In this document: piece by piece, positions 1-58,033 of the stretch
Position numbering within the stretch: the first letter of the stretch is position 1
Layout of the letters: each line of letters starts with the position of its first letter
Source of the DNA: a bacterium
GTDB taxonomy: Bacteria > Margulisbacteria > Marinamargulisbacteria > JAHFDA01
Assembly (NCBI GenBank): GCA_023249225.1
Contig: JAHFDA010000013.1
Coordinates: 1 to 58,033, forward strand
Reading direction: 5' to 3'
DNA length: 58,033 nt
Notes under the pieces: model-generated
Databases searched by the model: none
Told to the model about the DNA's origin: nothing
Seen by the model: the letters and a program-made list of their open reading frames with translations, nothing else
Program-made: the position numbers and the translations under genes

Positions 1-2
1 GT

Positions 3-1301
3 AAAAGCCCATTGAGCAAGCATTTACCCAAAGGAGTTTTGTTGTACGGGCCGCCGGGCAACGGTAAAACATTAATGGCCCAGGCAATTGCCGGAGAAGC
101 AGGCGTATCAATGATTCTCGCTTCAGGTTCTGACTTTGTCGAAATGTTTGTAGGCGTGGGCGCCAGCCGCATCCGTGACATGTTTGCCAGCGCCAGAAAA
201 CACGAACCCTGCATTATCTTTATTGATGAGTTTGAAGCACTCGGAAAAAAACGGGGTGGTTTACAGAATACCGAACATGACCAGACGTTAACCCAGCTGC
301 TTGTAGAAATGGATGGCTTTGTTAAAAGCACCCAGATCATGGTGCTTGCAGGAACCAACCGGCCTGATGTCCTCGATGGTGCCGTCACGCGGCCTGGCCG
401 CTTTGATTTTAAAATTCCGGTAGACCGTCCGCGCACCGTGGAACAGCGTGCCGATATTGCCGATGCACATTTAAGCCCGCTGCAGCAAGAAGGCGTGGTA
501 GATGCTGGCATCACCGCGCAGCAAATTGCCATTGCCACGCCCGGTTTTTCGGGCGCCATGATTGCCGATGTCCTGCATAAGGCCGCTTTGCATGCTGCCC
601 GGCGCAAAGCTGTCCAAATTACCCCGGATGACGTCAATGAAGCCATTTCGCAGGTTCAGGCCGGAATCAGATCAGATGTTATCCCCCGGGAAGAAGACCG
701 ACAGGTCGTGGCTTACCACGAGTTTGCTGGTCACTACCTGATTGCCCGACTGCTGGGCGTGGGGGTTAGCAAAATTTCTACCGTGCCCCGTGGAGAGACG
801 TTAGGGCATGTGGCGTTTACCGACAACGACGAAAGCCTTTTGGGCGATCAAAGAAAATTACTGCGCATGTTGCTGGTAACCTTGGGTGGCCGGGCCGCAG
901 AAAATATTTTTGCAGGCGGTCCTACTTTGGGTGCCAATAATGATATCCAAAAAGCCCGGCAAATTATTCGGGAATTACTCACTGCCAATATGCTGGGTTA
1001 TACCATGAATGATTACAGCGAACCGCATGTGGAACTGGATAAAAAAGATCATGCCCGCGCCGAAAAACTTTTTGAAGTCGCCCAGGACACTGCGAATCAA
1101 ATGGTTGCAGCCTTTGACCGCGCCGAGATCGACGCCATGATTGGCGATGTTTTTGTGCGGCAGGAAATTGCTGGATCAGAAGCCAACGATCTGGCCGAGA
1201 AAAGTTTAAATCCCGACACCTGGCAACGCGCCCAGGCTATTGCAGAGGCTTTTCTGGCCAACCCCCTTAGATCAGATGATCAGCAGACCAAACCAGCCTG
1301 A
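3..1301 (+). CDS. FtsH-like AAA+ protein, 5' truncated, altered peptidase motif
   Basis: This is the C-terminal part of an FtsH-family membrane AAA+ protease. The reading frame is open to the window edge, so the start and the N-terminal membrane segments lie outside. Seen: Walker A GPPGNGKT, the pore region FVEMFVGVGASRIRD, Walker B CIIFIDE, and the second region of homology ending RPGRFD, so the ATPase looks complete. In FtsH the zinc site is HEAGH. Here it reads HEFAGH (bases 717-734), one residue longer, which breaks HExxH spacing. The later FtsH zinc aspartate region survives as LGANND. Inference: an active unfoldase whose own peptidase is damaged, like the inactive FtsH paralogues of chloroplasts. 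The next gene, 9 bases downstream, carries an intact HExxH and may be co-transcribed. Confidence 0.85.
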   Translation, partial: KSPLSKHLPKGVLLYGPPGNGKTLMAQAIAGEAGVSMILASGSDFVEMFVGVGASRIRDMFASARKHEPCIIFIDEFEALGKKRGGLQNTEHDQTLTQLLVEMDGFVKSTQIMVLAGTNRPDVLDGAVTRPGRFDFKIPVDRPRTVEQRADIADAHLSPLQQEGVVDAGITAQQIAIATPGFSGAMIADVLHKAALHAARRKAVQITPDDVNEAISQVQAGIRSDVIPREEDRQVVAYHEFAGHYLIARLLGVGVSKISTVPRGETLGHVAFTDNDESLLGDQRKLLRMLLVTLGGRAAENIFAGGPTLGANNDIQKARQIIRELLTANMLGYTMNDYSEPHVELDKKDHARAEKLFEVAQDTANQMVAAFDRAEIDAMIGDVFVRQEIAGSEANDLAEKSLNPDTWQRAQAIAEAFLANPLRSDDQQTKPA

Positions 1302-1310
1302 TCAGCAGTC

Positions 1311-2327
1311 ATGCTGAACCAAAAGATTGTAGCGCAAGTCGACTGGATTGAAAGTCACGGCGCTGATGAGGTCGAAGCCATACTGTCTGCCGATGGAATG
1401 CCCGCTTTAATTTTTCATCACAGCAATCAATCAGTGGGTTCACGGCGCTGGCTTGATTCCGAAGGGTATCGCCTGATGCAGGCCTTTCAAACCGAGTCTG
1501 CCTTGGGGCCCATGCTGGGTTTTTTACGCAAGCGTGGCATCGAGGCCATTCCCATTAAACTCAAGCCTTTTTTTCAGGTTCCAAATTTGCGGACGGATTA
1601 CCAGTTTGATTTTTTACCGGGCCTAGATGCAGAGGGATACCCGCAGGTACGTTGGCAAGCATCGCATGTTGAAATTCATTACCACCATAAATTTTTAATC
1701 GATTTTGAGCAAGCTGTTTTGGCCATGTTCCTTTGGCATGAATTGGCGCATGTGCGCATGGTTTTTTTGGCTGGGGCTGTCTTGGACGAATCCCAGCAGC
1801 TACTTCAAGACTATCGCGCCTGGCCAACTGCCTCGCAGTTGCATGACATTGTTTTGGCCATACACCACCTGTATATTCGATCCCTGGGGGTGAGTCCAAA
1901 TGAAGCACCCTTGGTTGAACGTGATATTGCCGTAAGCATGAGTATGCGAAACAATTTTTTGCATCAGAACCGGGTCATGGCCGGACTTGAGAACGCTGAT
2001 CCTGCCGAAGACCTGTTTTGGTTTATTGCGCGCAGCCTGGAATATGCTTTTGTTTTGAAAGTCCTGCAAAACGACACACTTTTTACAAAGGTTCAGGCCT
2101 GGCTTAGGGGTTACATGGCCTTTGTCTATAAAGATCGGCCACGTGATCTGGCCTTTGTCCTTAAAAATGGCCATGCTTATGCCCAAGCCATTTTTGATCT
2201 TTGCTTTGACCCGGCCACAGGACAGCTACGCACCCAGGGAGTTTTTACGTCGGCCATGCGCGAAGTTTTTATGGAGATTGCGCTTGAATATGAATTGAAA
2301 AGAATCATTCAGAACACGCGCCGTTAG
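1311..2327 (+). CDS. Orphan protein with HExxH motif (possible metallopeptidase)
   Basis: I do not recognise the family of this 338-residue protein. It has no signal peptide or obvious membrane segment. Residues 143-147 are HELAH within LWHELAHVRMVF, a hydrophobic helix holding an HExxH zinc motif, the usual pattern of a gluzincin-like active site. No third ligand can be assigned with confidence. It starts 9 bases after the FtsH-like gene on the same strand, so the two are probably one transcription unit. Its stop overlaps the stop of the convergent ygjP gene by 4 bases. Inference: it could be a separate peptidase partner for the AAA protein, or an unrelated zinc protein. Confidence 0.7.
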   Translation: MLNQKIVAQVDWIESHGADEVEAILSADGMPALIFHHSNQSVGSRRWLDSEGYRLMQAFQTESALGPMLGFLRKRGIEAIPIKLKPFFQVPNLRTDYQFDFLPGLDAEGYPQVRWQASHVEIHYHHKFLIDFEQAVLAMFLWHELAHVRMVFLAGAVLDESQQLLQDYRAWPTASQLHDIVLAIHHLYIRSLGVSPNEAPLVERDIAVSMSMRNNFLHQNRVMAGLENADPAEDLFWFIARSLEYAFVLKVLQNDTLFTKVQAWLRGYMAFVYKDRPRDLAFVLKNGHAYAQAIFDLCFDPATGQLRTQGVFTSAMREVFMEIALEYELKRIIQNTRR

Positions 2328-3001
2328 GTAAACGTGCGGCGCCATTGATGCAAACGGCGCTTGCGTTCGCGATAGTCCGGCATCATGCGTTCTACCAAGG
2401 CCCAGAACCTTTTGCCATGGTTACCGTGAACCAAGTGACACAGTTCATGCACCACCACATAATCGAGACATCCTGGCGGGGTTTTAAATAATTCCGTATT
2501 CAATGTGATCGCTCCTGTGCCCTTGCGACAAGAACCCCAGCGGCTTTTCATGCAGCGCAGCCGTAGTTTTGGACGTACATAACCCCGCGCTGCAAAAGGC
2601 GGAAAATAGTGGCTAATCCGTTCTTCAAACAACTGGGCCGCCTGGGCCAACTCGGCTGCCGAAAGTTTTTGGGGAGTTCTGTGCGGCGCGGCCTGAAGCT
2701 GCTTGAGACTTTTAAAAATCCAGTTTGTTTTGAGGCGCACAAAGCGCTCTACCTCGTCCATGGCCTGGCGCAACGGCGCTCTTGCGATCACCGTCAGATC
2801 CGGTCGGACGCTAATCGACAAATGGCGCTTGGGTTTAAATTCCACCGCAATGCTCAACGTTTGATGATCGTGCGTAACAATCAAGGTTTGATTGGGTCGC
2901 ATGGGCCTAGAAAAATCATACTGTATTTGAACCAAAACCCGCTGCGCCTGGTGCAGTTTAACGTCATCGAATACGCCACCAAAGGCTACCGTTTTGTACA
3001 C
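2324..3001 (-). CDS. YgjP-family zinc metallopeptidase-like protein
   Basis: This is a 225-residue member of the YgjP/DUF45 family, cytoplasmic and related to SprT and M48 peptidases. The signature MKSRWGSC is at residues 151-158, HELCH at 185-189, and a further histidine in GNHGKRFW is the likely third zinc ligand. Length is normal for the family, and the C-terminal MMPDYRERKRRL is typical. E. coli YgjP has been linked to UTP/pyrophosphate hydrolysis, so peptidase activity should not be assumed. The start is not fixed by a strong ribosome site. A decayed copy of the C-terminus of a paralogue lies about 1.2 kb away at 3558-3656. Confidence 0.88.
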   Translation of the reverse strand: MYKTVAFGGVFDDVKLHQAQRVLVQIQYDFSRPMRPNQTLIVTHDHQTLSIAVEFKPKRHLSISVRPDLTVIARAPLRQAMDEVERFVRLKTNWIFKSLKQLQAAPHRTPQKLSAAELAQAAQLFEERISHYFPPFAARGYVRPKLRLRCMKSRWGSCRKGTGAITLNTELFKTPPGCLDYVVVHELCHLVHGNHGKRFWALVERMMPDYRERKRRLHQWRRTFT

Positions 3002-3033
3002 CCGTTCTTCAAGTGGGGGCTGGTCGACTAGAA

Positions 3034-3504
3034 TTATTGAGCCACTTTGTTTTCGGGAGGCGGCAACGTTCCAATATAGGCCACCACGGCATCGAGGGCT
3101 TCCGGCGTGGCCAGCACTCCACTCATGCCATTCATGAGTATGCCTGGTTTGTCGTCGGAATTATTACCACGGTAGCCCATACGAAAGTCCTGAAGTTGGC
3201 GAATTAAATACCAGGGATGCTGTCCCTGCAGGCGCGGCGCATCGTAGGTTGGGTTGCCTTCGCCGTTTTTACCGTGACAGGTTGCGCACATGCGATAAAT
3301 CGACCGACCCATTTCCAACTGGGGACTAAGCGGTGCCTCTGGCGGACATTCGCCGTAGTTCTCCGCATCATCTGCGGCCAGAGAAGACATTTCAGCGAAA
3401 TTGTTTTCGGCCGCCACTACCTTGCCATGGCCAGCCACCGTAGTTAAGCCCAGTAAAAAGGCCATTTGCAATCCTGGAAAAGCGCTGCGCTTGTAGTACA
3501 TCAT
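3034..3504 (-). CDS. Periplasmic class I cytochrome c
   Basis: A 156-residue secreted monohaem cytochrome. An N-terminal signal sequence (about residues 1-31, hydrophobic MAFLLGLTTVAG) precedes the haem-binding CATCH at 73-77. A methionine in ILMNGMSG (about 124-127) is the probable sixth iron ligand. Size and the closing PEALDAVVAYIGTLP helix fit small c5/c4-type electron carriers. The start is well supported by AAGGAGG about six bases upstream of ATG ATG. The partner oxidase or reductase is not in the window, so its place in the respiratory chain is unknown. Confidence 0.9.
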   Translation of the reverse strand: MMYYKRSAFPGLQMAFLLGLTTVAGHGKVVAAENNFAEMSSLAADDAENYGECPPEAPLSPQLEMGRSIYRMCATCHGKNGEGNPTYDAPRLQGQHPWYLIRQLQDFRMGYRGNNSDDKPGILMNGMSGVLATPEALDAVVAYIGTLPPPENKVAQ

Positions 3505-3557
3505 TGCATCCTCCTTGCATAGAATGGCGCTATTTTTTCAGTTTTTGCCCAGGTCAT

Positions 3558-3656
3558 TCAAATAGAAGTTTTTTCAAGCACTAAAAATCTTTGATTTAGG
3601 CGGCGTTTCCATTCGCGATAGTCCGGCAGGATGTATTTCACCAGGGTCCGGAACCT
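3558..3656 (-). pseudogene. Remnant of a second ygjP-like gene (C-terminal end only)
   Basis: Reading the minus strand from about 3656 gives SRFRTLVKYILPDYREWKRR followed by about 13 codons and TGA. This aligns residue for residue with the C-terminus of the neighbouring YgjP protein (RFWALVERMMPDYRERKRRL). The DNA is also clearly related to 2350-2412 (shared TTCGCGATAGTCCGGCA). Nothing upstream matches the rest of the family, so this is a truncated relic of a paralogue or a partial duplication of the gene end. It sits in the 192-base gap between the cytochrome and EVE genes. Confidence 0.75.
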
Positions 3657-3696
3657 TGATTGGTTAAGCGCACCAAAACCCGCTACGCTTGAGTCA

Positions 3697-4161
3697 ATGA
3701 AAAATACCCCAGCTTATTGGCTGATGAAAACGGAGCCCGATGTTTTCTCAATCGATACTCTCAAAGCTCAAAAAACCGCCCCGTGGGACGGCGTGCGAAA
3801 TTACTCTGCCCGCAACCACATGCGTGCGATGCAGCTGGGAAATTTGGTTTTGTTCTATCATTCCAGCACCGAACCGGTTGGCATTGCCGGTATTGCCAAA
3901 GTATGTAAATTGGCTTATCCCGACCACACGGCCTTTGATTCAAAAAATATCCACTACGACCCTAAGTCTACAAAAAAAGCGCCCACCTGGTTTATGGTCG
4001 ATGTTGCTTTTGTTGAAAAGTTTAAACATTTTGTCTCCTTGGCCGAGCTTAAGGCCCAGGCCAAGCTTAAAAACATGACGCTTTTTCGCCGGGGCCGATT
4101 GTCGGTGCAGCCGGTTGCTCAAGAAGAGTTTGAATGGATCTGCGGGTTAGGACGGCCATAA
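3697..4161 (+). CDS. EVE-domain protein
   Basis: A 154-residue protein that is almost entirely an EVE domain, a fold related to PUA and YTH that binds modified bases in nucleic acids. Typical features are the opening YWLMKTEPDVFSIDTL, the WDGVRNYSARNHMRAM motif, and the strand GNLVLFYHSS. I start at the ATG at 3697 because the family begins at this point; 22 extra codons upstream have no family similarity and run over the ygjP relic. Family members elsewhere are linked to modified-base recognition, sometimes beside restriction systems. Here the neighbours give no clear hint. Confidence 0.88.
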   Translation: MKNTPAYWLMKTEPDVFSIDTLKAQKTAPWDGVRNYSARNHMRAMQLGNLVLFYHSSTEPVGIAGIAKVCKLAYPDHTAFDSKNIHYDPKSTKKAPTWFMVDVAFVEKFKHFVSLAELKAQAKLKNMTLFRRGRLSVQPVAQEEFEWICGLGRP

Positions 4162-4291
4162 GTCCTTCGAAACCATTAAATACATCTTGCTGCGGCGTTG
4201 ACGATAAACCTATGTGTTCTGCTTGCAGTTTCACCGTATTTCTCTCCGTGAGCAAATAAGCCCAAATCGCGGGCATTTGTCGCGTATCGAC

Positions 4292-5389
4292 ATGCACCCA
4301 TCGAGCGCTTTGGATGCAGCAGATTTAGCGCGTTATCAGAATGCCATCTGGCAAGTGCTCTATGTCTGTCTACTTGTGCCCAAATGTGCGGCGCCCGAAT
4401 TTAACGAAATACTTACGCATATCCAGACCCGGATCTACCGCGAACTGCTTAATCCGTTTTTTCCCGAGACACGCTTTGTCATTTATTGTTCTCAAATCCA
4501 AGGGTCGTCCAGTCAAAGTGAAGAAGAGATTCTTACCATCCCTACCAAGCCAGGTGAAATGCCGGTGGCTTTTTTTCCGGGCGCTGATCCCCAAAGTTAT
4601 CCCATGACTCTGGCGGTTGTTCAGTCCCTTACAGTGGGTATGGGCAAACCCGTAAACGATGAGTTTGCGTCTTTTATTCATGGGCAACGCCAAAAATTCA
4701 GGCCCGACATCAAAGATATTTTTTACCGCATGTTGTTGGCGGTGCCCAGTGTCAGTCTTTACCGCGCACCCTCTGTGCCTCTGCCAGTGGCTGCTTTCTT
4801 ACATGCCCGCCTGGCCTCGGTGCTTAAACGTGTCCACGCAATCAGCCTTAAACCGGGTCACGCCAGCCTGCCCCACTGGGAATTTTTCTCAAAGTTATTC
4901 CAGGATGTTTTCGATGGAAATGCGGGCATCCAGATTAATTACGGCCGTAGCAACCCTCCCGCAGCGCTGATCATGCAAAATTTGACCGGTGTGGATGCGA
5001 ACTTTGTGCATACCACCTTTAATATTGTGCTGACTGACCGGGTCTTTGCCGCCAGCCTGGACGAGTGGGGTTGGTTTAAGTTTTTTGCATCGGCCACCGC
5101 CCCGGGCCCCTACCAACTGTTTTTCCGCGAAGCCGACCCCTTGCACAATCACCACTCGCAGCATTGGCTAAACGATGTCATGAACGCATGGCGGACATTC
5201 GAAGATTCGTCCGGTACTTACACAAGTGTTCTTGATCCAAACCTGGATCCCAATACAAGTGTGCTGATCATGGACGAGGATCACTTTTTAAACCGGGCAC
5301 CAGGCGAACAGGCAGAGATCCGCCATCTGGCACGTGTGCTCCGCGATTTAAGACAACCTGTTTCTGATGGGGACCTTTTGGACAATTAA
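4292..5389 (+). CDS. Orphan protein of unknown function
   Basis: I do not recognise this 365-residue protein. It appears soluble, without signal peptide or membrane helix, with a helical N-terminal half and an aromatic- and histidine-rich C-terminal half (for example ADPLHNHHSQHW and LDEWGWFKFF). The ATG at 4292 is used; the frame is open back to 4214 and no clear ribosome site decides between them. The end lies 7 bases before the next small gene, suggesting co-transcription. Length and base composition look like a genuine gene of this genome. Confidence 0.6.
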   Translation: MHPSSALDAADLARYQNAIWQVLYVCLLVPKCAAPEFNEILTHIQTRIYRELLNPFFPETRFVIYCSQIQGSSSQSEEEILTIPTKPGEMPVAFFPGADPQSYPMTLAVVQSLTVGMGKPVNDEFASFIHGQRQKFRPDIKDIFYRMLLAVPSVSLYRAPSVPLPVAAFLHARLASVLKRVHAISLKPGHASLPHWEFFSKLFQDVFDGNAGIQINYGRSNPPAALIMQNLTGVDANFVHTTFNIVLTDRVFAASLDEWGWFKFFASATAPGPYQLFFREADPLHNHHSQHWLNDVMNAWRTFEDSSGTYTSVLDPNLDPNTSVLIMDEDHFLNRAPGEQAEIRHLARVLRDLRQPVSDGDLLDN

Positions 5390-5396
5390 CCCGTAT

Positions 5397-5678
5397 ATGG
5401 TCAAATTCGGCAAACTCAAGCGCGAGCATCACATTCTTAAACCCTTTATCAAAAATCTTGAAAAAATTCTGACGTTACCGGGCGTAACTCGCATTGTCCC
5501 TGGCCCGATCAAAAACAAACCCGGCCGCCCCAGCGCCCGCCGCATGACCTATCAATATGAAACACCTACCGGATCCAAGCTTGCGCTTCACGACGGCAGC
5601 ACCCACCAGGAGGTTTTTGTGGTGACTTCTGAACCGACAAAATTAGAGGAATTTGTTCTGCAAAATCGCTCGGTGTAG
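5397..5678 (+). CDS. Small basic protein, possibly DUF2103-like
   Basis: A 93-residue basic protein beginning MVKFGKLKREHHILKPF. The opening KREHHIL, the VTRIVPGPIK turn and the closing QEVFVVTSE remind me of the DUF2103 family of predicted metal-binding proteins, but this is from memory and not firm. The ATG at 5397 follows the stop of the preceding orphan gene by 7 bases. A longer version starting at 5367 would overlap that gene. Function unknown. Confidence 0.6.
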   Translation: MVKFGKLKREHHILKPFIKNLEKILTLPGVTRIVPGPIKNKPGRPSARRMTYQYETPTGSKLALHDGSTHQEVFVVTSEPTKLEEFVLQNRSV

Positions 5679-5748
5679 TAGTGTCAAGATTTATCTCTAT
5701 CTAGTATTTGAGCAATGCATTTAACTCAAGAAAAGGACGATATAGATC

Positions 5749-5762
5749 TAGCAATCTTGCTA
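5749..5762. promoter_or_regulatory. Short palindrome before the membrane protein start
   Basis: TAGCAA-TC-TTGCTA is a perfect 6-bp inverted repeat ending four bases before the ATG at 5767. It could be an operator or a small hairpin over the ribosome site. Supported only by its symmetry and position. Confidence 0.25.
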
Positions 5763-5766
5763 ATCT

Positions 5767-6123
5767 ATGAATACGTTCGAGCATAAATCCATTGCACTTC
5801 GAAATGATGATCTGCCCGTACTCAGCGACAGACAATCGGTTTATGCGTATCTGCAAGGCCAGCGCTTGAAGAAACTAAATGTCACCCTGGCAGATCAACA
5901 TCTGGCCTACTTTGCATATATGATTCCCTTGGCTTTTTCCCTGACTGGGATCAGCTTGGGATTGCCCATCCTCATCGCCGAAGCGGCCGGAATATTCATG
6001 CCATTTTGGCTTTACGCCGTCGGAGTTGTAACTTTGCAAATTCCGGGAAATCTTTTGCTGTATTTAATTGATCGCTATATCTCGACAAGGAATCCGTTGT
6101 TGGAGATTTCGGGCCCTGACTAG
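5767..6123 (+). CDS. Small membrane protein of unknown function
   Basis: A 118-residue protein with a polar N-terminal 45 residues and two hydrophobic segments, about 47-72 (AYFAYMIPLAFSLTGISLG) and 77-100 (FMPFWLYAVGVVTLQIPGNL). It is probably an inner-membrane protein with two helices. I see no family signature. There is no clear Shine-Dalgarno site, and a small palindrome lies just before the start. The gap after it holds a MITE-like repeat. Confidence 0.5.
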   Translation: MNTFEHKSIALRNDDLPVLSDRQSVYAYLQGQRLKKLNVTLADQHLAYFAYMIPLAFSLTGISLGLPILIAEAAGIFMPFWLYAVGVVTLQIPGNLLLYLIDRYISTRNPLLEISGPD

Positions 6124-6174
6124 AAGCCATAATTTATTTCTTTTGCGCAAGCACGGTCTGGTAATAACCCATTT

Positions 6175-6305
6175 GGGACTGCCGAAAAAGTCTGTTTCCT
6201 GCGACGTGTCATTCCGGCGAAAGCCGGAATGACAGGCTAAGAACTCCAACTATGGGATCCCGGCTTTCGCCGGGATGACGTAAAAGAGCCTTTTTCGGCA
6301 GTCCC
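6175..6305. mobile_element. MITE-like element with 16-bp terminal inverted repeats
   Basis: The ends GGGACTGCCGAAAAAG (6175-6190) and CTTTTTCGGCAGTCCC (6290-6305) are perfect inverted repeats. Inside are two hairpins of opposite orientation: GTCATTCCGGC-GAAA-GCCGGAATGAC (6208-6233) and ATCCCGGC-TTTC-GCCGGGAT (6257-6276). There is no coding capacity. Related ends occur at 8077 and 37899, so this is a dispersed family, probably mobilised in trans. No transposase for it is visible. Confidence 0.75.
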
Positions 6306-6310
6306 ACCTT

Positions 6311-6363
6311 CTTGCAGCAGGCTCCCGTGTGTAGGTATCCGCTTCATATGCGTGAATAATCCG
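6311..6363. repeat. 53-bp dispersed repeat, copy 1
   Basis: This stretch, containing GCTCCCGTGTGTAGGT and CGCTTCATATGCGTGAATAA, recurs at 47315-47367 in the same orientation with three differences. Both copies are intergenic. This one lies between the MITE-like element and the promoter of the DUF4143 ATPase. Role unknown. Confidence 0.8.
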
Positions 6364-6380
6364 AGATAGAATATGTTTAA

Positions 6381-6403
6381 ATTATACGTTACTGTCGTAT
6401 AAT
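6381..6403 (+). promoter_or_regulatory. Palindromic promoter/operator of DUF4143 ATPase, likely leaderless
   Basis: ATTATACG-TTACTGT-CGTATAAT is a perfect 8-bp inverted repeat. Its right arm contains a perfect -10 box TATAAT (6398-6403) ending seven bases before the ATG at 6411. Transcription would start at or next to the A of the ATG, so the message is probably leaderless; no Shine-Dalgarno sequence is present. The -35 region is weak. The symmetry suggests repressor binding, possibly by the gene's own product. Confidence 0.55.
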
Positions 6404-6410
6404 TAGTTAT

Positions 6411-7586
6411 ATGATTGACTTATTTCAAAGGTATAACCCTTGGTGGCAGGAAGCAGAGACCGCATTTAAGCACCTCATTGAACGCCCCGCCGTTCAGCTT
6501 GAACTACAACAAAATATCGATACCCGGCACATTATCTTTTTAACCGGGCTAAGGCGCAGTGGCAAAAGTAGTTTGCTTAAACTCACCATTCAGCATCTGA
6601 TCGGCAGCATGGGCGTTGATCCAACGCATATTCTTTATTTGAGCCTCGATGATTATCTGCTCGCAAAAAAAAATATGCCCGAAATGGTGGATACCTTTCG
6701 CAGGTTACATAAAATCCGCTACGAAGAAAAGCTTTATCTTTTTTTTGATGAGGTCACCTACCAGGAAAATTACGATGTGCAGCTTAAGAACCTCTACGAT
6801 AACCAGAATGTAAAAATGTTTGTCTCGGCTTCCAGCGCAGTTATCTTTAAACAAAGAAAAGCCTTTCTCACCGGGCGCTGTCATACCGTCGAAATCATGC
6901 CTTTGAATTTTGACGAATATCTGAATTTCAAGCGCATTGAAATTGGCCCCCGCGACGCGCATTTGCGCAACCGGTACTTTGAAGATTATTTGCTGGGCGG
7001 TGGCCTTCCGGAATATGTACTTTCGGATAATCCCCAGTATTTAAAAGAACTGGTCGATGATTTGATTTATAAGGACATCATTGCCCAACACCACATACGG
7101 CAACCCAACTTGATTAAAGATTATTACGTGCTGCTCATGGAACGGGCCGGCAAGGCCTTGAGCGTAAATAAAATTGGAAAAATTTTAAATATTTCCGCCG
7201 ATACTGCCAATCGTTATTTAAACATGTTTGCCGACACTTATCTGATTCACTTGCTTAACCGACACGGTAAAACCAACACCAGGTTATTGGCTCCCAAAAA
7301 AGTTTATGCCCCCGACCTGGGAATCCGCTGCCTGTTTACTGGCCTGCGTGACAAGGGCGCCCTGTTTGAAAATTACGTGTACCTGCGCATCAAGCACCGG
7401 TATCCCTGCTACGTCTATGAACAGGGGACCGAGATTGATTTTATAACCGAAAACCAAACCCTCATCGAAGCCAAATACGGCGGGGAGCTCACGGACAAAC
7501 AAAAACGCCTGTTTAACGCCTATCCCGCAAAAACCAGACTTGTGATTGAAGGCCCGGATGATGTGGGTTTCAACAGCGTGGTTTAG
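6411..7586 (+). CDS. AAA_14/DUF4143 family ATPase
   Basis: A 391-residue cytoplasmic ATPase. The N-terminal AAA_14 domain has Walker A GLRRSGKSS at 46-54 and Walker B LYLFFDEV near 106-113. The C-terminal DUF4143 part includes the typical YLLGGGLPEYVL segment and ends with a nuclease-like strand (GTEIDFITENQTLIEAKYGG) seen in many members. Family role is poorly known; members are often single-gene islands in accessory DNA. The start is set by the promoter, which leaves almost no leader. A second, divergent member lies at 16926-18176 with the same promoter plan. Confidence 0.85.
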   Translation: MIDLFQRYNPWWQEAETAFKHLIERPAVQLELQQNIDTRHIIFLTGLRRSGKSSLLKLTIQHLIGSMGVDPTHILYLSLDDYLLAKKNMPEMVDTFRRLHKIRYEEKLYLFFDEVTYQENYDVQLKNLYDNQNVKMFVSASSAVIFKQRKAFLTGRCHTVEIMPLNFDEYLNFKRIEIGPRDAHLRNRYFEDYLLGGGLPEYVLSDNPQYLKELVDDLIYKDIIAQHHIRQPNLIKDYYVLLMERAGKALSVNKIGKILNISADTANRYLNMFADTYLIHLLNRHGKTNTRLLAPKKVYAPDLGIRCLFTGLRDKGALFENYVYLRIKHRYPCYVYEQGTEIDFITENQTLIEAKYGGELTDKQKRLFNAYPAKTRLVIEGPDDVGFNSVV

Positions 7587-7625
7587 CCATTTGATCTTTT
7601 TTCAACCTTTGTCCATGATGAATTT

Positions 7626-8048
7626 ATGGTACACATCAATTTTCTGGCGGTACTGGCCGCAACGGCATCCAATGTGGTCATTGGATTTCTATGGTATGGC
7701 CCCTTGTTCGGCAAGCCCTGGGCGGCATTGTCTGGGTTCACCGAAGAAACCATGGTCGCCGCCAAAGCCAAAGGCATGGGTAAAAATTATGCGCTAATGA
7801 TGTTGGGAGCGTTTTTAACGGCATTTGTGCTGGCCCACGCGTTGGTCTTTGCTTCGGCTTACACCAACACTCACGGAATTCCAGCCGGACTGATGTGTGG
7901 ATTTTGGAACTGGCTTGGCTTTATTGTTCCTCTATCAATGGGTTCAGTACTTTGGGACGGCAAACCCTGGAAGCTTTTTTTGATCAACGTGGGCTATCAA
8001 CTGGTGGCTTTACTTGCCATGGGCTGCATTTTAGCGGTCTGGACTTAA
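7626..8048 (+). CDS. DUF1761 family membrane protein
   Basis: A 140-residue inner-membrane protein with about four helices. The opening helix ends in the family hallmark WYGPLFGKPW, and the rest has the expected spacing (MLGAFLTAFVLAHALV, GFWNWLGFIVPLSMG, LINVGYQLVALLAMG). DUF1761 proteins have no established function. It follows the DUF4143 gene by 39 bases. Downstream begins a half-copy of the MITE-like repeat. Confidence 0.85.
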   Translation: MVHINFLAVLAATASNVVIGFLWYGPLFGKPWAALSGFTEETMVAAKAKGMGKNYALMMLGAFLTAFVLAHALVFASAYTNTHGIPAGLMCGFWNWLGFIVPLSMGSVLWDGKPWKLFLINVGYQLVALLAMGCILAVWT

Positions 8049-8076
8049 TCTTTTCTGTCCTCAAAAATATAAAAAT

Positions 8077-8130
8077 GGGAGTGCTGAAAAAGTCCCTTCC
8101 ACGTCATCCCCGCATGATTTTAGCGGGGAT
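8077..8130. repeat. Partial copy of the MITE-like repeat
   Basis: GGGAGTGCTGAAAAAGTCCC (8077-8096) resembles the left end of the element at 6175. It is followed by the hairpin ATCCCCGC-ATGATTTTA-GCGGGGAT (8106-8130). The right end is missing, because the large inverted repeat of the restriction island starts just after it. A near-identical hairpin occurs at 42095. Confidence 0.6.
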
Positions 8131-8210
8131 CTAGAAGTGGTGCAATACCTCTTTGACCAAGTTTTGATAAGTTTCGGGCAATGCCGCGCACCAATGACAC
8201 CTATTTGCAT
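8131..8210 (-). pseudogene. Left remnant of a SLOG/Rossmann-like gene
   Basis: On the minus strand an ATG at 8208-8210 opens MQIGVIGAR, then a missing base breaks the frame. Skipping it gives LPETYQNLVKEVLHH. This matches the start of the right-hand remnant at 16606. The Gly-rich beta-strand opening suggests a Rossmann-type nucleotide-binding protein of the SLOG/DprA-like kind. It is dead, and the rest of the gene is absent. Confidence 0.6.
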
Positions 8211-8308
8211 GTTGCACCTCTGTTGAAATTTGTTAAGCAAAAACCAGAAACACAAAGGCTAGGTCAAGGGGCTGGTTTATTCATTTTTTTTGATGTTTCT
8301 GATTAATC
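8135..8308. repeat. Left arm of about 175-bp inverted repeat bounding the R-M island
   Basis: This segment matches, in inverse orientation, bases 16502-16680, with long identical stretches such as GACACCTATTTGCATGTTGC and CAAAAACCAGAAACACAAAG and scattered small differences. It includes the 5' end and leader of the dead SLOG-like gene. The two arms enclose the type I restriction-modification island. Confidence 0.8.
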
Positions 8309-8327
8309 CGGTTTGCTCAAAATCATT

Positions 8328-11176
8328 CTAACCTATTTCTACCCATTCCTGTGCTAGCACCGAAGCTTGTTCAAGTACTGTTTCCGTAGCTTTTTCTTGC
8401 ATGTCAGGGGGATAACCGTATTTTTTAAGAATACGTTTTACAAGCACCCTCAACTTAGCCCTCACATTTTCGCGCATGGTCCAGTCGATACTAGCGTTAC
8501 TACGAACGGACTGTACCAGTTCGCGTGCAATGAACCGCAACTGCTCGTCGCCCAACAGCTTTACAGCACTGTCGTTAACCTCAAGTGCGTCATAAAAAGC
8601 TAGCTCGTCTTCACTCAGCCCCAACTTTTCGCCCCTAGCTCCCGCTGCTCGAAGATCCTTTGCGAGCGCGATTAGCTCCTCGATGACCTTGGCGGTTTCA
8701 ATGGCGCGGTTTTGATAACGAGCCAGAACTTTTTCAAGTAATTCTGCAAACGATCGAGCTTGAACAACATTTTTACGCGAGCGTGTTTTGATTTCCCCTT
8801 GCAAGAGCTTGCGGAGCATTTCTACCGCAAGATTTTTTTGTGGCAAGTTTCGAACCTCAGCTAAAAATTCATCTGAAAGGATGGCGAGATCTGGTTTCTT
8901 GAGCCCAGCAGCGGCAAAAATATCAACGACTTCGTCAGAAGCCACCGCTTTTGAAACAATTTGCTTGATGGCATGATCTAATTCTTCGCTGGTCTTATTT
9001 TCGGTGGTGGCAGCTTTTGCCAAGGCTGAACGGACCGCTTGAAAAAAACCGACATCGTCACGAATCGCAATCGCTGCTTCGTCGGGTACTGCTAAGGCAA
9101 AAGCCTGAGACAGCTCGGTCACTATTTTTAAAAATCGGTTCTTGCCATCGGCTTGTGCCAAAATATGTTCCTGGACCTCCGGTAGTACTCCGATACGCTC
9201 GGTCGGCGAGGCACTGGTCCACTTGGACCAATTGAAGCCGTGGAACATACCACAACAGACCTCATATTTTTCTTGCATCAAGGCCACCGCTTCTGCCTGA
9301 TCGACCGCCGTTTTGCCAGTGCCACCGGCTTCGGTATAAGTAGCCAAGGCCTGGCGTAGTTCGTCAGCCAGACCCAAATAATCAACGATGAGACCACCAG
9401 GCTTGTCTTTAAACACCCGATTCACCCGCGCAATAGCCTGCATTAGCCCGTGACCCCGCATGGGCTTATCCGCGTACATGGTATGTAAGCAAGGAGCATC
9501 AAAACCTGTCAGCCACATGTCACGCACGATGACCAATTGCAAAGAGTCCTTGGAATTTCGAAAGCGTTGCGCCAGATCATCACGTTTTTGTTTGTTGCGG
9601 ATATGTTGCTGCCAATCCAAGGGATCTGAAGCAGAACCAGTCATAACAATTTTTAAGCGGCCTTTATCTTCGTCGTCACTGTGCCACTCCGGCCTAAGTT
9701 TAATGATAGCTTTATACATATCCACGGCAATGCGACGACTCATACAAACAATCATGGCCTTGCCTTCTAAAGCAGCCGTACGGTTTTCAAAATGAGTGAT
9801 CAAATCTTTGGCGATTAAATCAACACGTTTTTCTGACCCAACTACGGCTTCTAGTTGTGCCCATTTGGATTTTAATCGTTCCTTACGTTCGACTTCCTCC
9901 CCTTCGGTGGCTTCTTCAAAGCTAGGATCAATGTAAGGTTTTTCGGATTCCTGTAGGTTAAGCTTGGCAAGACGACCTTCGTAATAGATAGGTACAGTGG
10001 CACCGTCTTCCACTGCGCGTTGGATATCATAAATACTAATGTAGGAACCAAAGACAGCCTGAGTATTAGCATCAGCTTTTTCAATCGGCGTACCGGTGAA
10101 GCCAATAAATGAGGCATGGGACAAGGCGTCACGCATATGACGAGCAAATCCATCAATAAAATCGTACTGACTGCGATGAGCTTCATCAGCAATCACCACA
10201 ATATTTTTTCTGGTAGATAAAGCAGAGTTATTCCCCTCAGAGCCATCGTTAAACTTTTACCCGAACCCTGGGTATGCCACACCACACCCACACGGCGGTC
10301 GCCGGTATTTTGGTCGGCAGCACGCAAGGTCTCCTTAAGCGCAGCGTTAACAGCATGAAACTGGTGATAGCCTGCTAACTTTTTGACTAGGCCAGTACCC
10401 TGTACATCTTCAAATACCACAAAATAGCGAAGCAAATCTAAAAAACGTTGTTGCTGAAAAACACCTTGCACCATCACTTGCAACTCCGGCAGCGAGGTCT
10501 TTGCTAACTCTTGACCTTCGACGGTACGCCAAGGCATAAAACGCTCGCGGTCAGCTGTAAGCGAGCCGATGCGAGCCTGCAAGCCGTCGGAAATAATAAG
10601 GAAAGCATTGGCAGTAAACAGCGACGGTATTTGTTTCTTGTACGTCTGTAGCTGATTAAAGGCCGTCCAAATAGTAGCTTTTTCTTCGGCAGCATTTTTG
10701 AGTTCCATGACAGCGAGTGGCAAACCATTTATAAAAATAACCACATCGGGACGGCGATTGTGCTTGTCTTCGACCACTGTAAATTGATTGATCGCAAGCC
10801 AATCGTTGTTTTTTGGGTTTTCAAAGTCGATAACCTTGGCTTGAGCCCCAGCGATGGATCCATCGCTGCGACGGTATTCTACGGGCACACCGTTTACGAG
10901 CATGCGATGAAAGGTGCGGTTGCGCTCGACCATACTGGAGCCATCGATGCGAGTGAGTTTGCGAAAGGCATCGTCCAAGGCTTCGGCGGGCAGGTTGGGA
11001 TTTAGAGTTGAAAATGCTTGGCGCAATCGAGTGGTTAGAAAAACTTCGCCGTAGTCGTTGCGTTCTGCGTCAGGTTCACCGGGGGCAATGTCGGGGCCGT
11101 GAAGTAAGGTGTAGCCAAGATCCTCAAGCCATTCTAGGGTGGCGTCTTCGACGATGGATTCGGTCATGAGGGGCAT
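8328..11176 (-). pseudogene. hsdR: Type I restriction endonuclease HsdR with internal deletion
   Basis: The motor and nuclease subunit of a type I R-M system, now split. The N-terminal part (11176 down to 10193, 327 residues) has the nuclease region ([19 protein letters not shown]) and Walker A HTQGSGKS. Right after KSLTMA the sequence jumps into another frame that reads [20 protein letters not shown], and the remaining 623 residues continue normally (DEAH box, FTGTPIE, helicase motifs). In intact relatives about 70-90 residues lie between these points, including the TDRNDLDDQ motif, so an internal deletion plus frame change has occurred. Translocation and cleavage should be lost. The flanks match HsdR so closely that the loss looks recent. 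Confidence 0.9.
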
Positions 11177-11185
11177 ATAAACATC

Positions 11186-12055
11186 CTAACTCGGAGGATT
11201 CCAGCCACCCTCAGCATCGTAATTTTCGCTTTGAGGGAGGCCTGCTGCATTCCAAACCGCGTCAAACATTGGCTTAAGTTTTAAAGGGAGATTATCGAAA
11301 TCTTCAATTAAAACCTCGGGCAGAATCAGTAGATCACGATCAATAGGAAACATATTCCGATTCCATTCGTTCTTCACTGCAAGATATGCGCCTTTAACAC
11401 CCAACACAACCATAGATATAAAAAAGGGGGTAGATATTCCTAGCTTACGTAAGCCTTCCAAATTTTCGGATAATCCCTCTATGACAACCCTTTCATACCA
11501 TGTACTCGCCAAACAGGAATATCCCCTTTTACTATGCATCGAAATAATCCCAGCTAAAACTGATTCAATCTTTCCATCACGGAATATCTGGCAATAACCA
11601 TCCTGTGGTTTCTGGCGATCGTTTCCACAAGTAGTCACTAACCCATCAACATTCAATCTACTTATCAATATGGATCGGCCGACGGGACAAAAATATCGTT
11701 CATACATCGCGAGATTGGAACCACTGAAACGATAACCCGACTGTAAAGACTCATATGGAACGATATGTAGTATCAATTTAGCCTGATCGATCAGTGGAAC
11801 AGGTGTATTTCCACCCGTTATTTCAACGAGACGGGAGTCACGCCATAGTTTGACCTGTCGGGGAAAGTCTTCAGAAAGCAAAAATGACGACCGAAGTTCG
11901 GTGGTATCCAAAGTGTACTTGCCCGCAGTGGATCTAGCGTAAAACTTACAATTTTTCGATACCATATGCGGTCTGCGCCAGCTCTGGCGAATCCGAACAA
12001 GAAAAACAGACTTTTGATTTGAAAGCTCAATTGATTTGAACTCACAGTAAGGCAA
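11186..12055 (-). pseudogene. C-terminal part of an AlbA_2 (Schlafen-like) protein, N-terminus lost
   Basis: These 289 residues match the later part of AlbA_2-domain (divergent AAA-4) proteins: the RIRQSWRRPHMV stretch, FYARSTAGKYTLDTTELR, and the ending FDAVWNAAGLPQSEN. Homology extends upstream to about 12097 (DFYRDGLDPRLPYCEFK), without a start codon there. The N-terminal DNA-binding-like half is missing. It abuts the cut hsdS gene, so a deletion appears to have fused the two. Whether the remaining frame is translated is unknown. Relatives are common accessory genes of type I R-M loci. Confidence 0.75.
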
Positions 12056-12395
12056 TCTGGGATCCAGGCCATCTCGGTAGAAGTCGATCAGATCTGGCCC
12101 GAATGACCATTAATTTTGTTGAAACCACAAAATCATCAGCATCTTCGTCAACGTAAGCCCAGCGACCATTAGCAGGACGTATCTCACTAAAAAGAATATC
12201 GTCTTTACGGATCGCCTTCTTCGCCTGCCCTGGCCAGTCTCTGACCACAGTATAGTTACGATGAAGAATCTTGCCATGCAAAATGTCAGAAGTATTCAAA
12301 AAGATTAACTGTTCCTTCTCCATCTTATGGGTATCGGAAATAGAATCCGCAAAATCACCCAATCGTGTCGTTGGATAACTATCCCCCATGCCCAA
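12042..12395 (-). pseudogene. hsdS: HsdS specificity subunit, N-terminal fragment
   Basis: The first 100 or so residues match the first target-recognition domain of type I specificity subunits: TTRLGDFADSISDTHK, the EQLIFLNTSDIL strand, and KKAIRKDDILFSEIRP. The frame then runs into unrelated sequence near 12097 and stops at 12042. The central helix, second recognition domain and C-terminal helix are gone, whereas a full HsdS is about 400 residues. Without them the methyltransferase complex cannot recognise a split target normally. Confidence 0.85.
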
Positions 12396-12421
12396 CCCCT
12401 TTCATAATTTCACTACCCATC

Positions 12422-12637
12422 TCAACCCTTCATCCCCTCACCCAAAACCGCCACCACATTTTCTCCCTTCGCACCCTCAACATACTTGCCGTTATACCAC
12501 TGTGCATCGGGGTCATGTTTAACAGAAATATTTTTTACAGTCGTCACGTTGTCGTAACCATCCTCGTAGCCCTGTACAAGTACTTTGGTCTGGGGTGGAT
12601 ATTTTTGCAGCAGGGCGATGAGGTCAGCAATAATCAT
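12422..12637 (-). CDS. Small conserved-looking protein in the R-M island
   Basis: A 71-residue protein starting MIIADLIALLQKYPPQTKVL. The ATG at 12637 is supported by GGAGG nine bases upstream. It has an alpha-beta look with KVLVQGYEDGYDNV in the middle. Similar short proteins accompany defence or toxin-antitoxin cargo, but I cannot name a family. It follows the pRiA4b-like gene by four bases and is probably translated with it. Confidence 0.6.
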   Translation of the reverse strand: MIIADLIALLQKYPPQTKVLVQGYEDGYDNVTTVKNISVKHDPDAQWYNGKYVEGAKGENVVAVLGEGMKG

Positions 12638-12641
12638 GGCG

Positions 12642-13217
12642 TTATCCTCCAAACACCTTATACAAAAAGAAATTTACTTGCCGTAAATTAAAATACTCAG
12701 GGTTAAAGCCATCGGGTACCCAATCGGCGTACTCCTGATATAGCGGATGCCGGTCATCTTTTATGATTGCCAGTTTTTCGGTATATCCGTGTGCGCCCCC
12801 ACTATCTTCGAGCGGACAGCTTCGCTGCCCTTCAACGCAGGTTGGCTCGTCGGATATATCCTCGGTTTTTATGACAATTTTTTCAAACTCAATTAAATGC
12901 CGCCAATCGTCACCAAAATCGTATTCGTAAACCAAAGCATCGCTAGGCTTAGAAAAGACTTTATTTAGCTTAACTTTACGTTCGTCAATTACCGTAATGC
13001 TAGGATCTTCATCCAACTCAAATTTCGGATCAGAATAAATAGCTTCGCCCTGCCGAAACTGATGCAGATGACTGTCTAACCAACCCATGCTGATCTGAAT
13101 GACATCATGCAGTTCGCCCAGAGTCAGGTTAGCGGGCACTAAAACTCGCCGCCAGATGGATGGTTCAATATCCAATAAGGTTATTTTTAATTGGTAGATT
13201 TTGGAATGGGATTGCAA
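12642..13217 (-). CDS. Plasmid pRiA4b ORF-3-like protein
   Basis: A 191-residue protein of the pRiA4b ORF-3 family. Recognisable pieces are the opening YQLKITLLDIEPSIWRRV, the GELHDVIQISMGW helix, and VYEYDFGDDWRHLIEFEKI. The family travels with plasmids and mobile islands; its biochemical function is not known to me. It is the first gene of a short unit with the 71-residue protein. Its presence here shows the R-M island is a composite of mobile cargo. Confidence 0.88.
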   Translation of the reverse strand: MQSHSKIYQLKITLLDIEPSIWRRVLVPANLTLGELHDVIQISMGWLDSHLHQFRQGEAIYSDPKFELDEDPSITVIDERKVKLNKVFSKPSDALVYEYDFGDDWRHLIEFEKIVIKTEDISDEPTCVEGQRSCPLEDSGGAHGYTEKLAIIKDDRHPLYQEYADWVPDGFNPEYFNLRQVNFFLYKVFGG

Positions 13218-13239
13218 TTCGGATGCCCCTTACGTTTAT

Positions 13240-13413
13240 GGAACAACTTGTTCCACAATTGAGATTGAAATCTAAAGGCTTGGAAAAGTGAGTTATCCAC
13301 AGATATTTCCTTGGGGCATCCAACTAGTCAAATAACCGTCAAATAAGAATATGCCTGTATTTTTGGTGTTTTCTAGCACTTTACTGCTTTGTAAAGCGGT
13401 AGTAGTCAAATAA
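13240..13413. promoter_or_regulatory. Repeat-rich gap with DnaA box, palindrome and 9-bp repeats
   Basis: The 220-base gap between the pRiA4b-like gene and the AlbA_2 gene holds a perfect palindrome GGAACAA-C-TTGTTCC (13240-13254), a perfect DnaA box TTATCCACA (13293-13301), and three direct copies of GTCAAATAA (13327, 13338, 13405). It also carries the promoter of the pRiA4b-like unit. The set resembles a small iteron-type origin or an operator cluster, possibly a plasmid relic. This is inference from motifs only. Confidence 0.4.
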
Positions 13414-13437
13414 GATGCGTAAAATATCATGTAAAAA

Positions 13438-14892
13438 TTACAGCCAAAATGGCACATATTGGGCATGCTTTTTTGAGTTATTTTCGGGATCTGACGCCTT
13501 AATACGACCCGCTTTCATGGTTTCTGAAATAAATCTGGAAGCCATTGATGAATTTTCTTCTTTAATTCCAAACCTTTCCCTTAAGGTAGCGTTGGTCATC
13601 TTTTTATTCGAAACATAACATAAACAGGCATGCTGATAGCAGGCACGTATGCGATCGCTCTTCTTCATCTGAGAGACATTTTGCGGGGCATATAAAATTA
13701 CCTTGGTATGATTCGTACTCTCCTGAAAATCCGGCGGTGGTAACTGAAAAAACTCGATCTGAAATATGACCTTATCGATACCACTACCCCGTTCTTCACA
13801 AATATTGAGTCGCCGCATAAATGCTGCCAGCGCCTCATTTCTAGAACGTGGTGGTTCGTCAATGAATCGCAATGGATCTATCAATGGAACGCCAGGATTA
13901 GTAATTTCGATGCGGTCTGAGAATATTTCTACCATAGGACCGGTACCGCTAATTAAAAAATCTTGGTGAATAATGGCATTTGCAACAAGTTCGCGAATAG
14001 CTATTTCGGGATACATTCGTACTTCGCGTCTAAGCGATCGACCTATCTCTTCGTTGCTCGGCAAGAGATTATTTATATAATCTATTAATAATTCAAATCC
14101 CACAGCGTAACCTTTAACCTCCAGCTGCTCTTTGAGCGTTTCGGTTCGTACAGTGCCTTTGTATTGAATAACACGCATGGCTTTTCTTTTTAACCCATCA
14201 AAAGCCTCAAGACGCCGGGCAAATAATATGGCTCCCAAATTTGTAACTTGAAATTTTCCATCGTCATCTTCTTGAATAACGTTTTCCGTTTTTAAGCGCT
14301 CCAAAATGCCTATGCGATTTTCCGGCAACGGTTGTCCTAACAATTCAAAAAAGGCAGGATAGTCGATAAGCTCTAAAACTGTCTCGGCGGTAATTGAAGC
14401 AGAGGCTATGCCTTTCTCGAACGACTCGTGGCGAAACTTTGCCCAAAGGTTACGCTCCTTGTCAGGAAACTCTTTTAGTTTTTTAGTAGCGGATCCCACC
14501 CGAATATATTCTTCACCATTAAATCTGACCGGCATATAGGAAGCCGCTGGAACATTAATCAGAACCATGGGCTTATCCTGATAAGCAAACTCCTGAATTC
14601 GAAAATCAAGTCTGGGGTTCAATAGATGACTTAGCCAATTCTGCAGTTCCTCCGCACCTTTTTTAGCAGTTGATGCTTTAAATTTTGTTCCTACCACATT
14701 GTGTGTATTGTCTATCCCCCAAACAATATATCCATTGGTGCGATTCAAGAGGGCAGTTGCGTTTGCAATCGCAGAAATATTTTCCCCTATAGAGAGAGGT
14801 TCTTCGTTGTTTAGCTTAAATTCAATCCATTCAGCTTCATTTGGAAGGGGTAGAAGTTCATCGATGAGTTTTTCTAGGCTAGATCTAGTCAT
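13438..14892 (-). CDS. AlbA_2-domain ATP-binding protein (Schlafen-like regulator)
   Basis: A 484-residue cytoplasmic protein. The N-terminal AlbA_2 domain covers about residues 10-140 (EWIEFKLNNEEPLSIGENIS, GYIVWGIDN, EEYIRVGSATKKL). A GHKL-type ATPase-like C-terminal region follows (IAIRELVANAIIHQDF, ERGSGIDKVIFQIE), and a winged-helix-like end. Such proteins are frequent in type I R-M loci and are thought to be regulators or nucleic-acid-binding defence components. It starts 9 bases after the hsdM stop, so they probably form one operon. It is intact, unlike the truncated relative at 11186-12055. Confidence 0.85.
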   Translation of the reverse strand: MTRSSLEKLIDELLPLPNEAEWIEFKLNNEEPLSIGENISAIANATALLNRTNGYIVWGIDNTHNVVGTKFKASTAKKGAEELQNWLSHLLNPRLDFRIQEFAYQDKPMVLINVPAASYMPVRFNGEEYIRVGSATKKLKEFPDKERNLWAKFRHESFEKGIASASITAETVLELIDYPAFFELLGQPLPENRIGILERLKTENVIQEDDDGKFQVTNLGAILFARRLEAFDGLKRKAMRVIQYKGTVRTETLKEQLEVKGYAVGFELLIDYINNLLPSNEEIGRSLRREVRMYPEIAIRELVANAIIHQDFLISGTGPMVEIFSDRIEITNPGVPLIDPLRFIDEPPRSRNEALAAFMRRLNICEERGSGIDKVIFQIEFFQLPPPDFQESTNHTKVILYAPQNVSQMKKSDRIRACYQHACLCYVSNKKMTNATLRERFGIKEENSSMASRFISETMKAGRIKASDPENNSKKHAQYVPFWL

Positions 14893-14900
14893 AAACTATT

Positions 14901-16466
14901 TTAGTCTTTCCCAAACCCCAGACCCGCCAAATTCTTCTTAATCGCCGCATCCAATTTTTGGCCTTCAGCCATTTGCTCATATAGGGTCATAGTCAAAGTC
15001 GCCATTTTTTCTGCAAACGGAATACCATCATCCTCTATCGCTTCTGCACCCACATAACGCCCAGGTGTCAGCACATGACCATGTTTGCGGATTTCATCTA
15101 GGCCAACCGATTTACAGTAACCCAAAACATCGGCATAGACCCCGACCTCTGCATCGCCCCGCCAAGCATGATAAGTATTGGCAATTTTTTGAATGTCAGT
15201 GTCGCTTAGTTCCCTATGGGTACGGTCGGCCATGACACCCATTTTGCGTGCATCAATGAACAATGTTTCACCTTTACGGTTACGCAGCTTGCTGCTGTTC
15301 TTATTGCGCGTCACAAACCACAAGCAAACCGGAATTTGGGTGGAATAAAACAGTTGTCCGGGCATGGCTACCATGCAGTCGACCAAATCAGCTTCTATAA
15401 TATTCTTTCTAATCTCACCTTCGCCAGATTGATTCGACGACATTGACCCATTAGCAAGCACAAAACCAGCAATGCCGTTAGGTGCAAGGTGATGAATAAA
15501 ATGCTGTACCCAGGCATAGTTGGCATTGCCCGCAGGCGGAACACCAAACTTCCAACGCGCATCATCTTTGATTAGATCGCCGCGCCAATCACTGTCGTTA
15601 AAGGGCGGGTTAGCCAAAACAAAATCCGCTTTTAAATCCTTGTGTCCCTGCGCATGAAACGTATCTCCGTGCACAATCTGTGCATCGATACCACGAATGG
15701 CCAAGTTCATCTTAGCCAGCCGCCAGGTCGTATAGTTGGATTCTTGGCCATAAATAGATAGATCCCCAATTTTTCCACCATGAGCCTCAATAAATTTTTC
15801 ACTGGAAACAAACATACCCCCCGAACCACAGGCCGGATCGTATACACGACCTTTGTACGGAGCAATCATAGTCACCAAAAGCTGAACAACCGAACGAGGT
15901 GTGTAAAACTGTCCCCCGTTTTTACCTTCAGCGCTGGCAAATTGGGTTAGAAAATATTCATAGACTCGTCCTAAGATATCTTTGGACCGATTCTCGCTAT
16001 CACCCAAACCGATATTACTCACTAGATCAATGATTTGTCCTAGTCGTACCTTATCTAAGCCTGGTCGAGCATAGTCCTTCGGCAAAACTCCTTTTAAGGT
16101 CGGATTATCCCGTTCAATAGCCACCATGGCGTCATCAAGCATGCTACCAATACTTGCTTGCTTGGCGTTCGCCTTAATCATTAGCCAGCGCGCTTCCTTG
16201 GGTACCCAAAAAATATTTTCTGCTAAATATTCGTCACGATCTTCTGGATTAGCGCCATTTGCAACATCGGCACTTAACTTAGTGTACTGTTCTTCAAAGG
16301 CATCAGAAATATATTTAAGAAATAAGAGACCTAAAACTACGTGTTTATATTCGGCAGCATCCATATTATTACGCATGGCATCTGCTGCCTTCCAAAGCTG
16401 AGCTTCAAACCCTAGGTTGGCCGCGGTGGTGCTTTTACTTTCAGATTCTTTTTTTTGTTTTACCAT
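14901..16466 (-). CDS. hsdM: Type I R-M DNA methyltransferase subunit HsdM
   Basis: A 521-residue N6-adenine methyltransferase subunit of normal length. The N-terminal HsdM helical domain ([20 protein letters not shown]) leads to the SAM-binding motif [10 protein letters not shown] at about 210-219 and the catalytic NPPF at 286-289. It is the only complete member of the hsd set here. With HsdS cut and HsdR deleted it is probably inactive unless a specificity subunit is supplied from elsewhere. It is the first gene of the island's minus-strand run. Confidence 0.95.
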
Positions 16467-16501
16467 TATTCAGATAATCCCTTTTTAGGCCCTCATTATA
16501 G

Positions 16502-16680
16502 CGAGATTAATCAAAAACATCGCAAAAAAATAAATAAATCAGCCCCTTGACCTAGCCTTTGTGTTTCTGGTTTTTGCTCAACAAATTTCAACCCAGAGGT
16601 GCAACATGCAAATAGGTGTCATAGGTTCACGGGGTTTACCCGAGACCCGTCAAAACTTGGTCTAAGAGGTGGTTCAATAC
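16502..16680. repeat. Right arm of the island's inverted repeat
   Basis: The inverse counterpart of 8135-8308. It starts in the leader of hsdM and runs outward through the start of the right SLOG-like remnant. Both arms place the dead gene reading away from the island. Confidence 0.8.
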
Positions 16681-16915
16681 CTACTTGGGCGTGGCCATGT
16701 GGTAGAGCACGGCAGCAAAGTTGTTTGGGGCGGCGGCGCTGCTTGCGCGTAATGTGCGGCTGGTTTCGCAGTGTCCCGGTCTGGTGGCTTTTTTGCACGG
16801 CTTACCGAGTTTCCCGATCAAGTTCAACTCAATATTCCCATTGTCATAGTGAGTCCGGAAGGGGTAGAAACTACCCACTGGATTCCGATTACGTTCAAGA
16901 AGTGTAGTACAGGCA
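16606..16915 (+). pseudogene. Right remnant of a SLOG/Rossmann-like gene, multiply frameshifted
   Basis: After AGAGGTG, a good ribosome site, ATG at 16606 gives MQIGVIGSRGLPETRQNLV and then a stop. In other frames the text goes on as EVVQYLLGRGHVV, then LLARNVRLVSQCPGLVAFLHG, as expected for a nucleotide-binding Rossmann/SLOG protein broken by several small indels. It fills most of the 459-base gap between hsdM and the DUF4143 ATPase. The left copy at 8131 keeps only the first 25 or so codons. Confidence 0.6.
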
Positions 16916-16925
16916 ATGCAGTAAA

Positions 16926-18176
16926 TCACCCCAACATCCACTCCCGCGTTGCCAAAATGCGAATGGTTTTTCCGTCCTGAACCAGCTTCTCCGTGGGATC
17001 ATCGTAAGTCAGGATCAGGCCTTGTTTGAGTTTAAGCTGCTGCATGGCAAGCATTAGACTACCGACTTCGCGCTCACGGGTCTGGGGCTGGCGCAGCGTC
17101 CAGGATACTTGAATGGCTTCCTTGCGCCCGGGAATATAAATATCCACCTCGGCGGCGGGCGCCTTCCAATAATAAACTTCATGGCCGCGTCGGCGACATT
17201 CGTTAAAAACCATCGTTTCGAGCAGGCGTCCATCCATTTCAATGCCCGGTGTGCCAAGACTCCGCACCATGCCATGATCCGTGGCATAAAGCTTAAAAGG
17301 ATTGCGGGCCTGTTGCTTCAGCGACCGGGTGTAAAGCCAGATGCGTTCGGTTAAATAAGCCGCGTCCATGCTGGCCAAAATCTTTTGCGCAGTATGCGAG
17401 CTTTTTAAGCCAAAGGCCTTGGCCAAACTGTTGTGGCTATGCAGACACGCCGTATGCAACATACAAAACTTGGCCAGCTCTTTCAGCTCGCTGACCTTGC
17501 GCAACTTTAAGCGGGCGGCGATATCCTTTTGCAGGATATGGGCGTAATACTCCTGAACCAGCGGTAAAGATTGCTGTTTAAAAACTTCTGGAAAACCGCC
17601 ATAACGTAAATAGTCGTCAAAGGCACGCTTGATGCTTAGCTTTTCATGTGTGCTTTTGTGCGTTGTCTTGATTTTCAGGGCGCCAAGATACTCGGCGAAC
17701 GAAAACGGCCGCAAGGACAGCGGCAAGTAGCGACCAGTTAGACTGCTGGCCATCTCGCCGGACAGCAACTGCGCGTTGGAACCGGTGACAAAAATCTTGA
17801 GCCCCTCCATTTCGCACAGGCGATTGACCCATTTTTCCCAGCCTTTAATTTCCTGAACTTCGTCGAGCAGGGCATAGCGCGGAGACTGCGTTCCAAGCGC
17901 CTGCAACGCATTTTCGTAGACCGACTGAAGATCTTCCATCCGTAACCCACCAAGACGTTCATCGTCAAAATTCACATAAAAATATGAACCATTCAGGTAC
18001 GCGTCTGCTATTAGTTTTAACAGCGATGATTTGCCACAGCGCCGGATACCCGTGATGAGCACCGTTTCCTTCAGCTTAAGATACTTTTGCATGTCTCCGA
18101 GCGCTGCTCGCGAGACCAACGAACGTGACCGCCTGAATATTTGATTCTGGTCGTCTAAAGTTTTTAAAAGATCCAT
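16926..18176 (-). CDS. AAA_14/DUF4143 family ATPase (second copy type)
   Basis: A 416-residue ATPase with Walker A GIRRCGKSS at 43-51 and Walker B RYALLDEVQEIKGW near 100. The DUF4143 C-terminal portion contains YLRYGGFPEVFKQ, and a nuclease-like end includes YYWKAPAAEVDIYIPG. It is from the same broad family as 6411-7586 but only distantly similar in sequence. Its stop lies just inside the island boundary. The promoter puts the transcription start at the ATG, with no ribosome site. Function unknown; the family is a typical accessory gene. Confidence 0.85.
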   Translation of the reverse strand: MDLLKTLDDQNQIFRRSRSLVSRAALGDMQKYLKLKETVLITGIRRCGKSSLLKLIADAYLNGSYFYVNFDDERLGGLRMEDLQSVYENALQALGTQSPRYALLDEVQEIKGWEKWVNRLCEMEGLKIFVTGSNAQLLSGEMASSLTGRYLPLSLRPFSFAEYLGALKIKTTHKSTHEKLSIKRAFDDYLRYGGFPEVFKQQSLPLVQEYYAHILQKDIAARLKLRKVSELKELAKFCMLHTACLHSHNSLAKAFGLKSSHTAQKILASMDAAYLTERIWLYTRSLKQQARNPFKLYATDHGMVRSLGTPGIEMDGRLLETMVFNECRRRGHEVYYWKAPAAEVDIYIPGRKEAIQVSWTLRQPQTREREVGSLMLAMQQLKLKQGLILTYDDPTEKLVQDGKTIRILATREWMLG

Positions 18177-18182
18177 GGGGGT

Positions 18183-18237
18183 ATTATAAATATTTTGTAT
18201 TAGTAATGCAATATACTATGTATTACCAATACAAAAT
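18183..18237 (-). promoter_or_regulatory. Promoter with 16-bp inverted repeat, leaderless start for DUF4143 ATPase
   Basis: On the minus strand: TTGCAT, a 17-base spacer, TATAAT (18188-18183), then six bases and the ATG at 18176. Initiation would fall at the start codon, giving a leaderless message. Inverted arms ATTTTGTATTAGTAAT (18192-18207) and ATTACCAATACAAAAT (18222-18237), with one mismatch, overlap the spacer and the -35 region and look like an operator. Confidence 0.6.
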
Positions 18238-18414
18238 ACTGGCTTTGGCCGCATAAACCGATATTAAAAAACCTTCACCTCGTCAACCATTGTTTTAAAA
18301 CCCCAATTTGCGGGAAATTAAGTATCCAGTTCTCAAGCTGTCACTCTCGTTGTTTGGTCGTCTTGTGGTTTTATCGGTTGCTTGGGACGGCGTTTTCAAA
18401 AAAGGGGTAATCGA

Positions 18415-19737
18415 ATGAAAAAAACAACGATTTCTGTATTGCTCGGGGCCTTGGCCTTGTTTGGCACCTGGGGTTGCGGAATGGCGCCTCAAAGCACGGC
18501 CACCGACGAGCAGGCGATTGATGCGCAGTCCCTCAATGTGGAAAGCGTGGTGGGGGTTGCCAGTGTAGATTTCGAAGACGATGGCGCGGACGACGAAGAT
18601 CTTGAGCCGGGACTTGCGACCATGGGCACGGTTGCAGTCAGCGCAAGCGACCGCGCATACAGCGCCATAAGTGAACTCTGCGCGTTTACCCCTAAAATCA
18701 GATCTGGACGCTGGGCCATTGCGTCCGATGAAAAATACATTTACGTTGCCAATGGTATTAATGGGTTGGAAATATGGGAAAAGGCCAAAGAAAATGGAAA
18801 ATTGACGGTTGCTTTCAAGTCCACGTACAAATTTGATAAATACACCATCTGTCGGGGCCTTTTGCTGACCAAAAAGGTGCTTTATATGAGCGACCGGAAT
18901 CGCATTCATATCTTGAAAGTCTCCGACGGAACAGTGCAAAGAATCAGCACCGTTTACTTTAAAAAAGGTTTCGCCTACAAACTGGCTCTGAAAGACAATG
19001 TCTTGTTTGTGGCCGCTACCGGTGGCGGCGTGGTGGCCATCGACGTGTCGGATTTATACCAACCCAAAGTGATTTCAACCGTGTTGGCCGGACCGGCGCG
19101 GGAAATCAATGTGGTCAACGATCTTGCGTATGCTGCCGATTTGGGCCAGGGACTGGTAATTTTGAATGTGGCCGACCCCAAGGCCATGAAAAAGGTCGGA
19201 CAGTTCAAGCTTGCAAAAAACTTTGCAGTGGGCGTACACGTTGAAAAAAATATCGCCTACGTGGCCGATCGCTGGAACGGATTGCTGGCCGTAGACATAT
19301 CCAGTCCGGCGCATCCGACGCTGTTAGCGCAATTTCCGGAAGCCAAGGGTTACGATATTGTTTTATCGCGGGAGATGTTGCTATATACGGCCGCCTACAA
19401 TGGCATGTACGTTGTTAACGTCAGCAACCCTGTTGCACCCGTCCTTGTTGAAAAAATTAGTCGGCCTGGACGTGGCCTCTTTATGGATACAGCCGAAAAA
19501 ACCCTTTACCTGGCTGGACCGCAGGCCGTGGTAATGGCCCTGGCGCCGCAACGTCCTGCACAGCCGGAAAAACCGATCACGGAACCTAAAGAGGCTGCGG
19601 ATAAAGATAAAAAAGTTCCAGAAGTTTCCATGCCCGACAAGCCCACCAAAAACGAGCTGCCTTCAGCCTCCCCGGAAACTCCGGAAAAATCTGGCAGCGA
19701 TAAGGCTCAAAAGACACCAGCGGCAGGCCATAAGTAA
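18415..19737 (+). CDS. LVIVD-repeat lipoprotein (beta-propeller)
   Basis: A 440-residue secreted lipoprotein. MKKTTISVLLGALALFGTWG precedes the lipobox cysteine. The ATG at 18415 has AAGGGG upstream and fits the signal peptide; the longer frame from 18382 does not. From about residue 95 to 370 there are repeated units of the LVIVD type (VVAIDVSDLYQPKVISTV, LVILNVADPKAMKKVG, LLAVDISSPAHPTLLAQF, MYVVNVSNPVAPVLVEKI), which should fold as a propeller. The last 60 residues are Pro/Lys/Glu-rich and probably disordered. Likely anchored in the outer or inner membrane facing the periplasm; binding partner unknown. Confidence 0.85.
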   Translation: MKKTTISVLLGALALFGTWGCGMAPQSTATDEQAIDAQSLNVESVVGVASVDFEDDGADDEDLEPGLATMGTVAVSASDRAYSAISELCAFTPKIRSGRWAIASDEKYIYVANGINGLEIWEKAKENGKLTVAFKSTYKFDKYTICRGLLLTKKVLYMSDRNRIHILKVSDGTVQRISTVYFKKGFAYKLALKDNVLFVAATGGGVVAIDVSDLYQPKVISTVLAGPAREINVVNDLAYAADLGQGLVILNVADPKAMKKVGQFKLAKNFAVGVHVEKNIAYVADRWNGLLAVDISSPAHPTLLAQFPEAKGYDIVLSREMLLYTAAYNGMYVVNVSNPVAPVLVEKISRPGRGLFMDTAEKTLYLAGPQAVVMALAPQRPAQPEKPITEPKEAADKDKKVPEVSMPDKPTKNELPSASPETPEKSGSDKAQKTPAAGHK

Positions 19738-19746
19738 GCTGAATCT

Positions 19747-19885
19747 TTAGCTCCGGGACTGGCCTGAATCAGGTCGAGCAGTTCAAATACTGGGTAATAC
19801 AAGACTTGATAACCCGCGTGAATAGCACAAAGGCCCACGGCTTGGGCCATATGAGATTTACCGGTGCCAGGCGGGCCGATAGAGA
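19747..19885 (-). pseudogene. IstB (IS21-type helper ATPase) fragment
   Basis: Reading leftward from the 3' end of tRNA-Ser gives ISIGPPGTGKSHMAQAVGLC and then IHAGYQVLYYPVFELLDLIQ, matching the Walker A region and following helix of IstB, the ATPase partner of IS21 transposases. Only about 45 codons remain, without start or end. It is a relic of an insertion sequence beside the tRNA. Confidence 0.75.
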
Positions 19886-19973
19886 TGGCGGAGAGAGGGG
19901 GAGTCGAACCCCCGAAGCCTTGCGGCTTACCTGATTTCGAGTCAGGCGCGATAGACCACTCTGCCATCTCTCC
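19886..19973 (-). tRNA. tRNA-Ser (CGA)
   Basis: The minus strand reads GGAGAGATGGCAGAGTGG with a matching 3' acceptor TCTCTCC, discriminator G and encoded CCA (19886-19888). The anticodon stem-loop CCTGA-CTCGAAA-TCAGG gives anticodon CGA, reading UCG. A long variable arm (AAGCCGCAAGGCTT) is typical of serine tRNAs. An IstB relic abuts its 3' end. In the bases upstream of the tRNA (19987-20112) a short frame ending EWLAVEPGSTVDWLKL can be read; I cannot assign it. Confidence 0.95.
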
Positions 19974-20129
19974 GGTGGAGAGTTTATCAAGCAGAGAGCT
20001 TTGCCACAAAATCTTTCGCTTCTTTTGAAAGTTTTAACCAATCTACCGTGGAGCCAGGCTCAACCGCCAGCCATTCCTTCATGATGCGGCCGTGGCCTCC
20101 ACGCGTTCCCTGGGGGGTTACCTAAATCA

Positions 20130-21020
20130 CTAAGTATTTTTTTTGATTTCGTGAAATTTTCTAAAATCCAGTCGCCGGGTGCCATCGGATGAAATGGTCA
20201 GGACATCCTCAAAATCGGCATCCGGAATGATTTCGCTGGGCGTATAAGCATGCTGCGTATGCACCGTCTGTAGCAAGGTCTTGTCCATACCCGTTAGCGT
20301 CACCACCAAATTGTCGTTTTCTTTTTTCATTTGGTCGAGCGTACGATTGAACAACGGGCTATCTGCATCAATCGGGTGCATCACGGTCCATGTAAGCGCA
20401 AACATGGGGTTGTGGCTGCGCATCAGCTTTAAGTCATGCAGCCGACGCATACTGCGGCCTTCGGAGTCTACTTCTAGCTTGAGTAACGTGACCCGTACAC
20501 TGGCCTCCACAATCATGTTGTTGGCGCGTTCATTGGCAATCCGCAAGACAAGATGCGGCACGCCATTGTGAGCATGAATGACGGCATTCTGGCTGAACAA
20601 CACTCGGGCCGTGGGACGTGAGAACTTGGCAAAACAAATCCCTGTCATCACTGCCAAAAGCAGCAAACCGGTAAACGATTCGATCACCACCAAACCATTG
20701 GCGATCAGTCCATTGGGATGCATAAAACCATAGCCGATGGTGTACAAAGTCTGCACACTAAAAAAATATGCATCCACAAAATTTCCAGGGCGGGCGTTTT
20801 CGATGCAATCGCCACAAAGTAAAAAACCCGAAGCAAAGACCAGATGTACCAGCGTATGCATAAGGGCCAAAAGTGCAATGACTGTGGCCCACGGGCTGAC
20901 CATTAAAAAGTGATACAGATCCTGCCACCAAAAACCATGTTGTCCAACGCGTTCAACAGAAATCAGGCCTTTTTGCGAAACCACGCGCGCTTCAGAAGCA
21001 GGGGTTTGGACTTGAGACAT
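20130..21020 (-). CDS. Inward-rectifier-type potassium channel (KirBac-like)
   Basis: A 296-residue inner-membrane channel subunit expected to form tetramers. Two membrane helices (about 44-66 and 106-130) flank the pore loop with selectivity filter TIGYG at 94-98. The cytoplasmic C-terminal half has the Kir immunoglobulin-like beta domain ([37 protein letters not shown]). Length agrees with bacterial Kir channels. No regulator or partner is nearby; it stands alone between the two tRNA-Ser genes. Confidence 0.93.
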
Positions 21021-21122
21021 TTTAAAAGTGTAACAAGCCCTCCGCGGTTCTCAAAGAAACCCCGGGCATAAGTCCGGGTTATATATAATGGAGGCCTACC
21101 TGATATTAGCCAGCACAACCTA

Positions 21123-21212
21123 GGAGAGGTGTCCGAGTGGTTGAAGGAACACGCCTGGAAAGCGTGTATACAGGAAACTGTATCGAGGGTTCGAACCCCT
21201 CCCTCTCCGCCA
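21123..21212 (+). tRNA. tRNA-Ser (GGA)
   Basis: The acceptor GGAGAGG pairs with CCTCTCC, followed by G and encoded CCA. The anticodon stem-loop CACGC-CTGGAAA-GCGTG gives anticodon GGA. The long variable arm ATACAGGAAACTGTAT is the serine hallmark. A TATAAT at 21084-21089 may be its -10 box, although no good -35 is visible. The remaining 120 bases to the next gene hold nothing I can assign apart from its ribosome site GGAGGTG. Confidence 0.96.
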
Positions 21213-21333
21213 GTGTGTAAATTTTGCAAACATTCAAAAATCTTGCTGTTTTAAAAGTTTAAAACCCTCTCAAGATGGGAATAATACAAGCGTGGGCCAG
21301 TTATAGGTTGTAAGCAGAATACGGAGGTGTCTC

Positions 21334-22962
21334 ATGCTTACTATTAAACGCAGCACAGCTGCAACTTTTGGCCTCGCATGTATTCTGATCTTTTCCGGGT
21401 GCGGATATATGGCCGATGTGAGCAACGCTCCAGTGGCCGATTCGTCCGCCAGTGGCGCATCTACTCTTCAAGCACTCGACATTAGCAATGATCCCGAACT
21501 TATGGATTACAACCCCCAGGGCGGCCAACTCACGGCCCAGCACAACGCCAAATGGGTCCATCACAGAATGGAACAAATTGAACGGGCCAGTATCCGTTAC
21601 CAAAATGTGGATGATGCCTTGTTAACCATCTATCAGAATCTTCAAAAAAATCTAATCGAGTTGTTGACTGCCAATCATCCGCATAAAAAGATTCATCAGG
21701 ATGAACAAGCCTTACGCGAATCGATTCGCATCGTGCATCAGGAACTTGATACCGTCAAACAGCTACTTAAGCATAAAAAAGACCTGACGGGCCATGGTGT
21801 CGACGCAGTCCATGCCCGGATTCTTAAAAATGTCATCAAGGACGGTAAGCTGCACCCCCTGGCAGACCGCATCCTGTTAGGAATGTTTAACCATGCCCCT
21901 GCGGCCATCGCTGGCGATGACATGTCTGTGTTGGCGGGAAGCATGGTAACCCTGCATGGCAGCGCTATCGACGCCGATGGTGATGCGTTAAGTTATGCCT
22001 GGTCAGCCCCAGCGGGAATGACCCTGGTAAACGCCAGCGCCGCCAATGCCAGTTTTGTGGCACCCGCAACGGCTGGTATGTATATGTTTACACTCACCGT
22101 TTCTGACGGATTCGTAAGCGCGCAAGACACGGTTATGGTCACAGTCATTGTTCCCAATACGGCACCCGTGGCCGATGCTGGAATCAACCAAACCGTAATG
22201 GCTGGAAGCATGGTGACCCTGCATGGTAGTGGCTCTGATGCAAATGGAGACACACTCTCCTATATGTGGACAGCCCCCAGCGGTATCGTACTTTCCAACG
22301 CCAATGTTGCAAACCCAAGTTTCACTGCCCCAATGGCAGCTGGAGATTATGTGTTGACCCTGCTGGTATCAGACGGCAAGGATGTCAGCGTGGCCGACAG
22401 CGTCATGATTACAGTATTTGTCCCCAATACGGCACCGGTCTCTGAAGCTGGAACAAACCAAACTGTAGGAACGGGTAGCAAAGTAACACTGCATGGCAGC
22501 GGTTCCGATGCGGATGGCGATGCGCTGTCATATATGTGGACAGCCCCAAGCGGCATTATGCTTTCAAGCTCAACGGTGGCAGAACCCACGTTTACAGCTC
22601 CCTCGGCAGCTGGTACCTATGTATTTAATCTGCTGGTCTCGGACGGCAAGGATGTCAGCATGGCCGACAGCGTTACCGTTACCGTCATCAACCTCAATAA
22701 AGCTCCTGTGGTCAATGCCGGCGATGACACGGGTGCCATGCCTGGACGCTTTATCTATCTTGAAGGCAATGCGTATGACCCGGATGGCGACCCGATCACG
22801 GTGCAGTGGACCGCGTTAAATGGCAACATAGAAATCTTTGACGCAGATTCGCTGAATGCGTACTTTATTTCGCCTTCTTCGTCTGGAACTTACCGCATCG
22901 TGCTGACCGTAAGCGACGGAAAGCTTACCACAAGCGATTACATTAACTTACAGGTTTATTGA
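21334..22962 (+). CDS. Lipoprotein with four PKD/REJ-type repeats
   Basis: A 542-residue surface or periplasmic lipoprotein. The signal ends in a lipobox (LIFSGC, about residues 19-24). Residues 70-170 are charged, helical and likely coiled. Then come four repeats of about 90 residues (about 187-275, 276-365, 366-455, 456-542) with the PKD pattern TAPVADAGINQTV, LHGSGSDADGDALSYMW and FTLTVSDG. Such domains act as spacers or bind polymers and other proteins outside the cell. Start supported by GGAGGTG upstream. A strong terminator follows. Confidence 0.85.
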   Translation: MLTIKRSTAATFGLACILIFSGCGYMADVSNAPVADSSASGASTLQALDISNDPELMDYNPQGGQLTAQHNAKWVHHRMEQIERASIRYQNVDDALLTIYQNLQKNLIELLTANHPHKKIHQDEQALRESIRIVHQELDTVKQLLKHKKDLTGHGVDAVHARILKNVIKDGKLHPLADRILLGMFNHAPAAIAGDDMSVLAGSMVTLHGSAIDADGDALSYAWSAPAGMTLVNASAANASFVAPATAGMYMFTLTVSDGFVSAQDTVMVTVIVPNTAPVADAGINQTVMAGSMVTLHGSGSDANGDTLSYMWTAPSGIVLSNANVANPSFTAPMAAGDYVLTLLVSDGKDVSVADSVMITVFVPNTAPVSEAGTNQTVGTGSKVTLHGSGSDADGDALSYMWTAPSGIMLSSSTVAEPTFTAPSAAGTYVFNLLVSDGKDVSMADSVTVTVINLNKAPVVNAGDDTGAMPGRFIYLEGNAYDPDGDPITVQWTALNGNIEIFDADSLNAYFISPSSSGTYRIVLTVSDGKLTTSDYINLQVY

Positions 22963-22978
22963 TAGGTTTTCTGGCCCT

Positions 22979-23029
22979 AGCCCCTCTGGCCTCCCACAAG
23001 GCCTAACAAACAGAGGGGCTTATTTTTTT
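22979..23029 (+). terminator. Intrinsic terminator
   Basis: AGCCCCTCTG (22979-22988) pairs perfectly with CAGAGGGGCT (23011-23020), followed by TATTTTTTTC. It ends the PKD lipoprotein gene and, being palindromic, may also serve the convergent methyltransferase gene. Confidence 0.9.
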
Positions 23030-24477
23030 CACCTTGTAAAACCAAATAGCATACCGTGCGCGTGATACAGGGGATCTTCGCCCCGGTTGATGGGTCGCAT
23101 GGGTTTGTAATCGGTACGTGAAAATCCAGCGCCTTTAAAAGCCTTAAGCCAATCAGATTCTTTTAGCATGCCTTGTCCCGAAAGCGTATGTACCAGGCCA
23201 TAAGGCGGGTTGGTAGATCGTTCGTAGCGTCCCTGGCGCGCGATCACCTGCCAGGGCAGTTGATACACTTCGGCAAACACGTTGCCATGGCCCATGCCCA
23301 AATGCCTGCAATGAGCCTCAAACAAGGTATCGGGACGCATGCCAAAGGTTTCGCCGGTGACTTCGTGCGCTATAAAATTGGTAAAGTAAATTCCATCGGC
23401 TGGATCTAAGCCCCGCGCGCGCAAATCTTTTGCAATTTGATCCGGATCCTTGATGTTGCCACGAAACACCTGCGCCCCCGGAACTCTCTGAGACGTAATC
23501 TGCAAGGGCACGGTCTCAAAATCGACACCCACCGGCTGCAGTGTTTTGCCCTGGGCCTCCCGCACCTTGAGTGCCCAGGCTAAAAACGCCCCATCGCCAC
23601 AACCAATGTCGACGATAAACTTTGCTTGTGTAGCAGCAATAACCGCTTCTGCCAGCGCAAAGATCGGCCCATGCGTGTTGCCAGAACCGGTCACGTTATG
23701 TCCGCGATCACAGTGCACATTGCCTTGCCCACGCAACAAGAGTTCGAGTATTTTAAAATGCTGCAGGTAGGACCAGGGCACACCCAGGGCATGCCGCGCC
23801 TGCCAACGGGCCTGTCCGTATTCTGTGAGGCGCACTTTAACGCCATCGGCAGAAGTTTCTGCCATGCCCACATCTTTTAAGACACCAAACCAGGCTGCCA
23901 GATTGGCCACCGCAATACTACTGGATTCAGTTAAATTGACTTGCTCACCCTGGGCCAATCTTTCCCCCAGTGGAATTTGTGCCAGTGCCACCCAAAAAGG
24001 CATCACGTAAGATTCAAGAATGATCTCCTGCAATAGGGCTGAAGCTGTGGAGCGCAGCAGGCGCGCAACAGACTCAAGTGGAAATATAGGCTGGCAGAGT
24101 ACTTTTTCGGCACGCGTGTTATTTCCAAGAAAATACAAGGTGCCATAAGGCGGATCCCAAGCCATGCGTTCAGAATCGGCTAAGAGTTCTGCACCACGAT
24201 GATTAAGTTCAAAGGCAAGTTCGGCTTCGGTCACAAAGTGTCCCAGATCGATACTGGCAAGGTAGTCATAGATGCCATGCATTTTGACCGTATTCAACTG
24301 GTGCTGTGCTACCGAGACCGGCCCGTCGAGCAGGTTATACGCCAATCCAAGGCAGTCAAAAACACGTACAAGCGGTACGAGTGACCAGCCATTGAGCGTA
24401 CGCACCGTACCTTTTAAAGCCGCCAGTGAATCAACATTGACTGCTACCTGTTTTAGGGAAACCCTGGTTAAACCCAC
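23029..24477 (-). CDS. Two-domain SAM-dependent methyltransferase
   Basis: A 482-residue protein. The C-terminal half has a class I methyltransferase fold with motif I FIVDIGCGDGAFL (about residue 290) and the acidic motif II region PVGVDFETVPL. A following GIYFTNFIAHEV fits the substrate-side strand. The N-terminal 270 residues are mostly helical with a winged-helix-like section (MAETSADGVKVRLTEYGQAR), as in O-methyltransferases with an N-terminal dimerisation domain. Substrate unknown. The GTG start at 24477 lies inside an inverted repeat, so the true start could be further in. Confidence 0.75.
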   Translation of the reverse strand: MGLTRVSLKQVAVNVDSLAALKGTVRTLNGWSLVPLVRVFDCLGLAYNLLDGPVSVAQHQLNTVKMHGIYDYLASIDLGHFVTEAELAFELNHRGAELLADSERMAWDPPYGTLYFLGNNTRAEKVLCQPIFPLESVARLLRSTASALLQEIILESYVMPFWVALAQIPLGERLAQGEQVNLTESSSIAVANLAAWFGVLKDVGMAETSADGVKVRLTEYGQARWQARHALGVPWSYLQHFKILELLLRGQGNVHCDRGHNVTGSGNTHGPIFALAEAVIAATQAKFIVDIGCGDGAFLAWALKVREAQGKTLQPVGVDFETVPLQITSQRVPGAQVFRGNIKDPDQIAKDLRARGLDPADGIYFTNFIAHEVTGETFGMRPDTLFEAHCRHLGMGHGNVFAEVYQLPWQVIARQGRYERSTNPPYGLVHTLSGQGMLKESDWLKAFKGAGFSRTDYKPMRPINRGEDPLYHAHGMLFGFTR

Positions 24478-24498
24478 ATTTATTATCGAAAAATGTGG
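24474..24498. promoter_or_regulatory. Inverted repeat over the methyltransferase start
   Basis: CCACATTT (24474-24481) and AAATGTGG (24491-24498) form a perfect 8-bp inverted repeat separated by nine bases. It overlaps the proposed GTG start, suggesting an operator or a start-blocking hairpin. Confidence 0.4.
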
Positions 24499-24528
24499 AA
24501 GTTAATACATTTAAATGTTTAGATGATG

Positions 24529-24732
24529 CTACGCCTTGGCCAATTCAGAAAGATCTTCGTTTGCAAAGGCAATGCCAAAGTTTTTTTGCAGTTGCTCCAT
24601 GCGTTGCCGGGCCTCGTTAAGGGTCTTATGACGCGTGATTCCGCGCTGATGATTGTCGCCTTCATCAACCCAAACATAATACCCATCATATTCACTGTAG
24701 TATCTTAAGCACGCTGTTTTTGAGGAGTGCAT
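24529..24732 (-). CDS. Small hypothetical protein
   Basis: A 67-residue acidic-aromatic protein (YYSEYDGYYVWVDEGDNHQR, then a charged helix LNEARQRMEQLQKNFG). The composition looks protein-like and the frame ends cleanly, but I see no family and no clear ribosome site. It may be real; it stands alone between the methyltransferase and metF. Confidence 0.4.
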   Translation of the reverse strand: MHSSKTACLRYYSEYDGYYVWVDEGDNHQRGITRHKTLNEARQRMEQLQKNFGIAFANEDLSELAKA

Positions 24733-24787
24733 GCATGCATTTTTCCCGGCCCAAATAACACCCTAAACTTTTGAATAAATAGACCTT

Positions 24788-25654
24788 CTATGAAAGTTGT
24801 TTAACGATTTTTTCTGCCGCCTGCGCTTTATTCAGCACATAAAAATGGATTCCAGGAACTTTCTGCGCGAGCAATTCGCGGGCTTGCCGAACAGTCCAGG
24901 CCACCCCGCATTCAAGTACCGCCATTGGGTCGTCACCACAAGCGTCCAGCTGCTGCATCAAATCTTTGGGAATAGTGGCTCCGCACATGGATGTGATGCG
25001 CTTGATCTGGTGTAAATTCACCACCGGCATTAAGCCCGGAATAATCGGCACACGAATACCTGCCGCCGCACACTCCAGGCAAAAACGTGAATAATTTTGG
25101 TTATCATAAAAAAGCTGGGTGATGACGGCATCCGCGCCAGCGTCCACCTTTTGTTTAAGATATTGTATGTCGCTACGCATATCAGGCGCTTCGAGATGTT
25201 TTTCGGGATAGCCTGCCACCGCCATGCTGATCTGCGGGTAATGCTGCTTGATAAATGCCACCAGTTCGCTGGCATGTTTAAAATCTCCCAGGACATCCCG
25301 GCCTTGTGCAGCAGCATCTGGGGGAATATCGCCCCGCAAGGCCACCACATGCCGAACACCATGCGCCAGCAAAGTTTCGGCATACTGCCTGATTGACTGA
25401 CGGGTGGCGCTGATACAGGTCAGGTGTGAGGCCACGGGTATCTGGTATTTTTTTTTAAAGCCTGTCACCAGTAACTGGGTGGTCTGCTGGGTGCTTCCCA
25501 TGGCGCCATAAGTCACCGTCACCAAAGCCGGTTTAAGGGTCACCAGCTCATCCATGGTTTTTTGTAAGCTGGCCACCCCGTCTGCGGTTTTGGGCGGAGA
25601 GACCTCAAAAGAAATGGCGGGCCGGGATTGATAGATTTCAGTAAAAGTCATCAC
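24788..25654 (-). CDS. metF: 5,10-methylenetetrahydrofolate reductase
   Basis: A 288-residue flavoenzyme reducing methylene-THF to methyl-THF for methionine synthesis. Diagnostic segments are SFEVSPPKTADGVASL near the N-terminus (with the conserved glutamate), LTCISATRQSIRQYAE, VVALRGDIP, and the TQLFYDNQNYSRF strand. Length and order are standard. It starts 7 bases after the preceding beta-propeller gene and is the last gene of the long train that begins with the motor genes. Confidence 0.95.
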   Translation of the reverse strand: MMTFTEIYQSRPAISFEVSPPKTADGVASLQKTMDELVTLKPALVTVTYGAMGSTQQTTQLLVTGFKKKYQIPVASHLTCISATRQSIRQYAETLLAHGVRHVVALRGDIPPDAAAQGRDVLGDFKHASELVAFIKQHYPQISMAVAGYPEKHLEAPDMRSDIQYLKQKVDAGADAVITQLFYDNQNYSRFCLECAAAGIRVPIIPGLMPVVNLHQIKRITSMCGATIPKDLMQQLDACGDDPMAVLECGVAWTVRQARELLAQKVPGIHFYVLNKAQAAEKIVKQLS

Positions 25655-25661
25655 TGTTGTG

Positions 25662-26996
25662 TCATAAAGGGGGCGAGTCGGCTGCTTCTGGCGACGGAGG
25701 GGTGGATGATTTCAACCGTTTGATACGCTCCGAAAGCGGCACTGCGTCCGGTTTTGCAGGTGGCGCAGGTAACTCGGTCTCGGTCAGCCTCTGCAAGGGT
25801 GAAACTGCTGGTTTAACATCGCCCGCGCCCTGGTTCTGGATGTGATGAAGCTCCTTATATTTTTTATAGCGCCAAATAAGCAAGGCAGCCAGCACCGCCA
25901 CTAAGCCTACATACAGAACCATGATCATTTTTGAAACCGGTCGCCTGATGCTCACCTCGACTGGCAAACGTTGGATATCAGCGCCACTTTCGCTGGGTAC
26001 GTAAAGCAGCAAAGCGCCTGGCCGATAAGCCAGCAATTCGCCTCTGGGCGCATCCGCCACCGGTTCAAGTTTTTTTTTGGGTTGTTTTAGGTACAAGTTT
26101 TGATCACGCGAAATCAACAAGTCAGAGCCCTGCGAAAGCACTGCAAAACGTGTGGCCGCAATCCAGCGTTGCCAGTGCTCATCATGAAACGAAAACGAAA
26201 ATACCTGGCGGCCGGTGCCCAGCCACAGGGTGCCCTGACCTGGGTCGGTCAGCGCTTGAAATCCGCCCCCAAGCAAATGCGACCCGGAATAATCCGAAGG
26301 CTCAAGCCTGATTTGCAGGGCCCGGACAGACTGCGTGGCCTTGTCAAAATACCAGCCACTCCCATAAGGCCAGGTAGGCGCATTAAACAGCAAATAAAAC
26401 AACTGTGCCTTGTGCGGAACTTCAAAAATCTGCGGGATATACCCGTGTTCCTCAAACAACAAGGTTTCGTTGGGTGACCCCGCCAGCGCATACATGTAAA
26501 CCTGGCTCTCCTGAACGGCGCTGGCCAGATCAGCGACTTTATAAGCTATGGCATAGACGCTTTGACCATCGCCAGAAAAACTGACATTGATCAGACGCCT
26601 CGGAGGCGTGGGCAGTGTCTTGAGTACTCCCCCGGCCACATCATAGATCGCAATTTGCTTTTGGGTAGACAAGATACTGTCGCTGTCTGATTGAAGATAT
26701 GCGATCTTCTGTCCATCCGGACTCCATACCGGCGCCATGGCATGCCCCTTGCTGTCCCCAATGCGAACATCTTGAGTGGAATTTAAGCCCCGTAGATACA
26801 ACGCAAATACGCCATTTGAAGCATCCCAGTTGATATAGGCCACCCGTCGGTAGCCTGGATCCATCTGGATCCAGTTGAAGGGCACCACATGTTCAATATC
26901 CTGACGCAGCGAAATCAATACCCCGGCGTGCGCCACCACGCAGTGCCAGGTTAAGCAAACAACGGCAGTATAAAGTCTAAGACGGCCGACTCGCAT
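25662..26996 (-). CDS. Membrane-anchored PD40/TolB-like beta-propeller protein
   Basis: A 444-residue envelope protein. I start at the ATG at 26996, which opens a signal sequence (MRVGRLRLYTAVVCLTWHCV); the longer frame only overlaps tyrA. Propeller repeats of the PD40 type follow (MAPVWSPDGQKIAYLQSDSD, INVSFSGDGQSVYAIAYK). Near the C-terminus a membrane helix (MIMVLYVGLVAVLAALLIW) is followed by a basic and Pro-rich cytoplasmic tail. Function unknown. Being between tyrA and metF in one gene train, it is probably co-expressed with the motor and aromatic genes. Confidence 0.7.
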   Translation of the reverse strand: MRVGRLRLYTAVVCLTWHCVVAHAGVLISLRQDIEHVVPFNWIQMDPGYRRVAYINWDASNGVFALYLRGLNSTQDVRIGDSKGHAMAPVWSPDGQKIAYLQSDSDSILSTQKQIAIYDVAGGVLKTLPTPPRRLINVSFSGDGQSVYAIAYKVADLASAVQESQVYMYALAGSPNETLLFEEHGYIPQIFEVPHKAQLFYLLFNAPTWPYGSGWYFDKATQSVRALQIRLEPSDYSGSHLLGGGFQALTDPGQGTLWLGTGRQVFSFSFHDEHWQRWIAATRFAVLSQGSDLLISRDQNLYLKQPKKKLEPVADAPRGELLAYRPGALLLYVPSESGADIQRLPVEVSIRRPVSKMIMVLYVGLVAVLAALLIWRYKKYKELHHIQNQGAGDVKPAVSPLQRLTETELPAPPAKPDAVPLSERIKRLKSSTPPSPEAADSPPL

Positions 26997-27849
26997 ACAT
27001 GCCGCGCCGGAACACCGAAACCTCGCTGAACCACTGATATAACGCTTGTTCATCCCGTTCTGCAATTTTCTTTCGCAACTCATTTGCGGCCTCTAAAAAA
27101 CGATCGAGTTCCTTGAGCACGTTTTCATGGTTGCTGATCACCACATCTTTTCCCCAGTCAGGCGGGTGGGCCGCCACGCGAGTGCTGTCACGAAAACCGG
27201 TGGAAACCACGTTCAATAACTCCTCAAGCGGAGGTTGTTGCGAATTTTTAAAGGTCTGCACCAAAGCCGTTGCCACCATAAAAGGCAGATGACTTGCCAA
27301 GGCCACCAGAGCATCATGTTTTTGGGGCGAAAGTTGTTCGACGCGCGGCGTCAGGCGCTGGATAAATTGGTCAAGTTCATCCAGGGCTCTGGGCTGCGTT
27401 TCAGGCACTGGCGTTAAAAAATATAAGGCTCCCTGAAACAAGTCTGGCCGGGCAGCATCAATACCCGAACGGTCCGAACCCGCCATGGGATGCCCCCCCA
27501 CAAAAAAAACATCTTTGCGGGGCAGATCCTTTAATTGATCTACAATCTGGGTTTTGGTGCTACCTACATCAGTGATGATAGTGCCTTTTTTAACGTGCGC
27601 GCAGATATCGCGTACCACGGGCGCCACCAAATGGATGGGCGTACACACAAACACCACATCGGCATCGGCCACCGCTTCGCTTAAGACCGGCGTGGCCGTC
27701 TGCACGCAACCGCGCTCGACTGCGCGTGTGCACACATCGCGGCTGCAATCATGGCCCACGATCTCATCCACCTGTCCGCGCGTGCGAAAGGCATAGCCAA
27801 GGGATCCGCCCATCAGCCCCAGACCTACAATGCACACACGTTTAATCAT
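26977..27849 (-). CDS. tyrA: Prephenate dehydrogenase
   Basis: A 290-residue NAD(P)-dependent enzyme of tyrosine synthesis. The Rossmann motif CIVGLGLMGGSLGYAFR opens the protein. DADVVFVCTPIHL, the DVGSTK motif and GGHPMAGSDRSGIDAA are TyrA hallmarks. There is no fused chorismate mutase or ACT domain, and a separate AroH is encoded two genes upstream. It starts 8 bases after aroF. The end overlaps the next gene's signal-peptide start by 20 bases. Confidence 0.95.
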   Translation of the reverse strand: MIKRVCIVGLGLMGGSLGYAFRTRGQVDEIVGHDCSRDVCTRAVERGCVQTATPVLSEAVADADVVFVCTPIHLVAPVVRDICAHVKKGTIITDVGSTKTQIVDQLKDLPRKDVFFVGGHPMAGSDRSGIDAARPDLFQGALYFLTPVPETQPRALDELDQFIQRLTPRVEQLSPQKHDALVALASHLPFMVATALVQTFKNSQQPPLEELLNVVSTGFRDSTRVAAHPPDWGKDVVISNHENVLKELDRFLEAANELRKKIAERDEQALYQWFSEVSVFRRGMYASRPS

Positions 27850-27857
27850 CGTAGGTG

Positions 27858-28895
27858 CTAGGCAAGGGCTGCCTGGGTTTTAAACTGCTGCATCAGTTGG
27901 GATACCCGCTGAATCTTATGCATCAATGCGCGGAACTGGCTGAAATCAAGGCTCTGCGGCCCATCGCTTAAAGCTTTGGCCGGATTGGGATGAATCTCAA
28001 GAATCATACCGTGTGCTCCGGCCGCCACCGTGGCAAGGGCAAGATCCGGAACAAATTCTGACTTACCGATGCCGTGAGACGGATCACCAACGATAGGCAA
28101 ATGTGTTTGTTTTTTAAGCACTGGAATGGCAGAGATGTCGTAGGTATTGCGGGTCATGGTTTCAAAAGTGCGAATACCACGCTCACAAAGGATAACCTGG
28201 CTGTTGCCTTCTGAAAGCAGGTACTCCGCCGACATTAAAAGTTCTTCCATGGTGCCCGCAATACCGCGCTTAAGCAGCACCGCTTTTGATGCACGGCCTA
28301 CTTCGCGTAACAAGTTGAAATTTTGGGTGTTTCGGGCACCAATTTGAAAAATATCAGTGTATGGGTGGATCACATCAATTTGGCGGATCTCCATCACCTC
28401 GGTGACCACTGCAAGCCCGTGAGCATCGGCGGCCTGACGCATCATTTTGAGGCCTGCCTCACCTAAACCTTGAAAACTATAGGGCGAGGTGCGTGGTTTA
28501 AAAGCGCCCCCACGCAACACCTTGCCGCCACATTCGGCCACCACCTGGGCACAGGCAAAAATTTGTTCTTCGGTTTCAACCGAGCATGGCCCGGCCATGG
28601 CCAAAAAACCAGCGTCTTTTCCGATGGTGATACCGTCTTTGATCTTCACCAGAGTATCGCTGGTATGTAACTCGCGTCCCACCAGTTTATAAGGTTTGCG
28701 AATGGGCATGACTTCCATCACACCCGGAAGAGATTCGATAAAACCCGGCTCAAGCACCGACTTGTCGCCGATGGCGCCAATGAGTGTCCGTTCAACGCCC
28801 TGACTCACATGGGTACCAAAACCAAGACCCTTAAGCTGGGCAATCACCTGCTTAATTTCTTCTTCGGTTGCGCCGCTTTTCATAACCACAATCAT
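27858..28895 (-). CDS. aroF: 3-deoxy-7-phosphoheptulonate (DAHP) synthase
   Basis: A 345-residue type I-beta DAHP synthase catalysing the first step of the shikimate pathway. The N-terminal 70 residues form the ferredoxin-like regulatory domain (MIVVMKSGATEEEI). The barrel contains AGPCSVETEEQI, RGGAFKPRTSPYSFQGLG, QIGARNTQNF and GDPSHGIGK. Length is usual for this subtype. About 90 bases separate it from aroH without an obvious terminator. Confidence 0.96.
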   Translation of the reverse strand: MIVVMKSGATEEEIKQVIAQLKGLGFGTHVSQGVERTLIGAIGDKSVLEPGFIESLPGVMEVMPIRKPYKLVGRELHTSDTLVKIKDGITIGKDAGFLAMAGPCSVETEEQIFACAQVVAECGGKVLRGGAFKPRTSPYSFQGLGEAGLKMMRQAADAHGLAVVTEVMEIRQIDVIHPYTDIFQIGARNTQNFNLLREVGRASKAVLLKRGIAGTMEELLMSAEYLLSEGNSQVILCERGIRTFETMTRNTYDISAIPVLKKQTHLPIVGDPSHGIGKSEFVPDLALATVAAGAHGMILEIHPNPAKALSDGPQSLDFSQFRALMHKIQRVSQLMQQFKTQAALA

Positions 28896-28986
28896 GGATG
28901 TACTCCCATTTCTTATCCTAAAAGGATGTCGCCATTATGTAAAAATCTTCTAAAAAATGCAAAAGATACCCTTTGTCCAAAAAGGG

Positions 28987-29364
28987 CTACGATGCATACC
29001 CCACGATATCCGGTCGCAAGCGGGCAGCCTCGCCAAGGTAGACATGCCGCACTTCTTTTTGCGCCCAGGTGAGATTGGCGTGTATCAAGATGCGGACACA
29101 CCGTGGCAGGCTACCCCGCACTGGGATTTCGTTGAGGCATAAAAGCGGCACCGTTTCCATACCCATCTGGCGTGCCGCCACGGCTGGAAACTCGGCATCA
29201 AGATCAGGTGTCACCGAAAAAAAAATACTGGCGATATCCTGAATTTGAAGCTTGTTTTCTGCAATCAGCCGCTGTAGCAGGTCACTTGTGGCGCTTAAAA
29301 TAGCTTCCCGGCTGTTGTCGGCAGCCACCGTTGCACCACGGATACCTCTAAGTTGTGTCCCCAT
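28987..29364 (-). CDS. aroH: Chorismate mutase, AroH type
   Basis: A 125-residue monofunctional chorismate mutase of the trimeric AroH family. Seen: the opening LRGIRGATVAADNSREAIL with the conserved arginine, FFSVTPDLDAEFPA, and the closing strand EVRHVYLGEAARLRPD. It makes prephenate for tyrA. Its ATG is only six bases after the motB stop, so it is almost certainly on the same message as the motor genes. Confidence 0.95.
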   Translation of the reverse strand: MGTQLRGIRGATVAADNSREAILSATSDLLQRLIAENKLQIQDIASIFFSVTPDLDAEFPAVAARQMGMETVPLLCLNEIPVRGSLPRCVRILIHANLTWAQKEVRHVYLGEAARLRPDIVGYAS

Positions 29365-29370
29365 GATGTT

Positions 29371-30051
29371 TTAGGCTTCTTTAAAACGCAGGACAATGAG
29401 TTCAACCCGACGATTCCGGTCACGATTTTCTTGTGTGTCGTTGGGTACCACCGGCCTGTATTCGGCATAACCCACCGCCGACATGCGTCCTGGATTCACG
29501 CCCGCTCTGATTAAATATCTGATCACGCTGCTTGATCGCGCTGAAGACAGATACCAGTTATTGGGATACCGCTCGGTCAGGATGGGAACGTTGTCCGTAT
29601 GGCCTTCGACTCGCAAAGCATAAGAATAATAACGTATTTTTTTGGAGATTTCCTTGAGCACTTCCAAGCCTTCAGGCAGGATCTCATCCTCGCCAATTTT
29701 AAAAAATCGGGCACTCATGGTGATGCGTAAGCCCTCGGCCGTCATTTCCATGCGCACACGATCTTGCAATTTGTGACTGGTAAAATGCTGGTCCAGTTCT
29801 GATTGGATTTTCGCCAAGTCTTCCTGCTTGAACAGGTTGGGAACTTCCTTGGCATCGATGGCACCGGTGATGGATTCCGTGACCGCCTTGAACTTGTTTT
29901 TATCCACCGTGCTCAAAGTAAAGAGCAGCACAAAAAATGCCAGCAAGAGCGACAGCAGGTCGATATAACTGATCATCCAGAGGCTACCCTTGTGCCCTCC
30001 GCCTCCGTCCTCCTCTTCGTGGCTTTCCTGAAACCGTGATTTGGCGCTCAC
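29371..30051 (-). CDS. motB: MotB-like stator subunit
   Basis: A 226-residue stator protein. One membrane helix (about 25-47) carries the ion-binding aspartate at residue 31 within WMISYIDLLSLLLAFFVLLF. A plug/linker region follows, then an OmpA-type peptidoglycan-binding domain (about 120-226) with VEGHTDNVPI and the ending NRRVELIVLR. All elements for a proton- or sodium-driven stator anchored to the wall are present. It overlaps motA by four bases. The very short N-terminal tail is Glu/Gly-rich. Confidence 0.93.
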   Translation of the reverse strand: MSAKSRFQESHEEEDGGGGHKGSLWMISYIDLLSLLLAFFVLLFTLSTVDKNKFKAVTESITGAIDAKEVPNLFKQEDLAKIQSELDQHFTSHKLQDRVRMEMTAEGLRITMSARFFKIGEDEILPEGLEVLKEISKKIRYYSYALRVEGHTDNVPILTERYPNNWYLSSARSSSVIRYLIRAGVNPGRMSAVGYAEYRPVVPNDTQENRDRNRRVELIVLRFKEA

Positions 30052-30935
30052 GCCGCTGCACCGCCTCCTGCGACTGGGGCCGCTGCCGCCCCCGCTTCTG
30101 CGCCAACCGCACGTTGCACGGTATGACGCATGCTCGAAGGCAGCGACGCATTAAGCAACAGCTCAATATCCCGTGGATGCACTTTGCGGCGCAAGCCCAT
30201 GATACCCTCGGCCGTCAGACGCATCAGAAACACTTCTTCGTTCATGCGGGCCTTAAGTTTTTCGGTAATCGGCACAAAAACCAGGTTGGCAAAGATGATG
30301 CCATAAAAGGTGCCAATCATGGCAATGGCCATGGAGGGACCCACCCGGTCAGGATCGTTTAGGTTCAACATCATCTGCACCAGACCCACCACCGTACCGA
30401 TCAGTCCAAAAGCCGGCGCATAACTGGCCAGAGTGCTAAAAATATGCTGACCTTCAAGGTGGCGTTGTTTCATAGAGTTGATCTCGTGTTCCATCACGGT
30501 TTCCATCACCTCGGGATCGACGCCATCCACCACCATTTCGACACAGTGTTTGAGAAACAGGTCGCCGATCTTCTTTTCTTCTTTCTCAAGTTTAAGCGTG
30601 CCGCCCTTGCGCACCGTCATCGCCAGCTGCACCACAGACTCCACCATTTCTACAGGAGAACGGACTTTTCTACGAAAAATATTGATAAACACAAACATCA
30701 CATTGTGCACGCGCTGCGCCGGAAAACTGATGTAGACCGCCGCCATCGTGCCGCCGATCACCAACATGCCTGCACCAGGATTTAAGTAAGTGGTCAGCTT
30801 GCCACCTTCGTGGAAAATGGCATACCCGATTAGAAAAAAACCGCTGATAATGCCCAGCAAAGATGTGAAATCAAAGCCGCTGCCCGACTGGGTATAACTG
30901 GGCTGACCACTGTTTTCTTTTTTCTTTTCAACCAT
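30048..30935 (-). CDS. motA: MotA-like stator subunit
   Basis: A 295-residue four-helix stator protein, expected to form a pentamer around MotB. Seen: helix 1 (LLGIISGFFLIGYAIF), the GAGMLVIGGTMAAVYISFP helix, a large cytoplasmic loop with a charged stretch (EKEEKKIGDLFLKHCVEMV), and the late pair YAPAFGLIGTVVGLVQMM and TFYGIIFANLVFVPI. The C-terminal tail is Ala/Gly-rich. It lies 12 bases after the second barrel-TPR gene, so the stator pair is made with the rotor genes upstream. Confidence 0.94.
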   Translation of the reverse strand: MVEKKKENSGQPSYTQSGSGFDFTSLLGIISGFFLIGYAIFHEGGKLTTYLNPGAGMLVIGGTMAAVYISFPAQRVHNVMFVFINIFRRKVRSPVEMVESVVQLAMTVRKGGTLKLEKEEKKIGDLFLKHCVEMVVDGVDPEVMETVMEHEINSMKQRHLEGQHIFSTLASYAPAFGLIGTVVGLVQMMLNLNDPDRVGPSMAIAMIGTFYGIIFANLVFVPITEKLKARMNEEVFLMRLTAEGIMGLRRKVHPRDIELLLNASLPSSMRHTVQRAVGAEAGAAAAPVAGGGAAA

Positions 30936-30947
30936 GGATGGTTCTAT

Positions 30948-32126
30948 TTAATATCCTACAACAATTCGCTTGTTGGCCTTGATAAGCATTTGTTGCACTT
31001 GCCGGTCATTGGGGTCACGAATGAGCGCTTCGCGATAATAATCACGGGCCTTCTCGTACAAACCCAGTGTGTAGTATATGGATCCAATGCGTTTATAGAC
31101 TTCGGCCTCTTCCGGATTAATTTTCTGCGCCTCTAGCAGCTCTCCAATGGCCTCGTAATACTTCTTCTGGTAGACCAGCTCAAAACTATGCATAAAATGG
31201 TCTGCGATTTCGTTGAGGCGCTTAGCCCGTACTTCTTCGATGTTAAACGATGCCACATCTGATTCGCCCACGTAACGTAATCCCGTATTTTCAGAAGTTG
31301 CCAAACTCTCATATACTTTTTCAGGCTTGGTTGCCTCGATCCGGTACAGATACTCATCTACAAAAAAGTTCATAAACCGAATTTCTTCTTGCTGCTTTAA
31401 GACTTTCTCGTGGAGGCGCTCAAAATCCTCTTTTTGAGTACGCGTTTTTTCTGACAACGAATTAAATAGGTAATTGGTTGAAAAGGTAAACTGCATGGTC
31501 GAGGGGCTTTGTACCCCGATGGCAGACGCTGAAAATTCCAAGTCTCTAAACACTAAAAAATCGATGCCCCAATACCATTCGGTGCCCGCCGACAGGTTGA
31601 TGCCGTCATAATCCAGTGAAAGCTCTCCCAAAGGGCTGGGCAGCGAAAGTGCTGCGGCATACAAAAAACCTGGCGTGCCAAAAGGATCGCGCATCCGCAT
31701 GCCAGCGTGCAACTTGACCCAGCCCAAATCGCCACTCCAGATGACATACATTGATGGACTGGTGATGGTCGAAAAATCGCGCAATCCAAACGATACAGCG
31801 TTGTCGGTGATGCCCGTCCCCGCACCGTAATCAAACAACCTCTGTTGCAAACCATACACAATGGTTTCACCCTGGTGGAATCTTAAGTTCACTTCGGTCT
31901 CGTTTGAAAACGCGTAACCTAAAAAAAACGAAATGGGTTTAATGGCCGTGATGGCTGCAAGGGTGGTGTCGTAATAAAGCCCAAAGCGGGTTTCGCCCGC
32001 TGGCCGCCCCAAAGCCATGGGTATTTGAGCCGTGCTGCGGGTATATGGATAGGCGTACCCCTGATCCTGGGCCAGAACCAACATCACAAAACCCATCAGT
32101 AGAATGCGCAAACCCGCAATAGTCAT
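30948..32126 (-). CDS. Barrel-like envelope protein with C-terminal TPRs (second of pair)
   Basis: A 392-residue exported protein with a signal peptide (about 1-25, ending QGYAYPY). Residues 30-225 are rich in alternating aromatic strands (EVNLRFHQGETIVYGLQQRL, FSASAIGVQSPSTMQFTF), as in outer-membrane beta-barrels. A coiled helix follows (SEKTRTQKEDFERLHEKVLK), and the last 90 residues are TPR repeats (YYEAIGELLEAQKINPEEAE and YEKARDYYREALIRDPND). It has the same plan as the preceding gene and overlaps it by four bases. I know of no family name. Placement between rotor and stator genes suggests an outer-membrane or periplasmic part of the machine. Confidence 0.7.
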   Translation of the reverse strand: MTIAGLRILLMGFVMLVLAQDQGYAYPYTRSTAQIPMALGRPAGETRFGLYYDTTLAAITAIKPISFFLGYAFSNETEVNLRFHQGETIVYGLQQRLFDYGAGTGITDNAVSFGLRDFSTITSPSMYVIWSGDLGWVKLHAGMRMRDPFGTPGFLYAAALSLPSPLGELSLDYDGINLSAGTEWYWGIDFLVFRDLEFSASAIGVQSPSTMQFTFSTNYLFNSLSEKTRTQKEDFERLHEKVLKQQEEIRFMNFFVDEYLYRIEATKPEKVYESLATSENTGLRYVGESDVASFNIEEVRAKRLNEIADHFMHSFELVYQKKYYEAIGELLEAQKINPEEAEVYKRIGSIYYTLGLYEKARDYYREALIRDPNDRQVQQMLIKANKRIVVGY

Positions 32127-33319
32127 GGTGGGGCCGCCTTAGGCAAGGCTTTTAGAAAGCGTTGCAATTCTTCGTTGTACGGATCCAGTTCATATGCTCG
32201 ACGCCAGTATTCCTGGGCCCGAAGCTTATTGCCCAGGCGGTAATAAATACTTCCGATGCGTACCTGCGCAACCACAATATTAGGATCGATGCTTAACACC
32301 ATCAGATATTTTTCGAGCGCGCCTTCAAGATCTCCACGGTAGTATGCCTCTAAACCCTGTTGCAACATGGCAAGGATTTCCGGCAGATCCACTTCGATAT
32401 CTGCCGAGGTAAGGCTGGCACGCTTCATAAATATTTCGGGGGTGACTTCGACCGGCACCGTCACCACCACCGTCACCGTGGTCACATACGGAGAGGCTGA
32501 ACCGCTGGGCATTCCGGGTTCAGGTAATTGGGTGATCAGCTGTTTAAGGTCATCGAGGCGTGCCTCGTTGGTCTTATACTGTTCTTCCAGGGTTTTTTGA
32601 CGGTCTTCATAAGAACCAAACAAGTTATACCGGTAACTTAATCCCACCACAAATTCATTTTGCACCGTCGTGGACAGCAATTTATTGATGGCCACACTTA
32701 AGGCGACTTTGGGCGGAAACTCAAACTGCATCCCGGCGTTCCAGTTTTGACCATCAAATTCCATCATGATGCGCGCCGGATTAAGAAAGGTCTGTACCCC
32801 CCCAAAAAACTGGGTGCTAAAGGAGCTCAAGTTAAACGGATTGAGCAGATTGACACCCGCGTTGTATTCAAAATATTCATTGCTAAAAACCTGGCCGCTT
32901 AAAATAAAATAAATGCTTGGAATGATCAGTGCGTTTCCAGTCACGCCAAAATCCTTGACGCCAAAGGCAATGGCATCGGAACTTTCCTGGCTAAAACTGC
33001 CCTTCCACAAACGCTGCTGCACGTGGTGACCAATCACGCTCTGGTTATAAATCATTAACGCGTACTCGGTATAATCGCTAAAAGAATAGCTTAGAAAAAA
33101 ATTTTTCAACTGCAGTGAGGCGCTTTGGACGCCATACTGGTAAAACAAACCGGTCTCCAGCTGGGCGCTTTGGCGATTATACGCCGTGGGAATGTTGATC
33201 AATCCCATGGTGTTGTTAAAAGCATGCAGAGCGCTTGAGTGTAATCCCAGGACACATAACATCGTGGAAATAAATTGAATCGGCGAAACGGCAAAACGGC
33301 GAAATGGCAAAACAAACAT
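32123..33319 (-). CDS. Barrel-like envelope protein with C-terminal TPRs (first of pair)
   Basis: A roughly 398-residue exported protein of the same design as its downstream neighbour: signal sequence ending LHSSALHA, strand-rich barrel-like part (for example TGLFYQYGVQSASLQLKNFF), a linker with a Thr/Val run (VTTVTVVVTVPVEVT), then two TPRs (YRGDLEGALEKYLMVLSIDP, LGNKLRAQEYWRRAYELDPY). The start is uncertain. The frame is open to 33385 through a low-complexity tandem tract (CGCCGACTC-type repeats, about 33270-33360); I prefer the ATG at 33319, and 33262 is another option. It follows the FliM-like gene. Confidence 0.68.
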   Translation of the reverse strand: MFVLPFRRFAVSPIQFISTMLCVLGLHSSALHAFNNTMGLINIPTAYNRQSAQLETGLFYQYGVQSASLQLKNFFLSYSFSDYTEYALMIYNQSVIGHHVQQRLWKGSFSQESSDAIAFGVKDFGVTGNALIIPSIYFILSGQVFSNEYFEYNAGVNLLNPFNLSSFSTQFFGGVQTFLNPARIMMEFDGQNWNAGMQFEFPPKVALSVAINKLLSTTVQNEFVVGLSYRYNLFGSYEDRQKTLEEQYKTNEARLDDLKQLITQLPEPGMPSGSASPYVTTVTVVVTVPVEVTPEIFMKRASLTSADIEVDLPEILAMLQQGLEAYYRGDLEGALEKYLMVLSIDPNIVVAQVRIGSIYYRLGNKLRAQEYWRRAYELDPYNEELQRFLKALPKAAPP

Positions 33320-33357
33320 GTCCCCGACTCGCCGACTCACCAACTCGCCGACCCGTT

Positions 33358-33879
33358 TCAGATTGTTTCGGTTTGTGGAAAACACGAATGCACGCCACCC
33401 ACCAGCTTTTCATTAAGGTAACACTGGTAATCGACTGAAAAAATAGGATCCGTGGCTAAAAAGGTGTGGATCACCCGCGACTGCGATTCCTGACGCACCA
33501 GCTGACACTCAAAAAAAACTTCGCAATAAATACCCTTGAATTTTTCCATGGTTTTTTTAAGCACCAGTTGCTCGCTTAAGGCAAAAGTTTGCCGCTCTTT
33601 CATGGACAGGCTGCCCTGCCCCCCCAGCATGCGATCGGTAAACGAAAACACCACTTGCGGATTAATCTCCAGTACAAAATACCGCTGCGTGGGTTTGGTT
33701 TCGAACACATTCATTGACGTAAAATACGGTAGCTTGCGAATAAAATCCCCAAAGGTATCGGTCTTGATCTCGCCTGGAACAAGTTCGATATTGGCTTGCA
33801 GCATTTCGCTAAAGCGGTCGCTGACATGGCGCACAAAATTATTATTGACCCGCTCCAGAAACAACTTTCCAAATATCAT
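33358..33879 (-). CDS. FliM-like rotor protein lacking the SpoA domain
   Basis: These 173 residues match the N-terminal and middle domain of the flagellar switch protein FliM: FLERVNNNFVRHVSDRFSEM, TFGDFIRKLPYFTSMNVF, and VLEINPQVVFSFTDRMLGGQ. The usual C-terminal SpoA/FliN-like domain (about 80-100 residues) is absent; the protein ends shortly after the middle domain with its own stop. The short N-terminal CheY-binding peptide also appears missing. It overlaps fliG by four bases. Inference: it can cap FliG but cannot build the FliN C-ring or respond to CheY in the normal way. Confidence 0.8.
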   Translation of the reverse strand: MIFGKLFLERVNNNFVRHVSDRFSEMLQANIELVPGEIKTDTFGDFIRKLPYFTSMNVFETKPTQRYFVLEINPQVVFSFTDRMLGGQGSLSMKERQTFALSEQLVLKKTMEKFKGIYCEVFFECQLVRQESQSRVIHTFLATDPIFSVDYQCYLNEKLVGGVHSCFPQTETI

Positions 33880-35006
33880 GAGGTCACCCCGTTGCTGGCT
33901 GGCGCATCTTGAGGAACCAGTTCGCTAAGCGAAATGTTGCGTTCGGAGGCAAAGGTTTTGGCGTAGCCCACCAGGGTCTTGCGCGATTGTTCCACCGCAT
34001 TCTGCTCTACATCTTGACCCAGCAGTTCAATTTCTTCGGTCAGCATCTCACGCATACGCGCTGACATGTTGGCCTGGAGTTTTTCAAGCAGATCACGGTC
34101 TATCCCTTTAAGCGCGGTAGCCAAAAGCTGCATGTCACGTACTTCAGAGAGAATATATTGTAAATAATTATCCGGCAGGTGACGCAGGTCGCTAAACGCA
34201 AACAACATCTTTTTCATTTGCTTAACCTTGCTGGGAAATTCGGCTTCGATGGCGCGGATGATAGGAATACGCTCGTTTTCGGCGATATCATCCAAGATAG
34301 TGGCCACCCGTTGTATGTTGGCGGTTTCACCCATGCGCTGCATTTCACGCTGCGAGAAATAGCCTTCGAGGCCACGTTCAAGTTCGTTAATCGGAAGAAT
34401 AGGTGGCTCCAGGTTAAGCATGCGCTTGGTCAGGTCCACACGTTCTTTGTCAGAGAAAAGTTCTAGTGTCTCACTGGCCTTGGCCGAGTCAATGGATGAG
34501 AGTATCAAGGCCGCAAATTGGGGGTGTTCCTGCGACAGCATGGTAAAAAGTTCGCGGGTAGGCATCTCAGCCAAAAGTTTGAACTGGTCGCCGCGTTCGA
34601 AAAAATAACTTTGTGCATCTTCTTCGCCAAAAAGGTTTTGGACAATATTTTGGGCCACCTGCTTGCCCCCAAACATTTGCGACTTTTCGATAAATACTTC
34701 GTAAAACTCGTGAATCACGCGTGCCATGGTGTTGTGGTCTACAAAATTAAGCCGCGAAACCTCTTGAATGACAAAGCGCAGATATTTTTTGTTAAGTTTG
34801 CGGTAAATTTCCGAAACCAGGTTGGGATCCTCCTGACTGATGGAAATCAACAAGATCGCCGCTTTTTGAAGGTTGTTCAAACCGCCGCCTACTTTAAAAA
34901 CAGGTGCGATCTCGGCACCCAGGCTCGCAGACGGGGGAGCAGCTCCGGTAAGACCCGCAGGCACCTTAAATTCCTGGACAGGGCGTTCTTTGGCGGTCTC
35001 GGCCAT
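33876..35006 (-). CDS. fliG: FliG-like rotor protein
   Basis: A 376-residue FliG homologue of near-normal length. N domain LQKAAILLISISQEDPNLVS (about 45-65), middle-domain EHPQFAALILSS motif, and C-terminal torque domain with MLFAFSDLRHLPDNYLQYIL and LLATALKGIDRDLLEKLQ. In ordinary FliG the torque helix begins with two aspartates followed by arginines. Here the pair reads Pro-Asp and the later arginine is Tyr, so the MotA contact surface is altered. The Pro/Ala-rich N-terminal 40 residues are an extension. The start shares one base with the FliF-like stop (TAATG). Confidence 0.88.
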   Translation of the reverse strand: MAETAKERPVQEFKVPAGLTGAAPPSASLGAEIAPVFKVGGGLNNLQKAAILLISISQEDPNLVSEIYRKLNKKYLRFVIQEVSRLNFVDHNTMARVIHEFYEVFIEKSQMFGGKQVAQNIVQNLFGEEDAQSYFFERGDQFKLLAEMPTRELFTMLSQEHPQFAALILSSIDSAKASETLELFSDKERVDLTKRMLNLEPPILPINELERGLEGYFSQREMQRMGETANIQRVATILDDIAENERIPIIRAIEAEFPSKVKQMKKMLFAFSDLRHLPDNYLQYILSEVRDMQLLATALKGIDRDLLEKLQANMSARMREMLTEEIELLGQDVEQNAVEQSRKTLVGYAKTFASERNISLSELVPQDAPASNGVTS

Positions 35007-36355
35007 TAGGCATCCACCTCCACACCCATCCAGCTATCTAGCAACTTGGCAAAAGACTCAAGGTCTTCTTGCGCCATCTGTAAAATGGCTTCCCGCTTGG
35101 CGCGTAGTTTTTCTTGTTCTTCAATACGCACGGCTTCTTTTTCTTCTTTTTCTTGCTTGGTTGCTTCCAGTTCGGCTTGTTTGGCCGCTGCCGTCGATTC
35201 CGCCACGCGCAGACGTTTCTTTTCACTGAAATTGGCATAGGCACGGGTGCCAAATATCCCCAGGATAATCATGATAAAGATGCCGCAACCGGTCAGAATG
35301 GCAAAACGATAAAGGCGCCAAAAAACACTAAAGCGTTCGGCAAAGGTGGTTTGGCTGTATGGAATCAGGACAAATTCGTCCTGACGGGCGGGATCAAAAC
35401 CAACCATGCTTTTGACGTAACGTTCCAGGTCAAAACGGCGGTCACCCAGCCGCTCAAGCACGGCATCTTTAATTGCTAGATTGACGCTTAAACGCAAAAT
35501 TTCACCGGGTGGGATTACCTTTTTATACTTTTTGGTATTAAAAACATACTGATCCTGACCGCCTTCTTGAACTGTGCGTTCTGTAAATTGCTTATTGCTG
35601 CGGCTGTCAGTTTTTTCTTTTGAAGTCTTTTCTAGCGAAGATGGAATTTCAAGCGTTTCCTTGGTACTGGCACCCTCGACCCCTTTTTCTACCTTGCCTT
35701 CAACCGATTCAAAGGCGTTGTCACCGTGCGCACTCTGCTCGTCATAGGAAAAAACTTTTGGAAAACCCGGCAGATCCTGGTCAAGGTAACTTTGTTCCGG
35801 AGCATAAAGCAAGCCCGGTAATGCGCCTTGATTTTCGTCGGACCCGCCGCCACGGGAAACCCCTTGGCTACCCCCTTCTTCGGACTGATTTTCTTTTTGT
35901 TTAGAAGATTCCAACAGAGATTCTTTAAGCTGTTTTTCAAGCTTTTTTTGATGTTCTTCAAAGGCCACCACATTGCCCTGATCCGCAAAATCCTCCTGGG
36001 TTTTGTCGGTTTTAATGGTTTGTTCGGATTTCAGTTTTTGAGGCTCATAATTGACGTCTTCGAATTGTTCTTCCTGCATGCGCAAAAGTACGTTGACCCG
36101 TACCACAGCCTTACGGCTTCCAAGAATCTTGTCGAGCGCTTCTTGAACCTGGTCTTCGAGATAAGTCTCGAGTGACTTTTTCTTTTCAATGGTTTGGCGC
36201 CAGTATTGATCTTGCGAATCGGTGGGCACACTTTCAAACAGTTTGAATTTTTTTGCAAGCCACAGGTCGGCTGCAAGCACCAGCAATAGACCCACCAGCG
36301 CCAACGGCACCCATTTGCCTCTCCCTACAGGCCGTTTTGCTTGTGGCAATCGCAT
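35006..36355 (-). CDS. Minimal FliF-like ring protein (RBM3 only)
   Basis: A 449-residue membrane-ring protein. Membrane helix 1 is at about 15-34. Residues 60-112 (EDQVQEALDKILGSRKAVVR, NYEPQKLKSEQT) and 277-336 (IPPGEILRLSVNLAIKDAVL, YVKSMVGFDPARQDEFVLIP) are the two halves of the FliF C-terminal RBM3 domain. They are split by a long charged insert like the beta-collar region. Helix 2 is at 349-373, then a charged tail ends in DLESFAKLLDSWM, which fits the FliG-binding helix. The RBM1 and RBM2 domains that should follow helix 1 are missing, so ordinary FliF (about 550 residues) is shortened at exactly that place. It heads the motor operon. Confidence 0.82.
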   Translation of the reverse strand: MRLPQAKRPVGRGKWVPLALVGLLLVLAADLWLAKKFKLFESVPTDSQDQYWRQTIEKKKSLETYLEDQVQEALDKILGSRKAVVRVNVLLRMQEEQFEDVNYEPQKLKSEQTIKTDKTQEDFADQGNVVAFEEHQKKLEKQLKESLLESSKQKENQSEEGGSQGVSRGGGSDENQGALPGLLYAPEQSYLDQDLPGFPKVFSYDEQSAHGDNAFESVEGKVEKGVEGASTKETLEIPSSLEKTSKEKTDSRSNKQFTERTVQEGGQDQYVFNTKKYKKVIPPGEILRLSVNLAIKDAVLERLGDRRFDLERYVKSMVGFDPARQDEFVLIPYSQTTFAERFSVFWRLYRFAILTGCGIFIMIILGIFGTRAYANFSEKKRLRVAESTAAAKQAELEATKQEKEEKEAVRIEEQEKLRAKREAILQMAQEDLESFAKLLDSWMGVEVDA

Positions 36356-36370
36356 ACGGATTCACATGCA

Positions 36371-36390
36371 TCACGCGTTCACACGCGTGA
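36371..36390. promoter_or_regulatory. Inverted repeat upstream of the motor operon
   Basis: TCACGCG-TTCACA-CGCGTGA is a perfect 7-bp inverted repeat whose near edge lies 15 bases before the FliF-like start at 36355. It is the only symmetrical site in the 154-base gap and may be an operator controlling the motor train. No clear -10/-35 pair could be picked. Confidence 0.4.
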
Positions 36391-36509
36391 CACATTTACT
36401 ACCGTTCATTATAAAGTAGCCGTCTTAAACCGGATAGCACATTTTTCTTTTGCTGACCGACAAAATGACTTTTTGCTGTCAAGGGTAAGAAAACGTTTTA
36501 TTCCTGCCG

Positions 36510-37457
36510 TCAGGAAACACTCACCATCCGCCGATCCCAAACGGGCACCGGCATATCCACGCGTGCAAAACTGATGAATTCCTGAAAACGATCTTCAATT
36601 TCGTCGATGGTAAGCCCTTGTAAGCGTTCGCAGCCAAAAGCTTCAACAATAAAAGACGCCATGCACGAACCCACCACGGTGGCGCGACGCAAGTTAATTT
36701 CGCTAAACTCCTGCGTGTTTGCAAGATAGCCAATGAATCCCCCCGCCAAAGCGTCACCGGCGCCGGTGGGATCAAAAACTTCTTCCAGTGGATAGGCCGG
36801 CACCGAAAAAAACGACTGCTTGGAATACAGGGTGGCCCCATGCTCACCGCGCTTGATCAAAACCCAGGTTGGCCCGAGATCATGCACCCGCCGGGCAGCC
36901 TTAAGCAGGTTAGTCTCCTGCGTGAGCTGCCTGATTTCAGCTTCGTTAAGCACCAGCAGGTTGGCTTTGGCAATGACTTTGAGCAAAACTTCTTTTTTAG
37001 ACTGGATCCATAGATTCATGGAATCGAGGGCCACAAAGCGGGGGACTTTGATCTGCGCCAAGGCTTTAAGCTGCAACTCCGGGTCCAGATTGGCTAAAAA
37101 CACAAAGTCTTGATCAGACTGATCAACCGGGATCTGGGGTTCAAACACATTCAGAATATCGAGCTCGGTCTTAATCGTGCGAGCTTGGCTCATGTCGTAT
37201 TCATACGCACCCGTCCAGCTAAAGGTCTTGAACCCTTTTTTGACCTGAACACCCGCGGTACGAATACCCGCATTCTGAATATCCTGCATGATTTCAGGCG
37301 AAAAATCGTCGCCCACCACGCTCACCAGCGATACTGGACAAAAAAACCGTGCTGCCATCGCTGCATGGGTGGCCGATCCCCCCAAAATACCCATTTTTGA
37401 TCCAAAAGGCGTCGTGAGGTTGTCAAAAGCCACCGTGCCTACAATCGTCAACCCCAT
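36510..37457 (-). CDS. PfkB-family carbohydrate/nucleoside kinase
   Basis: A 315-residue sugar kinase of the ribokinase/PfkB type. The N-terminal GGSATHAAMAARFFCPV is the glycine-rich substrate motif, and DPTGAGDALAGGFIGYLA is the C-terminal signature with the catalytic aspartate. The ATG at 37457 is chosen because AGGAGG sits seven bases upstream and family similarity begins there. Substrate cannot be read from sequence. It is separated from rnpB by about 50 bases. Confidence 0.9.
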   Translation of the reverse strand: MGLTIVGTVAFDNLTTPFGSKMGILGGSATHAAMAARFFCPVSLVSVVGDDFSPEIMQDIQNAGIRTAGVQVKKGFKTFSWTGAYEYDMSQARTIKTELDILNVFEPQIPVDQSDQDFVFLANLDPELQLKALAQIKVPRFVALDSMNLWIQSKKEVLLKVIAKANLLVLNEAEIRQLTQETNLLKAARRVHDLGPTWVLIKRGEHGATLYSKQSFFSVPAYPLEEVFDPTGAGDALAGGFIGYLANTQEFSEINLRRATVVGSCMASFIVEAFGCERLQGLTIDEIEDRFQEFISFARVDMPVPVWDRRMVSVS

Positions 37458-37510
37458 ACTATTCCTCCTGTAATTCATGCCTACACTCCGCATTCCACGT
37501 TCCGCATTTA

Positions 37511-37853
37511 AAAGATTAGGCTCATAAGCCGGATTCTGTTTTTACGCCATCATTCCTCTAGTCCCGCCATTGCTGACGGGATCAAGCTGCCTACCCAAGG
37601 TTCTTTCGGATCGGGCCGATCCTCGCCTTCTATTTGGCATTGCTCCCCGTAGAGTTTACCTGATTTCACTACAGCCCCTGACTTTCGCCAGGGCGTACAT
37701 ACTTTCTGTTGCACTGGTCCTTTCGACAGGGCTTGCCGCGCCGAAGCGAAGCAAGCGACGCGAAGGCGGGCGTTACCCGCTACGGTGCCCTATGGAGTCC
37801 GGACTTTCCTCCCTGTACCGGATGGTACACGGCGATAGCGCGGCCTAATCTGC
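37511..37853 (-). ncRNA. rnpB: RNase P RNA, bacterial type A
   Basis: The catalytic RNA of tRNA 5'-end maturation. Conserved core blocks on the minus strand are GAGGAAAGTCCGGACTCCAT, GGTAAACTCTACGGGGAGCA and CAGAATCCGGCTTA. Helix P1 pairs AGATTAGGC at the 5' end with GCCTAATCT at the 3' end, which fixes both limits to within a few bases. A run of T follows the 3' end. The P12 arm (around 37735-37785) is long and very G+C-rich (GCGTCGCTTGCTTCGCTTC). Any ORF here is spurious. Confidence 0.95.
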
Positions 37854-37898
37854 AAGCCATTATATGCCCCCCTTAAAATAACCAAAACAAAAACACAT

Positions 37899-37918
37899 GG
37901 GAGCGCCGAAAAAGTCCC
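37899..37918. repeat. End of a MITE-like element
   Basis: GGGAGCGCCGAAAAAGTCCC matches the end sequences at 6175 and 8077. Only this terminus is present, wedged between rnpB and the first serine hydrolase stop. Confidence 0.55.
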
Positions 37919-37923
37919 ACACA

Positions 37924-38769
37924 TCAGTGTCGTTTGACCCAGTCGACAATTTTTTTAACCACCAGCACCGCCTTGGGGTCAAAAAGCATGGAGTGGTATA
38001 CGCGTGAGATCACGTCGATGCTTTTATCCTGGCTCGAAAGCCGGTAGAAAAAATCGTAACTGGCGCGGTGGTCGGTAATGAGATCACGGGTGCCATGCAT
38101 GATATAGGTTGGGATGCGTATCTTTTGTGCGTGGCGAAAGGCCTTCCACATGCTGTAGCGCAAAGCAATCATGTAGCGTACAGACGCGTGCGTAATGTAC
38201 AAGGGATCTTCACGCAAAATGCGGAAAAATTCTGGATCGCGGGTAGCCAGATGTTCCCGTCCGATCAGCGGCACCACGCGCGCAAACGGCATCGTCAGCA
38301 AGGCCACCACAAAACGCGCAACTTCTAGCAGCGCTATGCGTAAATACGGACGCATCACCGGCGATACCAGGATCAGGCTGCGCACTTTTTCTTTGTTGAC
38401 CTGGGCGTAGAGTACAGCCACCACCGACCCCATGGATTCTCCGAGGATATGGACATTTTTTCCGGGAAAGCGCTTGGTCACTTCGCTAATGGCACGGTGG
38501 ATGTCTTTAACGTGGTAGCCAAAATGCGGGATGTCGCCGCGTTTTCCGTCAGATTGCCCGTGGCCCCTTAAATCGATGGCAAATACAGACACATTGAGTC
38601 GGTTGAATTCCAGGGCAATGCGGTCGTAGTAACGGCCATGGCCTGCCAAGCCATGAATACAAAAAACAATGTCACTGCTGCCACAGTCCCAGGTGTGAAT
38701 AAAAATCTTTATCTTGTCGAAAGACGTGATATAAATACCCTTCACTGCCGGGGAACTAAGATCTTCCAA
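37924..38769 (-). CDS. Alpha/beta hydrolase, monoacylglycerol-lipase-like (copy 2)
   Basis: A 281-residue serine hydrolase. The oxyanion region FCIHGLAGHGRYY, the strand FAIDLRGHGQSDG and the nucleophile elbow GESMG (Ser112) are typical of the monoglyceride lipase/lysophospholipase group; the acid and histidine fit IMHGTRDLITDH and VYHSMLFD. No signal peptide, so cytoplasmic or peripheral. It overlaps the paralogue upstream by 14 bases and forms an operon with an MFS transporter. Substrate is probably a lipid ester. Confidence 0.88.
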   Translation of the reverse strand: MEDLSSPAVKGIYITSFDKIKIFIHTWDCGSSDIVFCIHGLAGHGRYYDRIALEFNRLNVSVFAIDLRGHGQSDGKRGDIPHFGYHVKDIHRAISEVTKRFPGKNVHILGESMGSVVAVLYAQVNKEKVRSLILVSPVMRPYLRIALLEVARFVVALLTMPFARVVPLIGREHLATRDPEFFRILREDPLYITHASVRYMIALRYSMWKAFRHAQKIRIPTYIMHGTRDLITDHRASYDFFYRLSSQDKSIDVISRVYHSMLFDPKAVLVVKKIVDWVKRH

Positions 38770-39604
38770 GCGAGTACTCCTTTAACCAGTCTGTCAGGGT
38801 ATCGGCCACCTGCGTCTTGACTGGATCATTAAGCAGGGCATGAAATCCGGTGGGAAATTCTACGAGTAACTTGTGCTGGGCCGGTATCCGTTCGTAAAAT
38901 CGCATCGTCTTGCGATGGTCGGTCACACGATCATCTTCGCCGATCAAGACGAGGAAAGGCATCGTCAATGCTTCTGCAGAGCGCCTGGCGCGCCAGATGG
39001 AAAGATTAAGCTGAAACAAAAAGCGCACGCTGGCTTTTTCGACAAATAATTGATCTTGTTTAAGTTGCTGGTTGAAAAGCTCGTCACGCGAACCCAGATC
39101 CTCACGCCCACGCAAACGCATAGCCGGTTTGATCGGGTTATAAAGGGCATAGCTTAAGAATCGCCCAACTTCGCCAAGGGTGGGCCTGACCGTTGGCCGA
39201 AGCACCGGCGATAACAACACCACACCTTGTACGTCTGGCCGGTATTTCATGAGGTAATTAAGCAGAATGACCGCTCCCATGCTTTCGCCAAAAAAGATAA
39301 TGGGCTTGGCACCATGCCGTTTGCGCACATCAGAAAACAATTCTGCCAGGTCACTTAGGTAGGTTTCAAAGCTGGCAATGTCACCTCTTGTGCCTTCCGA
39401 AAGGCCATGGCCACGTAAATCGGGTGCCACGATTGAAACCGGCATAAGATCCAGTACTTCGGCCAAAGTACTATAGTAAGCACCGTGCCCCCCCAGGCCT
39501 TGAACACAAACCAGCACAGCTTGGCTAGATTCAGCCTCCCAAGAGTGGACATTGAGCCGGACCCCATCTGAAAGGTGAAAATCGTAAGTGCTAGGCCGCA
39601 GCAT
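38756..39604 (-). CDS. Alpha/beta hydrolase, monoacylglycerol-lipase-like (copy 1)
   Basis: A 282-residue paralogue of the next gene. CVQGLGGHGAYYSTLA, APDLRGHGLSEG and the elbow GESMG (Ser108) line up with it along the whole length, as do LIGEDDRVTDH (acid) and TGFHALLND (histidine). The tandem pair suggests an old duplication with divergence in substrate choice. It overlaps the MFS stop by 14 bases, showing translational coupling. Confidence 0.88.
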   Translation of the reverse strand: MLRPSTYDFHLSDGVRLNVHSWEAESSQAVLVCVQGLGGHGAYYSTLAEVLDLMPVSIVAPDLRGHGLSEGTRGDIASFETYLSDLAELFSDVRKRHGAKPIIFFGESMGAVILLNYLMKYRPDVQGVVLLSPVLRPTVRPTLGEVGRFLSYALYNPIKPAMRLRGREDLGSRDELFNQQLKQDQLFVEKASVRFLFQLNLSIWRARRSAEALTMPFLVLIGEDDRVTDHRKTMRFYERIPAQHKLLVEFPTGFHALLNDPVKTQVADTLTDWLKEYSLGRS

Positions 39605-40802
39605 GTCTCTCGCGTGGCAAAGTACTTATGCGATAAGCAATATATATAAAAATAGACATGATCCCCAGACCTAAAAATACCCGAAATATGCCATATTGAT
39701 CGGCCAATTTACCCAGGACAAGTATCGGCAGGGTAAGCGAGAAATTCAGAATCATGTTTTGGATGGCCAGCACGCGTGCCTGCATCGCCTGGGGCGTGCG
39801 GGTCTGCAAGATCGTCTGGATGGGCACAAAAACAAAGGCGCTGCCAAATCCGGAAAAAAGCAAGCCAAAAAAATGGACAATGGTAAAGGGACCAATGGCA
39901 AAAAATACCAAACCGGCCCCCGCCACCGCAAAACCCCATGAAACAATTTTAGCCAGGCGGTACTCAAGATACAGATGGTTTACAAAGATCATTCCAAATC
40001 CCATGCCAACACCCCCGACCATGGCCAGATAACCAAATTTTTCGGGCGCCCAGCCCAGCACCTTGTCGACAAAAGAAACCCCCATAACCGTCACGGCGCT
40101 AAAGATCGTGGTCACAAAAAGATGCCCAAGCAGCGCCAGGCGCACCTGCCGTTCTTGCCAGGCAAACTTAATACCCTGCAAATACTGCTCCCACCACTCA
40201 TCCCAATCAAACTGCGGCAAGTACGGTGCTTCCTGATACCGTATCAGACTGACCACCCAGGCCGAGAGCATAAAAAATACAGTCGCCATCAGTAAAAAAC
40301 CTTGCTGCCCCATCCACTCGGCCGTATAGCTGGCCATGGTAAATACCAGGACACCGACTGCAAAAAAAGTGCTGATAAACAAGGTGTTTGCTTTGAGTAA
40401 ATCTGTTTTATCAGTGACCACCCGTGCAATGAGGGTGGTCTCGGAGGGCATGAAAAACTGGGACAACACCGAAACAAGACAGGCACTGGTAAAAATAGCC
40501 CATAAACTGCGTGAAAACATAGGCAATACATAGAGAATGGCCAAAATCAGCAGCGCGCGCATGATATTGACGCGAATGAGAATGGTCTTTTTAGGATGCC
40601 GGTCTACATAAACGCCCACTTTGGAACCAAACAAGATTGCTGGAAGTCCAAACCCCAATGCCGGGATCACAGTAGAAAAACTAGAATGGGTCTGCACATA
40701 GGTTAATAGGATCAGGACATACAAAAACAGCCGTTCAGCCGCTTGGCTAAACCACTGCGAAACCCAAAGACACATGAAATCCCTGTTTTTTAATATAGAC
40801 AT
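39591..40802 (-). CDS. MFS transporter
   Basis: A 403-residue major facilitator with about 12 membrane helices. The motif after helix 2, GSKVGVYVDRHPKKTIL, is the family A-type loop (G-x3-D-R-x-K/R). The opening MSILKNRDFMCLWVSQWFSQ resembles DHA3/enterobactin-exporter-like MFS proteins. In other bacteria a similar transporter is fused to or next to lysophospholipid enzymes (LplT type). With two lipase-like hydrolases in the same operon, lipid or lysolipid handling is a reasonable guess, not proven. Divergent from ino1 across 169 bases. Confidence 0.88.
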   Translation of the reverse strand: MSILKNRDFMCLWVSQWFSQAAERLFLYVLILLTYVQTHSSFSTVIPALGFGLPAILFGSKVGVYVDRHPKKTILIRVNIMRALLILAILYVLPMFSRSLWAIFTSACLVSVLSQFFMPSETTLIARVVTDKTDLLKANTLFISTFFAVGVLVFTMASYTAEWMGQQGFLLMATVFFMLSAWVVSLIRYQEAPYLPQFDWDEWWEQYLQGIKFAWQERQVRLALLGHLFVTTIFSAVTVMGVSFVDKVLGWAPEKFGYLAMVGGVGMGFGMIFVNHLYLEYRLAKIVSWGFAVAGAGLVFFAIGPFTIVHFFGLLFSGFGSAFVFVPIQTILQTRTPQAMQARVLAIQNMILNFSLTLPILVLGKLADQYGIFRVFLGLGIMSIFIYIAYRISTLPRERHAAA

Positions 40803-40971
40803 TGTTGATCCGTCTACTTGTTATAATATGCCAGCCTGTGTGATTCATCCATTCAAAACGGGTTATCGTGTGATGGCTTGTTGCGATGAAACCTTGAATG
40901 ACGTGGGCTGACTTAACCTAGGTGACGAAGGATTAAATTTTCTTTGAACACCCAAAAGCAGGAGGATCCGC

Positions 40972-42054
40972 GTGGGTAAGATTAATGTGGCCATCATTGG
41001 GGTGGGCAACTGCGCCAGCAGCCTGGTGCAGGGCATTGAATACTATAAAAACGCAAAGGAAAACGAGGCTATTCCCGGCATCATGCACGTGGATCTGGGC
41101 GGTTACCATATCCGTGATATCAACTTTGTGGCTGCCTTTGATATCGACAAAAACAAAGTCGGTAAGGATTTAAGTAAAGCCATCTATACCAAGCCCAACA
41201 ACACCTATACATTTTGTGAAGTGCCCCATTGGGGTCTTAAAGTCGAACGGGGCATGACCCATGACGGACTTGGAAAGTACCTCTCCAAGATCATCGAAAA
41301 GGCCCCCGGCGAAACCGCTGACATTGTTGGCATTTTAAAATCCCGCAAAGTAGATGTGGTCATAAACTACCTGCCGGTGGGTTCCGAAGAAGCCACCAAA
41401 TGGTACGTAGAGCAGGTGCTCGAAGCCGGTTGCGGATTTATTAACTGCATCCCCGTCTTTATTGCTAAAGAAGCCTACTGGCAAAAAAGATTTAAAGAAA
41501 AAGGTCTTCCTATTATCGGTGACGATATTAAATCACAGGTCGGTGCCACCATTACGCATCGCGTACTGACGCGCTTGTTTGAAGACCGTGGCGTGCGCCT
41601 TGACCGCACCTACCAAATTAATTTCGGCGGCAATACCGATTTCTTAAACATGCTCGAGCGCGAACGCCTGGAATCCAAAAAAATTTCCAAGACCTCGGCC
41701 GTCACTTCAATGTTGACTCACCCGCTCGACCCCAGCAACGTGCATGTGGGACCCTCGGACTACATCCCCTGGCTGCTTGACCGCAAGTGGTGCCATATCC
41801 GCATGGAAGGCACCACTTTTGGCGATGTTCCGCTTAACATGGAGCTTAAACTAGAGGTGTGGGACAGCCCCAACAGTGCAGGCGTGGTCATCGATGCTAT
41901 CCGGTGTTGCAAACTGGCTCTCGATAAAAAGATCAGTGGGTCATTAATTGAGCCTTCAAGTTATTTTATGAAGTCGCCCCCACAACAGTTCCCCGACGAT
42001 CAGTGCCGCAACAACACCGAAGCCTTTATCAAAAAGTACGGCAAAAAACGTTAA
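40972..42054 (+). CDS. ino1: Inositol-3-phosphate synthase
   Basis: A 360-residue NAD-dependent enzyme converting glucose-6-phosphate to myo-inositol-3-phosphate, of the short bacterial/archaeal type. Seen: the Rossmann opening [29 protein letters not shown], the catalytic-region [17 protein letters not shown] and [11 protein letters not shown]. The GTG start follows AGGAGG closely. It suggests inositol-containing lipids or solutes; lipid acyltransferases follow, but a terminator-like hairpin lies between. Confidence 0.95.
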
Positions 42055-42094
42055 AATTTATTTGTGACGGCCCTTGCCGGTTTAAAGTTGTCCT

Positions 42095-42130
42095 CCCCGC
42101 ATGGTTTTAGCGGGGATCCTTTATTTTTAT
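42095..42130 (+). terminator. Terminator-like hairpin after ino1 (REP-type)
   Basis: CCCCGC-ATGGTTTTA-GCGGGG followed by ATCCTTTATTTTT. It can act as an intrinsic terminator. The hairpin is nearly identical to that at 8106-8130 (ATGATTTTA loop), so it also belongs to a dispersed palindrome family. Confidence 0.6.
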
Positions 42131-42157
42131 GCCTCAGATAATTAGGTCTCTTTTCGC

Positions 42158-43003
42158 ATGTTAGCCTATCTTTTACTGCGCTTTGCCGCCTTTCTATGCG
42201 CCACCCTGCCCGTACCCTGGGTGTCGCACAGCGGTTTTTTCTTTGGCAGCCTGGGATATTTTTTGATGGGTGCTAAAAAAAAACATATCCAGGAAAACTA
42301 CCAAAAACTAGGTTTTTCTAAAGGTCAATCTTTGCGCCTGGCCGTCCTTTCGCTGGGCAACTATGGCCGCTTGATTACAGAGATCTTGCGTACGCAGGGA
42401 TTCACAGAACAAACCGTCCTGGGTTGGGATATTGAAAACGAGCCCCTGCTTAAGCAAGCCTATGCCTCGGGACGGGGTATTGCCATGGTCACCTTTCATT
42501 TTGGCAACTGGGATATTGCCGGTTTTTCGTTAAGCCTGCGCGGTTATCCGGTGTCGGCCATTGCCGACCACATCGGCAACCCGCGGATGAACCGTTTTTT
42601 CATTGAGACCCGCGAAAATAAAAAACTAAAAATCATCCCGTCCGGCAAGGCCACTCAAAGCATCGACGCCGCGCTGCAAAAGGGAGAAATCGTGGCGTTT
42701 TTATTTGACCGGCCGCTTTTGGCGGGTGGCCTTGAAGTCTTGTTTGGCTCCCACCGGGTACGGATTCCGAAGGGAGCCTTTTATTTTGCCCGTAAATGGG
42801 GCTGCCGCTTATTGGTGGGACATGCCCTGCGCCTGGGTCCAAACCGTTTTCGACCGACCGTGGTTTGTGAAATCCCTGTGGAAATGACCGATAATGAAGA
42901 AGCCGACATGCTAGCCGCTGCCCAAAAAACCATGGATACCTACCGGCAAGTCATTACCGCTTGTCCGGAGCAATGGCACATGTTTCGGCCTTTTGGCACA
43001 TGA
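42158..43003 (+). CDS. LpxL/HtrB-type lipid acyltransferase (copy 1)
   Basis: A 281-residue member of the lysophospholipid acyltransferase superfamily, LpxL branch, which adds secondary acyl chains to lipid A or related lipids at the inner membrane. An N-terminal hydrophobic segment (1-37) anchors it. The catalytic HFGNWD (HX4D) is at 114-119, and FLFDRPLLAGGLEVLFG and FARKWGCRLLVG are the expected later blocks. Its stop overlaps the next start (ATGA). It could also act on inositol lipids given the neighbouring ino1. Confidence 0.9.
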   Translation: MLAYLLLRFAAFLCATLPVPWVSHSGFFFGSLGYFLMGAKKKHIQENYQKLGFSKGQSLRLAVLSLGNYGRLITEILRTQGFTEQTVLGWDIENEPLLKQAYASGRGIAMVTFHFGNWDIAGFSLSLRGYPVSAIADHIGNPRMNRFFIETRENKKLKIIPSGKATQSIDAALQKGEIVAFLFDRPLLAGGLEVLFGSHRVRIPKGAFYFARKWGCRLLVGHALRLGPNRFRPTVVCEIPVEMTDNEEADMLAAAQKTMDTYRQVITACPEQWHMFRPFGT

Positions 43004-43854
43004 TTACCTGGCTTTTTAAAATTTGCGCGTGGTGTTTAAAACCCCTGCCCTGGGCGTGGATCTATCCCCTGGGTAAACGACTGGGTACGGTGGCCTTTGA
43101 GCATAGCCCGGTCAAACAGCAAGTGCTTTATCACAACTTGGCCACCCTGAAATCAGACGAAGAAAAAAAATCTGTTGCCCAAAAAATCTTCCAAAATTAT
43201 GCCACGTATTATTTGGAAATCCTTAAAATCGGTCCCCACAGCAAAAACTGGTTCAGTCAAAACCTTAAAGTCGAAGGCATACAACACCTGACCAAAGCGC
43301 TGAAACTCGGCCATGGCGCCATTGTGATTACGGCCCATTTTGGAAATTGGGATTTGGCGGGTTTTGCGCTTGTCTTGCAAGGATTTAAAGTGGCCGCCGT
43401 GGCCGAAAAATTGAATCCCCCCTCTTTATTCCGTTGGTTTTGCAAAATCCGCAAAGCCATGGGGATGCAGGTGATTGGCCTTGACTCACAGACCAATCGA
43501 CGCTGTTTTGCGCATCTCAAAGAAAACGGTGTCCTCGCACTGGTGGCTGACCGGGATCTGACAAAGAACGGTCTTCCGCTGCCGTTTATGGGGCAGGTGG
43601 TTTCGTTGCCCAAGGGGCCTGCACAACTTGCCTTGCGAAGCGGTGCGGCAGTTTTGCCGGGTTACTTAATTCGCCAAGCCGATGGAACTTATTTGGGACA
43701 CCTGAATGCGCCTCTTAAACTGACCCAAAGCAATGACTTTGAAAACGATGTCACTGCCAACACCCGGCTCATGAGCCAGGCGCTGGAGGAGATCATTCGG
43801 ACAGACCTTAGCCAGTGGTGTATGCTCCAACCGATTGCTTATGGGCAAGGCTGA
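43000..43854 (+). CDS. LpxL/HtrB-type lipid acyltransferase (copy 2)
   Basis: A 284-residue paralogue of the preceding gene with HFGNWD at 113-118 and the block LALVADRDLTKNGLPLPFMG. The ATG at 43000 is inside the previous stop (ATGA), so the longer frame from 42961 is unlikely. Tandem copies suggest the enzymes act in succession, as LpxL and LpxM do, or on different lipids. It overlaps the PHP gene by 14 bases. Confidence 0.9.
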   Translation: MITWLFKICAWCLKPLPWAWIYPLGKRLGTVAFEHSPVKQQVLYHNLATLKSDEEKKSVAQKIFQNYATYYLEILKIGPHSKNWFSQNLKVEGIQHLTKALKLGHGAIVITAHFGNWDLAGFALVLQGFKVAAVAEKLNPPSLFRWFCKIRKAMGMQVIGLDSQTNRRCFAHLKENGVLALVADRDLTKNGLPLPFMGQVVSLPKGPAQLALRSGAAVLPGYLIRQADGTYLGHLNAPLKLTQSNDFENDVTANTRLMSQALEEIIRTDLSQWCMLQPIAYGQG

Positions 43855-44521
43855 CCTGCACCTGCACAGCAACTGTAACGATGGCGTCGATACGGTTGCG
43901 GCCATGTTCGAATGGGTGCAGGAACATACTGACCTGGATGTGATATCTATTACTGACCACGATATTTTTGAGGCCCAGGTGCTGGCCGAAGAACTTTGTC
44001 AGCAAAAAAAATACCGTTTTGAGTATGTCAAAGGAGCCGAGATGACCACCTTGCGCGGGCATCTGTTGGCACTGTTTATCAACAAACCCATCGAAACACT
44101 GCTGCCGGTCGAAGATACCGTCAGACTGATTCATGAGCAGGGCGGACTGGCCATCATTCCTCATCCGATGAGCATGGCCACCTACAGCATTGGCGAAAGC
44201 GAAATTGAAAAGGTCATGCGTTCCGAACATCCCCTGGCTTACTTTGACGGCATCGAAACCATTAACCCCTCGGTCGCTGGCCGGATAGTGCATAAACAAG
44301 TCCGGGAAAAAAACAAAAAATGGAATTTGGCGCGCTTTGCGGGTTCAGACGGTCATATGAAGGAAGTGATTGGGGACGCCCGAACCTTATTTGACGGTCA
44401 ATCCGCAAACGATTTTAGAGCTGCCTTGCTTCAAAAACGTACCCGCGTCAGCGGGCATTACCATGGATTTAAACCCCATTTTGACCTGTTTTGGAAGCGC
44501 TTGGGTCAAAAAAAATCATAA
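43841..44521 (+). CDS. PHP-domain metal-dependent phosphoesterase
   Basis: A 227-residue PHP-family hydrolase. The metal ligands are visible in order: ADLHLHS (residues 4-10), ITDHD, KGAEMTT, IIPHPMS and GSDGH. Members hydrolyse nucleotides, histidinol phosphate or other phosphoesters; the substrate here is unknown. Overlap with the acyltransferase gene suggests a role in the same lipid or phospholipid pathway. The short start MGKADLH is preferred. Confidence 0.88.
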   Translation: MGKADLHLHSNCNDGVDTVAAMFEWVQEHTDLDVISITDHDIFEAQVLAEELCQQKKYRFEYVKGAEMTTLRGHLLALFINKPIETLLPVEDTVRLIHEQGGLAIIPHPMSMATYSIGESEIEKVMRSEHPLAYFDGIETINPSVAGRIVHKQVREKNKKWNLARFAGSDGHMKEVIGDARTLFDGQSANDFRAALLQKRTRVSGHYHGFKPHFDLFWKRLGQKKS

Positions 44522-44544
44522 AATTGTGATAAAGTATCAGAGCA

Positions 44545-46230
44545 ATGGAACTCGATGCCGCCACCTGGTCGCAAAAGATCGATGAACACGAAAAAAACAT
44601 TGAACTTTTTAAAAAAGGCGCTTTAGAAGAAGCTGAATTCCGTTACCGCCGACTGTACCTTGGCACTTATGGCCAACGTGACGGCGAAAAATTCATGTTC
44701 CGCATTAAAATTCCGTTGGGAGAGCTTAACGTAAAACAGCTTAAGGCCTTGGCAGAGGTTGTCGAAAAATACGCCCCCTTAAAACTGGGACACTTTACCA
44801 CCCGCCAAAATTTGCAGATCCACTGGGTTAAGATCGAAGATTCGCCCAAAGTCATGCGGGTATTGGCCGAAGCCGGTATCAACAACCGCGAATCCTGCGG
44901 GCACACCATTCGAAATATTTGCGGCGATTACAACGCCGGAGTCAATCCAAACGAGGCATTTGACTACCGTCCCTATGCCGAGGCGCTGGTGAAGTACTTA
45001 AATGGCCACCCCGATTATTACCGGCTGCCACGCAAATTTAAAACCAACTTTGGCGCCGAAGACGACCGCACCCTGATCCGCATGCACGACATGGGTTTTA
45101 TGGCGCTTGCAAAAGAAATCGACGGTAAAAAAGTAAACGGTTTCATGGTCACTGCGGGTGGCGGCTTGGGGGCCGACCCACATATCGCCATCACGGTATG
45201 GGATTTTATCCCCGCCGAAGAGATCCTACGCGCAGCCGAAGCCATTTTGCAGGTCTTTGTGCGCGAGGGTAACCGCCAGAACCTGAAGCATGCGCGCATT
45301 AAGTTTTTAATTGAAGATTGGGGTGAAGCCGAATTCAAGCGCCGTGTACACCAGGAATTTGACGCCTTAAAGATCATGCATCGTGGGCGCCTTTTGCATC
45401 TGCCCGATAAGACTGTGCGGCCCGTGTTTCCGCCCAGCCCTGAAACCGTTGCCATCCCAGACCGGAATGACGCGCATTACCGCAAGTTTGTAAAAAACAA
45501 CATCGAGGTGCAAAAACAGGGGCAAGAAGGTTATTACCTGGTCAATATATTTTTACCCGTGGGCGACCTGACGCTGGAGCAGTTTCATGAAGTCATTGAC
45601 ATGGTCGCACAGCACCGTGAGGGCCTGATCTACGTCAACATCCATCATGACCTGGCCTTGCGCTGGGTCAAAGGCAGCGAAGTTCCGGCCTTGTATGATC
45701 GCTTAAAAAAGATCGGACTGCATCAGGCCGAGTTCCATAAAGTGGCCGACATTGTGGCCTGCCCCGGCAAACCCACCTGTGGCCTGGCCTATACCGATTC
45801 GCACACCATGGGTCAGGATCTTTACGCCCATATCATGGCGCGCATTGAAAAATACGACCTGGTGGGTGACTTTAGCGTGCGCATCAACGGTTGCCCCAAC
45901 AGCTGTGCCCAGCACTACACCGCCGATGTGGGCCTGCAGGGCTGCGAACGTATGTATCAAGGCAGCAAACGGGCCCACTACATGTTTTATCTGGGGGGCG
46001 ATTTGCAAAACGACGTGCGTCTGGCCGAGCGTGAAAAAGAACGCATCCTGCACGAAAAAGTACCCTCTGTACTTGATCTGATTCTTGAGAAATATGTCAG
46101 CGAGCGCAAGGCCGGGGAACGCTTTAAGTTTTTTCTTGAGCGCGACCACAAACGGACCGAAATTCGCGCGCTCTTGCAACAACATGCCACCCCGCATCCC
46201 AAAGACGAGGTAGAAACTGTCGCGGCATAG
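44545..46230 (+). CDS. Ferredoxin-type sulfite/nitrite reductase
   Basis: A 561-residue soluble haem enzyme with sirohaem and a 4Fe-4S cluster. Two internally repeated ferredoxin-like halves are seen (GHFTTRQNLQIHWVKIED in the first, YVNIHHDLALRWVKGSE in the second). The cluster cysteines are in CPGKPTC and GCPNSC. The CGHTIRNICGDYNAGVNP block is typical of NirA/CysI-type enzymes. Sulfite and nitrite forms cannot be safely separated by eye. No partner reductase or transporter is nearby. It lies 23 bases after the PHP gene. Confidence 0.92.
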   Translation: MELDAATWSQKIDEHEKNIELFKKGALEEAEFRYRRLYLGTYGQRDGEKFMFRIKIPLGELNVKQLKALAEVVEKYAPLKLGHFTTRQNLQIHWVKIEDSPKVMRVLAEAGINNRESCGHTIRNICGDYNAGVNPNEAFDYRPYAEALVKYLNGHPDYYRLPRKFKTNFGAEDDRTLIRMHDMGFMALAKEIDGKKVNGFMVTAGGGLGADPHIAITVWDFIPAEEILRAAEAILQVFVREGNRQNLKHARIKFLIEDWGEAEFKRRVHQEFDALKIMHRGRLLHLPDKTVRPVFPPSPETVAIPDRNDAHYRKFVKNNIEVQKQGQEGYYLVNIFLPVGDLTLEQFHEVIDMVAQHREGLIYVNIHHDLALRWVKGSEVPALYDRLKKIGLHQAEFHKVADIVACPGKPTCGLAYTDSHTMGQDLYAHIMARIEKYDLVGDFSVRINGCPNSCAQHYTADVGLQGCERMYQGSKRAHYMFYLGGDLQNDVRLAEREKERILHEKVPSVLDLILEKYVSERKAGERFKFFLERDHKRTEIRALLQQHATPHPKDEVETVAA

Positions 46231-46259
46231 GTTAAACTAAACATAGGAGGAATAGGATC

Positions 46260-46634
46260 ATGAAAAAAATAACTTTGGTATTAGTTTGTGTGTTTACATT
46301 GACAGCCGTAGCTAGCCCGGCCTTTGCATCCAAAGCTCCAGCCATGGTGCTGGCTGAAAATGGTTTGTATGGGGCCGCCCTGGGAGCCATTACCGCAGTT
46401 GCCATTGGCTTGATTGGCGGAAATTTAAGTACGGCACCTTATAGCAGCGCCATGGGCATTGGCATTATCGCCGGCATGGGACTGGGACTGTATGAGGTTA
46501 CGAACCATCAGGAAAAATACACCCGTCAGCAGGTAGATCAGGCTTTGGCAGACACAGAGATCTCTCCCTGTCTGCGTTCATTGAATCTGATCAGTACGGC
46601 ACCGTCTGTTTCTTTAGAAAAGGCCGGGTCATAG
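46260..46634 (+). CDS. Small secreted or membrane protein, Gly/Ala-rich
   Basis: A 124-residue protein with a clean signal peptide (MKKITLVLVCVFTLTAVASP, cut near AFA) and a second Gly/Ala-rich hydrophobic stretch (about 35-82, including AAVAIGLIGG-like and GIGIIAGMGLGLYEV). The start is fixed by AGGAGG ten bases upstream. The C-terminal 40 residues are polar with one cysteine. No family recognised. Confidence 0.65.
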   Translation: MKKITLVLVCVFTLTAVASPAFASKAPAMVLAENGLYGAALGAITAVAIGLIGGNLSTAPYSSAMGIGIIAGMGLGLYEVTNHQEKYTRQQVDQALADTEISPCLRSLNLISTAPSVSLEKAGS

Positions 46635-46641
46635 TTTCTAC

Positions 46642-47295
46642 TTGGAAGTTCTGTTAGAAACCCCGGAATATGCCCTGTACCGTTACACAGGGCCCCCTGT
46701 AGAAACACACGCTTATCTATTTATTGACCAAAAAAACCGGCACGCCATGCTGGTGGACGCCTCGCTGGGCGCAGGTCAGACCTACCTGCCCCTGATCAAA
46801 GAAAAAGCTTTGGCGGTCGATTGTCTGATCGATACGCATGGGCATTGGGATCATATCTTGGATAACAGTGCTTTCACTGAAAGCGGAATTCCGTTATGGA
46901 TACACCCTGAAGATGAGTTCTTGCTTGGCAAGGAACAAACCCGATTTATGAATCTGGATATCCCCTGGAAGGTATTGACCCCAGCGGTACGCATTCGTGA
47001 AGGTGATCAGATCCCGTTGGGGCACTTTTCGTTTTTTGTGTTACATACCCCCGGACATAGCCCCGGCAGCCTGTGTTTATACGAAAAATCTTTAAAACTG
47101 CTCTTTTCGGGCGACACCTTGTTTGCGGGTACCTATGGGCGGACCGACCTGCCGGGCGGCAACCCCAAAGCCATGCAGCAAAGCCTAAAACGGCTGGCGC
47201 AGCTCCCTGCGGATGTACAGGTTTTTCCGGGTCATGGCGAGGCCACCCGGGTAGGTCAGGAAAGCTGGCTCAAAGCCGTTGATCGGATGTTTTAG
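46642..47295 (+). CDS. MBL-fold (glyoxalase II-like) hydrolase
   Basis: A 217-residue metallo-beta-lactamase-fold enzyme. The ligands are all present: THGHWDH (HxHxDH), LHTPGHSPGS, FSGDTLFAG and PGHGEAT. Size and the bridging GDTLFAGTYGRTDLP resemble the small hydroxyacylglutathione-hydrolase-like group that often handles thioesters. The frame opens with TTG at 46642, 7 bases after the preceding stop; no other start fits the N-terminal strand as well. Cytoplasmic. Confidence 0.88.
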   Translation: MEVLLETPEYALYRYTGPPVETHAYLFIDQKNRHAMLVDASLGAGQTYLPLIKEKALAVDCLIDTHGHWDHILDNSAFTESGIPLWIHPEDEFLLGKEQTRFMNLDIPWKVLTPAVRIREGDQIPLGHFSFFVLHTPGHSPGSLCLYEKSLKLLFSGDTLFAGTYGRTDLPGGNPKAMQQSLKRLAQLPADVQVFPGHGEATRVGQESWLKAVDRMF

Positions 47296-47314
47296 CCCGC
47301 ACTATTCATACTCT

Positions 47315-47367
47315 CTTGTAGCGGGCTCCCGTGTGTAGGTGTCCGCTTCATATGCGTGAATAATCCG
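47315..47367. repeat. 53-bp dispersed repeat, copy 2
   Basis: Second copy of the element at 6311-6363, same orientation, three mismatches. It lies 19 bases after the MBL hydrolase stop. Confidence 0.8.
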
Positions 47368-47414
47368 GGTTATGCCACTGTTTAATTCCTTCCAATCCGG
47401 GGAATGTCTGGGGT

Positions 47415-48473
47415 ATGCAGATCAAGCCGCCCGCTTATCCCGAACCCATCGTGGCCTTGCGTTCCTCGTTTGACCCCTGCGATGCCGAAGCCTCTTCGAT
47501 GGCACGCATGGCCCGCCTGGCTGCCTTGTTTAAACGTCGGCAATGGATCGAAGATCATGTGGGCCTGGAGCTGGATGCCACACTGGCCTGGATCCATTTA
47601 AATGCCCCCGCCTTGCCACTTAACAGCGCAGAGACTGTATCCCCATCGGAACCGGAGGGCTTATTTTCTTACGCGGATCTGGTGTCAATTATTGAAACCA
47701 TCCGCAAACAAGCGCCCCCTGCCAATGCCAAAAATATTGATGCTGAAACAGCGCCACCCATTAATTTTATGGAAAAATTTTTAGATATATACCGCGACAC
47801 CACGCGTCAGTCAACCCCATCAATCGAAAATGCGCCCCGTGATGCCCGTCATTTAATCCGCGCAGTGATCCCGGCCAGCGGTCGCGACATTTCCAAAGCG
47901 TCACTCGACACCGTACAAGCCTTTCTGGCAACGTCAAAAAACAATGCTCAAGAATTTGCAAGTACAGAACCCCCAGCGCCCTTGTCACCGCAGGCCGATT
48001 TAAATTCACTGGAAATCATCAAAAAAGCGCTGGCACTCAACACACTTCAAATCAGGCAAACCATCCGCTGGGAATGGGAGGACGTGCCTCACATTCGGCA
48101 CAAGCGCATCGATGCGGAGAACTTTTTAAAATTGCTGGTCTTGGGAGAGCAACGCCTGGCCATTCTTAAATGGGATGAAACCAAGCTTGAACATATCCGC
48201 GAAAACCGGCGTGCCTGGTTTGCCAACAAAATGCAGATTCAATTACATATGATCGATTCGGTGGGCGAAAAAGAACCGTGCTTCTTAAATCAGCTGTCGC
48301 TTGAAAAAACACTGTGGTTGTATGAACTGCAAAAACTGGCCCGCCGCACACTTTTGATTTCACTGTGCTGGCCCCTGACAGACGAGGCACGCGCCACTTG
48401 GGCCGAGCACAGCCAGAATCTTATGAAATTAATGAATCAAATATTAAAATCGCGCGTGTTGCAGCCTGCTTAG
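47415..48473 (+). CDS. Orphan helical protein of unknown function
   Basis: A 352-residue soluble protein I do not recognise. The middle (about 75-195) is low in hydrophobic content and likely flexible. The last 150 residues are strongly helical with a charged core (IRQTIRWEWEDVPHIRHKRI, KLEHIRENRRAWFANKMQIQ). No signal peptide. Its stop overlaps that of the convergent duplicated-domain gene by four bases. Confidence 0.6.
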   Translation: MQIKPPAYPEPIVALRSSFDPCDAEASSMARMARLAALFKRRQWIEDHVGLELDATLAWIHLNAPALPLNSAETVSPSEPEGLFSYADLVSIIETIRKQAPPANAKNIDAETAPPINFMEKFLDIYRDTTRQSTPSIENAPRDARHLIRAVIPASGRDISKASLDTVQAFLATSKNNAQEFASTEPPAPLSPQADLNSLEIIKKALALNTLQIRQTIRWEWEDVPHIRHKRIDAENFLKLLVLGEQRLAILKWDETKLEHIRENRRAWFANKMQIQLHMIDSVGEKEPCFLNQLSLEKTLWLYELQKLARRTLLISLCWPLTDEARATWAEHSQNLMKLMNQILKSRVLQPA

Positions 48474-49156
48474 GGCTGGCAGGGCCGGTCGTAATTTTCG
48501 TAACGGTCATCGATGGCAAGGGCCTTAAGACCGATATCCCCTGGAAAGGCCCCGGTACGTTGCTTGTAGGCGTTAAGATAGCTCTCAAAAGTTGACATCG
48601 CAATCTGATTGGTGTCTGTCGGCAAACCGAGATCACGCCGCAAGGCTTCGATGCACTTATCCACTACCGGAATGCCCGCGCTGGGCGGAAGAATCTTAGC
48701 GTAAAGGCGGCGTAGCTCATACTGTGAAATCTGGCCCGGGTTAGCGGCACAAGACCAGTCGATGGCCTGGGCAATCTCCGCAGCAGAAATACGTACTTGA
48801 ATTGTGATCAGCCCGCCCAGGGCACGGTAGGTTTCATCGGGAAATCGTTTTTTGACTGCCGGAGCCTTGATCCCCGGATCGCCCGGAAATTTGTTTTTGT
48901 GACTGGCCTTATATTGCTCCATCTTAGCGATAAAATCTGTAACCAAAACATTTCCTTTGCCTGCAGGCAGACCCAGATCATTCCGTAAACCCGCCACGCA
49001 GCTTTCGATCACATCGATTCCAACACTGGCGGGCAACACCAGTTTATAAGCCGCCATCAACTCACGCTGCGAGATATACCCCGGTGTATTGTCTGCCAAA
49101 AGTTCAAGAGCTTCGGCAATGTCTGTGGCTGAAAAAACAACGATCGGATCGCCCAT
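48470..49156 (-). CDS. Orphan protein with two tandem copies of a ~95-residue domain
   Basis: A 228-residue protein made of two clearly related halves. About residues 9-105 (IAEALELLADNTPGYISQRE, GLRNDLGLPAGKGN, KFPGDPGIKAPAVKKRF) match about 125-222 (IAQAIDWSCAANPGQISQYE, ALRRDLGLPTDTNQ, AFPGDIGLKALAIDDRY). Each unit is helical with a conserved ISQxEL turn and a PGDxGxKA motif. I do not know the family. No signal peptide or membrane helix. Confidence 0.65.
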   Translation of the reverse strand: MGDPIVVFSATDIAEALELLADNTPGYISQRELMAAYKLVLPASVGIDVIESCVAGLRNDLGLPAGKGNVLVTDFIAKMEQYKASHKNKFPGDPGIKAPAVKKRFPDETYRALGGLITIQVRISAAEIAQAIDWSCAANPGQISQYELRRLYAKILPPSAGIPVVDKCIEALRRDLGLPTDTNQIAMSTFESYLNAYKQRTGAFPGDIGLKALAIDDRYENYDRPCQP

Positions 49157-49264
49157 GGTTAAATTCTCTCGTGAATGCTGCCCTTTTGTTGTAATAGATA
49201 TTTTCGAGTACCTTCGGCCTGCTGAAACTAAAAATGACTATTTGTATGGCCTGCCGAGAGCGTT

Positions 49265-50161
49265 ATGATCATGGCGAGCATGGGGGGCCTGCTTAAAAAA
49301 ACGATTTCCGTACAAATATTGATTGAAGACGTTGACATTCATTTTCTACCCCCGTTTTCGGCGTGGGAACCTAACCCCGGCATGGCCACAAGTTGTATGC
49401 TTTTGTGCGCTGAAGAGTTGAAAGTAAACGCTTACGAAAACGCTTTGTTCCTGTTAAAGCTGGCCAAACTGCTTGATCCCCTGACCCCTGACCATACGCT
49501 GCATACCGCCTTAACCTTATTGTTATATGGTGATGTTGAAAATTGCGTTAACGTGCTGCTGTATTATTTTGCCGATGCTCTGCCCGAGCAGCGGAACTAT
49601 GACAAGATACTCAAGCTGATTGAAAGTTTTGACCGGGCCTTTCCTACCGTGCAAGATTTTTTAAAGCGCCATGATATTTATTTAAAACTGCACCGTGCCC
49701 TGATTGATCCCGATTGGCGGGCACAAAACCCACCTTACAACATGCTACCCTCACCCATCCGTGTGAGTTCCATAGAAACCCTGGCCTTAACAGCCGCACA
49801 ATTAACTTTTCAAAGTTACATAAAGAATCAGTACGGCCAGGCCCTGTATTACGCCTTGCTGGCCTTAGAGGTTGATCCCACCATAGAAAAAACAAAAGAC
49901 ATGGTGGCCATCTTGCTTCTGTTTAACCAGGAATGGATACAGGCAGCCCAGCTCATGGCCTTGCTACTGATGTCCAAGGGAGATTTACAAGTGATGCCCT
50001 GGCTGCGCGATATCTTATCCGGACAAGAAGCCCGTGAGCTGGTGCACAATGATTTTATGGCACACCTTAAACAGGCACTGACCAAGCGTGAACGTCTAAA
50101 CCCGGTACTGCTGGCGGTATTGGATGAGATCGATTATGACCTTAGGTTTCAAGCCGCATAA
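49265..50161 (+). CDS. Orphan TPR-like helical protein
   Basis: A 298-residue protein composed of helices in a TPR-like rhythm (YENALFLLKLAKLLDPLTPD, then YGQALYYALLALEVDPTIEK and NQEWIQAAQLMALLLMSKGD). The spacing suggests a superhelical binding scaffold, but it is not a named family to me. It is divergent from the duplicated-domain gene and lies about 50 bases before the asparaginase-like gene, perhaps in one unit with it. Confidence 0.6.
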   Translation: MIMASMGGLLKKTISVQILIEDVDIHFLPPFSAWEPNPGMATSCMLLCAEELKVNAYENALFLLKLAKLLDPLTPDHTLHTALTLLLYGDVENCVNVLLYYFADALPEQRNYDKILKLIESFDRAFPTVQDFLKRHDIYLKLHRALIDPDWRAQNPPYNMLPSPIRVSSIETLALTAAQLTFQSYIKNQYGQALYYALLALEVDPTIEKTKDMVAILLLFNQEWIQAAQLMALLLMSKGDLQVMPWLRDILSGQEARELVHNDFMAHLKQALTKRERLNPVLLAVLDEIDYDLRFQAA

Positions 50162-50213
50162 AATTTTACGTTGAATAAAACCTCCCACTTATGGGAATGA
50201 TCCCCATAAGCCC

Positions 50214-52442
50214 ATGACCCTTGCCTGGCATCACAGCGCGGTTACCGAAAAAATCCATGGAAATCTGCACTCAGATTCAGACGGCATGCTTTTAAGACAT
50301 CTGGTGCAACAGGCACTGACGCGCACCCCAAGCCGCTTATCGGTAACGGACATTCATCTACCTTCGCTGCACGCCATACTCAATACGGTTTTCCATCCTA
50401 TTCCATGGACACAATGTGATCTGCTTTCGGATCAACAATTGACTTTGTTTTTACAGGCCATCGAAGCTTCGATGGATTTTTCGTTTTACCACGATGTCAT
50501 CATTGCGCCCGCCGGTGGCACCATCAACATGGCCGGTGAAGACGGCCGCAAAGCCGATCAATTTGCAATGCTGCGCATCGCCGCCGAAAGGCAAGAGATT
50601 GCCGCACTGACACATCCACGCCAGCCCCGTCTGCTGCCAAACGCACCGGACAGCTCAAATATTGGACCACGTGAATGGGTGCTTATGTCTGAACATTTGC
50701 GCAGGATTGGCGCGCAGCGCGCCCGCATCCGCGCCATGCTGAACGAGACCTTTGGGATTTTGCCCGACCGCAAAAGCGGCATTGTGGTAACGCATGGCAC
50801 AGACACCATGGAGCTTTCGGCACTGGTGATCAGTTTAGAAATGGCCTTGCATGGCTGCAGTATCCCGATTGTTTTGACGGGCTCGCACACGCCCGCCGAC
50901 CAGCCGGTTTCGGACGCCTGGACAAACATTTACCGCTCCTGTTATCTCAACACTTTGCCGCAGCTTCCGCCCACGGTCTATGTGGTCATCGGCAACGAAG
51001 TACACGCCGGATCAGACGTGTCAAAAATTTTAACCATGCCCGACAAAGGCGGCGGTTATTTTTTTAGTTCAGGCAAACCCCTGGGAGAATTTGTACATGG
51101 CCATAATATTCGCTGGAATCTGCAACGTCTTGCGGATCTGCAAGCGGCTTATGAACACATGCATGTATATCTCAATGAGATGCGCACTTACAAGGATGAA
51201 CCGCATGAATATGGCTACGTGGAGCTGGTAGACGCCAACAAAGCCCCTATGGCCGTATACTGGGCGGCTCTAGAGCGCGTCAAAGCCCAGTGCAATGCAA
51301 ACACCCACGGCGGCATTGTTCTGCACGGCAGCTTTACCGGGCCCAAATCAAAAGGCCATGCCCCCAACCGCGATCATTATTTTTTAATGGAATTTAGAAA
51401 ATTTTTAAAAGCCTGCCAAAAGGCCGATGTTTTGGTGTATACCGGCTCTAAAAGCACCGCGCTGTGGGTCAACAGCATTTCTAAAACCGATCCGCAAGCC
51501 GTGGATCAAAGCCATTTTGTCGAGCAGCCACTTAAATTGCTCCCGCGCAACTTTCCGTTTAACAAGGCTCGCGCCAAGCTAAGCTGGTTGCTGCGTTATT
51601 TTGAGCCCACCATGGCTGCCCATTTTATGACCGAAAACGTGGCCGGAGAACTTGACCTGCCACATACTTTTCCGGAACAACGCAAGTATGAAAACCTGGC
51701 CATCAATGACCCGGAGCAAGGCCGGGCGGTGGTCATGGCCTTTCCGGGCATGACCGCCCGTGTTATTCAAGATGCGGTGGATAGCCTTAGGGTTGAGCCA
51801 CGCCACAAAGGACCCCAATTGATTGTTTACGGGTTTGGCGATGGCAACCTGCCCTTTGGTTACGACAACATGCATACGTTGCTGGATGACCTTGTGCGCC
51901 AGGACAAGGCGCCGGAATATTTAAAACCTATTGCCGAATATTTGAGACAAGACGCTCATTTTTCTTTAGAAACCGGCGCGTTGGACTTGTTTAGAGAAAA
52001 AGAAGGCCAGGTAGCCTTGATCAAACTGGTTAAAAATGCCCTACTTGCTCTTTCTGACAGCCAGCGTCAGGCCCTGCTGGGTCATTACCGGGTTAACCCG
52101 CGCGCTTTTTCAAGACTTCAACATGCCTGGAACAATGCGCATCCGGAACAAGCCATTCATGCAATTCCAGAAAACCTTGCAGATCAGGTCGACATTATTT
52201 TTGACACTCTGCTTTCGGAGCTTTCCAAGCGCGTACTCAAAGATCTGCTGATGCATGGGCACCCCATGCTTAAGACATTGGGAACAGCCACTGACCGCGG
52301 CATCCATGTTTTAATGAAAACCCAGGCCTTTCGCAGCAAAACCAACATTCTGCTTTACGAGCTGGGACAAATGTCCTACGCCATGGGCGTTACAGACGAT
52401 GAGGGCCAACGCTGGACTTACAACCTGTTTATTCCGGCTTAA
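50214..52442 (+). CDS. Large asparaginase-like amidohydrolase with extensions
   Basis: A 742-residue protein, about twice the size of ordinary L-asparaginase. The active-site set is complete: the nucleophile threonine in PAGGTIN (about 103), the THGTDTM motif (193-199), and the lysine in GSDVSKILT. A second conserved region (FPGMTARVIQDAV, YGFGDGNLPFGY) is the asparaginase C-terminal domain. A 90-residue helical N-terminal extension, an insert between the two domains, and a 140-residue helical C-terminal tail are unusual. No signal peptide, so cytoplasmic. Substrate may be Asn, Gln or an amide on a larger molecule. Its stop overlaps folA's by 14 bases. Confidence 0.8.
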   Translation: MTLAWHHSAVTEKIHGNLHSDSDGMLLRHLVQQALTRTPSRLSVTDIHLPSLHAILNTVFHPIPWTQCDLLSDQQLTLFLQAIEASMDFSFYHDVIIAPAGGTINMAGEDGRKADQFAMLRIAAERQEIAALTHPRQPRLLPNAPDSSNIGPREWVLMSEHLRRIGAQRARIRAMLNETFGILPDRKSGIVVTHGTDTMELSALVISLEMALHGCSIPIVLTGSHTPADQPVSDAWTNIYRSCYLNTLPQLPPTVYVVIGNEVHAGSDVSKILTMPDKGGGYFFSSGKPLGEFVHGHNIRWNLQRLADLQAAYEHMHVYLNEMRTYKDEPHEYGYVELVDANKAPMAVYWAALERVKAQCNANTHGGIVLHGSFTGPKSKGHAPNRDHYFLMEFRKFLKACQKADVLVYTGSKSTALWVNSISKTDPQAVDQSHFVEQPLKLLPRNFPFNKARAKLSWLLRYFEPTMAAHFMTENVAGELDLPHTFPEQRKYENLAINDPEQGRAVVMAFPGMTARVIQDAVDSLRVEPRHKGPQLIVYGFGDGNLPFGYDNMHTLLDDLVRQDKAPEYLKPIAEYLRQDAHFSLETGALDLFREKEGQVALIKLVKNALLALSDSQRQALLGHYRVNPRAFSRLQHAWNNAHPEQAIHAIPENLADQVDIIFDTLLSELSKRVLKDLLMHGHPMLKTLGTATDRGIHVLMKTQAFRSKTNILLYELGQMSYAMGVTDDEGQRWTYNLFIPA

Positions 52443-52944
52443 CTTCGGCGCGCTCGTAAATTAAAAACTCATAAGGATACGCATGGCAGAGGTCAGAAGG
52501 GTGGCTATCCCGGAATACCTCGATCCAAATGGCGGGATCCAGAATCGGAAAATAAGCATCGCCCTCAAAGTCTGCCTGCACCCGCGTTAAATACACTTTG
52601 TGCGCCAACGGCAGGGCCTGGACATAGATCTCGCCCCCGCCCGTCACAAAAACTTCTGTTTCTCCCCGTTCGCGTGCCAGCTCAAGGGCTTCGTTGAGTG
52701 AGTGAGCCACCACGCAACCGTCCGAGGGATAATTTGCCTGGCGGGTGATCACCATGTTGGTCCGTCCCGGTAACGGGCGGAATTTGGGCGGAATGGATTC
52801 GTAGGTCTTGCGGCCCATGATCACCACGTGACCCATGGTGGTTTTTTTGAACCATTCAGTGTCTTGCGGAAGATTCCAAAGAAGCTTGTTGTGCTTACCG
52901 ATCACGTGGTTGCGAGACGCCGCGGCAATCAGCGAGACAATCAT
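52429..52944 (-). CDS. folA: Dihydrofolate reductase
   Basis: A 171-residue DHFR. The start [49 protein letters not shown] and [10 protein letters not shown] are all standard. The ATG at 52944 lies in the thyA stop (ATGA), giving translational coupling; the frame's upstream extension is thyA in another frame. It regenerates THF from the DHF made by ThyA. Confidence 0.96.
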
Positions 52945-53735
52945 ACGGCAATGGGCGCTTTGATTGACGGATGCGGGTCGTAGTTTTCGACAGAAAAATC
53001 TTCGAGGCGGAAGTCGAAGATTGAACGCACGTCCGGGTTGAGCTTCAGGGTTGGCAGCGTCCGCGGATCCCGTGTCAGTTGCTCGCGCGCCTGGTCGAGG
53101 TGGTTGAGGTACAAATGCACGTCGCCGAACGTATGCACAAAATCGCCCGGTTGCAGTCCGCATATATGGGCCACCATGAGCGTGAGCAGTGCGTACGAAG
53201 CAATGTTAAACGGAACGCCGAGAAACACATCTGCGCTGCGCTGGTAAAGCTGACATGAAAGTTTTCCATCAGCCACGTAAAACTGAAAGAGGCAGTGGCA
53301 GGGCGGCAGGGCCATTTGATCGATGTCCGCAACGTTCCAAGCGCAAACAATGTGCCGACGGGAATCCGGATTCCGGCGGATTTGGTCAATCACCTGCGAA
53401 ATCTGGTCGTAGGTTTTTCCATTTGGACCAGGCCATGAGCGCCACTGGTGGCCATAGACCGGACCCAGATTTCCATCCGCATCGGCCCACTCGTCCCAGA
53501 TCGTCACTTTATGATCGTGAAGAAATTGGACATTGGTGTCGCCACGCAGAAACCACAAGAGCTCGACGATAATGGAGCGCGTATGCAGCTTTTTGGTGGT
53601 GAGTAGCGGAAAACCCTGGGCCAGATCGAAGCGCAGCTGCTGGCCGAATACGCTCAAGGTTCCCGTGCCGGTGCGGTCGCTTTTACGCGCGCCACGGTCG
53701 AGGATGGTTTGGAGCAGATCAAGGTACTGGCGCAT
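52941..53735 (-). CDS. thyA: Thymidylate synthase
   Basis: A 264-residue ThyA, exactly the E. coli length. The catalytic cysteine is Cys146 in [12 protein letters not shown], preceded by the RRHIVCAWN arginine region. [20 protein letters not shown] and [12 protein letters not shown] bind the nucleotide. It makes dTMP from dUMP and methylene-THF and is paired with folA. The FG-GAP gene upstream ends 12 bases before it and is a likely transcriptional neighbour only. Confidence 0.97.
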
Positions 53736-53747
53736 GGCATAAGTCTA

Positions 53748-56090
53748 CTAGAAATAACTTAACACCAAGTACGTCCGGCCCGTATATTCCGTTGACCCGC
53801 TGCCGTAACCCCAGGCGCCAACGAGCACATCGTTCAAACCGTCGCCGTTGACGTCACCTGCGCTCGAAACGCTGTAGCCACTGTAATCGTCGGCATTTTC
53901 GCCCCACAGCATGCCCCCCGCCAGCGACAAGTCGATGGAACTGTAGCGGGTAAACGAACTCATTTGCATACCGCGGATGATGTAACTTTGTCCTTCCATG
54001 ACGGTATGAGCGTAGGGCGCGCCAATAATGAAGTCGCCAAGACCGTCTCCATCGATGTTCCCCAGACCGGCCACTTGCATTCCGGCGCGGTCGAGTTCCG
54101 ACTCGCCCAGAAAGGTATAGTCGGAGTTTGCCAGGCTGACCGTACCCCCATCGCCAAAGTTTCGGTCGCCAAGAATGAGATACGCTTTGCCGCGCAATAA
54201 GTCGGTATCGTTATAAGCAACCGCTTCAATAAGAAAATCAGCAAGACCGTCGCCATTCACGTCGCCTGCGGAGGAAACGGACTTGCCGGTGTAATCGTAA
54301 GCATCTACGCCCAGATACATTTCATCGGCGTCGCCCATGCTGTAGCTTGTTCCGCTGCCGTAACTCCGACCCCCGAGAAAGAGATAAATCTTTCCGGCGT
54401 CGTGAGCGCCTTCGTCGTTGTTGCCGCCCGAAAGCAGGATATCGTCGTAACCGTCGCCGTTCACATCACCCGCGCCGGCCAGATCGGAGGCCGCAAAGTC
54501 ACCGGGAACTTCTCCGGTAAACATCGCGTCCGCCGCCGCCACGCTTTGCTCGGCAACGGAAGCAATATCAGAGCGTCCGAAGAACAGATAAGCCTTGCCA
54601 GTTTCCTTTCCGGCATCGTCATTGCCCCAGGCGCCAATTAAAAAATCCGCCAATCCGTCGCCGTTAAAATCTCCTGCCCCGGCCAGCTTGGTGCCGCTTT
54701 GGTCTTCGGTTTTTTCGCCCACGTAAGTCACATCGGCTTGTGAAAGAAGCATATCGGACCAAGTGGCGCGCCCGAGGAACAGGTAGGTTTTTCCGGCGTC
54801 GTAAAGGTAATTGTCGTTGTCGTAAGCGCCCACCAAAAAGTCGTCGAGACCATCGCCGTTCACGTCGCCTGCGCCCGCCACATCCCAGCCGCCGGCTTCG
54901 CCCACCTCATCGCCCGCGAGGATGGCGTCGGCATCCGCCAAATGGAGCGCGGTATTCGTAGAATACGTTGCAAGCGAGGATCCCAGAAATAAATACACCG
55001 CCCCGGCCTCGCACTCACCGCGATCACTGCCGAAAGCCCCCACAAGAATGTCCCCAAGACCATCGCCGTCCACATCGCCGACGGAAGTAATGGACCAACT
55101 GCTCATGTCATCGGCGGCTTCGCCCGTAAAGCTAAGGTCGACCGTCGAAAGTGGAATGTGGTCAACCGTGCCGTCGCAATCATCGTCAACGCCATTAAGG
55201 ACTTCGAGCGCAGTACCCAACTCTTCGTCAACATCTCCATCGCAGTCGTTGTCGACCCCGTCACAAACATCTTCGGCGCCGGGATGAATGTCGGAACTTT
55301 GGTCGTTGCAATCGCCGTCGCACAGGCGCACGCCATCGCCATCGTTGTCGGCCTCGTCGGTGGGAATGACGCCATCGCCGTCATCATCGAGGCCGTTGCA
55401 AAGTTCCTGGGGCGTGACCTCGACAGTGACGGAAGTCGAACTTGTCTGGCCCAGCGAATCGGTAACCGTGCAGGTGAGCATGTGCGTGCCATCCGAAAGA
55501 CCCGAAAGATCAAACTGTGCCACGCCGCTGTCATCCGCTGCGGCAGAACCGATCGGGCCGTCGAGATCGCTTTCGAGCGCCACCGAAAGCTGGTCGGAAC
55601 AATCTTCGGCATCCGCAACCGCCGCCACCAGCACGTTGGGATCCCCGCCCCACAAGGTCTGGCCATCAAAGGGCGCATAAATTTGCACTTGCGGAACTTG
55701 GTCGGTGTATACCGAAACATTGTCGGCAATGGACACGGTGGAATTGCCAGACGCCACTTCGAGTTGCAGGGTAATGGTTTCTGCAACGCCCGGAAGGGCC
55801 GAAGGATACGTCAGCACTGCAAAACTTGCGCAGTCCTCGCCGCTGGAACATTGCTGGATATTCGCGGTGCCTGCCGCCTGTCCGTTAACCATCCAAGTGC
55901 CGCGGATCTCGTCGCCTTTCCAATCAATGTCCGCGCGCACGCGCACCATCGTTTCCTCGCCCACTTTGGAAACATCGTCGCCCCCGCAGGCCTCCGGACC
56001 ATCGGTCGCGTTTTGAACTTTAAGTTTAACGCTGCTTTGGTAAATCAGCGCATTGTCAGGATGACAGGCGGCCAAAAGCCATATGCCCAT
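53748..56090 (-). CDS. FG-GAP/MopE-type calcium-binding surface lipoprotein
   Basis: A 780-residue lipoprotein with a very short signal (MGIWLLAAC). The first 230 residues are immunoglobulin-like, including a domain with SGLSDGTHMLTCTVTDSLGQ. Then comes a Cys-Asp-rich putative metal-binding motif of the MopE kind (ELCNGLDDDGDGV, DVCDGVDNDCDGDVDEELG). The last 470 residues hold seven FG-GAP repeats with calcium loops such as GDVNGDGLDDFLVGAYDND, expected to form an integrin-like propeller. Likely on the cell surface, for adhesion or metal binding. Its base composition is more G+C-rich than its neighbours. An SDR gene ends 4 bases before it. Confidence 0.85.
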   Translation of the reverse strand: MGIWLLAACHPDNALIYQSSVKLKVQNATDGPEACGGDDVSKVGEETMVRVRADIDWKGDEIRGTWMVNGQAAGTANIQQCSSGEDCASFAVLTYPSALPGVAETITLQLEVASGNSTVSIADNVSVYTDQVPQVQIYAPFDGQTLWGGDPNVLVAAVADAEDCSDQLSVALESDLDGPIGSAAADDSGVAQFDLSGLSDGTHMLTCTVTDSLGQTSSTSVTVEVTPQELCNGLDDDGDGVIPTDEADNDGDGVRLCDGDCNDQSSDIHPGAEDVCDGVDNDCDGDVDEELGTALEVLNGVDDDCDGTVDHIPLSTVDLSFTGEAADDMSSWSITSVGDVDGDGLGDILVGAFGSDRGECEAGAVYLFLGSSLATYSTNTALHLADADAILAGDEVGEAGGWDVAGAGDVNGDGLDDFLVGAYDNDNYLYDAGKTYLFLGRATWSDMLLSQADVTYVGEKTEDQSGTKLAGAGDFNGDGLADFLIGAWGNDDAGKETGKAYLFFGRSDIASVAEQSVAAADAMFTGEVPGDFAASDLAGAGDVNGDGYDDILLSGGNNDEGAHDAGKIYLFLGGRSYGSGTSYSMGDADEMYLGVDAYDYTGKSVSSAGDVNGDGLADFLIEAVAYNDTDLLRGKAYLILGDRNFGDGGTVSLANSDYTFLGESELDRAGMQVAGLGNIDGDGLGDFIIGAPYAHTVMEGQSYIIRGMQMSSFTRYSSIDLSLAGGMLWGENADDYSGYSVSSAGDVNGDGLNDVLVGAWGYGSGSTEYTGRTYLVLSYF

Positions 56091-56094
56091 GGGC

Positions 56095-56919
56095 TTATTT
56101 CACTAATCCCATTAATTCATTCAGATCCGGTGGCGTGCTGCCGGGCACGCAGGCATAGCGTTCAAAGTCTGTGTACCCTACCTCGCGCAGAAAATCTTCG
56201 TCAATCACCGCACGCCCGTGGCTAAGTTCTGGGTGAGTCAGAATTTCCCAGACCGCATCGGCCTGAATATCGGCCTTGCGCCACATGGCCGGCTCGCCCA
56301 GATGATTATTGACCGTTGCAAAAGATTCAATCATGGTCCGTGGCCAAAGGGCGGTGGCCTTGATGCCCTTGGCGCCATGCTCGGCCGCCACGCTTAAAGT
56401 GAAAAAAGTCATGCCCAGCTTGCTTAGGTAATACGGCGCGCTGTGGCCGACACCGGTCGTGAGTAACGGTGGTGACATGCTAATGACGTGGCCAAAACCC
56501 TGCGCTTGCAGCTGCGGCAAAAAAGCCTGTATCACGCTGAATGTTCCCCGGGCATTGATTTTAAAAACCAGATCAAATTTTTTCATCGGAAAGTCGCACA
56601 TCGGCGCCAGGTGTATGGCGCTGGCATTGTTAATGACTACATCAACCCGGCCAAAATGCGCCAAAGTAGCTTCGGCTGCTTTTTTAACCATGTCTTCGTC
56701 CATCACGTTGCACTGCACCGGAAGGGCATCAACACCCAGGGCGCGTAATTCATCGGCCGCCGAATAAATGGTGCCCGGAATACGCGGATCTTCGGTGACG
56801 GATTTTGCCGCCACGGCAATATTCCAGCCTTCACGCGCCAGCCGGGAGGCAATGGCCTTGCCAATGCCGCGCGTGGCGCCGGTGATAAAGGCGACTTTTC
56901 TAAGGTTTATGGATGACAT
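56095..56919 (-). CDS. Short-chain dehydrogenase/reductase (HSDL2-like)
   Basis: A 274-residue NAD(P)-dependent oxidoreductase. TGATRGIGKAIA is the cofactor motif, NNAS the structural motif, and SMSPPLL plus YYLSK give the catalytic Ser, Tyr and Lys. The pattern AAKSVTEDPRIPGTIYSAAD is close to the HSDL2 group of SDRs. Substrate unknown, possibly an acyl or steroid-like ketone. The 270 bases upstream up to the HEPN gene hold nothing I can assign. Confidence 0.9.
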   Translation of the reverse strand: MSSINLRKVAFITGATRGIGKAIASRLAREGWNIAVAAKSVTEDPRIPGTIYSAADELRALGVDALPVQCNVMDEDMVKKAAEATLAHFGRVDVVINNASAIHLAPMCDFPMKKFDLVFKINARGTFSVIQAFLPQLQAQGFGHVISMSPPLLTTGVGHSAPYYLSKLGMTFFTLSVAAEHGAKGIKATALWPRTMIESFATVNNHLGEPAMWRKADIQADAVWEILTHPELSHGRAVIDEDFLREVGYTDFERYACVPGSTPPDLNELMGLVK

Positions 56920-57188
56920 GTTGCATATCGCCCGGTGATACGATCTGTCGTACTTGAATATTTAGTTTATTTTGAAAACAATGAATCCATATTTTGGTAA
57001 GGCAGCGCAGTAATACGCGGGCTTATCTTGAAGGCTCGCCACGCCTCAGATGGTAAAATAGCAACTTTTCAATAAGGCGCTTAATTTGAAACACTATCTG
57101 AACTCCGGCATCTGCAACGTTAGGGGGTTCGGAAGAATGACCTAAAAGTACCTACACAAATGCGCGAAGAGCGGCTAAAATTTGATGG

Positions 57189-57569
57189 ATGTCAGAAAAA
57201 ATTAATGCTTGGCTGTCCCAGGCACTACACGATTTAAATGCAGCCAAAATTAATTTTTCCAATCAGCTTTATGACATCAGTCTTTATCTATGTGAACAGG
57301 CGGTAGAAAAACTCTTAAAGACGTACTACATCAAAAAGTTCGCAAAGGAGCCCCCAAAAACTCATAACTTGGATGTTTTGTTAGAAACATTGGAGCTGAC
57401 TCACGAGCTTAAAGATTTCAGCAGTATGATCGACCAGTATTATTTTACAATCCGGTATCCATCCCAAGACAATGTGGCGCCATTTACTATGGTCAATGCC
57501 GATGATGCCCAGCGTGGTCTGGATGCGGCGGAGGCGATATTTAAAAAACTACAAAAGGAATTGCCATGA
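57189..57569 (+). CDS. HEPN-domain protein of a HEPN-MNT pair
   Basis: A 126-residue all-helical HEPN protein. LSQALHDLNAAKINFSNQLY and the LCEQAVEKLLKTYYIKK helix are typical, as is TIRYPSQDNVAPF with the conserved Arg-Tyr-Pro. In related pairs HEPN proteins are RNA-cleaving toxins kept inactive by the partner. I could not place an R-x4-6-H motif with confidence. It overlaps the nucleotidyltransferase start by four bases. Confidence 0.88.
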   Translation: MSEKINAWLSQALHDLNAAKINFSNQLYDISLYLCEQAVEKLLKTYYIKKFAKEPPKTHNLDVLLETLELTHELKDFSSMIDQYYFTIRYPSQDNVAPFTMVNADDAQRGLDAAEAIFKKLQKELP

Positions 57570-57901
57570 TCAAAGACCCGATTGCACAGCATTTTTTGAA
57601 TCGTTATCTTGATAGGATTCAGCAGGCATACCAGCCTTGTGAGCTATGGTTATGGGGTTCGCGGGTTTATGGGCAGCCCAAGGATGACAGTGATTTGGAT
57701 TGTGTGATTGTCTCGTCCAAATTCCTAGATGTGCGCAAGATAAGGCGTAGTTATGAATTTCAGAAAAACATTGGTAAGATCGGTGATCGGGTGGGGTTTG
57801 CTTTAAACTCCTTTTGCTTTACCCCAGAAGAGTTTGCGCAAAAAAAAACAGACCCCTGGATGATGCGAGACTTGTTTGAAAAGGGGATTAGGGTCATTTG
57901 A
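57566..57901 (+). CDS. MNT-type minimal nucleotidyltransferase (antitoxin)
   Basis: A 111-residue nucleotidyltransferase of the Pol-beta fold. The core motif LWLWGSRVYGQPKDDSDLDC gives the GSx10DxD pattern. It is coupled to the HEPN gene (ATGA). Such proteins add AMP to, or otherwise mask, the HEPN toxin, forming a toxin-antitoxin module. Confidence 0.9.
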   Translation: MIKDPIAQHFLNRYLDRIQQAYQPCELWLWGSRVYGQPKDDSDLDCVIVSSKFLDVRKIRRSYEFQKNIGKIGDRVGFALNSFCFTPEEFAQKKTDPWMMRDLFEKGIRVI

Positions 57902-57944
57902 GTCCACAACCTGCAGTGTATTCCAATCCTAGAATGAGCCTGAA

Positions 57945-57980
57945 GAGAAGGCCGTAGCCGCCGCCTTTCTTTCTTTTTTT
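57945..57980 (+). terminator. Probable terminator after the HEPN-MNT pair
   Basis: AGAAGGC (57946-57952) can pair with GCCTTTCT (57963-57970) with one bulge, followed by TTCTTTTTTT. A modest hairpin but well placed 45 bases after the stop. Confidence 0.4.
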
Positions 57981-58017
57981 GGTTCTTTTTTTCTTTCTTT
58001 GTGGACAGCTGTGATCA

Positions 58018-58026
58018 TGTGGATAA
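58018..58026 (-). promoter_or_regulatory. Perfect DnaA box next to a pyrimidine tract
   Basis: TGTGGATAA is the exact complement of the DnaA box TTATCCACA. A weaker one (TGTGGACAG) lies at about 58000. They follow a C/T-only tract (57964-57999 apart from two G). This resembles the flank of a replication origin or the dnaA promoter; the window stops too soon to tell. Confidence 0.5.
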
Positions 58027-58033
58027 GTCAGCT

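Follow-up and report, generated by a model that had tools for sequence, protein, structure and literature searches.

The operon described here likely encodes a stand-alone, ion-driven and non-secreting rotary motor that is built from flagellar rotor and stator parts and passes torque to the outer membrane. It lies in the DNA of an uncultured bacterium, in a stretch of 58,033 nucleotides (the window), which corresponds to contig C61 of a 2.83-Mb assembly with a completeness of 97% and no 16S gene, and comprises seven minus-strand open reading frames between positions 29371 and 36355 (Table 1). When the reading frames of the window were checked, all seven were recovered at the positions previously assigned to them, and their coordinates, junctions and Pfam domains bear out a sequence-only reading that had recognized them as tightly coupled motor genes. 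The E-values of the Pfam matches in the operon exclude chance as their source. The genes for FliF and FliG overlap by 1 base, whereas overlaps of 4 bases are found between the genes for FliG and FliM, between the two barrel-TPR genes and between the genes for MotA and MotB, with a gap of 12 bases separating the second barrel-TPR gene from that for MotA. If read from its annotated GTG start at 33385, the gene for barrel-TPR protein 1 overlaps the FliM gene by 28 bases, but this start is probably too early; read from an internal ATG some 66 bases further on, it would be separated from the FliM gene by about 40 bases. Scans for promoters and terminators stayed at chance level. Housekeeping genes flank the operon, those for a PfkB kinase and RNase P RNA on its upstream side and those for chorismate mutase, DAHP synthase and prephenate dehydrogenase on its downstream side. 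A scan of 20 further long genes of the window detected no other flagellar gene, in agreement with the earlier statement that export, rod, hook, filament, FliN and Che genes are missing from the window.

Table 1. Genes of the motor operon in the window and flagellar-type export/basal-body genes on other contigs of the same genome.
Feature	Position	Strand	Length	Assignment or content
Short FliF	35006..36355	-	449 aa	Pfam, profile alignment, Foldseek, TM segments
FliG	33876..35006	-	376 aa	N, M and C domains
FliM middle domain	33358..33879	-	173 aa	PF02154 2.4e-23, no SpoA
Barrel-TPR protein 1	32123..33385	-	420 aa	Pfam TPR, structure model, Foldseek
Barrel-TPR protein 2	30948..32126	-	392 aa	TPR; phmmer 1.5e-21 to protein 1
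MotA stator subunit	30048..30935	-	295 aa	MotA_ExbB 8e-31
MotB stator subunit	29371..30051	-	226 aa	MotB_plug 7e-18, OmpA 1e-17
Contig C25				FlhA, FlhB
Contig C21				FlgH, FlgI, rod-type protein, FliE, full-length FliF with YscJ domain, 191-aa FliG, FliH, FliI, FliJ
Contig C22				FliK, FlgE/F/G-like protein, 436-aa FliM, FliN, FliO, FliP, FliQ, FliR

Several other features of the window were recorded. The RNase P RNA gene (minus strand), situated just upstream of the PfkB neighbor, and two tRNA genes map to positions 37509-37851, 21123-21209 and 19889-19973. Type I restriction-modification genes (HsdR-like and HsdM) are found together with an AlbA/Schlafen-type gene and an AAA/DUF4143 gene at 8328-18176. 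Two predicted surface proteins are encoded at 21334-22962 and 53748-56090, one containing PKD/Ig domains, the other FG-GAP repeats together with a metal-binding motif of the MopE type.

The short FliF homolog contains both the S-ring domain and the C-terminal FliG-binding tail, as judged by profile alignment and Foldseek. It has two transmembrane segments (TM1, about residues 16-34; TM2, about residues 351-369) and a cytoplasmic tail with a FliG-binding-like helix at its end, and its RBM3 domain is interrupted by a long low-complexity insert (about residues 94-283). In Pfam, it matches YscJ_FliF_C (3e-11) and lacks the YscJ_FliF domain; its profile aligns to residues 328-558 of Salmonella FliF, that is, from RBM3 through TM2 to the FliG-binding end. 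RBM1 and RBM2 were found neither by Pfam nor in the profile alignment, which covers RBM3 onward only. The AlphaFold model of the protein is of low confidence overall (mean pLDDT 50), and its core shows the RBM3 order helix-strand-(insert)-strand-helix-strand. The top 18 Foldseek matches of this model are all FliF RBM3/MS-ring chains, the best of them being the 'RBM3/collar region' of 6sd1 (E 2.6e-3, probability 1.00). A mis-started long FliF can be ruled out, because the frame is open for only 451 codons from stop to stop; the FliF1 proteins of relatives are equally short. In flagella, RBM1 and RBM2 surround the export gate, and it is mainly because the short FliF lacks these two domains that we call the operon motor non-secreting.

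FliG contains its N, M and C domains (Pfam, 7.6e-17, 1.3e-12 and 1.7e-21, respectively; FliG_C, PF01706) and keeps K264, R281, E288 and E289 (E. coli numbering) as well as the EHPQ motif, while R297 has been lost. K264, R281 and the acidic residues at 288/289 match the flagellar FliG proteins of the phylum, and K264 varies among the FliG proteins of relatives. FliM has no Pfam domain other than PF02154 and matches known structures of the FliM middle domain, for example 4fq0_B. MotA keeps the equivalents of R90, E98, P173 and P222, and MotB combines an ion-channel helix carrying the essential Asp (SYIDLLSLLL) with an OmpA peptidoglycan-binding domain. Residue numbers refer to E. coli sequences that we take to be the FliG and MotA references, verified solely by the expected residues at known numbers. 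Related solved structures are flagellar stators and FliG, and the residue pairs of the MotA-FliG interface, R90/D288-D289 and E98/R281, are as published (PMC12505986). Judging from these sequence features, it is very likely that the operon specifies a motor.

The two genes between those for FliM and MotA point to the site at which this motor may act. Barrel-TPR protein 1 has a signal-like N terminus, followed by a predicted 12-strand outer-membrane barrel (residues 75-254), a linker and a C-terminal TPR region (residues 334-413); its structure model is of low confidence (mean pLDDT 59). In Foldseek searches, the modeled barrel matches outer-membrane barrels, among them those of NanC, FapF and OmpG and of the type 9 translocon, and the TPR tail matches designed TPRs, which supports no finer identity than 'outer-membrane barrel'. 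Protein 2 is homologous to protein 1 and has an N-terminal hydrophobic segment. From these parts, we infer a machine in which the short FliF would form an S-ring-like (RBM3) ring in the inner membrane, with its cytoplasmic tail carrying FliG and the FliM middle domain. The stator, MotA5MotB2, would be held to peptidoglycan by its OmpA domain and use ion flow to turn the rotor via FliG_C. A ring without RBM1 and RBM2 would house no export gate and build no filament; its periplasmic part may turn or pull the TPR domains of two paired outer-membrane barrels, and torque at the barrels could then move or deform the outer membrane or whatever is attached to it, resulting in surface gliding or other envelope work. 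We consider the transmission of torque to the outer membrane reasonably likely. Gliding, which had been named as a possible use from the outset, stays a guess, speculative and somewhat doubtful.

The same genome holds, by its gene content, a second such motor on contig C78 (L005:1362-6517), where genes for a barrel, an SLH-TPR protein, a FliF-type::FliG fusion and MotA are followed by the contig end; a similar order, continued by MotB, is found across the class, and a possible common origin of the two motor types has a tree support of 77/82. In one genome (G031), the SLH, TPR and FliG parts of the second-type motor (L071) form a single protein of 911 amino acids, and a relative of the window-type motor in G017 (L078) has an SLH domain within its FliF part. 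These SLH/TPR fusions are the best evidence we have to suggest that such rotors act on the envelope. Together with the barrel-TPR partners, they also point to a reading that opposes only the gliding part of our explanation, namely that a genuine motor acts within the envelope itself, in outer-membrane/peptidoglycan remodeling, in polymer or protein transport or as a Tol-Pal/TonB-like energizer. We give this reading a chance slightly short of even: the window operon encodes no adhesin, and an S74 fiber gene is found beside one module copy only and is absent from the genome studied here, yet Tol/Exb-type energizers need no FliF/FliG rotor ring, and the giant Ig-domain proteins beside related motors in G028 and G034 would fit a moving surface adhesin.

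Giant predicted surface proteins adjoin FliF-FliG motors in G034, G028 and G031 (L084:10782-18512, L085:3-7058 and L073:11152-19899). Those of L084 and L085 contain Ig-like domains and are homologous at 1e-188, and that of L073 contains kelch repeats. Beside one window-type module, L077:10776-15546 encodes NHL-repeat, S74 endosialidase-chaperone, barrel-like and small proteins, of which the barrel-like and the small protein have homologs beside a motor in L073. A Peptidase_S74 fiber as a general motor partner was rejected because the genome studied here has none.

Outside the window, the genome carries a flagellar-type export/basal-body set on contigs C21, C22 and C25 (Table 1), whose loci include L037:203-2703 as well as L036, L068 and L004. 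The whole-genome search for flhA, fliP, fliC and fliN advised by the sequence-only reading thus had a mixed outcome, with FlhA (C25), FliP and FliN (both C22) being present and flagellin absent. The initial description of the operon as flagellar parts without a flagellum holds with respect to flagellin (PF00669), which is missing from this genome and from 27 of the 27 genomes of its class that were analyzed, but it has to be amended for the export/basal-body set. The FliG protein of C21 consists of N and M domains only. FliG_C is found in this genome only in the window and on C78, MotA only in the two motor loci, besides a 226-aa ExbB/TolQ-like gene on C79, and SpoA genes only on C22. The operon could therefore be seen as the torque ring of the C21/C22/C25 basal body, the two forming one split machine. 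Indeed, the set combines FliE, FliF, FliH, FliI, FliJ, FlgH, FlgI, FliK, FliM, FliN, FliOPQR and FlhAB with a 191-aa FliG that lacks FliG_C, and it has no MotAB beyond those of the two motors. It is, however, no canonical set devoid of its own FliF, FliG and MotAB, the situation in which the operon had been expected to be simply part of it: it possesses a full-length FliF, an adjacent, shortened FliG with N and M domains, FliM and FliN. Moreover, the short FliF of the operon keeps its own S-ring and tail, which would be needless for a helper of an existing MS ring.

The distribution of these components in the phylum argues in the same direction. Flagellin is found in 8 of 74 genomes and export-type FliF in 68 of 74, the latter occurring once per non-flagellated genome and twice in all eight flagellated genomes. 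The 31 genomes with FliG_C comprise 22 of the class's 27, all eight flagellated genomes and a further one whose match is partial. Comparison of the distributions of export-type FliF and FliG_C yields 40 genomes with export-type FliF but without any FliG_C, indicating that the export set does not depend on the window motor. In most loci read, the gene after that for export-type FliF encodes a short FliG-like protein (159-271 aa, with one open frame of 374 aa); FliG_N and FliG_M without FliG_C were seen in all three FliG proteins tested in Pfam, and a genome-wide scan for FliG_C detected none beside export-type FliF loci with a short FliG. Flagellated genomes have a second copy of the export set alongside complete flagella and motors, and one of them, G034, harbors a flagellum with its own FliF/FliG, a window-type module and the second motor type. 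The 40 genomes and the side-by-side systems of G034 argue that the window motor is not simply the missing part of a flagellum. We thus regard the split machine as improbable and the independence of the motor from the export set as highly probable. As read from the gene content, an export set that lacks a torque domain is nearly universal in the phylum, with rotor units being separate, and the export/basal-body set may represent an unrecognized non-rotating secretion system derived from the flagellum.

When gene order was read in further stretches with profiles built from the first loci, the window-type order FliF-FliG-FliM-barrel-TPR-barrel-TPR was found in 16 genomes from nine families of the phylum (f1, f4, f5, f8, f10, f12, f15, f17 and f23), a count that includes G007 (FliF-FliG only, at a contig end), G012 (module split over two contigs) and G014 and G024 (one barrel gene seen in each). 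The conserved order looked for at homologous loci was thus recovered. The barrel-TPR genes lie inside the operon in nearly every copy, and MotA-MotB do so in 7 of the 16 genomes (G004, G010, G014, G022, G037, G040 and the genome studied here, G000), with MotAB missing from the operon in several copies. FliF and FliG form a single protein in G003, G017 and G024 (fusions L076, L078 and L081), indicating that both parts belong to one rotor. FliG of window-type units constitutes a clade of its own (support 100/99), apart from the flagellar FliG proteins of the phylum; the best tree separates type-1 FliG from the latter, but an origin from them is not rejected by the AU test (p 0.07). A single-protein scan of genome contigs with FliG returned no match, the matches of an alignment scan were mostly FliG proteins of ordinary flagella, the module being recognized only in L101 and L102, and a plasmid search returned only distant flagellar FliG. 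That the operon is a functionless, decaying relic of a lost flagellum is very improbable, even though flagellin is absent and other non-motile species are known to retain relics of flagella (PMC12199754), given that its seven reading frames are intact and coupled, that gene order and torque residues are kept over deep divergence (FliG identity of 21-26%), that the domain loss in FliF is identical in all copies and that the operon includes barrel genes that no flagellum has. The earlier notion of a dedicated, non-secreting, ion-driven motor finds good support in the occurrence of the module in 16 genomes, the separate FliG clade, the FliF without RBM1/RBM2, the torque residues and the lack of flagellin in the class.

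Two further arrangements were noted. L193 and L194 (G015:C32 and G013:C39) contain a third variant, in which a divergent FliM1-like gene comes after a FliG1-like gene and no FliF is recognized next to it. In G034, the module is followed by genes for 109-aa and 409-aa proteins (L070:5925-6254 and 4693-5922), and similar-sized genes follow the module in G038 (L202).

In a literature search covering few subscription papers and no bioRxiv-only preprints, no description of a non-flagellar FliF/FliG/FliM rotor was found, and a 2026 review on gliding makes no mention of FliF or FliG. A paper on flagellar loss in the ISME Journal states the puzzle directly (PMC12199754), and the locus provides a concrete, conserved and testable answer to it, in the form of a unit that combines rotor and stator and has outer-membrane partners of its own. 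Our results suggest that the torque unit and the export unit of the flagellum can be separated and both be maintained, and that rotor and stator of the flagellum have been put to a different use by bacteria, as an independent engine serving another task in the envelope. We are marginally inclined to see in the operon a new class of envelope machine, in which rotor and stator have been freed from secretion and filament to drive barrel-TPR proteins, and in the phylum a lineage that split the flagellum into rotor-only and export-only machines and kept both over deep time. These considerations bear on flagellar evolution and on the number of ion-driven rotary machines in bacteria.

Among known systems, the flagellar motor shares with the window unit homologous parts of FliF (RBM3, TM2 and tail), FliG with N, M and C domains, the FliM middle domain, MotA, MotB and the torque residues. 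The window unit differs from it by the absence of RBM1/RBM2, SpoA/FliN and export, rod, hook and filament genes and by the addition of two barrel-TPR genes, in a genome without flagellin whose export apparatus is encoded outside the unit, on other contigs and with its own FliF. The Agl-Glt gliding and spore-coat motor of Myxococcus offers an architectural analogy only: it likewise uses a MotAB-family channel that is thought to send force through the periplasm to outer-membrane proteins, but Agl has no FliF/FliG/FliM rotor, and its stator-like units themselves move. The Glt complex has barrel/TPR parts. GldLM, which functions in type IX secretion and gliding, is also an ion-driven motor coupled to outer-membrane barrels, and type 9 translocon chains are among the many barrels matching barrel-TPR protein 1 in Foldseek, a generic match; GldLM, however, lacks FliF and FliG. 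Non-flagellar type III secretion systems, finally, are partial machines related to the flagellum as well. An export gate or sorting platform, by which they are defined, was detected neither in the operon nor among the scanned window genes: these systems keep export and lack the motor, whereas the window unit keeps the motor and lacks export.
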